DNA of 31,139 nt from a virus. Within the stretch, counting starts at the first letter, position 1. Every line of letters begins with the position of its first letter. Both the position numbers and the translations under genes were made by a program. Where the stretch lies: the IMG/VR virus record IMGVR_UViG_3300030098_005078, positions 937 to 32,075 of that record; one strand, written 5' to 3'. The notes below the pieces were generated by a model that made no database searches, was not told the origin of the DNA, and worked only from the letters and a program-made list of their open reading frames with translations. Shown here one piece after another: positions 1 to 31,139 of this stretch.

Positions 1-1
1 T

Positions 2-421
2 TATGCTCCACCATCATCTGCATTTATAGTAAAAAGACTCCACCCAATTCTTGAAAGAATAGTGGGTGAAGAACTAATACCAACTTATTGGTTTTGTACT
101 ACTTATTGGAATAAAGGTTTTATGGCTCGTCATACTGATAGACCATCATGTGAGGTATCAGTAACTATGAATATAGATTCTATTGTTGATTGGCCTATTC
201 AATTACAAGATTTAGAAGGTAATAGACAAAAAGTTGTTACACCTATTGGTCATGGTCTTGCTTATTCGGGGATAGAAGTTCCTCATTGGAGAACCCCATT
301 AAAAGCAAAAGAAGGAACTAAACATATGCAATCATTCTTTCATTATGTTAGAAAAAATGGGAAATATGCTGACTATGCTTTTGATAAAAATGCTAAATGC
401 TATCACCTATTAACTACTTAA
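2..421 (+). CDS. 2OG-Fe(II) oxygenase, 3' part only (cut by left edge)
   Basis: The frame is open from base 2, so 139 residues of the C-terminal part are visible and the true start lies outside the window. A GTG at 62 is only an internal valine candidate, because the frame continues upstream of it with plausible protein. The iron-binding facial triad is seen as H44 and D46 (RHTDRPS) and H95 (VPHWR). R97, two residues after H95, lies close to the usual 2-oxoglutarate site. The pattern HTDRPSCEVSVTMN, then DWPI, then YSGIEVPHWR is one I know from marine phage and cyanobacterial dioxygenases of the prolyl-hydroxylase type; the substrate is unknown. It is the only plus-strand gene here, and its TAA overlaps the TAA of the opposing gene by two bases. 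I am sure of the superfamily, not of the role. Confidence 0.85.
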   Translation, partial: YAPPSSAFIVKRLHPILERIVGEELIPTYWFCTTYWNKGFMARHTDRPSCEVSVTMNIDSIVDWPIQLQDLEGNRQKVVTPIGHGLAYSGIEVPHWRTPLKAKEGTKHMQSFFHYVRKNGKYADYAFDKNAKCYHLLTT

Positions 422-987
422 GGTCCAGGAGGAGCTTGAGCAGGTAGACTATCATTTACTTTAGGAACACTGTATAGTTCTGCTTGATACTCTCCTTCCA
501 GTGTACCCTCTAATCCTATAACTTCACTAGGTGCAGTAGGTAATTGTGTTGAAATTGCTACTGTTGGTAAATCTCTTAGTGATGTTCTCCAATTCTTAAA
601 TGCAGTTGACAAACCAACACCAGTTTCATTTGCTTTGGATACTACCCAATCACTTTGATCTAATAATTTTGTACGATAATTTCTAACAGCAACCATACGT
701 TGTGCTTCCTGTCTTGTATCATACTCTGAAATTAAAGAATTCCATTTCGTTGTATCAACGACAGTTAATCCAGCACCAACAGTATTGGTTATCTTATATC
801 TTTCAGGAGAACTCTCCTCGTCTGGGCATTCTGATAAGAAACAATCTATACCATTAGCATCAGTGATGCGATACTTGATGTCTAAACCATCAATAGGAGG
901 AATAACCTTTCCTCTATTATTTGTATCGGTAACGTAACTATTTGTGTTACTTCTATCAGCCCAATAGTGAAATAATTTTTGTGCCAT
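418..987 (-). CDS. Tail-fibre assembly chaperone-like protein (Phage_tail_APC type)
   Basis: 189 aa. Residues about 100-145 carry the signature VRNYRTKLLDQSDWVVS followed by FKNWRTSLRDLP. This resembles the conserved core of phage tail assembly chaperone proteins (Pfam Phage_tail_APC: a basic helix, LLxxSDW, then W/Y-R-xxLRDLP). The N-terminal 95 residues (KLFHYWADRSNTNSYVTD and following) and the proline-rich tail (PAQAPPGP) are not recognised. It lies 12 bases after a 2OG oxygenase gene and is the last gene of the operon starting at the 973-aa kelch-like protein. Chaperones of this kind usually sit next to the fibre they help fold, so that protein is a candidate partner (inference). The start ATG has no clear Shine-Dalgarno sequence, which suggests coupling to the upstream gene. 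Confidence 0.7.
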   Translation of the reverse strand: MAQKLFHYWADRSNTNSYVTDTNNRGKVIPPIDGLDIKYRITDANGIDCFLSECPDEESSPERYKITNTVGAGLTVVDTTKWNSLISEYDTRQEAQRMVAVRNYRTKLLDQSDWVVSKANETGVGLSTAFKNWRTSLRDLPTVAISTQLPTAPSEVIGLEGTLEGEYQAELYSVPKVNDSLPAQAPPGP

Positions 988-999
988 GTCTAATATGGT

Positions 1000-1662
1000 T
1001 TAGTGAACTTCTATGTTATATTTATCAGCAATAACTTTGTCCTGTTCTTCCTTGGTTGGAATACCATGCACTCTAAACCAAGTTACCATAGTATATCTAT
1101 TTCCTTTTACAACTTTCTCTACTCCATGCTTATATTGATGAGTAGAAGGAAATGCAACTAATAATCCAGGTTCAGGTCTTACGACTACTCTCAATTCAGG
1201 AAATACAAAATCACCACCTTCAAACTCTGGATAACCATTTAGGAATAAAACAGCTGACATATCTCTATCAATGGATTTCTTCCATTGTTTCTCACCATCT
1301 GGATTGACCCATAATGCTTCACCATCAATGTGAGGCATATAATGTCCTTGACCTTCATAACATAATAACTGTGGTGCTTCGCTATCTCTTATCTTAAAAT
1401 TGTAATAAGGATTCATTACCTTATGTACAATATTTCTCATTAAATCTTCAACCTCTGGAAGTACAGGTTGGAGATCAGCACAAGTAACATCTCTTGTGTC
1501 TTGATCTATCTTACTGTGTTGCTTCTTAGTTTCATTAGTTTTATCTGGATCAAAGACTCCCATTTGCTCTTTCTGGGCAGCCTTCATGTAATCAGTTAAA
1601 AACTTACAACCCTCTTTTGTTACAACATTGGGTTTGATAAGGATATTTGATAATAAATTCAT
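1000..1662 (-). CDS. Prolyl-4-hydroxylase-like 2OG-Fe(II) oxygenase
   Basis: About 220 aa from the ATG chosen here; a TTG two codons upstream (1668) is an alternative start. The double-stranded beta-helix motifs are clear. Counting from the TTG, H113 and D115 (MPHIDGEA) and H181 (YKHGVE) are the iron ligands and R191 (GNRYTMVTWF) binds 2-oxoglutarate. Between them are MSAVLFLN and FEGGDFVFPE, as in P4H-domain proteins. The reaction is expected to be oxidation of a peptidyl proline or related substrate with decarboxylation of 2-oxoglutarate. The gene directly follows a giant kelch-like protein that contains several proline-rich loops, making that protein a possible substrate (inference only). 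The 33 bases upstream hold a short palindrome and no good ribosome binding site. Confidence 0.88.
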   Translation of the reverse strand: MNLLSNILIKPNVVTKEGCKFLTDYMKAAQKEQMGVFDPDKTNETKKQHSKIDQDTRDVTCADLQPVLPEVEDLMRNIVHKVMNPYYNFKIRDSEAPQLLCYEGQGHYMPHIDGEALWVNPDGEKQWKKSIDRDMSAVLFLNGYPEFEGGDFVFPELRVVVRPEPGLLVAFPSTHQYKHGVEKVVKGNRYTMVTWFRVHGIPTKEEQDKVIADKYNIEVH

Positions 1663-1677
1663 ACTCAATTCACACTT

Positions 1678-1692
1678 TGGTATATTATACCA
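1678..1692. repeat. Short perfect palindrome between the 973-aa gene and the oxygenase gene
   Basis: TGGTATA-T-TATACCA: 7-base arms around one base, in one of the few gaps (33 bases) of the window. On the minus strand it contains TATAAT, resembling a bacterial -10 box, but no good -35 box is seen. It could be a protein-binding site or mere chance. Confidence 0.35.
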
Positions 1693-1695
1693 TAT

Positions 1696-4617
1696 TTAGT
1701 TCTCCATTGCAGTAGCACTAGAACCACTAATATGGTTCTTACTTGTAGCAGAGGATGTATTATTTGCAAATTCTACTCTACTTGCATTAGTTGTTGTAGC
1801 TCCACCACCAGAAGCATATCCAAATTCCTCATTCTGGAAAGCAGCAGATCCAGCATGATTATACACAGAGTCATTACCAGTATCACTATGAACAGAAGTT
1901 GAGAAATCAAATCTATAAATTACACTATCATATGCAGAAGGTGTACCTCCCATACTATACAAACCTTGATCTGCTGGTGTATGAGTCCAACCTGACATAA
2001 AGTTCTTTGCTACTGGCATACCAGTATCAGCTGTTGCTGTCTCAGTAGCAAACTCCAATCTATCCACCTTACAATTAGCAGAATACGATCCCATTACCCA
2101 ACCATAATAAGTATTTTGAATATGACCAGTATTTAATCTTGAGCGATTGCCATTCGCAATTGTACCAGGACTAGCAATAGTTTCATTAGAAAAATCTAAA
2201 CGGATTATAGTTGATGTGTAACCACCTGGTGAACTACCTGCAACGATATAACCATAATTAGGATTCATAAAACCTCCTGGTCTTACCTTCTGTTCAGTTA
2301 ATTGAGCAGGTAGTTTTATCCATCCTTCATTAGAGAAATCCAATCTATGAATATCTGATTGACCACCAGGACCAGTTGTTGGAGTCTGGAATGCAGTATA
2401 ATAACCATGAAATTTATTGGAAATTGTTCCACCTTGAGAGGAATTTCCCATAGGAGCATTATTATACCAAAGATAGTGATTTGTTGAGTTAGGACATTCA
2501 TAAATCTCAGTAGCCATATTAAATCTTTCTACATAATTTCTATTTGGTGAACCACCCATGATATATCCAAAGGAACTTCTAGATTGTCTTCCTCTAGTAT
2601 CAACTCCCATAGTACTATCTGCATGACTACTCTTTGCTATTGCTTTTAATGCTGCACCACCATGCATAGTTGCTGCACCACTGAATGCAAGATCAAAATT
2701 TTGTCCTGGCAATGACCATGTATCTGTAGTCATATCCATTCTATCCACTTGACAACAGGTTGTAGCAGGTGCTGGAGAGGTTTTATATCCACCTATTTTG
2801 AATATGTGGCTACCAGTCTGTGCTCCACCATGAATTCTGACAGATGTATTGGTATTATTACCAGTAAGTCTCCATGTTTCATTAGCAAAATCAAGTTTAT
2901 CAGTTTTATTAGTATTATTACCACTAGGATTATTCATTCCTGATGCAATGTAACCATCAGTTCTACTACCTTCACTTCCAAAACTATAACCAATATCTTG
3001 AGACATTGGATTTGTTTGTGTTAATGTCTCACTAACAAATTCCATTCTCTCACCAACACTTGCAGTTCCTGGTAGTGCAGTTCCCATCATATATCCATAT
3101 TCTGATGATGGATCTTCCAATGAATTACTACCTCTAGACAAGGGTTGAGCACTATTACTTTGAGTGAATACTGTACTTCTTAACCACGTTCCAGTAGTTT
3201 CAGTGTGCATATCAAATCTTTGATAATTTGATTGTGATCTATTTGCAGTACCACCACCAATCCAATATCCTTTTCCACGTTTCTTATCTGTCATTCCAGT
3301 CATACTATCATTAGCACTTTCATGAAACTTACCAGCTTGTCCTACAGTTTCACTTACATACTCTAATCTATCAATATTAGAATGTTTTGTAGATGGAGGA
3401 GTACTCTGCCCACCACCAAAGTAACCATACTCATTATTAAATACTGCTTTTGCTAAATCCCTATTTGTTTCACTTCTCTTAGCAAATGTAGATATTGATC
3501 CCACTTCTGTTGCAAAGTCGTACCTATAAATTTTAGAAGAATCACCACCAGGAGTGCTACCTAGTGCTGCCCATCCTGCCTGTGAATCCTCTCTATAAGA
3601 AGCAGTTGTATATTCATTATTATATCCTTTTCTTTTTAATCTTTTATATCCACTAACAATTGTTGCAGTTCCATAACTTGTAGGTGCAGGATTATGATTA
3701 ACTGTAGCAAGTCCATTAGGAGTAACAATATGTGTACAACTACTATGCTCTAACTTATCCAACTCAGTATGAAATTGCATAAAATATCCTTCATCTTTTG
3801 TTGATGCTGGATAACATTCACCTGCAACTAGATTTTGACTAGTATGTGTCATAGTCTCAGTTTGTGCATCCAGTCGATCTATATTACTTGCACTATTTCC
3901 TGTAGAAATATAGAGGTTATTACCAAAATCCATAGTAGCAGAAGAATTTCTGACAGTTTGTGATCTATCATAACCTGTTTTGGTACTCATTGCATCGGTA
4001 GTAAAATCAAGTCTACATCCCAAAGACGTATCAGATCCTGGACTCATGTAACCACCAAAAAAGTATCCTGCTTGACCAGCAGAGCCAGAAGCCATACCTC
4101 TTAAACCATCCTGAGGATGATTTGATGATATAAGTGAGGCAGTTACAGTAGAAAACTCTAATCTATCTACATCCGAAGAACATGTATCTGGTGATGCTGC
4201 TCTTCCTCCCAACATATATCCATAATTCCACGAACTTACAGCCGCACCAAAAACTGAGTCAAAAGGACAATTACTACCAGTATCATCTGATGTTTCTGTT
4301 GCAAAATCTATTCTTAAAATATCACTACTCCATGGCCCACCTGGTCCCCCAGTAGATCCTTTTGCCCAATATCCTATCTCCTGACCATTACCCATTGGCA
4401 ATGGGTAACTTAATTCTTGTGCCATATTGGCTTGAGGTTTTACCCAAGTATCACACGAAAGATCTAGTCTGTAGATATATGAATAGGTTAGACCAGACGG
4501 AGAATATAATTGTCCACCACAATAAGCAAAGTTGGTAACTACATCAGAAGAAGTGTGATTGGCATCTATTTGTTTAAAAGTAAGATCACTTAAACCAAAT
4601 GCTTGACCTAATGCCAT
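1696..4617 (-). CDS. Giant kelch-like repeat protein, 18 repeats (three six-repeat blocks)
   Basis: 973 aa. A 28-residue N-terminal segment (MALGQAFGLSDLTF) resembles those of the two sister proteins in this window. The rest is a run of about 50-residue repeats with the consensus YGYxxGG, a variable loop, then (V/I)xRLDFsTET. By hand I count 18: RxDF-type positions near residues 50, 102, 152, 202, 248, 287; 365, 417, 467, 524, 573, 625; 698, 758, 806, 853, 902, 947. The repeats form three blocks of six (about 29-320, 347-655, 682-960), separated by non-repeat linkers rich in R and K (for example YKRLKRKG near 324). Such repeats fit kelch-type beta-propeller blades, so three propellers are inferred. 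No signal peptide or membrane segment is seen. A late promoter overlaps the preceding stop codon. The likely role is a receptor-binding fibre, unproven. Confidence 0.75.
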   Translation of the reverse strand: MALGQAFGLSDLTFKQIDANHTSSDVVTNFAYCGGQLYSPSGLTYSYIYRLDLSCDTWVKPQANMAQELSYPLPMGNGQEIGYWAKGSTGGPGGPWSSDILRIDFATETSDDTGSNCPFDSVFGAAVSSWNYGYMLGGRAASPDTCSSDVDRLEFSTVTASLISSNHPQDGLRGMASGSAGQAGYFFGGYMSPGSDTSLGCRLDFTTDAMSTKTGYDRSQTVRNSSATMDFGNNLYISTGNSASNIDRLDAQTETMTHTSQNLVAGECYPASTKDEGYFMQFHTELDKLEHSSCTHIVTPNGLATVNHNPAPTSYGTATIVSGYKRLKRKGYNNEYTTASYREDSQAGWAALGSTPGGDSSKIYRYDFATEVGSISTFAKRSETNRDLAKAVFNNEYGYFGGGQSTPPSTKHSNIDRLEYVSETVGQAGKFHESANDSMTGMTDKKRGKGYWIGGGTANRSQSNYQRFDMHTETTGTWLRSTVFTQSNSAQPLSRGSNSLEDPSSEYGYMMGTALPGTASVGERMEFVSETLTQTNPMSQDIGYSFGSEGSRTDGYIASGMNNPSGNNTNKTDKLDFANETWRLTGNNTNTSVRIHGGAQTGSHIFKIGGYKTSPAPATTCCQVDRMDMTTDTWSLPGQNFDLAFSGAATMHGGAALKAIAKSSHADSTMGVDTRGRQSRSSFGYIMGGSPNRNYVERFNMATEIYECPNSTNHYLWYNNAPMGNSSQGGTISNKFHGYYTAFQTPTTGPGGQSDIHRLDFSNEGWIKLPAQLTEQKVRPGGFMNPNYGYIVAGSSPGGYTSTIIRLDFSNETIASPGTIANGNRSRLNTGHIQNTYYGWVMGSYSANCKVDRLEFATETATADTGMPVAKNFMSGWTHTPADQGLYSMGGTPSAYDSVIYRFDFSTSVHSDTGNDSVYNHAGSAAFQNEEFGYASGGGATTTNASRVEFANNTSSATSKNHISGSSATAMEN
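3410..3429. repeat. 20-base identity shared by two kelch-like genes (copy 1)
   Basis: The 20 bases encode GYFGGG-type blade starts on the minus strand and are identical to 11816-11835 in the 1303-aa gene. The first 17 bases occur again at 8054-8070 in the 944-aa gene. Such shared words could allow recombination between repeat genes. Confidence 0.7.
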
Positions 4618-4640
4618 TATTGTTTTCCAGTATTATTTTA

Positions 4641-6494
4641 TTATTTATCTGAAACTGACTCGTGATTAAATAATGATTTTGGTGCATCTGCATTTACCTC
4701 TTGAGTTCCTGCAAGTGCTTGACGCTCCTCTGCTGCCTTAAGAGATGCTCCAAATTCAGTGACCTCATTAATACCCTCAGATACTTTTTGTTGTAGATTG
4801 CCTAAGAATCTCTCAACATTTGGCCCTAGTGCGTCTGCAATACTACCATAGTCACCTTTAATTCTATTCACATCATCAGTTAAAACTGTAGGTGCAGTAC
4901 CTCTTCTCATAGAACGAATATTACCAGGTGAAATACCAGACTTAGCACCAACCAAATCATCAAATGCTTGGTTAGCAAAACGTCTTTCCCAATATAGTGG
5001 TTGATCCTCTTCAAATTGTTTCTTACTGATCAACTTACCATCATTAAGTTCAACTAGTCTTTCGATCAACTTATCAAAAAACTCTAACTGTTGAATAGAA
5101 TCTCTGAACCCACCATCTGCACCTCTAAGTGCTGCATTAAGTTGAAACTCATCAATATCATACCATACCAACTCTTCTCCACCTTCACGAGTCTTCCACC
5201 AAATAGGTTTTGATTTATCTTTACCTTCCCATCTAAATTCAAACTCTCTTACTCTCTTCTTCAATTCAATAATACTACTCAACAAACCTTCAGCAACACT
5301 TCTACGGTTAATCAATGCTGCTTTAAATGCAGAAGGAACAGTAAAATTATCAAGAACAATAAACTTTTCGATTTGGAAGTTTGAACGTCCTTGTGCTAGT
5401 TCATTCTCACTCTCTTGCCAACGTGTACACTCACCGTACACTTTCATCATGTAATCGCTTTCTTCATTGATTGCTTCTGTAGCTTTTACAAGCTCAAGAT
5501 TTGATTTGTTACTTTCCATAATACTTCTATGATGTGTTAATGAACTAATGGTTTCCTTCCAAATGCCAGCAATTCGTTCCCAATTATAATTTTGGATTGC
5601 AAATTCGGAAATTGTTTTTGTTGCCTCTTCATAATTAGATCTGTCTCTATCAAAATAATCTAGAGCAGTTATCACCTCTTGGGTAAATTTATTTATAAAG
5701 GTATCATCAGGTTCCCAACCTCTTGGGGTGTTATTACCCGACATTATAACATACTTTCCTAATCCTTGTGAAGTCTCTCTTAATGCACCAATATCAGATG
5801 TTATTGGAAAGCATCCACAAGACATTGCTTCAGCAAGAGAAACACAGAAAGTTTCTTCCCATACATTAGGATGTATATAAAATGCTGCATCTTGTACGTG
5901 TGATAATAATTCTTCTCTATCAATACAAGGACTATATTCAACTCCCTCAAGTTCTTTCAACTCCTTATATACAGGAACAAATGGTGATGGTTCAAATCCA
6001 TTTAAACCTGTGATAGTTTCATTTTCACCTTCTCCTGGTTGCACATCACCATAAAGTGACATTGAAGAGAATACTTTTAATTTAGCATCTGGATGCTTTT
6101 TAATTACCTCTTTCCAAATTGGAACCAGAGGTGCAACACCCTTATGTGGAGCAGAGAAGAATATACAAGTCTTTGATTTAGGTTTATTAGATGGCCTAAA
6201 CATATTATCAACACCATTTGGAATGACTGTCAATAAATGCTCTGGTGCTCTATTAAATTTAATATATTGCTCCTTCTCCCAATTAGAAACACATACGATT
6301 AAATTAATTTTATCAATGTGCTGTGGTAAATCCTTATGACCGTATTGATCACAATTATCATGAGCCCATATAACTTTATATTTTTTATTTGATTGTATAA
6401 TCTCTTGTGTAGTTCTCTGTACATCAACATCATCAGGGAATTGATAATGTTGAGCAAGATAATGAAAAGATGATTCAGTTGCTCCAGATTTCAT
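4641..6494 (-). CDS. GT4-like glycosyltransferase fused to a ~290-aa domain of unknown function
   Basis: 617 aa. Residues 1-320 form a GT-B glycosyltransferase of the GT4 type. Visible are VCVSNWEKEQY at about 68-78, the family-typical IPNGVDNMF at 91-99, and the E-x7-E nucleotide-sugar motif at E214/E222 within WEETFCVSLAEAMSCGCFPI. Residues about 326-617 are unrelated to GT folds: a mostly helical, charged region with KPIWWKTREGG, LVWYDIDEFQLN, YWERRFANQAFDDL, GNIRSMRRGTAPTVL and a helical C-terminus. I do not recognise its function. The start is odd: MKSGATESSFHYLA begins at what is usually residue 10-20 of a GT4 protein, so the first beta strand seems to be missing, and an in-frame TAA lies just upstream. 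Met326 (codon at 5519) is a possible internal start, though its AGAAG site is weak. The gene sits between two kelch-like genes. Confidence 0.82.
   Translation of the reverse strand: MKSGATESSFHYLAQHYQFPDDVDVQRTTQEIIQSNKKYKVIWAHDNCDQYGHKDLPQHIDKINLIVCVSNWEKEQYIKFNRAPEHLLTVIPNGVDNMFRPSNKPKSKTCIFFSAPHKGVAPLVPIWKEVIKKHPDAKLKVFSSMSLYGDVQPGEGENETITGLNGFEPSPFVPVYKELKELEGVEYSPCIDREELLSHVQDAAFYIHPNVWEETFCVSLAEAMSCGCFPITSDIGALRETSQGLGKYVIMSGNNTPRGWEPDDTFINKFTQEVITALDYFDRDRSNYEEATKTISEFAIQNYNWERIAGIWKETISSLTHHRSIMESNKSNLELVKATEAINEESDYMMKVYGECTRWQESENELAQGRSNFQIEKFIVLDNFTVPSAFKAALINRRSVAEGLLSSIIELKKRVREFEFRWEGKDKSKPIWWKTREGGEELVWYDIDEFQLNAALRGADGGFRDSIQQLEFFDKLIERLVELNDGKLISKKQFEEDQPLYWERRFANQAFDDLVGAKSGISPGNIRSMRRGTAPTVLTDDVNRIKGDYGSIADALGPNVERFLGNLQQKVSEGINEVTEFGASLKAAEERQALAGTQEVNADAPKSLFNHESVSDK
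4642..4649 (-). promoter_or_regulatory. T4-type late promoter (GATAAATA) for the 973-aa kelch-like gene
   Basis: GATAAATA on the minus strand, 24 bases before the ATG. Its last two bases are part of the TAA stop of the GT4 fusion gene (read as GAT AAA TAA). It matches the NATAAATA late consensus of T4-like phages. Confidence 0.75.
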
Positions 6495-6519
6495 AAGTTA
6501 TAATAAAGTAATTTAATGT

Positions 6520-9354
6520 TTAGCGACCATTAGAGAAACCGTCAAGGGCATATCTACTTTGAGATAAGTTACTAACAGGATTTGCAGCAGTAGTATCGGT
6601 AGAAAATTCTATTCTAGATTGATTTACAAGCCCACCAGGTGCTGATGTATTTAACCCACCACCAAAGTATCCAAAATTATTATTTTGGGCAGAAGCAGCA
6701 TCCAATAAACTAAAACCACCATGAGATACATTTCCTGCATCACTTGTTGTTTCTGTATCTATATCCATTTTTACAGCAACCTTTGTCTCAGGATTACCAC
6801 CAACAAAATAACATGTTCCTTCAGTAGTTCCATTTATATGAGACCCTTGGTTCTTTGCACCACTTGGTAGATTAGCAGGAGTATCTGCAAATGTATCTGT
6901 ATTCCAATCCAACCTTTCAATATCAGAATTTAATGTAGGATTTGGGCCTCCTCCAGCACTATATCCATACTTAGCAGTACTTGCATTAGTGGATCTATAT
7001 TTCTGAGAGCCAACTTGAGTTAAATTGCTAACAAATGAGTCAGTAGTAAAATCAAATTTAACAACACCACCTGTACCATTTGTTCGTACAAAATATGCAC
7101 TTTCATTATTTCTCATTGCAGGTCTTTTAGCACCAACAGCATGTGGGAAATCTGCAATATCATTAAATGTTTCATTCATAAAGTCAAACCTATTAATTTG
7201 GTTCTGAGAACCTCCTGGTGACTCTCCAGGCATGTGATAACCATAATTAGATGGATGTGCCTCTGTACATGTAACTTTAGACCCTGGAGGAGCATTTGTG
7301 CTTGTAGTTACTACATCAGTCATCATATCAAGTCTATCGTTTCTTGTCAAGTATGAAGAATTATTCTCTCCACCTATAAAGTAACCATAATTTGCACCAG
7401 CAACATTACCTCTACGATCAATACCAGGTCTACTATCCCTAGCATTATTCTGACTTACACTACGTAATCTATTTGATGTGGTAAGTATAGCCATTGCTCT
7501 TCTATCTCCACCTGGGGATAGAGTCTGTTGACCAGTAAGAGATGATGTTCCAGTATTAAAGTCAAGTCTTTCATTATTAGAACTATATGGATATCCAGCA
7601 ACATCAATACTAAATGAACGAGTTGTAACATGTTCTGGATAATACTTAGCACGAGCATTATTAGCACCAGTATCAACAAAAGTTGTAGTACTGTAATCCC
7701 ACCTCATAATATTTGATGTATTAGGACCATCACTTCCTGTTAAATATGCATCCGTTTCACTTTGTGCTTGACAATTACTATGATAAAATCCCTTTACTCC
7801 CACACGTAAATCATAACTTGTACTTTCAGTTGAGAGATCAAGTTTTTGTGCCATATCATAAGTTCTATTTGTAGGACCACCACCTGGTTGGAAATTCTTT
7901 CCTCCAATAAACCAACCAATATCTCCTTTTTCATCTACGGTGGAAGCCATTCCCAATGCACCCATACCCAGTTTTGTTGCATTAGATTGAGTATCAGTAT
8001 CTCCATCAATTCTGTCTACATTCGAAACTCTAATAAATGTACTATCTCTATATCCACCACCAAAGTAACCTTTATTTTGTTTCAGATAACCAATTCCACT
8101 AGGGTGTCTAGTATCTAAATCTAGATTCGCACTTATTTGTTTATCAGTTTCTGAAACAAAATCAAATTTCTTTATATCATTAATTGTTGGTCCTGGAGGA
8201 AGTTGCCCTCCTGCAGTATAACCAGCATCATTCAAAGAAAGTGATCCAAGCTTTCTTATATTTAAACTATATTTTGGAGTATGAGATACTGAATTCAATT
8301 CAGTAGAAAGATCTATCTTACACCAATTAGTATGGTTATAACCACCACCATAATACCCCAAATCTACTGATTCATTATTATATAATTGATTGTTAGTTTT
8401 ATAATTTACTTTTGTTCCACCCTTCAAAACTGCTTGCCACATATCAGTTTGAGGTAGAAAAGATTCATTATAAAATGTATCTGCTATAAAATCATATCTG
8501 TTTATTGCACTAGTAGTACTAGTTCCATTAAAATAACCACCAAAACAATATCCTACATCATCAGAAGCACTACCAACACCGAATGTAAGAATGCCTGGTA
8601 GAGCAAAATCTTGTACAGCATCATTAGTAAAATCTATTCTATTAATTACACTATGGTAATTACTTGGGTGTGGTGATGGTGGATAATTTCCACCACAGAA
8701 ATAACCAAACTGAGTATTGGAAAAACTAATACCATTTTGATTACTATCTTGGTTCTGTATATCAGCACCAGAATCATAAAAAGTTTCGTTAGTACCAGAA
8801 AAATAACGTATATGTTGGCCATCATTGACAAAACATACTCCATTTGGCATATCACATCCAGTACCTAAATATCCGCTAGATGGACAATCACCAATATCAC
8901 TTAAAGTTTCTGCAATATAATCTATTCTATCAACTGTACTAGAAGCATAAGGAGATGATGGTCTATACCCAGTAAAATAATATCCATATTGTGGTGTATT
9001 GCCAGTAAATCCTCTTGCTCTGATCTCGGTTAAGTTAACTGAATTTTGTATATGGTCTGTTTGAAAATCAAATCTAGAACATAAAGAGTTTGCTGTTGGA
9101 CCTCTCGCACAGATATATCCCATATCCTTGAGATTAGATAGTCCTCTATAATAATATCCATTACTATAACAATTTGCATTTAGCTCTTCTGAATGACTTG
9201 TAGAAGGATCAAATCTAATGACATTAGAATGTTGTGGACTAGGTCCAGAACCACCAGCAGTGTATATGAAATTAGTCTTTATTGTTTCGTCAGAAATATC
9301 ACTATAACTCTTTAGTTGTTCGTTTCTAACTTCTGATAGTGAAAATACAGACAT
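6520..9354 (-). CDS. Giant kelch-like repeat protein, 18 repeats (three six-repeat blocks)
   Basis: 944 aa, sister of the 973- and 1303-aa proteins. The N-terminus MSVFSLSEVRNEQL matches MAVFGLKKIYLEQL of the 1303-aa protein and probably anchors the fibre (inference). I count 18 repeats of the form YGYxxGG ... RxDF(x)TET in three blocks of six at about 29-312, 331-628 and 655-938. The linker before the third block (GIDRRGNVAGANYGYFIGG) resembles the same linker in the 973-aa protein (GVDTRGRQSRSSFGYIMGG). Some blades are degenerate, for example NGVCFVNDG in the fourth repeat. The gene starts three bases after the stop codon of the sulfotransferase (TAA TCA ATG), so translation is probably coupled. 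A NATAAATA element lies 62 bases upstream inside the sulfotransferase. A propeller-type receptor-binding fibre is the best guess. Confidence 0.74.
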   Translation of the reverse strand: MSVFSLSEVRNEQLKSYSDISDETIKTNFIYTAGGSGPSPQHSNVIRFDPSTSHSEELNANCYSNGYYYRGLSNLKDMGYICARGPTANSLCSRFDFQTDHIQNSVNLTEIRARGFTGNTPQYGYYFTGYRPSSPYASSTVDRIDYIAETLSDIGDCPSSGYLGTGCDMPNGVCFVNDGQHIRYFSGTNETFYDSGADIQNQDSNQNGISFSNTQFGYFCGGNYPPSPHPSNYHSVINRIDFTNDAVQDFALPGILTFGVGSASDDVGYCFGGYFNGTSTTSAINRYDFIADTFYNESFLPQTDMWQAVLKGGTKVNYKTNNQLYNNESVDLGYYGGGYNHTNWCKIDLSTELNSVSHTPKYSLNIRKLGSLSLNDAGYTAGGQLPPGPTINDIKKFDFVSETDKQISANLDLDTRHPSGIGYLKQNKGYFGGGYRDSTFIRVSNVDRIDGDTDTQSNATKLGMGALGMASTVDEKGDIGWFIGGKNFQPGGGPTNRTYDMAQKLDLSTESTSYDLRVGVKGFYHSNCQAQSETDAYLTGSDGPNTSNIMRWDYSTTTFVDTGANNARAKYYPEHVTTRSFSIDVAGYPYSSNNERLDFNTGTSSLTGQQTLSPGGDRRAMAILTTSNRLRSVSQNNARDSRPGIDRRGNVAGANYGYFIGGENNSSYLTRNDRLDMMTDVVTTSTNAPPGSKVTCTEAHPSNYGYHMPGESPGGSQNQINRFDFMNETFNDIADFPHAVGAKRPAMRNNESAYFVRTNGTGGVVKFDFTTDSFVSNLTQVGSQKYRSTNASTAKYGYSAGGGPNPTLNSDIERLDWNTDTFADTPANLPSGAKNQGSHINGTTEGTCYFVGGNPETKVAVKMDIDTETTSDAGNVSHGGFSLLDAASAQNNNFGYFGGGLNTSAPGGLVNQSRIEFSTDTTAANPVSNLSQSRYALDGFSNGR

Positions 9355-9357
9355 TGA

Positions 9358-10185
9358 TTATAGACCGAAGACTTTATAGGTAGGAGTTTGATTTCGCCAA
9401 AACTCCATTTGTTTATATTTATTGATTATATCATTACTCAAATACATTTCATTATTTCTATATATCTTTTCAACCTTAGTTCGTACTTTATGCATGTCCT
9501 TTAACCCATAAACAATGTCCTTTTCTTCAAATTCTGTCTCTACATTATCAAAATTATGAGTATAATGTGGCAAATCTAAAAAATCATAGATACGATTCAT
9601 CTCAACCTGAGAATTATTAACTAAATCTTCATACTCAACAATTAATATATATTTATCCCAACCCTTTCGATAAGCCTCAGATAGTGCAATATAAGATAAT
9701 CCAATAATTCCCTGCGAACACATCAAATAATCAGATCTATTATCATTATTAATTTCTATATTATTAGATTTTAAATTATCATCAATGAAATTATTATCAT
9801 CACTCCTTTCTATAAGTTGAAGAAAGGATGCTATTATATCATGAATATTTCTTACTGGGCAAATAATCTTGGGACTCTTAGTAATATAATCATTAATATG
9901 TTCTAATTGATTCACCCATCCTCTAGATTTATCTACAATAATAGATTCCGATACATTATAATAATAATTATGTGGTATGGATGATATTACTTTATGAGCA
10001 CAATCTGGTTTTGGATGTGCTCTATATTGTTCAGAATTTTTTAACAAATACTCCTCAGTATAATGAATCGTATCTAACACTGGAGAGTTAGTCGATGCAT
10101 GTATCTGTGGATTTTGATTCAATAATGATGTAATTAATGTAGAACCAGATCTAGGTAATCCAGAAAGAAAATGAAATGTTTTCAT
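9358..10185 (-). CDS. PAPS-dependent sulfotransferase
   Basis: 275 aa, the usual size for this family. The 5'-phosphosulfate binding loop is SGLPRSGSTLITSLL at residues 8-22. The 3'-phosphate binding motif is VRNIHDIIASF at 111-121, with the R112 and S120 pair expected for PAPS binding. A downstream VEYEDLVNNSQVEMNRIYDFL block matches the family's YEDLxxxPxxxxxxIxxFL segment. It should transfer sulfate from PAPS to a hydroxyl of a sugar, tyrosine or small molecule; the acceptor cannot be told from sequence. It is placed between two kelch-like giants, 18 bases after one and 3 bases before the next, so it is co-expressed with them. It is more AT-rich (many I, N, K codons) than its neighbours, which may reflect a separate origin. 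Confidence 0.88.
   Translation of the reverse strand: MKTFHFLSGLPRSGSTLITSLLNQNPQIHASTNSPVLDTIHYTEEYLLKNSEQYRAHPKPDCAHKVISSIPHNYYYNVSESIIVDKSRGWVNQLEHINDYITKSPKIICPVRNIHDIIASFLQLIERSDDNNFIDDNLKSNNIEINNDNRSDYLMCSQGIIGLSYIALSEAYRKGWDKYILIVEYEDLVNNSQVEMNRIYDFLDLPHYTHNFDNVETEFEEKDIVYGLKDMHKVRTKVEKIYRNNEMYLSNDIINKYKQMEFWRNQTPTYKVFGL
9416..9423 (-). promoter_or_regulatory. Candidate internal late promoter for the 944-aa kelch-like gene
   Basis: AATAAATA within the 3' end of the sulfotransferase gene, 62 bases before the next ATG. Chance matches are expected in AT-rich coding DNA (similar ones occur at 9650-9657 and 5690-5697), so support is weak. Confidence 0.35.
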
Positions 10186-10203
10186 AATAAAGATAAAAAT
10201 CAG

Positions 10204-13200
10204 TTAAGGTGCGTTTTGAGTTGAACCTACTCCATACACTCCTGCCCAGTTATGAGTTCCACCTGTATTTGCCACAATTACTGTGTTCGTTGCATCATTT
10301 GAAAAATCTAACCTCTCAGCTTCAGTTTGATAAGATAATACAGGACCATATCCAAGACAGAAATAACCATAATTCTCATTATGTACTCCAGCATGTCCAC
10401 CAATTACACCACTCATAACAGAACCAGGAAGAGATTCTGTTTCGGTACTAAAACTATATCTTCTTATAGTGGATTGACGAGTAGGAGTTTGTCCACCAGA
10501 CATATATCCTGCATCTGGACCTCTTACTGATGCCATTGAATATAGTGATCCAGAGAGATCTCCTCCTCTAGAAGAAGTCTCAGTCATAAAATCTAATCTT
10601 GAAACTATTGTTTGTGCAGTCACACCATCATGAGTGGCTTTTGCATAAGAACCACCAAAATATCCAGTGGTAAAATTATTATTAGCAAAATTAGTAGATC
10701 TATAATGATTGTTTGGTAGGTTATTTCCACTATCTACGATTGTCTCGTTTGAAAAATCCATTCGTAATAAATTTGTTACAAATGTTGTTGTTGTTGGGAA
10801 AACAACTCCTTGAGTACCATATCCATAATGAATAGAAGCAACAAATGGAGCTTGTTGACTATCTGCTGGAAATGCTGGTGAAGTAAAATTAGTTAATGTC
10901 TCACTTGAAAATTCAATTCTATCTATTTGTGTGGTAAGTCCACCTGGTCCTCCCTCTGGAGAAGTATTTGGAGATCCTGAAGTAAAGTAATATCCATAAT
11001 TATGATTGTTTATACCTTGAACAGAATATTTACCATGAACTAATCCTCTTGTTGCATCACCGTTCACAAGTAAATCATATGACTCAGTAGTCATATCGAA
11101 TCTACTGACAGAGGTTCTTGCAAGAGATACATATCCACCAGCAATATATCCACGATCAGCACTTACTGGTTTTCCTTTGAAATCCCATGCTTGTTCACTA
11201 CCACCAGATTTGGCAATTGATCTTACTCCACCGCTATCTCTGAAACAAGCACCAGCATATCTTCCATCAGAATGTAATTTTGCACCTGGATTAGAAACAG
11301 TATCACTTTCAAAGTCAATTCTTTGATATGATGAATAATACGAATTGGGTGGTGAAAATCCTGTTGCTTGATATCCATAACTTGTACTTTCTGTTGCATC
11401 TCCACCATTACATTGTGTCACGTTAGCAGAAATTCTTCTACTAGTATCAGTATTGAAATCTAATTTACTAACATAACTTTTGGCAATAGGGAATGCAGGG
11501 CCTCCACCCAACAACCAACCATAATTATCATTCTCAGAAATTCCTCCACCAGCAGCATATTTTCTGTCTAATATTTGAGAAGTAGAAACATTTGTTTCAG
11601 TATTAAAATCAATCTTATCTATGTCATAATGACCATATCCTGTTGGATATTGATTACCACCAACAAAATAACCATGACTATCAGATTGAGTTGCTTTTAG
11701 GAATGATCTACCTGAACTAATATGAGATGCTAATCCCATTATATCATTACTGAAATCAAATCTCTGAACATCTCGTGGGAATTCATATACAGTAGGTGGA
11801 GTGTGACTCCAATAACCACCACCAAAGTAACCATAATTACTATTCTCCATACATGCACCACCTCTTACTGGTTCACGCATTCGTGTATGTATAGTACCAG
11901 TAGATTCTGTGGCGAAATCCATCTTTTGTATATACCTTTCCGTTGTTGGATCAGCTGTTTGACCCCCAAACACATAACCACTCTCATTAGAAGCAGTTCC
12001 TGCCCATTTACCTTTTCCACAACCAGGTATTACTCTTGCACTAGGTCTAGAAGAAGTTTCATTTGAAAATTGTAATCTATCAAAGAATGTTTCACCACTA
12101 CTTGGAAAACTACCATTATATCCACCACCCCAATATCCATGTTCTCCACCACTAGGAGCATAGTTGGTAAGAAGTGATTCATTTACTAAATTGAAAGATG
12201 CACCACCACCACAATTTGATCCTCTAGTAGTATTTGTGTGACCGAATAATACAGATGTAGTTTCAGTAGAAAAATCAACATTCTGTATTTTTCTAGCATG
12301 TCCACCAGAAGTCCAACAAAATCTGGTTGTATTCTCAGTTGCTCCACCTTGTTTTTGATCAGCTCCAGTACCAGGAACAAGTACTGCAAGATCAGTATCA
12401 AATTCCATTCTCATATAACATGTTATAAGATTTGGATTCTCACCACCTATTCCATATCCAAAACTAGTATTTTGAGATGCCATTCCTTCACCAACATGAT
12501 TTGGGCCCGCCCATAATGTGCTTATTGGATGGGCAGATCCTGTATCAGTGTCAAAAACATATTGCTGTATAGCTTTACTACCATTACCACCACAGAAATA
12601 TCCTTTATGTTGATCTTCGTAAGTATGACCACATCTTGCAGTAGCAACAGATTTACTAAATCCAGTTGATGGAGTCGATGTACCATAATCAAACTTCATC
12701 AAAGCAGCACTATTAGATAGTCCTTCTGTCCAGAATCCAGTACCATATTTTGAAGAAGTGACTTGTTTACCAATTCTTGATCCACCTGCCAGAACACCAG
12801 TTATAGAAAATACTTCACAACTATAATCTAATCTATCTACACTTGACATTCCAGGTACATTTGAATTACCTGGATAATGTCCACCACCATAATATGCAAA
12901 TTCAGGAGTCGATCCACTATCAAACTCTCTCTGAGCAACTGACATAAGACCACCAAGATCGGTGTAAGTATCACTTGCGAAATCTATTCTATCAACTGTA
13001 CAATGAGTCTGAGAATTACTACCACCTACACCACCTTGATAATTTGGGCCAGAACCACCACCAAGATACCCAACTCCATCTACTTTTCTTATAGTACCAC
13101 CTGTTCTTTTATGATGTCTTGATACTTTATTTCCTCCTACTATTCGTCCATTAGTAGCAAAAGCAACTTGATCTTTACCATTAGGATATAATGTAACTGT

Positions 13201-14115
13201 ACCAGTACCAAAATCCATTCTTGTTATATTACTTGTCCTTGCATTTGGACTAGCAAGATAACCACCATAAGTAAATCCAAACTCTGATGTATTTGCAGTA
13301 CCACCACCATATAATGGATGTTGAGCTGGTTGTTCAACTCTAGATGTTAAAGTCGCAAATTCAACTGAATCAACCCTAGAAGCGTTAGCATAAGATGGAT
13401 TTGCTGTAGTAGGGTGACCTGATCCTACATATCCATGACTATTTGAACCATATGCTACACCACAAGTCTGTAAATCACTCGTAACAGTAGATGGACTATC
13501 GTGTGTATCCGTACTAAAATCAAAACGTTTTACAGAAGATCTAGGATCTCTACCATTAGATTTTTCTCCTGCAGTATAATAATTGAATTGAGTATCATCA
13601 AAGCCAGCATGATATAATCTTCCTTCTGGATCTCCACCAACATTTGATATTGTATCGTTTGAATATTGAAATCTATCTACCAAACATGTCCATGCAGAAG
13701 GATATTTATACCCTTGTTGAATATATCCGTACTCTGGAGTGCTGGCAGAAGTTTGTAGATATCTTGAAAAGGTAGCGTTTACTGGACTAGCACTAGTAGT
13801 ATCACTGGCATACTCTAGTCTTGTTATTGTAGTAACAGTTTCAGAAGGACTTTGACGATGCCCACATGCTATAACAGCCTTTCCATAATTTCCACCATCA
13901 GTACCACTTCCAAATTGTCCAGAATGAGTCCTAGATCTAATATCAGTAACAGTATCAGTTTGTAAATCTAATCTATCGACATTTGTACGTTTAGTGGTAG
14001 GTGATTGAATACTGCCACTAGCAAAATATCCGTAATGAGATACAGTCTCTGTTCCGTAATCTGGTACATTACGTAATTGTTCTAGATAAATCTTTTTTAA
14101 GCCAAAGACTGCCAT
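10204..14115 (-). CDS. Giant kelch-like repeat protein, 24 repeats (four six-repeat blocks)
   Basis: 1303 aa, the largest protein in the window. After the N-terminal MAVFGLKKIYLEQL segment come 24 repeats by hand count (YGYxxGG, variable loop, (V/I)xRxDFxTDT). They fall into four blocks of six at about 28-325, 347-640, 658-965 and 988-1290, with non-repeat linkers between (for example KVSRHHKRTGG at 330-340). Clear blades include YGYFGGGYWS at 761 and YGWLLGGGPAF at 865. Compared with the 973- and 944-aa sisters it has exactly one extra six-repeat block. Four kelch-type six-bladed propellers in a row are inferred; no enzyme motif is visible. An AATAAATA late promoter overlaps the stop of the preceding glycosyltransferase gene, so this is the first gene of an operon that continues through the sulfotransferase, the 944-aa protein and the GT4 fusion. 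Confidence 0.75.
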   Translation of the reverse strand: MAVFGLKKIYLEQLRNVPDYGTETVSHYGYFASGSIQSPTTKRTNVDRLDLQTDTVTDIRSRTHSGQFGSGTDGGNYGKAVIACGHRQSPSETVTTITRLEYASDTTSASPVNATFSRYLQTSASTPEYGYIQQGYKYPSAWTCLVDRFQYSNDTISNVGGDPEGRLYHAGFDDTQFNYYTAGEKSNGRDPRSSVKRFDFSTDTHDSPSTVTSDLQTCGVAYGSNSHGYVGSGHPTTANPSYANASRVDSVEFATLTSRVEQPAQHPLYGGGTANTSEFGFTYGGYLASPNARTSNITRMDFGTGTVTLYPNGKDQVAFATNGRIVGGNKVSRHHKRTGGTIRKVDGVGYLGGGSGPNYQGGVGGSNSQTHCTVDRIDFASDTYTDLGGLMSVAQREFDSGSTPEFAYYGGGHYPGNSNVPGMSSVDRLDYSCEVFSITGVLAGGSRIGKQVTSSKYGTGFWTEGLSNSAALMKFDYGTSTPSTGFSKSVATARCGHTYEDQHKGYFCGGNGSKAIQQYVFDTDTGSAHPISTLWAGPNHVGEGMASQNTSFGYGIGGENPNLITCYMRMEFDTDLAVLVPGTGADQKQGGATENTTRFCWTSGGHARKIQNVDFSTETTSVLFGHTNTTRGSNCGGGASFNLVNESLLTNYAPSGGEHGYWGGGYNGSFPSSGETFFDRLQFSNETSSRPSARVIPGCGKGKWAGTASNESGYVFGGQTADPTTERYIQKMDFATESTGTIHTRMREPVRGGACMENSNYGYFGGGYWSHTPPTVYEFPRDVQRFDFSNDIMGLASHISSGRSFLKATQSDSHGYFVGGNQYPTGYGHYDIDKIDFNTETNVSTSQILDRKYAAGGGISENDNYGWLLGGGPAFPIAKSYVSKLDFNTDTSRRISANVTQCNGGDATESTSYGYQATGFSPPNSYYSSYQRIDFESDTVSNPGAKLHSDGRYAGACFRDSGGVRSIAKSGGSEQAWDFKGKPVSADRGYIAGGYVSLARTSVSRFDMTTESYDLLVNGDATRGLVHGKYSVQGINNHNYGYYFTSGSPNTSPEGGPGGLTTQIDRIEFSSETLTNFTSPAFPADSQQAPFVASIHYGYGTQGVVFPTTTTFVTNLLRMDFSNETIVDSGNNLPNNHYRSTNFANNNFTTGYFGGSYAKATHDGVTAQTIVSRLDFMTETSSRGGDLSGSLYSMASVRGPDAGYMSGGQTPTRQSTIRRYSFSTETESLPGSVMSGVIGGHAGVHNENYGYFCLGYGPVLSYQTEAERLDFSNDATNTVIVANTGGTHNWAGVYGVGSTQNAP
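11816..11835. repeat. 20-base identity shared by two kelch-like genes (copy 2)
   Basis: Identical to 3410-3429. It lies in the third six-repeat block of the 1303-aa gene at the blade reading YGYFGGGYW. Confidence 0.7.
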
Positions 14116-14138
14116 TATTGCAAACTATTACTTTTTTC

Positions 14139-14146
14139 TATTTATT
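14139..14146 (-). promoter_or_regulatory. T4-type late promoter (AATAAATA) for the 1303-aa kelch-like gene
   Basis: AATAAATA 23 bases before the ATG. The TAA inside the motif is the stop codon of the GT-A gene. Confidence 0.75.
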
Positions 14147-14801
14147 CCCCAAAAACATGGGAACCTACATGACATAGTTTTATTTCAGTATCTAACCATG
14201 CTTTGAACCCACATTGTGATGCTCTCTCAAAGAATGAAAAATCTTCTGGCATATAAGACTCTCCTTTTTTATATTCATGGAAGAAATGATACGAATTGTA
14301 ATATTCCTTTTCTGTTATTGGATAATTTGATGCATTTGTTGAAGGAATGTGCTTCAATTCTGATCCAAATTTTTGTATTATACCCTCAAACACTCTACGA
14401 TGAATTAAAGCAAAACCAAATCCAATATTTTCAATTTCAACTAAACCTCCTTCTGCTCTTGGTGGTTGTGTAATATTATAGTTATATCTAAGTGGAATAG
14501 TTTTCATTGGATATGCACCACAAACAATATCCTTATTATGGTTTATAAGACGTAATACATGAGATGGTTCAAATCCAATATCTGCATCAATAAACATTAG
14601 ATTAGTGTACTCTGTATTGTTTAAAAAGAAATTTGCAATTCTAGACCTTCCCTTTGTAATAAGAGACTCATTTGCCAGTGTTAATAAACCATGATCGATA
14701 TTATTACTTCTTAAATCTTTTCCAAGATTAAATAAACCTTTTGCAGTTTTATCTGAAACCATTCCACCGTAACACGGCAAAGCAATAAGCATAGTTGTCA
14801 T
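14142..14801 (-). CDS. GT-A type glycosyltransferase
   Basis: 219 aa. The N-terminus MLIALPCYGGMV starts a Rossmann-like strand. A DxD-type metal/nucleotide-sugar motif is present as MFIDADIGFEPSHV (D72-A-D74), followed by CGAYPMK at 94-100. The C-terminal YMPEDFSFFERASQCGFKAWLD (from 183) contains the acidic ED pair typical of the catalytic or acceptor loop, then LCHVGSHVFG, a common end in phage and bacterial members that resemble Anp1-like or GT2 enzymes. It probably adds a sugar to a virion protein or glycan; donor and acceptor are unknown. The ATG overlaps the TGA of the preceding oxygenase gene (ATGA), so the two are translationally coupled and may act on one pathway (inference). Its stop codon lies within the late promoter of the next gene. 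Confidence 0.82.
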   Translation of the reverse strand: MTTMLIALPCYGGMVSDKTAKGLFNLGKDLRSNNIDHGLLTLANESLITKGRSRIANFFLNNTEYTNLMFIDADIGFEPSHVLRLINHNKDIVCGAYPMKTIPLRYNYNITQPPRAEGGLVEIENIGFGFALIHRRVFEGIIQKFGSELKHIPSTNASNYPITEKEYYNSYHFFHEYKKGESYMPEDFSFFERASQCGFKAWLDTEIKLCHVGSHVFGE

Positions 14802-15385
14802 ACTAATAACTCCACATTAAAAGACATTGAAATTCTGAGTTGATCACTCGTATTGGGATTAACAAAATGAGGTAACCAAGAAGGAAATAATACTAATTGC
14901 CCCATTTCAGGTTGATGCATATAATATTCATCCTTTATTATAGCAGATCTTTGGAAATCCATCATCCTTGCTGGTCGTGGATCTTCAAATGATAATGGAC
15001 TATCATTATTTGGCACGTCAACATAATATACACCACTCATCCATGATCCAGGATGAACATGAGTAAAATTATACCCTCCCTTGGGATTAACATTAGCCCA
15101 CATTGCACGAATTACCGCTTCTGGTTTATTTCTATCGGCATCAGTAAGTTTTTCAAGTAAAAAATTAACTACTCCTCCAAATTTTTCTAGGAGTGGTTCA
15201 AATATTTTTTCTTGCCACAATAAAGTATCGGATTGATATCCTCCTCTATTACTACGTTTTTTTCCTTCATCTTTTGATGCTAGATCTATAAGGAAATCTT
15301 TATATTTTTTATTTTCCTTCTCATCATAAATGTCAAGATGATAAACATCAGTAGGGAATAACCCTCGTTGAGTAATGTTGTACAT
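14798..15385 (-). CDS. 2OG-Fe(II) oxygenase, TIGR02466-like
   Basis: 195 aa. The block FTHVHPGSWMSGVYYVDVP at 107-125 is the family signature (HxHPxSxxSGVYYV), with H109/H111 as candidate metal ligands. LFPSWLPHFVNPN gives the distal H173, and LRISMSFN gives R184 for 2-oxoglutarate. The N-terminal 100 residues have the usual preceding helical part, including MWANVNPKGGYN. Members of this family are common in marine T4-like phages but have no proven substrate. The gene lies 19 bases after the 874-aa fibre-like gene and overlaps the GT-A gene by four bases. It is a different oxygenase subfamily from the two other oxygenases in the window. A hydroxylation step linked to the glycosyltransferase is a reasonable but untested reading. 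Confidence 0.85.
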   Translation of the reverse strand: MYNITQRGLFPTDVYHLDIYDEKENKKYKDFLIDLASKDEGKKRSNRGGYQSDTLLWQEKIFEPLLEKFGGVVNFLLEKLTDADRNKPEAVIRAMWANVNPKGGYNFTHVHPGSWMSGVYYVDVPNNDSPLSFEDPRPARMMDFQRSAIIKDEYYMHQPEMGQLVLFPSWLPHFVNPNTSDQLRISMSFNVELLV

Positions 15386-15404
15386 AATCTAAAAAATAAT
15401 GTAA

Positions 15405-18029
15405 TTAGTTTTTCTTTCTTCCCGATACAAATACGTTAAGGGCATTGGCAGCTGAAGCATCTGCTAATATTATATCACCAGTGTCCAGATATTTCGACTT
15501 ACTGCAAATTTCTACTGTACTATTCATTGGAACTGATATATTCTTAACAAGATATCCCTTTCTAATCTTAGATGTACCACTACCTCTAAAGATTGAAATG
15601 GATGCATCTACGTTTGAAACATCACTGTTATTAACTAAACGAACTGATTGTACCACAGTTGGTTTAGATGTGGAAGTATATATTGTCTGACCATAACCAA
15701 CACCACTTGTTACTTGAGCAACTGTTGCACCAACTCCTATCCAATCACTATTAGCAGTTTTCTCTGAATATGTAATAAATGCTTCAAGAGAACCATTCAA
15801 TCCTCCTGCTCCTGTTCCTATTCCACTAAATGCTTGCATCTTTATTATATCACTTGCATTTGCAATAATAGGTTGTTCTAGCAACTCAACTGCACCTTCA
15901 AATGGAACTATAATTTTATTTGCAAATGGCACTTGCTTACCACCACTGAATGCCTGATCTGCTGAGATATATGCATTACCTACTCCAACGTTGGAGACAT
16001 GAATACTTTCAACAATATATGTTTTACCAGCAGCAAATGACTTTGCAGAAATCATTGCAGAACTTACTGGAGAATATACCAATGAAGATATACCAACGTT
16101 AAAATCTCCACTAGAACCACCACCTTCTATAATTTCACCACTAGTATTAATTTGGAATATTTTAGTTAATGTAGTATTTTGGTCATCAGAACCAGAACTA
16201 GTTCCTGAATATAATATAAGTCCATCATCATTATGAAGACGTAGTTGTAAAGGTTTAAAATTTGCTTTTTTTGCTTTCCATGCACTATCATAATATACGT
16301 TATGACCTAAGAATGTTTGAGCATTATCAACATCAACATTGAAACATGCATTAGAAAAACTTCTACCTTGCCAGACAGAAAGTTTTTCTCCAAAATGACC
16401 AGTAACATTTCCCCATGATGGTAGACTTCCTACCATACCAACCATCAATCCTAAAGTACCATCAATATCTAAACCTGCTCTTGGAGATACAGTTCCGATA
16501 CCCAACTTACCAGCACTGGAAAGTGTCATCTTAACATCAGTAGAATCTACATTAGATAAATCTCCTGCATTCTCCATGCAGAATTTCAAATTACCTCTAC
16601 AATACCCACCAGCAGGGTCAAATATAATTGCACATTTCTTCTGGTTGATATTAGAACCACCCATAAACAATCTAGCTTCTCCACTATTACCATCACTACC
16701 AGCGATTTGCACCGATGCATTTGTTCTTCCACCTACAACAAATTGCTCCTGTCCATTTGTAATACCAATACCAACAGAACCAATTCCACTAATGGTCATT
16801 CTTGCTGCTCTGGAACTACTTCCATCAGGTACAGTGTGGAATTCTATTCTTGCAGGATAATCATTTGTTGCCCAGTCACCATCAGCAATTGATCTTATAT
16901 CAGCACCATCAGCAGTAGCATTAGAACCAAATCTAATTTGTGATAATACTGTACCTCGTGTTGGATTTGTATGTTCACTATACATTCCAAGAGTGGAATA
17001 TGTATTAACACCACCACCTTTAATTACAACTTGAGTACCACCTGTATGAGCACCAGAACCAACAATTAACCTACCATCAGTATCAACACGAATTACTTCA
17101 TCATTACCTGAATCATTTTCAATAATAAAGTTATCTCCACTATCACCATGTATTCTTACTCTATTTGTACCATCACTCGCCTTCCATTCGACATGTTGCC
17201 CTTCGTCTAATTGTACTTTAGCACTATCGAGATCAATATTCCCTTCGAAAGTTGATATACCAGTGACTACTACACCACTAGCAAATGTTGCTACTCCAAC
17301 GAATGTAGAAACACCAACAACAGAAAGACCTGCACCAACTTGTACTGAGTCACCTGCAGTAATAATACCAACTGATTGTATATCTGTTACGTTTGTATAA
17401 TTTAAACTTCCTACAATATCTAAACTACCATCTACTTTAGCATTTCCACCTACATTTAAATTCTTAACAATACCAACACCACCGTCTACCTTTAATGCAC
17501 CAGTAGTAGTGCTAGTTGATTGAGTTGTATCATTAAGATCTACATCACCACCAATATCTACATTGCCATCAGCATGAAGAGTAGAACTTAATGTTGTTAA
17601 CCCAACTACTTTTAATCCTAGATCACCAACTTGGAAGGTCTCAGCAGTTCCAATTCCAGTAACTGCAAGAGTTGTAATAGTTGAAGTACCACTAACATTA
17701 GAATGAGCAAAAGTAGCCCCTACTCCAACATTAAATAATGCTCCAGTAAATGTAAAGTTAGCATCTCCTTCTAATTCTCCACCTGATCCAGCAATAACAA
17801 TTTGATTATCTGTTAAATCTTCTACCTTGAATGTATTTGCCTGACCACCAGCATTTATATCAAGCAGACTACTGAAAGTTGTAATCCCAGAAAACTCAAA
17901 TCCAGAACTCCTAGTAAAACTAGTTACACCAACAAGACTACAACCAGTCAAATCAAGGGCATCACCTAATGGCAACTCTTTGATATAGAGTGTGGATGAA
18001 TCTACAATTAAAGGAACTCTGTTCGCCAT
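15405..18029 (-). CDS. Fibre-like structural protein with GxxTF shaft and double C-terminal beta domain
   Basis: 874 aa. The N-terminus MANRVPLIVDSSTLYIKELP is a type I recognise from structural proteins of marine T4-like phages. Residues about 30-270 are rich in short repeats such as VGVTSFTR, SGITTFSS, VGVSTFVG and TGISTFEG, as in trimeric beta-helical shafts. A VEWKASDGTNRVRIHGDSG block and a GKLGIGTVSPRAGLDI block follow. The last 233 residues (from about 642) hold two copies of a roughly 90-residue beta domain: one starts at KTYIVESIHVSNVGVGNAY, the other at KPTVVQSVRLVNNSDVSNV. It contains the module TNVTDIQSVGIITAGDSVQVG, shared with the two other giant fibres. A CATAAATA promoter overlaps the stop of the upstream gene. 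The oxygenase and GT-A genes follow in the same operon. Confidence 0.72.
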   Translation of the reverse strand: MANRVPLIVDSSTLYIKELPLGDALDLTGCSLVGVTSFTRSSGFEFSGITTFSSLLDINAGGQANTFKVEDLTDNQIVIAGSGGELEGDANFTFTGALFNVGVGATFAHSNVSGTSTITTLAVTGIGTAETFQVGDLGLKVVGLTTLSSTLHADGNVDIGGDVDLNDTTQSTSTTTGALKVDGGVGIVKNLNVGGNAKVDGSLDIVGSLNYTNVTDIQSVGIITAGDSVQVGAGLSVVGVSTFVGVATFASGVVVTGISTFEGNIDLDSAKVQLDEGQHVEWKASDGTNRVRIHGDSGDNFIIENDSGNDEVIRVDTDGRLIVGSGAHTGGTQVVIKGGGVNTYSTLGMYSEHTNPTRGTVLSQIRFGSNATADGADIRSIADGDWATNDYPARIEFHTVPDGSSSRAARMTISGIGSVGIGITNGQEQFVVGGRTNASVQIAGSDGNSGEARLFMGGSNINQKKCAIIFDPAGGYCRGNLKFCMENAGDLSNVDSTDVKMTLSSAGKLGIGTVSPRAGLDIDGTLGLMVGMVGSLPSWGNVTGHFGEKLSVWQGRSFSNACFNVDVDNAQTFLGHNVYYDSAWKAKKANFKPLQLRLHNDDGLILYSGTSSGSDDQNTTLTKIFQINTSGEIIEGGGSSGDFNVGISSLVYSPVSSAMISAKSFAAGKTYIVESIHVSNVGVGNAYISADQAFSGGKQVPFANKIIVPFEGAVELLEQPIIANASDIIKMQAFSGIGTGAGGLNGSLEAFITYSEKTANSDWIGVGATVAQVTSGVGYGQTIYTSTSKPTVVQSVRLVNNSDVSNVDASISIFRGSGTSKIRKGYLVKNISVPMNSTVEICSKSKYLDTGDIILADASAANALNVFVSGRKKN

Positions 18030-18051
18030 TATATTTCTACTGGTTTAGATG

Positions 18052-18059
18052 TATTTATG
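18052..18059 (-). promoter_or_regulatory. T4-type late promoter (CATAAATA) for the 874-aa fibre gene
   Basis: CATAAATA 22 bases before the ATG at 18029. The internal TAA is the stop of the 134-aa gene. Confidence 0.75.
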
Positions 18060-18459
18060 CAGGGTTGATGAGTACAGGTATAGTATCAGTTCGACTAATA
18101 ACTGGTAATGTAGTTGCTGTCACTGGAAGTGTTAATCTTGTTCCCGACTGATTAAAGACTGGAATCGATTTTTGTCCACCAGTATGGAAAGTATTTCCCA
18201 ACGACATAATATAAAAAGATGTCGGACTAGCAGCAGGTGGAGAAGAAAAAGTAATCTCACTACGATTTACTGTAAATTCAACTCCTGGATTTTTAACAGC
18301 ACCATTTAAAACTACCATCAACGTAAAAGGATTAGTAGTAATATAAGGAGAACCACCCAACTCTAAATTAAAAGTTGTTTCACTACCATCAAAAGAACTC
18401 GATATATCATCGAGTTTCTTATATGATCCTAATTCTGGTGGTTTTCCTAGATATGCCAT
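18055..18459 (-). CDS. Mini adaptor-like protein, related to the N-terminus of the 1210-aa fibre
   Basis: 134 aa. MAYLGKPPELGSYKKLDDISSSFDGSE matches the N-terminal region of the neighbouring 1210-aa fibre (MAYYGNQPTVGQN, FKVLDDISS). The following FTLMVVLNGAVKNPGVEFTV, then ITFSSPP, matches that fibre's repeated domain (QISVNGVVQEP, VLVTINGVVQHP, IVFTNAPL). It therefore looks like a free-standing adaptor or baseplate-contact domain without a shaft. No stop or frame break joins it to the 1210-aa gene, and it has its own late promoter (GATAAATA) and ATG, so it is probably a real small gene, not a remnant. The C-terminal 45 residues (TGGQKSIPVFNQSGTRL) are unlike the fibre. A structural role is inferred. 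Confidence 0.7.
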   Translation of the reverse strand: MAYLGKPPELGSYKKLDDISSSFDGSETTFNLELGGSPYITTNPFTLMVVLNGAVKNPGVEFTVNRSEITFSSPPAASPTSFYIMSLGNTFHTGGQKSIPVFNQSGTRLTLPVTATTLPVISRTDTIPVLINPA

Positions 18460-18473
18460 TATTGTTTCTTAGT

Positions 18474-18481
18474 TATTTATC
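18474..18481 (-). promoter_or_regulatory. T4-type late promoter (GATAAATA) for the 134-aa gene
   Basis: GATAAATA 14 bases before the ATG at 18459. The internal TAA is the stop of the 1210-aa fibre gene. The leader would be very short, so the transcript may start close to the ATG. Confidence 0.72.
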
Positions 18482-21400
18482 CCACAAAACCTTGAATATC
18501 AAAGGTTACAAAAATATCAGCTGCGTATCCGCTATTATTTGTAACTGTAATACCTTTTGAGCACCCTGCAACTGTAAAACTAGAATCACCACTTGCTCCA
18601 CCAGCATTATTAAATACTGTTGGTGTTACTCCAGAAGTAGCGGTTGCTCTCATCGCAATAAGATACACTTGTGTTCTCGAATATGTTGCATTACCATCTC
18701 TACAACTAGTAATAGTAACTAAACCACCCCCATAAGTGCTTGCTGTTTGGAAATCATGAGAAGCTCCATCTGCTACTGATTCTTCCTTAAAAGTTTCTTT
18801 ACAGGTAGTGAAAGAAGAAGGAGCAACACCCTTACGAGCCATATGATGTCTTCCTGTCATTTGAACTTCTTCATCACCTTGAAGTCTTAAAACTTCTGAC
18901 TGGGAAGTTACGGTAGAACCATTATGAAGACTAAATGAAAGCATATTAGAAGCTGCACCACCACTATGTTCTGCTTTGATTGAATGATATCTAATTGTGT
19001 GGTATGGTGTAACTCTTCCTATTCTTATAACTTCTCCTATAACATCAGCATTAGAATGATGAAGTGATAATAATGGGTCAGTGCCACTATTATTTCTTAC
19101 ATCTAGGGCTGATACTGGGATATTGGTTCCGATACCAACTTTGCCTCCAGCAAAATTCATATAATCATAAATGTTTGAGGTATTATCAACCTCTTGTCTG
19201 AGAGAGAAACCATCTGTTGTCCAATTAGTACCTGTATTCCTTCTATAATGATAAAAACTTAATCCAGAACAGTTACCTGTTGTTTGACCTCCAAATATTG
19301 CGATTTTATGATCATCAAATTGAGTTCCTCCTAAATTACCAGGTGCAATTGCGACTAATGGAGTTGAAGTAAATACACTACCAAGAGTACCACCTGCAGT
19401 AGCTCCAACCTGAAGATCACCACATAATGGATTATCAGTTCCGATACCAACCTCACCATTACCCATAATGGTCATTCTTGGCAATTGACCATGACTAATA
19501 TTATGACCAACACCAAACTGCATTTTTGCTTCACTTGCACCTGTGTCACCAGTTACATAAATTGATCCTGCACCCTTACTATCTCCACCAGATGATGTAC
19601 GAAGAAATTCAATTGCAGAATGATTACCATCACCTTGAGATTCTATTGTTAATACAGAATCACCCCCATATTTCCAGAGGTGTAAGTTATGATCTGGATC
19701 ATCAGTTCCGATACCAATATTACCATCAGATTTGATGAACATTCTTACAGTATTTCCATAAGTAAATTTGTGACTCAAAGCATTGAATCTCATATTACTG
19801 TAAGAACCATTCTGGAAGCTTCCAGTTGTTAGGCAATGTAGAGCAGCACCACTAACACCATCAGTACCAATTATTATTCCAGCATTTGTTCCATTGTCAC
19901 AAAAACTAGCAGCACCATCTACATTAAGTGAACCATAATCGGTAACTCCTACCCCAATAAGTACTTTACCTGCTTGAGTGAATTTAATTCTTTCTTGTCC
20001 ACCCAAATCAAAATCCATACCACCATAACCATAATAATGAAGTCCACCACTTGCACCTATCGTAGAATCAAATTTAATTGCATGTGCAGCAGGTTCAGAA
20101 ACATTACCATAATCTCCTCTGAATGAAAAATAACTTCCAGAATTTACTCCACCATTACCAGATACAAGAAGTTTGATATCAGCACTTGGAGTGGTACCAG
20201 TACCAATAAGCACATCACCATCACGATTGATGCGAAGTTTTTCACTATTAGAGTTAACAAAAAATTGCATCGAATCATCAGTATGATCATATCTTATTTC
20301 ACCAGTATCAGCATCATTATCAGCAAATTCTATTTGAGAGTACTTAGTAGATGGTGCTTTAATTCTTAAACGAACATCATGAGTTTCTGATTCAAACAAT
20401 GAAACTAGTAGACTATCACCATCATAGACGTGAAATTCAGTGTCTGGATCATCAGTTCCGATCCCGATTTTACCTGCTGATGTGATGCGAAGCCTTTCTT
20501 CTGGTGTAGCACCTTCACAAGTAAGAAAAGTTGTATCAAATTGATTATTACCAGTTGTATCTAAAACTTTAATAGAATTAAATCTATCATCAGGACTTGC
20601 ATCTGTTGGAACAAATTTTAACTCAGTACTCGTATTTGCAGTTGTTCCGTGATTTTCTAATATTAATGATACTAAATTATTTCCAGCACTGCTCTGGTAA
20701 ATATGCATTCCACCGATTGGATTGGTGGTACCCACACCAACTTTCCCTAGATGATGAATATAAACTCTAGGTGTATTTTCACTACCTATTAAACCAGTTC
20801 TTAATGCTAAGTCATGTCCTTTACTTCCAATAGAAGGAGCATATTTTTCATCAGTCGTAGAAGGATCTAACATCCTAATAAAACTTCTATTTGCAGCATG
20901 TCTAGATGAAACAAGTCCTACTACCTGATTATCTGAATATACAGTCAGTTTTCTAGCTGCATAATCAGTTCCAATTCCAACACTACCATCAAATGTAGAT
21001 ACACCAACTACATTTAATTTCGTAAATGAACTTATACCTGTAGTTGTATTCAATATTGCTACTGTAGCACCAGCACCTACATGAATACCTTGCTGTGCCG
21101 TAATGATACCAACAGCATCTATATTTGTTACGTCTGTATATGTTAAAGTACCACCAATCGAGACGTTACCCGTGAATGTTGCAGCAACACCCGTAATATT
21201 ATTGATAGTAACATCATCTGAACTTGTTAGAGTTACATTACCTGTTCTACCATAAAATCCTGTTACACCACCTGCAGCTGCTCCTGCGAATCCAATATGT
21301 CTTACCTGTATTGCTTCACCAGTAAGAGGAGCATTTGTGAATACTATTTCCTGACCAATGAGTTTATATGCTCTTGTAGTAGTTGCATCTGATGGATGTT

Positions 21401-22109
21401 GTACGACACCATTTATCGTAACTAATACATTCTCATTATTTGCAGGTAACTTAGATAATGTAAAGTTTGTTGCACTACTGTCACCATCAAAATTATCTAC
21501 CTTATTATCTGCTATTTCCCATGATGGTAAATTACTTGCAAGGAATGTTCCCCAGAAAGTATCTGTAGAAATTGGTGCAGTAGAAAATACAATTACATTA
21601 TTGGTATCTATTCCAAATCCACTTGATGGTGAAGTACCATCCTTTGGTTCCTGTACTACACCGTTAACTGATATCTGAAGTTGTGCTGCTCTGGTTAATT
21701 TTACATGATATCCAGTCTGGTATGTTGCTTTGAATTTTGTATTCGTTCCATCAAAAGCAATATTTAATGTATGAGCAGTTCCTGAAGTTCCTGATAATGA
21801 AATATCAATTGCTGTACCATTCGCAGCATTAGTTGCATTAGTTGCAAGTTGTATTGTATCTTTATCCTGTCTTATGACATAATAGGCAGTAGCAGTTGTT
21901 AATCCATTAATTGCAGCACCACCACCATGTGTATATGTTACTCTCTGTCCTTGTACGAATCTATGATCATAAAATGTAAGTGTATCATTGGCAGCAGAAA
22001 CAACGGTAGTAGAAGTTGCATCAAAAGTTTCAGTATATGATGATATATCATCTAATACTTTAAAACTCTGATTTTGTCCTACTGTAGGTTGATTTCCGTA
22101 ATATGCCAT
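18477..22109 (-). CDS. Giant tail-fibre-like protein with repeated GIGTDDP shaft motifs
   Basis: 1210 aa. The N-terminal third (1 to about 270) holds the MAYYGNQPTVG adaptor and two copies of a domain with V(T/S)INGVVQxP and (I/V)VF(S/T)xAP. Next comes a shared module (VSIGGTLTYTDVTNIDAVGI, then IHVGAGATV). The shaft carries regularly placed motifs: KVGVGTTNPIGGMHIY, KIGIGTDDPDTEFHVYD, NIGIGTDDPDHNLHLW, EVGIGTDNP, KVGIGTNIPVSALDV. These are typical of beta-helical phage fibres. The last 100 residues, from FKEESVADGASHDF, look like a compact beta-sandwich tip (QVYLIAMRATATSG) that may bind the receptor. A CATAAATA late promoter overlaps the stop of the upstream chaperone-like gene. It is the fourth gene of module B. 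Confidence 0.78.
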   Translation of the reverse strand: MAYYGNQPTVGQNQSFKVLDDISSYTETFDATSTTVVSAANDTLTFYDHRFVQGQRVTYTHGGGAAINGLTTATAYYVIRQDKDTIQLATNATNAANGTAIDISLSGTSGTAHTLNIAFDGTNTKFKATYQTGYHVKLTRAAQLQISVNGVVQEPKDGTSPSSGFGIDTNNVIVFSTAPISTDTFWGTFLASNLPSWEIADNKVDNFDGDSSATNFTLSKLPANNENVLVTINGVVQHPSDATTTRAYKLIGQEIVFTNAPLTGEAIQVRHIGFAGAAAGGVTGFYGRTGNVTLTSSDDVTINNITGVAATFTGNVSIGGTLTYTDVTNIDAVGIITAQQGIHVGAGATVAILNTTTGISSFTKLNVVGVSTFDGSVGIGTDYAARKLTVYSDNQVVGLVSSRHAANRSFIRMLDPSTTDEKYAPSIGSKGHDLALRTGLIGSENTPRVYIHHLGKVGVGTTNPIGGMHIYQSSAGNNLVSLILENHGTTANTSTELKFVPTDASPDDRFNSIKVLDTTGNNQFDTTFLTCEGATPEERLRITSAGKIGIGTDDPDTEFHVYDGDSLLVSLFESETHDVRLRIKAPSTKYSQIEFADNDADTGEIRYDHTDDSMQFFVNSNSEKLRINRDGDVLIGTGTTPSADIKLLVSGNGGVNSGSYFSFRGDYGNVSEPAAHAIKFDSTIGASGGLHYYGYGGMDFDLGGQERIKFTQAGKVLIGVGVTDYGSLNVDGAASFCDNGTNAGIIIGTDGVSGAALHCLTTGSFQNGSYSNMRFNALSHKFTYGNTVRMFIKSDGNIGIGTDDPDHNLHLWKYGGDSVLTIESQGDGNHSAIEFLRTSSGGDSKGAGSIYVTGDTGASEAKMQFGVGHNISHGQLPRMTIMGNGEVGIGTDNPLCGDLQVGATAGGTLGSVFTSTPLVAIAPGNLGGTQFDDHKIAIFGGQTTGNCSGLSFYHYRRNTGTNWTTDGFSLRQEVDNTSNIYDYMNFAGGKVGIGTNIPVSALDVRNNSGTDPLLSLHHSNADVIGEVIRIGRVTPYHTIRYHSIKAEHSGGAASNMLSFSLHNGSTVTSQSEVLRLQGDEEVQMTGRHHMARKGVAPSSFTTCKETFKEESVADGASHDFQTASTYGGGLVTITSCRDGNATYSRTQVYLIAMRATATSGVTPTVFNNAGGASGDSSFTVAGCSKGITVTNNSGYAADIFVTFDIQGFVG
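19693..19712. repeat. 20-base direct repeat in the 1210-aa fibre shaft (copy 1)
   Basis: Encodes IGTDDPD on the minus strand and is identical to 20443-20462, 750 bases away. It marks the regularly repeated GIGTDDP shaft motif. Confidence 0.75.
20443..20462. repeat. 20-base direct repeat in the 1210-aa fibre shaft (copy 2)
   Basis: Identical to 19693-19712 and in the same reading frame, 250 codons apart. Confidence 0.75.
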
Positions 22110-22122
22110 ATTACTTTTTAAA

Positions 22123-22130
22123 TATTTATG
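22123..22130 (-). promoter_or_regulatory. T4-type late promoter (CATAAATA) for the 1210-aa fibre gene
   Basis: CATAAATA 13 bases before the ATG at 22109. The internal TAA is the stop of the 126-aa gene. Confidence 0.72.
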
Positions 22131-22506
22131 AGGTGGTAAGATCGATAACCCATTGAGGAAGTGGTGCTATAGTAGTGACACCAACTTGACTCTTTGGATA
22201 CTTTGTTTTAATTGATGTAATTTTATCTTTCCATGTTGTAGTACCATTCACTGCATCCCAATACTGCATATCTTGTTGTTCTTGTAAACTAGGATATTCA
22301 GACATACGAGCATGAGTATAAGTAACAATACCAGCAATAGTAGCACCTTCTACACAAGCTGTTCCAATCCCAACAACATCAGCAACAAACTGATCATAAT
22401 CCAAATTACCAGGTGCTAATGGAATAGACATTATCAGTTGACCAGAATCTGATAACTTATTAATTGCTACGTCTACACCATCGACATGTCGTATTTTATA
22501 CTTCAT
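22126..22506 (-). CDS. Small fibre-associated protein, XkdW-like (putative assembly chaperone)
   Basis: 126 aa. Residues 71-80 (YPSLQEQQDM) and 102-105 (KYPK), with QYWDAVNGTTTWKDKI between, resemble the core of XkdW-type phage proteins (YPxxxDQLDxxxW ... KxKYPK). That similarity is recalled, not searched. The gene lies between an adaptor fibre gene and the 1210-aa fibre gene, in the same slot that module A fills with a different small protein (29381-29758). Position and size suggest help in folding or trimerising the large fibre. It has one of the strongest ribosome binding sites in the window (AGGAGGT, 4 bases before ATG), as expected for a protein needed in high amounts. Confidence 0.65.
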   Translation of the reverse strand: MKYKIRHVDGVDVAINKLSDSGQLIMSIPLAPGNLDYDQFVADVVGIGTACVEGATIAGIVTYTHARMSEYPSLQEQQDMQYWDAVNGTTTWKDKITSIKTKYPKSQVGVTTIAPLPQWVIDLTTS

Positions 22507-22510
22507 AATT

Positions 22511-22517
22511 ACCTCCT
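22511..22517 (-). promoter_or_regulatory. Strong ribosome binding site of the 126-aa chaperone-like gene
   Basis: AGGAGGT, 4 bases before the ATG at 22506. It overlaps the TAG stop of the upstream fibre gene. It is much closer to the anti-Shine-Dalgarno sequence than the sites of the giant fibre genes. Confidence 0.8.
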
Positions 22518-23793
22518 ATATTTCTGCTTGTAAAATAATGCCATTTCTTTCTGCTGCACTATGCTTGGAACCAACATGGCATGGAGTAACAGAACCAGCA
22601 TCCGTTACTGGATCCCAATCTAACCATATGGAATGTAAGTTTGAACCTTGACTGTTTATACCAGTAAACACACAATCTTGCTGTGAAGAATTACCATTAT
22701 ACTGCACATAAAACTCATTGGTTGGACTAGATACATTATCAAAACTATAAACTGCTGCAGTTGGCATTTTTAAAAAAGGTACTGGTAAGAAAGACATAGT
22801 TTGAACAGATCCTACTGAACGAGTCCATCCTCTTCCAATGCAATTATACTCGTTTTGTGCAGGAGCATATCCTCCTGGTCCTAACATATATTGAGATCCT
22901 AATATTTGACATCTTCTCATACACAATGCAAGTTCTTCTCCATAAGGACGGTGCTCATAAGGAGTTGATGTCTCTCCTATTTCTATTTGAACTCCCGTGA
23001 TATTAATATAATTACTTGTCGAATCTGCCCAATTAGTATCACATCCAGCAAATCTTTTAGTATTTCCTATTTCAAGCCATTTACCATCACCAGCAAAATC
23101 TCCATCATTATAATTTGTTCCAGCTGAAAAACCAATATCAAGTACAAGTCCTTTAGCAGTCGTATAATCAAATTTAACATTTGTATCACCAGGAAAAGTC
23201 ACTGTTTTATATTCCCAAGTATTTGGAGAATTTACCCTTACTCTTCTACAACAAACCATGTCACCACTTGATGGACCATTATTATTTTCATTTTCAAGGT
23301 TAACTTGAACACTACCAGTCTTATTTGATTTAACCCAGAATGAAGCTGAAACAGGTTTTGCATAAGTAGTTCCAAATTGAACTTGCCATGAATCAACTGC
23401 TTCTATTCTTTGAATAAGATACAAATACGATCCAACAGGTATTGAAGTTTGTGCAGATGTACATTGATACTTTAGAGAATGAGTAAATTCACCAGTAGGA
23501 GGTACATCATATTGATCTTGAGAAATTGTCCATGTTCCAACATTTAAATAATTAATGGCCATATCTGGACCATGAAAATTTGCTGCGGTTTGTCCAGTAG
23601 TTGTAGTGGCTCTTTGACATACTTTCATATCACCATTCACATTCAATCTTCTTCTACCTGCCCTTGCAAGTCTAAAAGTTTCTTCTGCAGTTTGAGATCT
23701 TAACAACTGACTACCATGAAGTCCTACTGGAAGATCAAGTTGAGATATTTTATCTCTTAAATTAAATGCTGGTTTTTCGATTCTTACGGTCAT
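22516..23793 (-). CDS. Tail-fibre protein with VRIEKPAFNLRDK adaptor and carbohydrate-binding-like middle
   Basis: 425 aa. The N-terminal 20 residues (MTVRIEKPAFNLRDKISQLD) are nearly the same as in the 177-aa protein of module A. Residues 51-61 (NVNGDMKVCQR) are a well-known phage-fibre segment usually read as NxLxNGDFxIWQR. The middle (about 80-270) has the look of a jelly-roll carbohydrate-binding module: SFWVKSNKTGSVQVNL, TWEYKTVTFPGD, ending in ITGVQIEIGETSTPYEHRPY. The end (290-425) starts with LALCMRRCQ and continues as a beta-rich tip. The ATG lies one base after the TAG of the upstream LamG gene, so the two are coupled. The stop codon overlaps the Shine-Dalgarno of the next gene. It probably takes part in glycan recognition. 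Confidence 0.77.
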   Translation of the reverse strand: MTVRIEKPAFNLRDKISQLDLPVGLHGSQLLRSQTAEETFRLARAGRRRLNVNGDMKVCQRATTTTGQTAANFHGPDMAINYLNVGTWTISQDQYDVPPTGEFTHSLKYQCTSAQTSIPVGSYLYLIQRIEAVDSWQVQFGTTYAKPVSASFWVKSNKTGSVQVNLENENNNGPSSGDMVCCRRVRVNSPNTWEYKTVTFPGDTNVKFDYTTAKGLVLDIGFSAGTNYNDGDFAGDGKWLEIGNTKRFAGCDTNWADSTSNYINITGVQIEIGETSTPYEHRPYGEELALCMRRCQILGSQYMLGPGGYAPAQNEYNCIGRGWTRSVGSVQTMSFLPVPFLKMPTAAVYSFDNVSSPTNEFYVQYNGNSSQQDCVFTGINSQGSNLHSIWLDWDPVTDAGSVTPCHVGSKHSAAERNGIILQAEI

Positions 23794-23794
23794 A

Positions 23795-26662
23795 CTATTC
23801 TTCTACTATAAGTCCATTGGATGCTGATATGCAAACTCCAATTGATTCCGTCGTATTATTTATCCTAACCAATCCATCAAAATCACTACGCCCTGATGAT
23901 GTTCCTGCATGTAAGATTTCCGTTGAATCATCATAACCAACTGCCTCTACTGCTTGAGAAGAACCATATAATGTGCATTTTGCATCAGGTGCAAATAATT
24001 TCTTTTCATCATTATACATCTTCACGATTTTCTCTGGAGGTATTGCTGTATTTGATATTCTCCAAAGTGACATTTGCCCAGTAAATGGTTTTGAATCTCC
24101 ATCACCATATGATGCTGTAGCTCTTCTACCAATGGTAAGTTCAGCAGTAGTATTATCGAAATTAGGATTTGAAAGATCATGAGAAACATCATTCCACAAC
24201 CCAGTATCTACACCATTAATATAAAGAAAAGGTCTCCTACTATCAGATCTATTAACACCACAATAATGATGCCATACACCAGTTGGTAAAGTTGTTGCAT
24301 ACGCTACAGCTGCTCCACCATAAAGATCGATCTGAAATCTCATATCACCATTGCTTTGCTGTTCAATCAACATATAATCAACTTCTCCATCTGGTTGCAT
24401 TAGCATCATAAGACACTCTTGAGTATTATTTGATGCTAACTTAAACCAACCGTATACAGTAAAATCACTTGATTGCCAATTTAAATCACTATTATATGCT
24501 TGTTCAAGATAATTCTCAGAACTAAATCCACCATAAGCAAGTAATTCTGCACCAGTTGCTACAGGAGTTCTTTCTATATGACCCCATGTTACCAGACCCT
24601 TTTTATTAAATGAACGATCATCGGTCTCGACTACTTGCATTGTAAAGTTGTCAATATCACAGACGCAACTGTTGTCATTCAAAAGAGAAAATAAAGTTCC
24701 TGTTTCAGTAAGAGTCACATAATAAACATGAAAACCATTTGAACTTGGTAAATCACCCATCTGACCATCATTAAATCTCCATCTAAGGGGGTTAGATCCA
24801 GTTTTATTTGATATTGTATAGGTAATAACAACTGTTTGTCCTGATGCATAATTACCAACAGTAATATCTAAGTATTCTCCAGATGAAACAGTTCCTGTTT
24901 TAAGAACTCCACCAGAAACATTCCAACTAGTTCCACTTCTTTCCGACCAGTTAATACTTGCAATTGCAGCACCAAAAGTAGAATCATTACCAGTAATCCA
25001 TCCTTCTGCACCACCATTTTGTGCAAGACCACTTCTCCCAAACAGATCATGAGTCTCTACCAGTGATACGTTATCAAAAGTATGAGTAGCAGCACCAATA
25101 CCATACACAACCACATAAGCAGATGTTTGTGTTGCTTTCCATACTCCTGATCTGGTAACGTCACTACCAGATACAATATCCCCCAATGATATATTAGGTG
25201 ATGCAGAAGTAGAATTAGGTCCAATATATGCAGAAGTATACCCAGTCTTATGAGTATACGTCATTTTATAATACTTTCCTACTGTAAGACCCGTTACTTG
25301 TTGATAGGCATTTTGATTACTCGTAGTTGCATATGAAAAAACACCACTACTTTCACTTAAAGTTCCACCAGAGTTAGTCCATCCAGTAGTTCCCTGATTT
25401 GCATTACCATTAGTAACTAAATTTGCTGTACTAGAAACTGGTTCAGGAGCAGCACCAAGATACGCACCTTTAATATCTCCATACATCCATCCAGAAGTAT
25501 CATATGATCTTATCATACAATATCCAGCACTACCACTGTAATCAGTACCAACACCTACATAATCAACTAACTGAAGTCCCTTATCATTAGAATTACCAGC
25601 AACTGCTAAAGTATTACCTTTAGTGTGAGTTAAACCATTAAAAGTTGCAGAATTCCTAATCTTAATATCATGTCCAACGTTAGGAATAGATGAAGTATCA
25701 AGTGAAACAACAATATCCTCAGGTTGTCTCGCAGTTACATCGTTTCCTGTTGGAATATTAGTTATGAATGGATATATATTACCACCTCTACTCATCCAAG
25801 CAATTTTATCACCTGCATCATTAAATGTGATATGATTAGCTTGATTATTAGAATAAAGATTTGTTGTATTATCATAAACATATCCCAAATCATCGATAAC
25901 ACTAATACCACCTTGGGTAGCAACTGCTATAGTAGGTGTTGGAAGTCCTCTATCAGGATCAACTTTTGCATTTGGCAATACTCTCATTGCTATAGAATTC
26001 ACATAAGGATTAACAATCTTAATTCCATTAGTAACAATATTATTATCAGTAGTTCCTTCAGTAAGAACTGCCCAACCAGGTTGTATTGTATCTCTTTCAT
26101 CAAATACAGTACGGTATTGATATACACCTGGATTATTATGTTGAATTGCATTCTCTTTAATAAAATCTATTATTGATAAATTTCCATATGAAGTTCCACC
26201 ATCACTACTACCAACACATAATATTCCATTTAATGCATGTACAGAAGTAAGATTACTACTTCCATATTGTATAAATGTCCATCCAGTATCCGTTCCTTTA
26301 AATTGCATCCACATTGGACAATCTTGACTATCTGCATCATAAATTGTAAGCATGTCATTCAAAGCAACTATCACAGCAACAGCAGGAAATTCTCTTCTGA
26401 TTCCTCTTTTTTCTGTTCCTAAAGTCTCATTATACCAAGAAGTATGTCTACATTTATGTCTCCATGCACCACCATCACTATCTTTTCTAGTATCATATAC
26501 AAATACAGCAGTTGCTGTATCTCCAGTTTTTGCCTTAATAGCAGTAATATTTTCTATCTCTACATCTTTTAATTGTGCATGATCAGGATCTTGATAGGCC
26601 AATCCACCCAACATTGCGTTGGTGGGTACTTGACTATTTCCAATTCCGACTAGATTAGGCAT
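23795..26662 (-). CDS. Large multidomain fibre protein: propeller-like, two CBM-like and one LamG-like domain
   Basis: 955 aa. Domain order as read by eye: 1 to about 410 is a propeller-like region starting MPNLVGIGNSQVPTNAMLG, with AVFVYDTRKDSDGGAWRHK and RREFPAVAVIVA, a protein type I associate with marine T4-like phages. About 415-540 is a jelly-roll domain (LVTNGNANQGTTGWT ... HTFDNVSLVE). About 545-680 is a second, similar domain (LAQNGGAEGWITG ... VCDIDNFTMQVVE). About 700-895 is a LamG/concanavalin-like domain (DFTVYGWFKLAS, GVWHHYCGVNRSDSRRPFLY, PFTGQMSLWRIS). The last 60 residues (AKCTLYGSSQAV ... ISASNGLIVEE) recur in the right-edge gene. GGAGAGA lies 8 bases before the ATG and a late promoter overlaps the preceding stop. 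It is probably a glycan-binding virion protein. Confidence 0.78.
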   Translation of the reverse strand: MPNLVGIGNSQVPTNAMLGGLAYQDPDHAQLKDVEIENITAIKAKTGDTATAVFVYDTRKDSDGGAWRHKCRHTSWYNETLGTEKRGIRREFPAVAVIVALNDMLTIYDADSQDCPMWMQFKGTDTGWTFIQYGSSNLTSVHALNGILCVGSSDGGTSYGNLSIIDFIKENAIQHNNPGVYQYRTVFDERDTIQPGWAVLTEGTTDNNIVTNGIKIVNPYVNSIAMRVLPNAKVDPDRGLPTPTIAVATQGGISVIDDLGYVYDNTTNLYSNNQANHITFNDAGDKIAWMSRGGNIYPFITNIPTGNDVTARQPEDIVVSLDTSSIPNVGHDIKIRNSATFNGLTHTKGNTLAVAGNSNDKGLQLVDYVGVGTDYSGSAGYCMIRSYDTSGWMYGDIKGAYLGAAPEPVSSTANLVTNGNANQGTTGWTNSGGTLSESSGVFSYATTSNQNAYQQVTGLTVGKYYKMTYTHKTGYTSAYIGPNSTSASPNISLGDIVSGSDVTRSGVWKATQTSAYVVVYGIGAATHTFDNVSLVETHDLFGRSGLAQNGGAEGWITGNDSTFGAAIASINWSERSGTSWNVSGGVLKTGTVSSGEYLDITVGNYASGQTVVITYTISNKTGSNPLRWRFNDGQMGDLPSSNGFHVYYVTLTETGTLFSLLNDNSCVCDIDNFTMQVVETDDRSFNKKGLVTWGHIERTPVATGAELLAYGGFSSENYLEQAYNSDLNWQSSDFTVYGWFKLASNNTQECLMMLMQPDGEVDYMLIEQQSNGDMRFQIDLYGGAAVAYATTLPTGVWHHYCGVNRSDSRRPFLYINGVDTGLWNDVSHDLSNPNFDNTTAELTIGRRATASYGDGDSKPFTGQMSLWRISNTAIPPEKIVKMYNDEKKLFAPDAKCTLYGSSQAVEAVGYDDSTEILHAGTSSGRSDFDGLVRINNTTESIGVCISASNGLIVEE
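23857..23864 (-). promoter_or_regulatory. Candidate internal late promoter for the 425-aa fibre gene
   Basis: GATAAATA inside the RINNTT codons at the end of the 955-aa gene, 64 bases before the next ATG. The paralogous position in module A has the same element at the same distance. Confidence 0.42.
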
Positions 26663-26682
26663 TAGTTATATCTCTCCTGTGG

Positions 26683-26690
26683 TATTTATT
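26683..26690 (-). promoter_or_regulatory. T4-type late promoter (AATAAATA) for the 955-aa LamG gene
   Basis: AATAAATA 20 bases before the ATG at 26662, with a GGAGAGA ribosome site between. The internal TAA is the stop of the 892-aa fibre gene. It marks the start of module B. Confidence 0.76.
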
Positions 26691-29364
26691 GGTTGTTGAG
26701 ATTCTTCAATTGATTATCAGGAAGACGTTTAGGATAATACTGAACTCTCTTTAAATGTCCATTTAATTGATCTGCCCCATTAGCACCCTGATAAAAAGTT
26801 ACTCGATTATAAGCACCATCTAATGTGGCAGAAGTATCATTAGTAAGAGTACCATTTTTAATATTAATACCTGCAACATCATTTTCTTTATATGCAAGAG
26901 TAGTTACGTGTAAAGTATTCAACCTACTAGCATTTGCTGAACTACTTCCACCATTTGCTTGTGCAGTTCCACCAGTATTAACATATCCATATCCACCTGA
27001 ACCACTACCAGAACCAGCAACAATATCTATTACTGAATTATTACTATCATTAATTTGGAATACTCTCAATCCAACACTATCATTACCTAACCAATATGCA
27101 CAATTTATAGTTCCTTCTGTTTGATTAAAGAAATCAGTAAATTCTTCTCCATCTATTAGTGCTAAATCTGCTCCACGAGTTACTGAACTACCTTTTGATC
27201 CTCCTGGAATATAAGAAGTTAGAAAAGTTCCCAATTCTAACTGAAGACCCCAGACATATATTCCAATACTATCATCACCTTGATAATTTCCAGAACTATC
27301 ATTTCTTGGTCTGACGTGCCATCTAAATGTTCCAGAACCAGATGCACTATCAGCAACATCACCTGTCACAGTAAAACGCCACCATCCATTTGGATATTCT
27401 GTCGCAGTTGCCGAAGTTCCACTACTGAATCCACCAGTACCAGTATATGTTGCTGCTCCAGTGCTTAAATTAAACTTATATGCAATTGTAACTGTACCAC
27501 TAGCACCAGTACCATTAACGAAAATTTCTGCAAAACTTTGTGATCCTGCTTTAGCCCAACAGGATGAAGTATATACGGCAGTAATATCACCAATAGCAAC
27601 ATCTTCATACAGAGTATGCTGACCATTACTACGATCATCACGAATTGCAATAGCATCATAGGATCCATCTGGTGCTTTAGTTGCTGTAGTATTTTCAGTC
27701 AAGCAACCAGCTCTTGACCAAGCTGATTGACCTACAACATCAGTAGAATATGGAAGTAAATTAATTCTAGACTCTTCAAGCAAAAATCCTTTACACTCTC
27801 CTGTTACTGGATCGTGATCAAATCTTGGAGTATTATCACTAACTAGTTCAACAAGACCTTGTTCATTAACGAATGATGCAGGTCCACTTCTACTATATGT
27901 AATTCTTGAATCTAATCTTTTAGTTGATGCAAAGTTAAGATCTAATGTTGGTCGAATAGTTGGATAGTCATTTGTTGCAGCAACTTCTCCCGTTACTGTA
28001 ATACCTGTTGAGGTGGTAGTTAATCTTACAGTATCATTATTATATAAGTAAACTTCATTACCCTCAAAAAACCTAGCAGAAGTCTTATTATCTGCTTCAT
28101 TCTTAAACCAAACATCATCTGAAAGAACATATATTCTACCAGTCGTATTTTTTACAATTGCATGTGCATTATTATGCTGAAGAGTAAAATCAGATCCATT
28201 ACCAAAAGCAGCTTTTACATCATCATTGAAGATTAAAGTATCCGCAGAAGCATCCCAAAGACAAGAAGTAATACCAGCAGCAGTACCAAAGAATGCTACA
28301 TCACCACCTCTGTCATTATGACCACCATAAAGAATTGCAAATCTATCAGTTGCATAGTTAGCTACTGCTGGACCACCTCTAAAATATAAATTACCAGCAT
28401 ATGGTTTCATTGACCATATACTCTCACCACTCCCAGATCTTTCTATTACGAATGGTTCAGTCGTACCTCCACCAACATTTACATGAGCAACTCCTAATGG
28501 TGTACCAGTTCCAATACCCAATCGCCAATTTGACGTGCTGCGAATATTAGTAATTCCATTAGATGCTAAATCAATATCAGCACCACCGCCACCACCTTCG
28601 TATGAATCAATCACCATACGGTTTGGTGATCCACCACCTCGGATGGTTAAGTACTTATTATAATGTGTATCCTTTAATCTTAAAACTTCAATATTTGAAC
28701 CATTCCAAACTTCAAGTTTTGAATTTGGAATTTCAGATCCAATACCAACTTTACCCGTATCACGATCTATTGTAATTCTTTTTGTTGTTGAATCCGTACC
28801 ACAAGTTATGTGAAGTTTATTATCTGCTCCACTATAAAACATTCCACCACCATTATTGGTAGTTCCTGTTGCTCCCTCAGATAAACGTAATGTTGCATCA
28901 TTAGCACCAGTATTTGTAGTAAGTTCTAATAATGGTCCAGAAGATTTAACAATAGTAACATCATCACTAAATGTAGCAGTTGATAATGTAGAATTACCAT
29001 CTACATTTAATTTACTAAATGAACTTATACCTGAAACTACATTAACTATTCCTACAGTAGCACCAATACCTAAATGTATTCCTTCCTGTGCTGTGATTAT
29101 ACCAACAGAATCAATGTTGGTAACATCCATATAAGTTAGTGTTCCACCGATACTTACGTTACCAGTAACCGTAAGTGCTCCACTAACATGACCATCACCA
29201 TTAACATCTAAATTAGTAGCAGTAACAATACCACTAACATCTAAACCACCACTTCCTATAACTCCACCATCAAATGGTCCGACAAATTTACTTGCGGTTA
29301 TAACTCCTACTTTGTAATTGTCTGTGGTAGTAATACCTGGACCACGAACTCTGGTGAATGCCAT
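26686..29364 (-). CDS. Giant tail-fibre-like protein with carbohydrate-binding and LamG-like tip
   Basis: 892 aa. The N-terminus MAFTRVRGPGITTTDNYKVG leads to a short-repeat shaft. The shared module VSIGGTLTYMDVTNIDSVGI / IHLGIGATVG follows, then GKVGIGSEIPNSKLEVW and LGIGTGTPLGVAHV. From about residue 480 a typical phage-fibre receptor region begins: PTLDLNFASTKRLDSRITYS, FVNEQGLVELV, TPRFDHDPVTGECKGFLLEE, SRINLLPYST. A carbohydrate-binding-like domain follows (YTSSCWAKAGSQ ... NGWWRFTVTGD ... WGLQLELGTFLTSYIPGG). The end is a LamG-like domain (EFTDFFNQTEGTINCAYWLG ... NRVTFYQGANGADQLNGHLK). A CATAAATA promoter overlaps the stop of the upstream chaperone gene. It is the fourth gene of module A and the counterpart of the 1210-aa fibre, with a different tip. 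Confidence 0.8.
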   Translation of the reverse strand: MAFTRVRGPGITTTDNYKVGVITASKFVGPFDGGVIGSGGLDVSGIVTATNLDVNGDGHVSGALTVTGNVSIGGTLTYMDVTNIDSVGIITAQEGIHLGIGATVGIVNVVSGISSFSKLNVDGNSTLSTATFSDDVTIVKSSGPLLELTTNTGANDATLRLSEGATGTTNNGGGMFYSGADNKLHITCGTDSTTKRITIDRDTGKVGIGSEIPNSKLEVWNGSNIEVLRLKDTHYNKYLTIRGGGSPNRMVIDSYEGGGGGADIDLASNGITNIRSTSNWRLGIGTGTPLGVAHVNVGGGTTEPFVIERSGSGESIWSMKPYAGNLYFRGGPAVANYATDRFAILYGGHNDRGGDVAFFGTAAGITSCLWDASADTLIFNDDVKAAFGNGSDFTLQHNNAHAIVKNTTGRIYVLSDDVWFKNEADNKTSARFFEGNEVYLYNNDTVRLTTTSTGITVTGEVAATNDYPTIRPTLDLNFASTKRLDSRITYSRSGPASFVNEQGLVELVSDNTPRFDHDPVTGECKGFLLEESRINLLPYSTDVVGQSAWSRAGCLTENTTATKAPDGSYDAIAIRDDRSNGQHTLYEDVAIGDITAVYTSSCWAKAGSQSFAEIFVNGTGASGTVTIAYKFNLSTGAATYTGTGGFSSGTSATATEYPNGWWRFTVTGDVADSASGSGTFRWHVRPRNDSSGNYQGDDSIGIYVWGLQLELGTFLTSYIPGGSKGSSVTRGADLALIDGEEFTDFFNQTEGTINCAYWLGNDSVGLRVFQINDSNNSVIDIVAGSGSGSGGYGYVNTGGTAQANGGSSSANASRLNTLHVTTLAYKENDVAGINIKNGTLTNDTSATLDGAYNRVTFYQGANGADQLNGHLKRVQYYPKRLPDNQLKNLNNQ

Positions 29365-29377
29365 TATAGTTTCTAAG

Positions 29378-29385
29378 TATTTATG
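29378..29385 (-). promoter_or_regulatory. T4-type late promoter (CATAAATA) for the 892-aa fibre gene
   Basis: CATAAATA 13 bases before the ATG at 29364. The internal TAA is the stop of the 125-aa chaperone gene. Confidence 0.72.
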
Positions 29386-29758
29386 ATGGTGTAGTTGGCC
29401 ACTCTACAGAAGTCAAATCTAAATTATCATTAGAATCTAATTTTGGTGTAGAAAGTGCAGGAAGATCTCGTAATGCTTGTCGATATGATTTCCATGCTTC
29501 TAATATAATGAGATCAGAAGATGCTCTCCAATCAGTTGCTTGCAAACGACGATTCCTTTCTTCACGTAATAATTTCATCGGATATGCATTTACCAATTCA
29601 GTAACTTTTGCATTAACTTCATCTTCTGTTGGTTTTGTTTGAGATTCATCTTGCCAAACTAAACGCTCATAATCATTTGTAGCAGTTGGATTATTGGGAA
29701 GAGTCCATATTGCTCCTGGCTTAAGTGCCACTAATGCATCAACTATGTCTGGTTTCAT
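29381..29758 (-). CDS. Tail-fibre assembly chaperone-like protein (Phage_tail_APC type)
   Basis: 125 aa from the ATG at 29758. A longer reading from 29785 is less likely, because AAAGGAGA lies 8 bases before the 29758 ATG and that ATG overlaps the upstream TGA as ATGA. Residues about 62-100 carry KLLREERNRRLQATDWRASS and SYRQALRDLP, the chaperone core seen also in the 189-aa protein at 418-987. The N-terminal half has AIWTLPNNPTATNDYERLVW, a short segment often seen before this core in phage proteins that describe the needed residues of the fibre operon. It precedes the 892-aa fibre by 16 bases and probably assists its folding (inference from position). Confidence 0.76.
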   Translation of the reverse strand: MKPDIVDALVALKPGAIWTLPNNPTATNDYERLVWQDESQTKPTEDEVNAKVTELVNAYPMKLLREERNRRLQATDWRASSDLIILEAWKSYRQALRDLPALSTPKLDSNDNLDLTSVEWPTTPS

Positions 29759-30288
29759 TGTCTTATCTCCTTTACACTTAAGCATCTTACTATAGCAGCA
29801 TGAGCAATGTATGCGGTTCCACTACTAGTTGTTCTTCCCCATATATGATAACTAACTGATTCTCTAGTTTTAGGTTCATCATATAAAGCGAAACTACTAG
29901 ATGCTGTTACATACACACCACCACTACCACCAAAGTCTCCAACACAACCCATTCCCATATTGCTACCAGTAGTTGCTCCTAAATTAGTTGTATTATTTCT
30001 ATAAATTGTAACCGCAGAAGCACCAGTAGCAGTATTTGGTTGTTGTCCTGTAGCACTCCATTCAATAAGCAACAAACTATTATCAAAATGTGGAGTAATA
30101 GCAACACTGTACGACAGATCTGCCCATGTAGTACTAGTAGTAGTCAAATGAGTGGCTCCCATATTCTGATTATAGACATGTTGAATTACTGTGCCAGATG
30201 GTATTTTCTCATATGGAACATGGACATAATCAAGTTCGGTTAATTTATCTCTTAAATTAAATGCTGCTTTTTCTACTCTTACTACCAT
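29755..30288 (-). CDS. Short fibre protein with VRVEKAAFNLRDK adaptor
   Basis: 177 aa. MVVRVEKAAFNLRDKLTELD is the same adaptor as in the 425-aa protein of module B. The remainder is different: VIQHVYNQNMGATHLTTTST, LSYSVAITPHFDNSLLLIEW, VTIYRNNTTNLGA, then a YHIWGRTTSSGTAYIAH stretch. This beta-sandwich pattern occurs at the ends of many phage tail proteins. The start follows the TAG of the upstream LamG gene after one base (TAG T ATG), as in module B, and the stop overlaps the next start (ATGA). A candidate AATAAATA promoter lies 64 bases upstream in the LamG gene. It is a structural protein, probably of the baseplate or a short fibre. Confidence 0.74.
   Translation of the reverse strand: MVVRVEKAAFNLRDKLTELDYVHVPYEKIPSGTVIQHVYNQNMGATHLTTTSTTWADLSYSVAITPHFDNSLLLIEWSATGQQPNTATGASAVTIYRNNTTNLGATTGSNMGMGCVGDFGGSGGVYVTASSSFALYDEPKTRESVSYHIWGRTTSSGTAYIAHAAIVRCLSVKEIRQ
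29766..29773 (-). promoter_or_regulatory. Ribosome binding site that fixes the start of the 125-aa chaperone gene
   Basis: AAAGGAGA, 8 bases before the ATG at 29758. It supports this start over the in-frame ATG at 29785, which would overlap the upstream gene by 31 bases. Confidence 0.75.
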
Positions 30289-30289
30289 A

Positions 30290-31138
30290 CTATTGCTCCG
30301 CTATAAGTCCATTAGATGCTGAAATAGCAGTCGTTACTGCTGTCGTTGTATTATTTATTCTTCTCAATCCAACGAAATCACTACGTCCAGATGATGTTCC
30401 AACATTTACAATATCATTAGAATCATCATATGCTATAGCAGTTACTGCAGATGAAGATCCATATAAAGTACATTTTGCATTCTCTTGGAAGAGAGGTTTT
30501 TCATCATTATACATCTTTTTAACTTGTTCTGCTGTTGGTGCAGTAGTTGAATATCTTAATAAAGCAACTTTTGCATCACCACCATTTTCTCCAGTAAATC
30601 CAGGAGCTCTAAAAATGCCTACATATGTATCAGTTAAATCAGTACTCCAACTATTTCCAGCTTTAAGTAATTCTCCATTTAGATAGATATATGCTGTCCC
30701 ACCTCTTCTCATTCCAATAAGTTGTGACCAGGCACCTAACGGAATTCTATTGCTAGTATCATAAGTTCCATGATTTGTTCCACCATCAGCATTATAAAAA
30801 TATGGAGAATAACCACCACTACCATTTGTTGCCATTTTTAAAGTAAAACCAGTTGATCTACTCTGTCCACCAGTTGTAGGAGTAGACAGTTGAAAAAGAT
30901 GAAGATAATTACCAGTACCTGATCCATTAGTGCCAGGTTTTATCCAAGCAGTTACTGAAAAATCACCAGATCCAGGTGCAGTTGTATAGGTATGAAGATA
31001 ATTATTATAAGTATATCCACTATAAGAAACTAAGTCTGCACCAGTCGCAACAGGTTCTTTGGTGATTGCATTGCTAACTTGAAGATGACTCTTATTTCCA
31101 TAAGTTGTATCACCTGCACAGCGATCTAATTGTCGTCC
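30290..31138 (-). CDS. LamG-type fibre protein, C-terminal part only (cut by right edge)
   Basis: The frame is open from the right edge (codon phase begins at 31138), so 282 C-terminal residues are seen. A Met at 30835 is internal. The visible part is a LamG/concanavalin-like domain (TKEPVATGADLVSYSGYTYN, DFSVTAWIKPG, FTLKMATNGSGG, GAWSQLIGMRRGGTAYIYLN) followed by the tail KMYNDEKPLFQENAKCTLYG ... ISASNGLIAEQ. Both parts align by eye with the C-terminus of the 955-aa protein (PVATGAELLAYGGF, DFTVYGWFKL, KMYNDEKKLFAPDAKCTLYG ... ISASNGLIVEE), so the two genes are paralogues. It is the first visible gene of module A. Glycan binding is inferred from the fold type. Confidence 0.8.
   Translation of the reverse strand, partial: GRQLDRCAGDTTYGNKSHLQVSNAITKEPVATGADLVSYSGYTYNNYLHTYTTAPGSGDFSVTAWIKPGTNGSGTGNYLHLFQLSTPTTGGQSRSTGFTLKMATNGSGGYSPYFYNADGGTNHGTYDTSNRIPLGAWSQLIGMRRGGTAYIYLNGELLKAGNSWSTDLTDTYVGIFRAPGFTGENGGDAKVALLRYSTTAPTAEQVKKMYNDEKPLFQENAKCTLYGSSSAVTAIAYDDSNDIVNVGTSSGRSDFVGLRRINNTTTAVTTAISASNGLIAEQ
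30352..30359 (-). promoter_or_regulatory. Candidate internal late promoter for the 177-aa fibre gene
   Basis: AATAAATA inside the RINNTT codons at the end of the right-edge LamG gene, 64 bases before the ATG at 30288. It corresponds to the element at 23857-23864. Confidence 0.42.
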
Positions 31139-31139
31139 T

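Follow-up and report, generated by a model that had tools for sequence, protein, structure and literature searches.

The window, a stretch of 31,139 nucleotides from the virus record IMGVR_UViG_3300030098_005078 in IMG/VR (positions 937 to 32,075), carries three giant paralogous proteins, in which a short N-terminal head precedes 24, 18 and 18 kelch-like blades in blocks of exactly six. We predict that these blocks fold into strings of four, three and three six-bladed propellers. The best explanation as a whole is that the proteins are late, modular virion adhesins accompanied by paired enzymes, to which we assign a probability of about 0.6. This reading combines blade counts, block layout, kelch homology, a recurrent gene cassette, the pairing of heads and enzymes, the shuffling of propellers and late promoter motifs, all of them features of the sequence.

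In the proposed mechanism, a T4-like cyanophage-type virus would produce three paralogous late proteins, each composed of a short docking head and a string of kelch-type propellers (4, 3 and 3). Every six-blade block would contribute 24 strands, with a C-terminal β1 strand closing blade 1; a whole propeller would thus be the viable unit, and copy number would change mostly in sixes. The proteins would be mounted on the virion as host-binding arms, anchored to components of the tail or fibres by head A, B or C, and the variable loops of the propeller discs would face the cell surface. Recombination would swap propeller arrays among the three genes without separating a head from the transferase encoded upstream of it, and the enzymes would add sugar or sulfate either to the arm with which they are paired or to the receptor of that arm. 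If this is true, the host-binding arms of aquatic cyanophages are assembled from complete propeller discs that can be swapped, and the steps of mostly six blades offer a natural test case for the gain and loss of closed domains in repeat proteins. It would also provide a working hypothesis for PHROG 19111, a large and so far unnamed family.

Blade counts and block layout in the window

The three proteins are encoded by real, co-directional open reading frames on the minus strand. P0003 (10204..14115, 1303 aa) combines a head of type A with 24 blades, P0002 (6520..9354, 944 aa) a head of type B with 18 blades, and P0001 (1696..4617, 973 aa) a head that is of type C by position with 18 blades. 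A blade HMM built from these three proteins finds 24 blades in P0003, 17 in P0002 and 17-18 in P0001. The blades that it misses are visible by eye, near residue 285 in P0001 (DEGYFMQFHTELDKLEHSS) and near residue 168 in P0002 (GVCFVNDGQHIRYFSGTNETF). Together, these data uphold the first-pass annotation, which had counted 18, 18 and 24 blades in P0001, P0002 and P0003, split into three, three and four blocks of exactly six. Its block borders, near residues 325 and 655 in P0001, 315 and 630 in P0002, and 330, 645 and 970 in P0003, also agree with the HMM, in which the following blocks start at about residues 345 and 681 (blocks 2 and 3 of P0001), 332 and 654 (blocks 2 and 3 of P0002), and 349, 657 and 986 (blocks 2 to 4 of P0003).

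On the minus strand, the type A head of P0003 (MAVFGLKKIYLEQLRN...) occupies positions 14053..14115 and is followed by predicted propellers 1 (13126..14052, HMM blades at residues 26-276), 2 (12181..13089, residues 349-600), 3 (11191..12159, residues 657-910) and 4 (10207..11172, residues 986-1246). In P0002, the type B head (MSVFSLSEVRNEQLKS..., 9289..9354) precedes three propellers placed by the blade HMM at 8410..9288, 7435..8373 and 6523..7407. The head of P0001 is diverged (MALGQAFGLSDLTFKQID..., 4549..4617), and the HMM places its three propellers at 3643..4548, 2623..3597 and 1699..2589.

The longest exact DNA repeats inside the three genes measure 13-14 nt. The blades therefore appear to be old, with a count that was kept through divergence, and we rejected recent tandem duplication as well as assembly collapse or artefact as explanations for the window genes.

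Blade numbers across the family

Relatives were gathered via the neighbouring sulfotransferase gene and via a family alignment; scans of IMG/VR with single proteins returned no relatives, and a search of GTDB genomes for a cellular source of the family confirmed none. The resulting count set comprises 176 complete proteins, non-redundant at 90% identity, and 151 of them contain an exact multiple of six blades: 6 (22 proteins), 12 (95), 18 (23), 24 (9), 30 (1) or 36 (1). After clustering at 60%, exact multiples are found in 64 of 83. Within blocks, blades are spaced by 47.9 +/- 3.9 residues (n=1275), compared with 68.7 residues across block borders (n=138), as determined for 117 relatives with a blade count divisible by six and with statistics that ignore phylogeny. 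Chance as the source of the regularity in the window was rejected on the basis of this spacing pattern and the 151/176 relatives.

The off-count relatives are mostly explained by missed blades, fragments or broken genes. True blocks of four or five blades occur in four or five proteins, with the arrangements 6+5+6 (one protein, present in loci L060, L061 and L117), 6+4+6 (L061), 5+6 (L064), 4+6 (L144) and perhaps 6+4 (L068). These short-block relatives contain exact DNA repeats of 42-79 nt, so recombination or assembly collapse could account for them. Single blades thus seem to be lost occasionally, with assembly collapse as the alternative.

Whole propellers, on the other hand, are duplicated and reused: over 298 residues, copies within one protein are up to 81% identical, and many propellers find their best match in a protein whose number of propellers differs. 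Likeness is slightly higher between blades of the same propeller (0.59) than between blades at matching positions of different propellers (0.573), and it is lower still at mismatched positions (0.561), which indicates that blade-level copying also occurs. As far as can be judged from these comparisons, copy-number change is dominated by whole-propeller steps, with blade-level copying also present. The proposal of the first-pass annotation that evolution proceeds by gain or loss of whole propellers is thereby supported, whereas its addition "not of single blades" is too strict in view of the few four- and five-blade blocks and the blade likeness of 0.59 vs 0.573.

Propeller number is equal among the paralogues of 47 of 53 loci (21.5 expected). 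When only the loci that are not purely two-propeller are considered, it is equal in 13 of 19 (6.4 expected, p=1e-4 in a permutation that ignores phylogeny). Such covariation, and the presence of three propeller genes with three heads in most fully flanked loci, would suit a heteromeric arm in which A, B and C lie side by side, one copy each. Against this arrangement stand the 24-18-18 blades of the window and the loci with 12-18-18, 6-12-12 and 36-24; moreover, gene exchange alone can equalise lengths, and the permutation does not take phylogeny into account. We therefore regard a heteromeric arm as unlikely, and strict equality of propeller number across the three genes, at variance with 24-18-18 in the window, was rejected.

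Kelch homology and predicted closure of the blocks

That the blades are of the kelch type, as supposed by the first-pass annotation, is borne out by profile matches to PDB entries and by strands that lie in register with those of kelch. A profile of the ten window propellers retrieves kelch chains only: the designed six-bladed SAKe6FR with 4.6e-17, in a match that spans all six blades, KLHL12 with 6e-8 and Keap1 with about 1e-4. In the family alignment, the YGYFGGG motif falls on kelch strand 2 together with the GG doublet, DRLDFSTET falls on kelch strand 3, and LSQARxxLAA corresponds to the strand that precedes kelch strand 2. The blades follow each other in tandem with a GG doublet at the end of strand 2, and the GG columns are nearly invariant in 1968 blades. 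Their mean spacing of 47.9 residues lies in the range expected of kelch blades, about 44-56 residues. Matches to the Pfam kelch models are weak overall: Kelch_6 reaches 27.2 bits with P0002 (cut-off 25.3) and Kelch_3 reaches 36.9 with the relative L066 (cut-off 22), P0001 stays under the cut-off and P0003 has no match. The kelch tryptophan after strand 3 is almost absent, being found in 0.5% of the family blades, in 4 of the 18 blades of P0001 and in none of P0002 or P0003. By sequence criteria, the window proteins are therefore classed as kelch-like and not as members of Pfam Kelch_1. All three are matched by the profile of PHROG 19111 (1.2e-48, 5.4e-33 and 8.1e-78).

The order of strands provides additional information on closure. 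The first strand of a block is strand 2, and its last segment resembles an internal strand 1. Scoring of the flanking stretches with an internal strand-1 matrix, for which internal segments yield a median of 26.3, gives a median of -20.3 ahead of blade 1 and of 11.8 for the best window past blade 6 (shuffled -6.4), and 61 proteins terminate exactly where the β1-like segment after blade 6 ends. Taken singly, the window proteins are too diverged for this score to be decisive, and a good value is reached only at the end of P0002 (14.1). The scores suggest that each block holds six copies of each of the four strands, with blade 1 closed by a C-terminal strand.

Structure prediction, which the first-pass annotation had proposed as a check, yielded two AlphaFold2 models of about 970 residues, calculated for full-length proteins with 20-21 aligned relatives; their pLDDT values of 36.5 and 38.6 make them unreliable. 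A Foldseek search with one of them gave no significant match and a lean to solenoids, which at a pLDDT below 40 carries no weight. Together with the low confidence of both models, the solenoid proteins among these Foldseek matches are what speaks for a single continuous β-solenoid or another open repeat fibre instead of closed propellers. A solenoid provides no reason for counts in sixes separated by linkers, and it conflicts with profiles that match kelch propellers only and with blocks that each finish with β1 in the strand order, so that we consider it very unlikely. As the AlphaFold2 models are unreliable, we infer closure into six-bladed rings from sequence homology, strand order and the quantised counts.

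A conserved cassette with paired heads and enzymes

The propeller genes belong to a cassette on the minus strand that was found again in many viral contigs. In the window, the tail-fibre-like P0007 (15405..18029; phrog_9942, 3.3e-8), a conserved upstream neighbour, is followed by the 2OG-Fe(II) oxygenase P0014 at the upstream edge (14798..15385; PF13759, 1.2e-28) and by P0006 (14142..14801; phrog_1574), a GT-A-type glycosyltransferase-like protein directly upstream of the head-A gene P0003. P0006 matches STIV A197 weakly, in line with the GT-A class. Next come the PAPS-type sulfotransferase P0005 (9358..10185; Sulfotransfer_3, 8.5e-16; phrog_27463, 1.2e-109) directly upstream of the head-B gene P0002, and P0004 (4641..6494), with a glycosyltransferase in residues 1-320, directly upstream of the head-C gene P0001. 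The second 2OG-Fe(II) oxygenase, P0012 (1000..1668; PF13640, 1.6e-14), marks the downstream edge and is followed by P0013 (418..987; phrog_4912, 1.5e-18) of the tail fibre assembly protein family. At the C-terminus of P0004, residues 331-617 (window 4641-5504, minus strand) form a domain of unknown function. It is conserved, with 56% identity to its counterpart in Synechococcus phage S-SKS1, and was seen only in phages of the propeller-cassette group.

Usually, a virus encodes three propeller proteins with the distinct N-terminal heads A (VFGLxxVYxxQ), B (FSLxEVRxEQ) and C (GDVFGLNxVYDRQ), and most loci with full flanks have three propeller genes and all three heads. Head B lies behind the sulfotransferase in 42/48 cases, head C behind the glycosyltransferase in 25/31 and head A behind the GT-A-type gene (GT1574) in 25/34. 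Crossed pairs never occur, i.e. there is no B after the glycosyltransferase and no C after the sulfotransferase. The pairing (Fisher 6e-19, a statistic that ignores phylogeny) holds in both gene orders that were observed, A-ST-B-GT-C and A-GT-C-ST-B. The propellers behave differently: the best match in another locus shares the head type for 30/88 first and 32/85 last propellers, which equals chance level, while position is kept (first-to-first in 63/88, last-to-last in 63/85). Judging by these data, the pairing of head and enzyme is stable, and the propeller arrays are exchanged freely among head types.

The combination of whole propellers with one transferase per gene suggests modular host-binding arms. 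One elaboration is a three-arm adhesin whose arms each carry one to six interchangeable propellers and are decorated by a dedicated sulfotransferase or glycosyltransferase. Docking (head), chemistry (enzyme) and binding surface (propeller array) would then be separately evolving modules; we offer it as a tentative proposal that is more likely wrong than right. The composition of the A, B and C arms in Tyr, Ser, Thr, Cys and charge contains no distinguishing mark, so nothing in the propellers explains the specificity of the enzymes. This lack of a mark for a substrate, and the fact that the enzyme keeps with the head while the propellers shuffle among genes, would also fit propeller adhesins whose enzymes modify the host surface instead of the arms, for receptor masking, superinfection exclusion or progeny release from debris. 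Enzymes that alter the receptor are a familiar feature of temperate phages. The interleaving of the enzyme genes with late structural genes, by contrast, favours action during assembly, and no early expression signal was seen. Modification of the host surface is in our view a credible explanation that falls short of being probable. The enzymes may accordingly act on the arms or on their receptor, and both sulfated or glycosylated arms and receptor editing would become testable in S-SKS1 with its host Synechococcus WH7803.

Some loci (L152, L153 and L010) have an extra sulfotransferase outside the propeller cassette.

Relation to known propeller proteins

Kelch proteins in phages and amplified propellers are already known. 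With KLHL12, Keap1 and SAKe6, the family shares blade length, the GG after strand 2, strand order, an in-register profile match and six blades per domain. In contrast to these, it has three to six propellers per chain, is viral and late-expressed, lacks BTB/BACK parts and has nearly lost the kelch Trp. The jumbo phage CBB encodes the kelch proteins CBB_550, CBB_552 and CBB_554, and CBB_552 was detected in the virion by mass spectrometry (PMC5259590). These are likewise phage kelch propellers, but they are absent from the tblastn matches of the window proteins, and the CBB paper describes neither multi-propeller strings nor an enzyme-paired cassette. The T4-like cyanophage P-HM2 has a kelch-repeat protein that is named only in passing (PMC3037559); it is similar in being a kelch protein of a T4-like cyanophage and is also absent from the tblastn matches. 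Highly repetitive β-propellers, with kelch among the families, were described as amplified from single blades and in some cases disrupted (PMC9218822). While that study stresses single-blade amplification, the family in the window also duplicates, chains and exchanges whole propellers among three paralogues. A search of the open-access literature brought up no account of chains of as many as six kelch propellers, nor of a cassette with three heads or of the pairing between heads and enzymes.

PHROG 19111, listed with unknown function, includes proteins of the Synechococcus-infecting phage S-SKS1 that are annotated as hypothetical; its records represent the same family, but without fold, count or cassette. 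A cassette like that of the window, with three genes of 12 blades each, is present in S-SKS1 (L001). The count of 12 is obscured in the annotation, because frameshifts divide two of the genes into 9+3 and 3+9 blades and the ends of the record interrupt the third.

Late promoter motifs and probable virion context

T4-type late promoter cores (ATAAATA) are located on the minus strand 30 nt upstream of P0003 (14139..14145) and 31 nt upstream of P0001 (4642..4648), whereas P0002 has no late promoter motif of its own. The motif also precedes fibre genes. Its occurrences lie on the coding strand in 14/14 cases and at most 40 nt from a start in 8/14, with a total that is not above chance. The propeller genes sit in a fibre cluster, with a fibre gene upstream and a fibre assembly gene downstream, and among the large related records 7/16 encode T4 gp23 and 12/16 carry psbA/D-type genes. 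Single-propeller relatives have N-termini of the FNTDSxxLEYYxGxxW type that match tail or virion PHROGs, and one of them is fused to a LamG lectin.

Alternatively, the proteins could be late intracellular scaffolds, since kelch propellers frequently act as binding platforms inside cells, or lectin-like proteins that are released. This appears improbable, since most loci place the genes between fibre genes and the tail fibre assembly gene, the late promoter type is shared with fibre genes, single-propeller relatives are fused to FNTD-type and LamG parts, and a kelch protein was detected in the virion of CBB (PMC5259590). Late promoters, fibre position, gp23 and psbA/D, the single-propeller relatives and the CBB virion protein together make virion arms the best reading. 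Late promoters, gene position and domain relatives thus point to a location on the virion, where the arms would probably bind the host.

Several further features of the loci were observed. In L107, L109, L110 and L114, up to eleven single-propeller genes stand in a row and adjoin the same sulfotransferase and GT1574 genes. In the window, P0010 (23795-26662) and P0019 (30290-31138), both on the minus strand, have a LamG lectin domain in common and nearly identical C-terminal tails (YGSSxAVxAxxYDDS...ISASNGLIxE), as paralogous fibre ends. Two tail fibre assembly-like proteins (phrog_4912; 418-987 and 29381-29785, minus strand) bracket the fibre region. The edge gene on the opposite strand (2-421, plus strand) matches phrog_2954, which is labelled ferrochelatase in PHROGs, although by sequence it appears closer to a 2OG-type oxygenase.

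Follow-up and report, generated by a model that had tools for sequence, protein, structure and literature searches.

A widespread gene cassette, probably for host recognition, in two diverged copies in a probably T4-like phage, with a constant linker between two likely exchangeable tips

The window, by which we mean the whole 31,139-nt stretch analysed, is part of a record from an uncultured, probably marine phage and holds a common gene cassette twice, as old copies that have diverged. We consider it likely that these are copies of a widespread host-recognition cassette in a T4-like phage, with a constant linker lying between two exchangeable tips; the role of the cassette is probably host attachment. 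The cassette would consist of a g16-like fibre shaft, a scaffold protein (P), an adapter and a tip-matched chaperone. P would comprise a propeller, a carbohydrate-binding module (CBM), a LamG lectin domain and a conserved C-terminal domain (CTD) of about 75 residues, and the adapter a constant plug of about 20 residues followed by one of several tips. Two copies would give the phage two tip sets.

Gene content of the two modules

An ORF check of the window returned the gene order and coordinates of both modules given in a preliminary description, and the order common to modules A and B is borne out. All features lie on the minus strand. Module A has its scaffold protein P_A (g19, 30290..31139), an adapter with a 20-residue plug and a class II tip (g18, 29755..30288; assigned from the family alignment, a model and fold matches) and a class II-type tail fibre chaperone (g17, 29381..29785; phrog_4912, tail fibre assembly). 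Module B has the complete, 955-aa scaffold protein P_B (g15, 23795..26662), an adapter with plug and class I tip, a carbohydrate-binding tail fibre domain (g14, 22516..23793; phrog_4492 tail fibre, 9e-30), and a class I-type chaperone (g13, 22126..22506). Two giant fibres adjoin these genes, g16 (26686..29364; phrog_5939 tail protein, 1e-85) and g12 (18477..22109). Module A is known here from g19, g18 and g17, and the record ends within g19.

The window end cuts g19, leaving its C-terminal 282 residues (LamG and CTD); in the record (locus L004; loci are given as L numbers) the gene extends to the record end, with at least 726 residues, the reading frame being kept through a short N gap, and with the domain order propeller-CBM-LamG-CTD, and it can be aligned with g15 along its known length. 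Both proteins are members of PF13385 (Laminin_G_3; g15 56.1 and g19 49.1 bits against a gathering cut-off of 27.6), and a structure search with the g15 model gave beta-propeller and ConA-like matches. Blastp within the window aligned g15 and g19 at 37.7% over 284 aa (E 8e-37), and the C-termini of the LamG proteins are alike, as had been noticed, at 69%. The segment after LamG is the conserved part, the LamG domains of A and B having a nucleotide identity of 46%, which is the baseline. The first 20 adapter residues are likewise common to g14 and g18, as claimed (14/20 identical, residues 1-20 only, E 4e-6, blastp within the window), and the tips beyond them do differ, being of class II in A (g18) and class I in B (g14).

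The giant fibres had been read as duplicates with a shared module, one closing each four-gene unit. The block common to g12 and g16 is real (38% over 216 aa), but it is not specific to the modules, because g10 carries it too (g10/g12, 43% over 69 aa; g10/g16, 34% over 120 aa), and blastp within the window found no whole-gene match between g12 and g16. We therefore set aside their duplication: g12 belongs to a separate giant fibre family with only this mobile block in common with g16 and g10, and short pieces of g16 match fibres of isolated cyanophages. The phasing of the unit also has to be changed, since the fibre normally precedes the LamG gene, in the order g16-g15-g14-g13. With kin included and L118 left out (same contig as L071), 61 modules have an ORF upstream of P, and in 22 of them the ORF immediately before P is a g16-like fibre; where P begins in the manner of g15, this holds for 16/16. 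After the chaperone, such a fibre occurs in 2/27. Comparison with relatives thus suggests that g16 is the first gene of module B and not the last of A. A second conserved block (26300..26756) joins the end of g16 to the start of g15 and matches L008 (81%) and L063 (78%) over the whole stretch, and L014, L023 and L013 (79-82%) over shorter stretches.

The constant linker and its flanks

The linker is made of the P CTD, the stop-T-ATG junction and the plug, and occupies 30229..30520 in module A and 23734..24025 in module B (limits approximate), as marked by repeat families D4, D7 and D10 and, for module A, by islands in relatives. The two modules do share the junction, as the preliminary description had it: stop-T-ATG lies inside a 97-nt repeat that is 84% identical (23734-23830 and 30229-30325), and neighbouring repeat blocks, likewise spaced by 6495 nt, are 76% identical over 137 nt and 74% over 53 nt. 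The module B linker is 75% identical to L008 (24022-23731). In viral contigs, a large family has the CTD and the adapter start in conserved form (CTD median identity 63%), and an adapter with plug begins -1 to 4 nt past the P stop in most complete cases; L041, L058_6557, L059, L060 and two repeats of window rows are left out of these figures.

In pairs of related contigs, about 240-300 nt covering the CTD and plug are mostly 88-100% identical, with LamG and tip flanks at the baseline of unrelated pairs (44.5% nucleotide identity, 95th centile 48.1%). For L026/L032 and L011/L024, the stretch between -180 and +60 relative to the adapter ATG is 88-100% identical; the -240 bin has 78 and 85%, and the bins flanking this on either side have 30-60%. 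L028/L030 keep 95-100% from -240 to +120. Among 46 mutually dependent module pairs with a CTD identity of at least 85% (L118 again left out), LamG falls below 60% in 33, the tip in 30 and both in 29. In 8 of the pairs the two tips are of different class, each time with L032 or L011 as a member, and the cross-class islands reduce to two contig groups. Module A itself is 91.3% identical to L008 over 919 nt, ending 107 nt into g18; the tip is at 47%, and homology is back within g17. The relatives' islands and this comparison support the earlier suggestion that likely receptor-binding parts have been swapped. Functional constraint on long-diverged proteins, acting alone and with no exchange, would fit the family-wide protein conservation of CTD and plug, but we hold this already disfavoured reading to be very improbable, given nucleotide islands of 88-100% with baseline flanks and a homology that, in L026/L032, resumes inside the chaperone gene. 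Such islands need a recent common ancestry of the linker that its flanks do not share.

Codon agreement between the CTDs of A and B stands at the 98th centile against pairs of like identity. Gene conversion between the two CTDs was considered and rejected, the agreement being equally high in the propeller and with L008; the synonymous sites of the CTD have no excess over the rest of P, so that no recent gene conversion is seen.

We propose that P would stand at the distal part of the fibre, that the protein encoded next would dock on the P CTD through its plug and that the chaperone would fold the adapter tip. The LamG domain and the tip would then be two separate receptor-binding surfaces flanking the constant linker, and recombination could replace LamG upstream, or, downstream, the tip together with the chaperone (or its N-terminal part), and assembly would stay intact, since the linker is near-unchanged in DNA. 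More tentatively, the linker of about 300 nt may encode socket (P CTD) and plug across the gene boundary in a general tip-exchange architecture, in which both surfaces would be independently exchangeable, a tip would bring the N-terminal half of its class-matched chaperone, cassettes would be stacked for several tips and P could plug into P. The last arrangement is what a docking plug would allow, and in L069 P is followed by an ORF that encodes a second P with a plug-like peptide at its start. Single-ORF fibre-P fusions occur in L016, L029 and L045.

Plug similarity tracks the P CTD (r 0.35, p 0.001); with tip class it shows no correlation (r 0.01, p 0.37; n=37 for both, with seven rows and unclassed adapters left out). 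On other contigs, with near-duplicates removed (n=18), the values are r 0.49, p 0.03 for the CTD and r 0.15, p 0.13 for tip class; mere adjacency could explain this co-inheritance. CTD similarity correlates with tip class on separate contigs (r 0.32, p 0.03, n=18), and propeller similarity does so weakly in the first set (r 0.10, p 0.03).

The AF2 model of g18 is of moderate quality (pLDDT 74.7; plug low, 51-58), and Foldseek matched it to the Pgp3 C-terminal domain, a PLTL lectin (TM about 0.5) and C1q, with TNF/C1q-like lectins among the matches, which points to a predicted TNF/C1q-like jelly roll for the class II tip. Of isolate phages, 52 records match g14, and in the 40 of these that were listed the plug is never part of the match, which begins at residue 21 or beyond; g18 had no match there, nor, with the low-complexity filter on, did the 61-aa adapter start or the class II adapter of L033. 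P itself was recovered from the isolate collection only as weak, partial matches (a single record for g15 and one for L047); for L045, the 15 listed of 34 records cover the query up to residue 536 at most, largely or entirely within its fibre part. Full-length g14 and g18 gave no match as queries in the viral_contigs scan, and the DNA pattern of the plug turned up in one contig (L005, which is also the contig of L063).

The chaperone slots differ, as described: g17 belongs to PF16778 (Phage_tail_APC; 47.7 bits against a cut-off of 26.6), the family of tail fibre assembly chaperones, and g13, out of that model's reach, matches phrog_9114. The PF16778 search of the window gave no match for g13 and 20.7 bits, below the cut-off, for g01. 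An internal ATG of g17 (residue 10), overlapping the g18 stop, would be its likelier start. In a match set where L045 and L046 are near-identical, blastp matches of g13 follow class I adapters (10/10) and those of g17 that adjoin an adapter follow class II (9/9), with 3 further g17 matches elsewhere. Because iterative whole-chaperone profiles merged both types, typing was redone on N-terminal parts. Tip class agrees with chaperone type in every pair typed by similarity (kin included). On other contigs, agreement is 12/12 and 8/8 with near-duplicates included (L071/L118, L073/L074, L090/L106, L113/L116, and L109 of L023) and L077 and L107 left out (same contigs as L062 and L023), or 11 and 4 agreeing pairs by hand count once near-duplicates are removed. 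The class I adapters of L038, L047, L053 and L071 have no recognised chaperone as next gene. L048 was scored as class I with a type-17 chaperone; its 74-aa product is read as a non-chaperone.

Origin of the two copies

The cassette is widespread, with 59 loci in a first scan and, in a second, 507 encoding stretches of which the best were kept as 79 loci. Two such sets in one record recur: 7 of 50 records have two P genes within the sequence available for them, and among 61 further loci L069, L071 and L089 do so too.

The preliminary description ascribed the two sets to tandem duplication. The paralogy of g15/g19 and of the g14/g18 starts, well above chance, upholds part of this; against it, pairing fails for g12/g16, and g19 has L008 as nearest relative in each segment compared (propeller 54%, LamG 89%, CTD 92%, against 33, 28 and 69% with g15). 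In a P tree built by a quick method, with eight partial or near-identical rows left out and 6 of 43 inner branches starred, g15 and g19 are not joined. A tree forced to pair them is worse by 37 log units (p-AU 0.07), and the AU test does not reject one in which both form a clade with L008 (p-AU 0.31). The phylogeny thus does not pair g15 with g19, but an old duplication stays compatible with the AU tests; duplication in this phage itself is not supported by these comparisons.

Such a lineage-specific duplication of the four-gene module, followed by tip divergence, we regard as unlikely. It would account for like gene order and parts in tandem, for the CTD of g15 being nearest to g19 (by one percentage point) and for identical codons at 13/13 identical adapter residues after Met, and it can draw on the clade with L008 and on L012, where a weak branch (72) has both copies on the same side. 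However, beyond the nearness of g19 to L008 in every segment, g15/L008 codon agreement is equal, the plugs of L008 and L063 reach as high a nucleotide identity, g12/g16 are no duplicates, the module phase is different and, of seven in-record pairs ranked, L006 alone is reciprocally nearest (LamG and CTD). That a second cassette was taken up from another phage, without duplication in the phage's own lineage, has in our judgement a little less than an even chance. The copies in two-module relatives are mostly not mutual nearest (L007, L012, L023, L062/L066, L014/L065), nor are those of the window except for g15's CTD; II+II and I+II pairs both occur, and the modules of records G007 and G049 lie about 10-12 kb apart. 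Against uptake stand the poor resolution of the P tree and AU tests that do not reject an old duplication. In the architecture that we favour, the copies would stem from either an old duplication or the uptake of a second cassette, then tip exchange. One set might instead be decaying or an unused spare, both being known here from gene sequences; we find this improbable, since reading frames are open in both modules, stops and starts are closely spaced and each module has its matched chaperone.

Phage type and relation to known systems

We infer from relatives that the region belongs to the host-recognition cluster (HRC) of a T4-like phage of the cyano-/pelagimyophage type. In L047, P and a class I adapter are followed directly by T4-like genes for neck, sheath stabiliser, terminase, sheath and tube, the cassette preceding phrog_211 (Ad2) and phrog_460 (Hc2); the ORF lists of the window and of its two end stretches contain no recognised neck gene. 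As outlined in PMC7029224, the HRC is a variable island of tail fibres, glycosyltransferases and concanavalin-A-type domains, flanked by VrlC and the neck gene gp14. The window is similar in its fibres, LamG proteins and glycosyltransferase (g04; PF13692, 33.5 bits against 27), with the fibre families of g12, g14 and g16 in one island, and the L047 P and adapter adjoin neck genes. The P-adapter-chaperone cassette, plug, tip classes and paired copies go beyond that outline (PMC7029224), whose main text has zero occurrences of the stem 'duplicat'.

For the Alteromonas phages A5 and V22, co-transfer of a tail fibre and its cognate chaperone between distant phages is reported (PMC10579305). The exchange of a host-recognition module and a fibre with its own chaperone are common to both cases; the fibres are others, and a scaffold in which a constant linker separates two exchangeable domains is, relative to what that report sets out, particular to the present one. 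The branched tailspikes of Ackermannviridae, with several receptor-binding proteins per virion, have conserved N-terminal docking domains and variable C-termini, and duplication has been proposed for them (PMC11414711); as presented there, they use gp10-like XD and TD domains, whereas the part shared here is about 20 residues. No gp10-like XD domain is among the Pfam/PHROG matches of the window, in libraries that may contain no such domain. A literature search found no title or abstract start describing this P-adapter-chaperone cassette, which does not prove that none exists. Inferring the host range of uncultured T4-like phages from sequence is difficult; a constant linker marking tip starts would let likely adhesion tips be found and classed in very many uncultured phages, and each tip could be paired with its chaperone and tested for its binding target.

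PF07068, searched for as a test for the gp23 major capsid protein, was found in 1 of 23 relatives' records (G037), none of them rated at least 90% complete. Other genes of relatives we take to be UvsW, gp13 and gp14, from PHROG or 'helicase' matches. The helicase of L063 matches those of cyanophages and single-cell marine viruses.

Gene order and the natural unit

All genes of this finding lie on the minus strand of the window, which covers positions 937-32075 of its parent virus record in IMG/VR (33,406 bases long), and they are transcribed in the order g19, g18, g17, g16, g15, g14, g13, g12, g11, g10. Module A comprises the LamG protein P_A (g19), an adapter (g18) and a chaperone (g17, Pfam PF16778), and module B comprises P_B (g15, 955 aa), g14 and g13 (phrog_9114) in the same roles, with g16 and g12 as giant fibres. 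Pfam Laminin_G_3 was matched in both g15 and g19, and PHROGs assigned tail families to g11, g12, g14, g16 and g17. Truncated at the window end, g19 has at least 726 residues in the record; a short N run lies within it just beyond that end (31139; locus L004), and residues 1-726 align with the P protein of L008, a related viral contig locus, on both sides of the run. Here, P denotes the scaffold protein (propeller, CBM, LamG domain and conserved C-terminal domain, CTD), plug the constant start of ~20 residues of the adapter, tip its variable remainder, and linker the CTD plus the plug.

Relatives were collected by one scan with the g15/g19 alignment as the query (59 loci) and a second with 34 P proteins as queries (507 encoding stretches, the best retained as 79 loci, of which 63 had not come up before). 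A g16-like fibre lies directly upstream of P in 22 of the 61 modules having an upstream ORF, at 24-27 nt from P in 16 of the 22, and in all 16 of those that have an upstream ORF among the 18 P proteins starting like g15; the gene next after the chaperone is a g16-like fibre in 2 of 27 cases and has a g12-like start in another count of 2/27 (kin included throughout). The natural unit is fibre-P-adapter-chaperone and not, as the preliminary description had it, LamG protein-adapter-chaperone-fibre, and g16 therefore belongs with g15, not with g19. Fibre and P form a single ORF in some relatives (e.g. L016, L029, L045), which argues that the two would function together. A second conserved junction block, at 26300-26756, covers the end of the g16 fibre and the start of P and is ~80% identical in several contigs.

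The linker, its flanks and the chaperones

A plug-type peptide, MTVRIxKPAxNxREKLxELD, opens the adapter, from -1 to 4 nt past the P stop in most complete cases, and is followed by one of two main tip classes, class I (g14-like, 23 aligned) and class II (g18-like, 16 aligned). Among the 80 modules compared, the CTD reaches at least 85% in 46 pairs, in 29 of which LamG domain and tip both fall below 60% (unrelated baseline, 44.5%; near-copies are included and the pairs are not mutually independent). In 8 of the 46 the two tip classes differ, every one involving L032 or L011. For the class I locus L026 against the class II locus L032, identity in 60-nt bins is 97-100% between -180 and the adapter start, 88% over the opening 60 nt of the adapter and 78% in the -240 bin, and drops to 30-51% beyond on both sides. 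L011 (class I) and L024 (class II) give 93-98% from -180 to the start, 90% in the adapter's first 60 nt, 85% in the bin from -240 and 33-60% beyond, and two class I loci, L028 and L030, retain 95-100% from -240 to +120. Plug similarity tracks the CTD, not tip class, in both contig sets. There is, however, counter-evidence: the CTD correlates with tip class in a separate set (r 0.32, p 0.03, n 18), as does propeller similarity, weakly, in the first set (r 0.10, p 0.03).

L026 and L032 become homologous again part-way through the chaperone gene, near codons 67 (of 179) and 113 (of 226), and the swapped piece is therefore the adapter tip plus the N-terminal part of the chaperone. In the first set, blastp matches of g13 follow class I adapters in 10 of 10 cases, and 9 of the 12 g17 matches adjoin an adapter, always of class II (the other three, in L014, L040 and L042, lie elsewhere; Fisher 1e-5, kinship ignored). 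Typing by a chaperone N-terminal motif gave, among 44 cases, 18 class I/type-13 (g13-like), 12 class II/type-17 (g17-like), 13 untyped and one class I/type-17, judged a false positive. When 71 P ORFs from other contigs were examined with profiles built on the first set, the outcome was 12 class I/type-13, 8 class II/type-17, no crossed pair and one class I adapter with an untyped neighbour (11 and 4 by hand count without near-duplicates); the remaining ORFs lack a typed adapter or have no next gene within the sequence. Tip and chaperone move jointly.

A third adapter type (LREELASLRNQGG...) is present in the second relatives set; the third adapter group, with LREEL... and similar after the plug, comprises L072, L080, L085, L088, L089, L091, L092, L093, L110, L125 and L128, and where the next gene was tested, neither a type-13 nor a type-17 chaperone was found after these adapters. 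In L009, the plug MTVKVTKPAINLREKLSEL opens a 600-aa ORF of a further kind, close to P. In L058 (6557-8864), P is divided between two overlapping ORFs, by a frame break or a sequencing error.

The window has its own example. Module A and L008 are 91.3% identical over 919 nt (31100-30182) spanning LamG, CTD and plug; the likeness ends 107 nt into g18 and resumes at 29640 within g17 (79%), with tips at 47%. This is a tip swap inside class II, in line with the swapping of receptor-binding parts proposed earlier. Modules A and B, at 71% in the CTD, 82% in the plug, 46% in LamG and 44% in the tip, have the same layout in an older state.

Origin of the second cassette

The paralogy of the two modules proposed in the preliminary description holds for P and the adapter start, backed by nucleotide repeats at a constant spacing of 6489-6495, but not for the fibres, since the block common to g12 and g16 is a mobile one present also in g10; pieces of g16 match cyanophage fibres. 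The C-terminal likeness of the LamG proteins, which had hinted at duplication, is a family trait: over the last 62 residues, g15 and g19 are 69% identical against an all-pairs median of 63% (53 sequences), and g15 ranks only 20th of 52 for g19.

The ranks do not support the tandem duplication. At 33% identity in the propeller (36th and 39th of 51) and 28% in LamG (29th and 39th of 53), neither protein is the other's nearest match there; by CTD, g19 is nearest to g15 by one point, and the nearest to g19 is L008 (92%). A quick tree of 46 rows paired g19 with L008 (support 100) and left g15 unplaced, with AU p values of 0.07 for g15+g19 and 0.31 for g15+g19+L008. Propeller codon agreement at identical residues exceeds the codon-usage expectation for g15/g19 (z 3.7) and likewise for g15/L008 (z 3.4). 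Uptake of a second cassette is no less likely than duplication, and any duplication would, judged by the identities, most likely predate the split from the L008 lineage, a timing that the tests do not settle.

Paired modules do recur in relatives. Of 50 records, 7 carry a pair of P genes (G001, G002, G005, G007, G016, G039, G049; none rated at least 90% complete), as does each of L069, L071 and L089 among 61 further loci; L118, which shares its contig with L071, brings a third P, truncated at the locus end. The adapter classes pair as I+II in the window, L012, L023 and L071 and as II+II in L007, G007 and G049. P-P tandems are found in L006, L049, L069 and L089, with no adapter between the copies in L006, L049 and L089. 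The copies in L006 are mutually best matches in LamG and CTD, making this tandem a candidate for a true local duplication. In L069 (12825-13919), the second P directly follows the first and itself opens with a plug-like peptide, so P may plug into P.

Phage type and predicted functions

Genes for neck, sheath stabiliser, terminase, sheath and tube directly follow the cassette in L047, whose record contains gp23; the helicase gene of L063 matches single-cell marine viruses and cyanophages, and L038 carries photosystem II D1. This context fits the host recognition cluster of pelagimyophages as described in PMC7029224. We consider it fairly probable that the window holds paired host-recognition cassettes with a constant linker and exchangeable tips, a confidence marginally lowered because just two groups of contigs supply the cross-class islands and because the phage type is read from relatives. 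Already known are the exchange of fibre tips along with their cognate chaperones (PMC10579305) and the combination of a conserved N-terminal docking part with a variable tip (PMC11414711); the P scaffold, the plug, a gene-boundary linker between two exchangeable domains and class-matched chaperones were not found in the open-licence literature searched.

We infer receptor binding, docking and virion position for the cassette proteins. In the g18 model (pLDDT 74.7), a jelly roll comes after a short helix at the N-terminus, and its matches include TNF/C1q-like lectins and the TNF-like domain of Pgp3. The g15 model (pLDDT 71.6) has weak matches to propeller-plus-lectin glycosidases, at a TM of about 0.2, and better ones to ConA-like domains, with a TM of 0.64 by target length for AbnA domain 4; its lectin fold also retrieves the binding domains of clostridial neurotoxins (9-14% identity), a likeness of fold only.

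An additional tail fibre chaperone-like gene, g01 (418-987; phrog_4912), lies at the cluster's far end. Three mutually paralogous giant repeat proteins, g03 (1696-4617), g05 (6520-9354) and g07 (10204-14115), the first two with weak Kelch matches, alternate with genes for 2OG-Fe(II) oxygenases (g02, 1000-1668; g09, 14798-15385), a glycosyltransferase (g04, 4641-6494) and a sulfotransferase (g06, 9358-10185), enzymes that possibly decorate the virion or the host surface.
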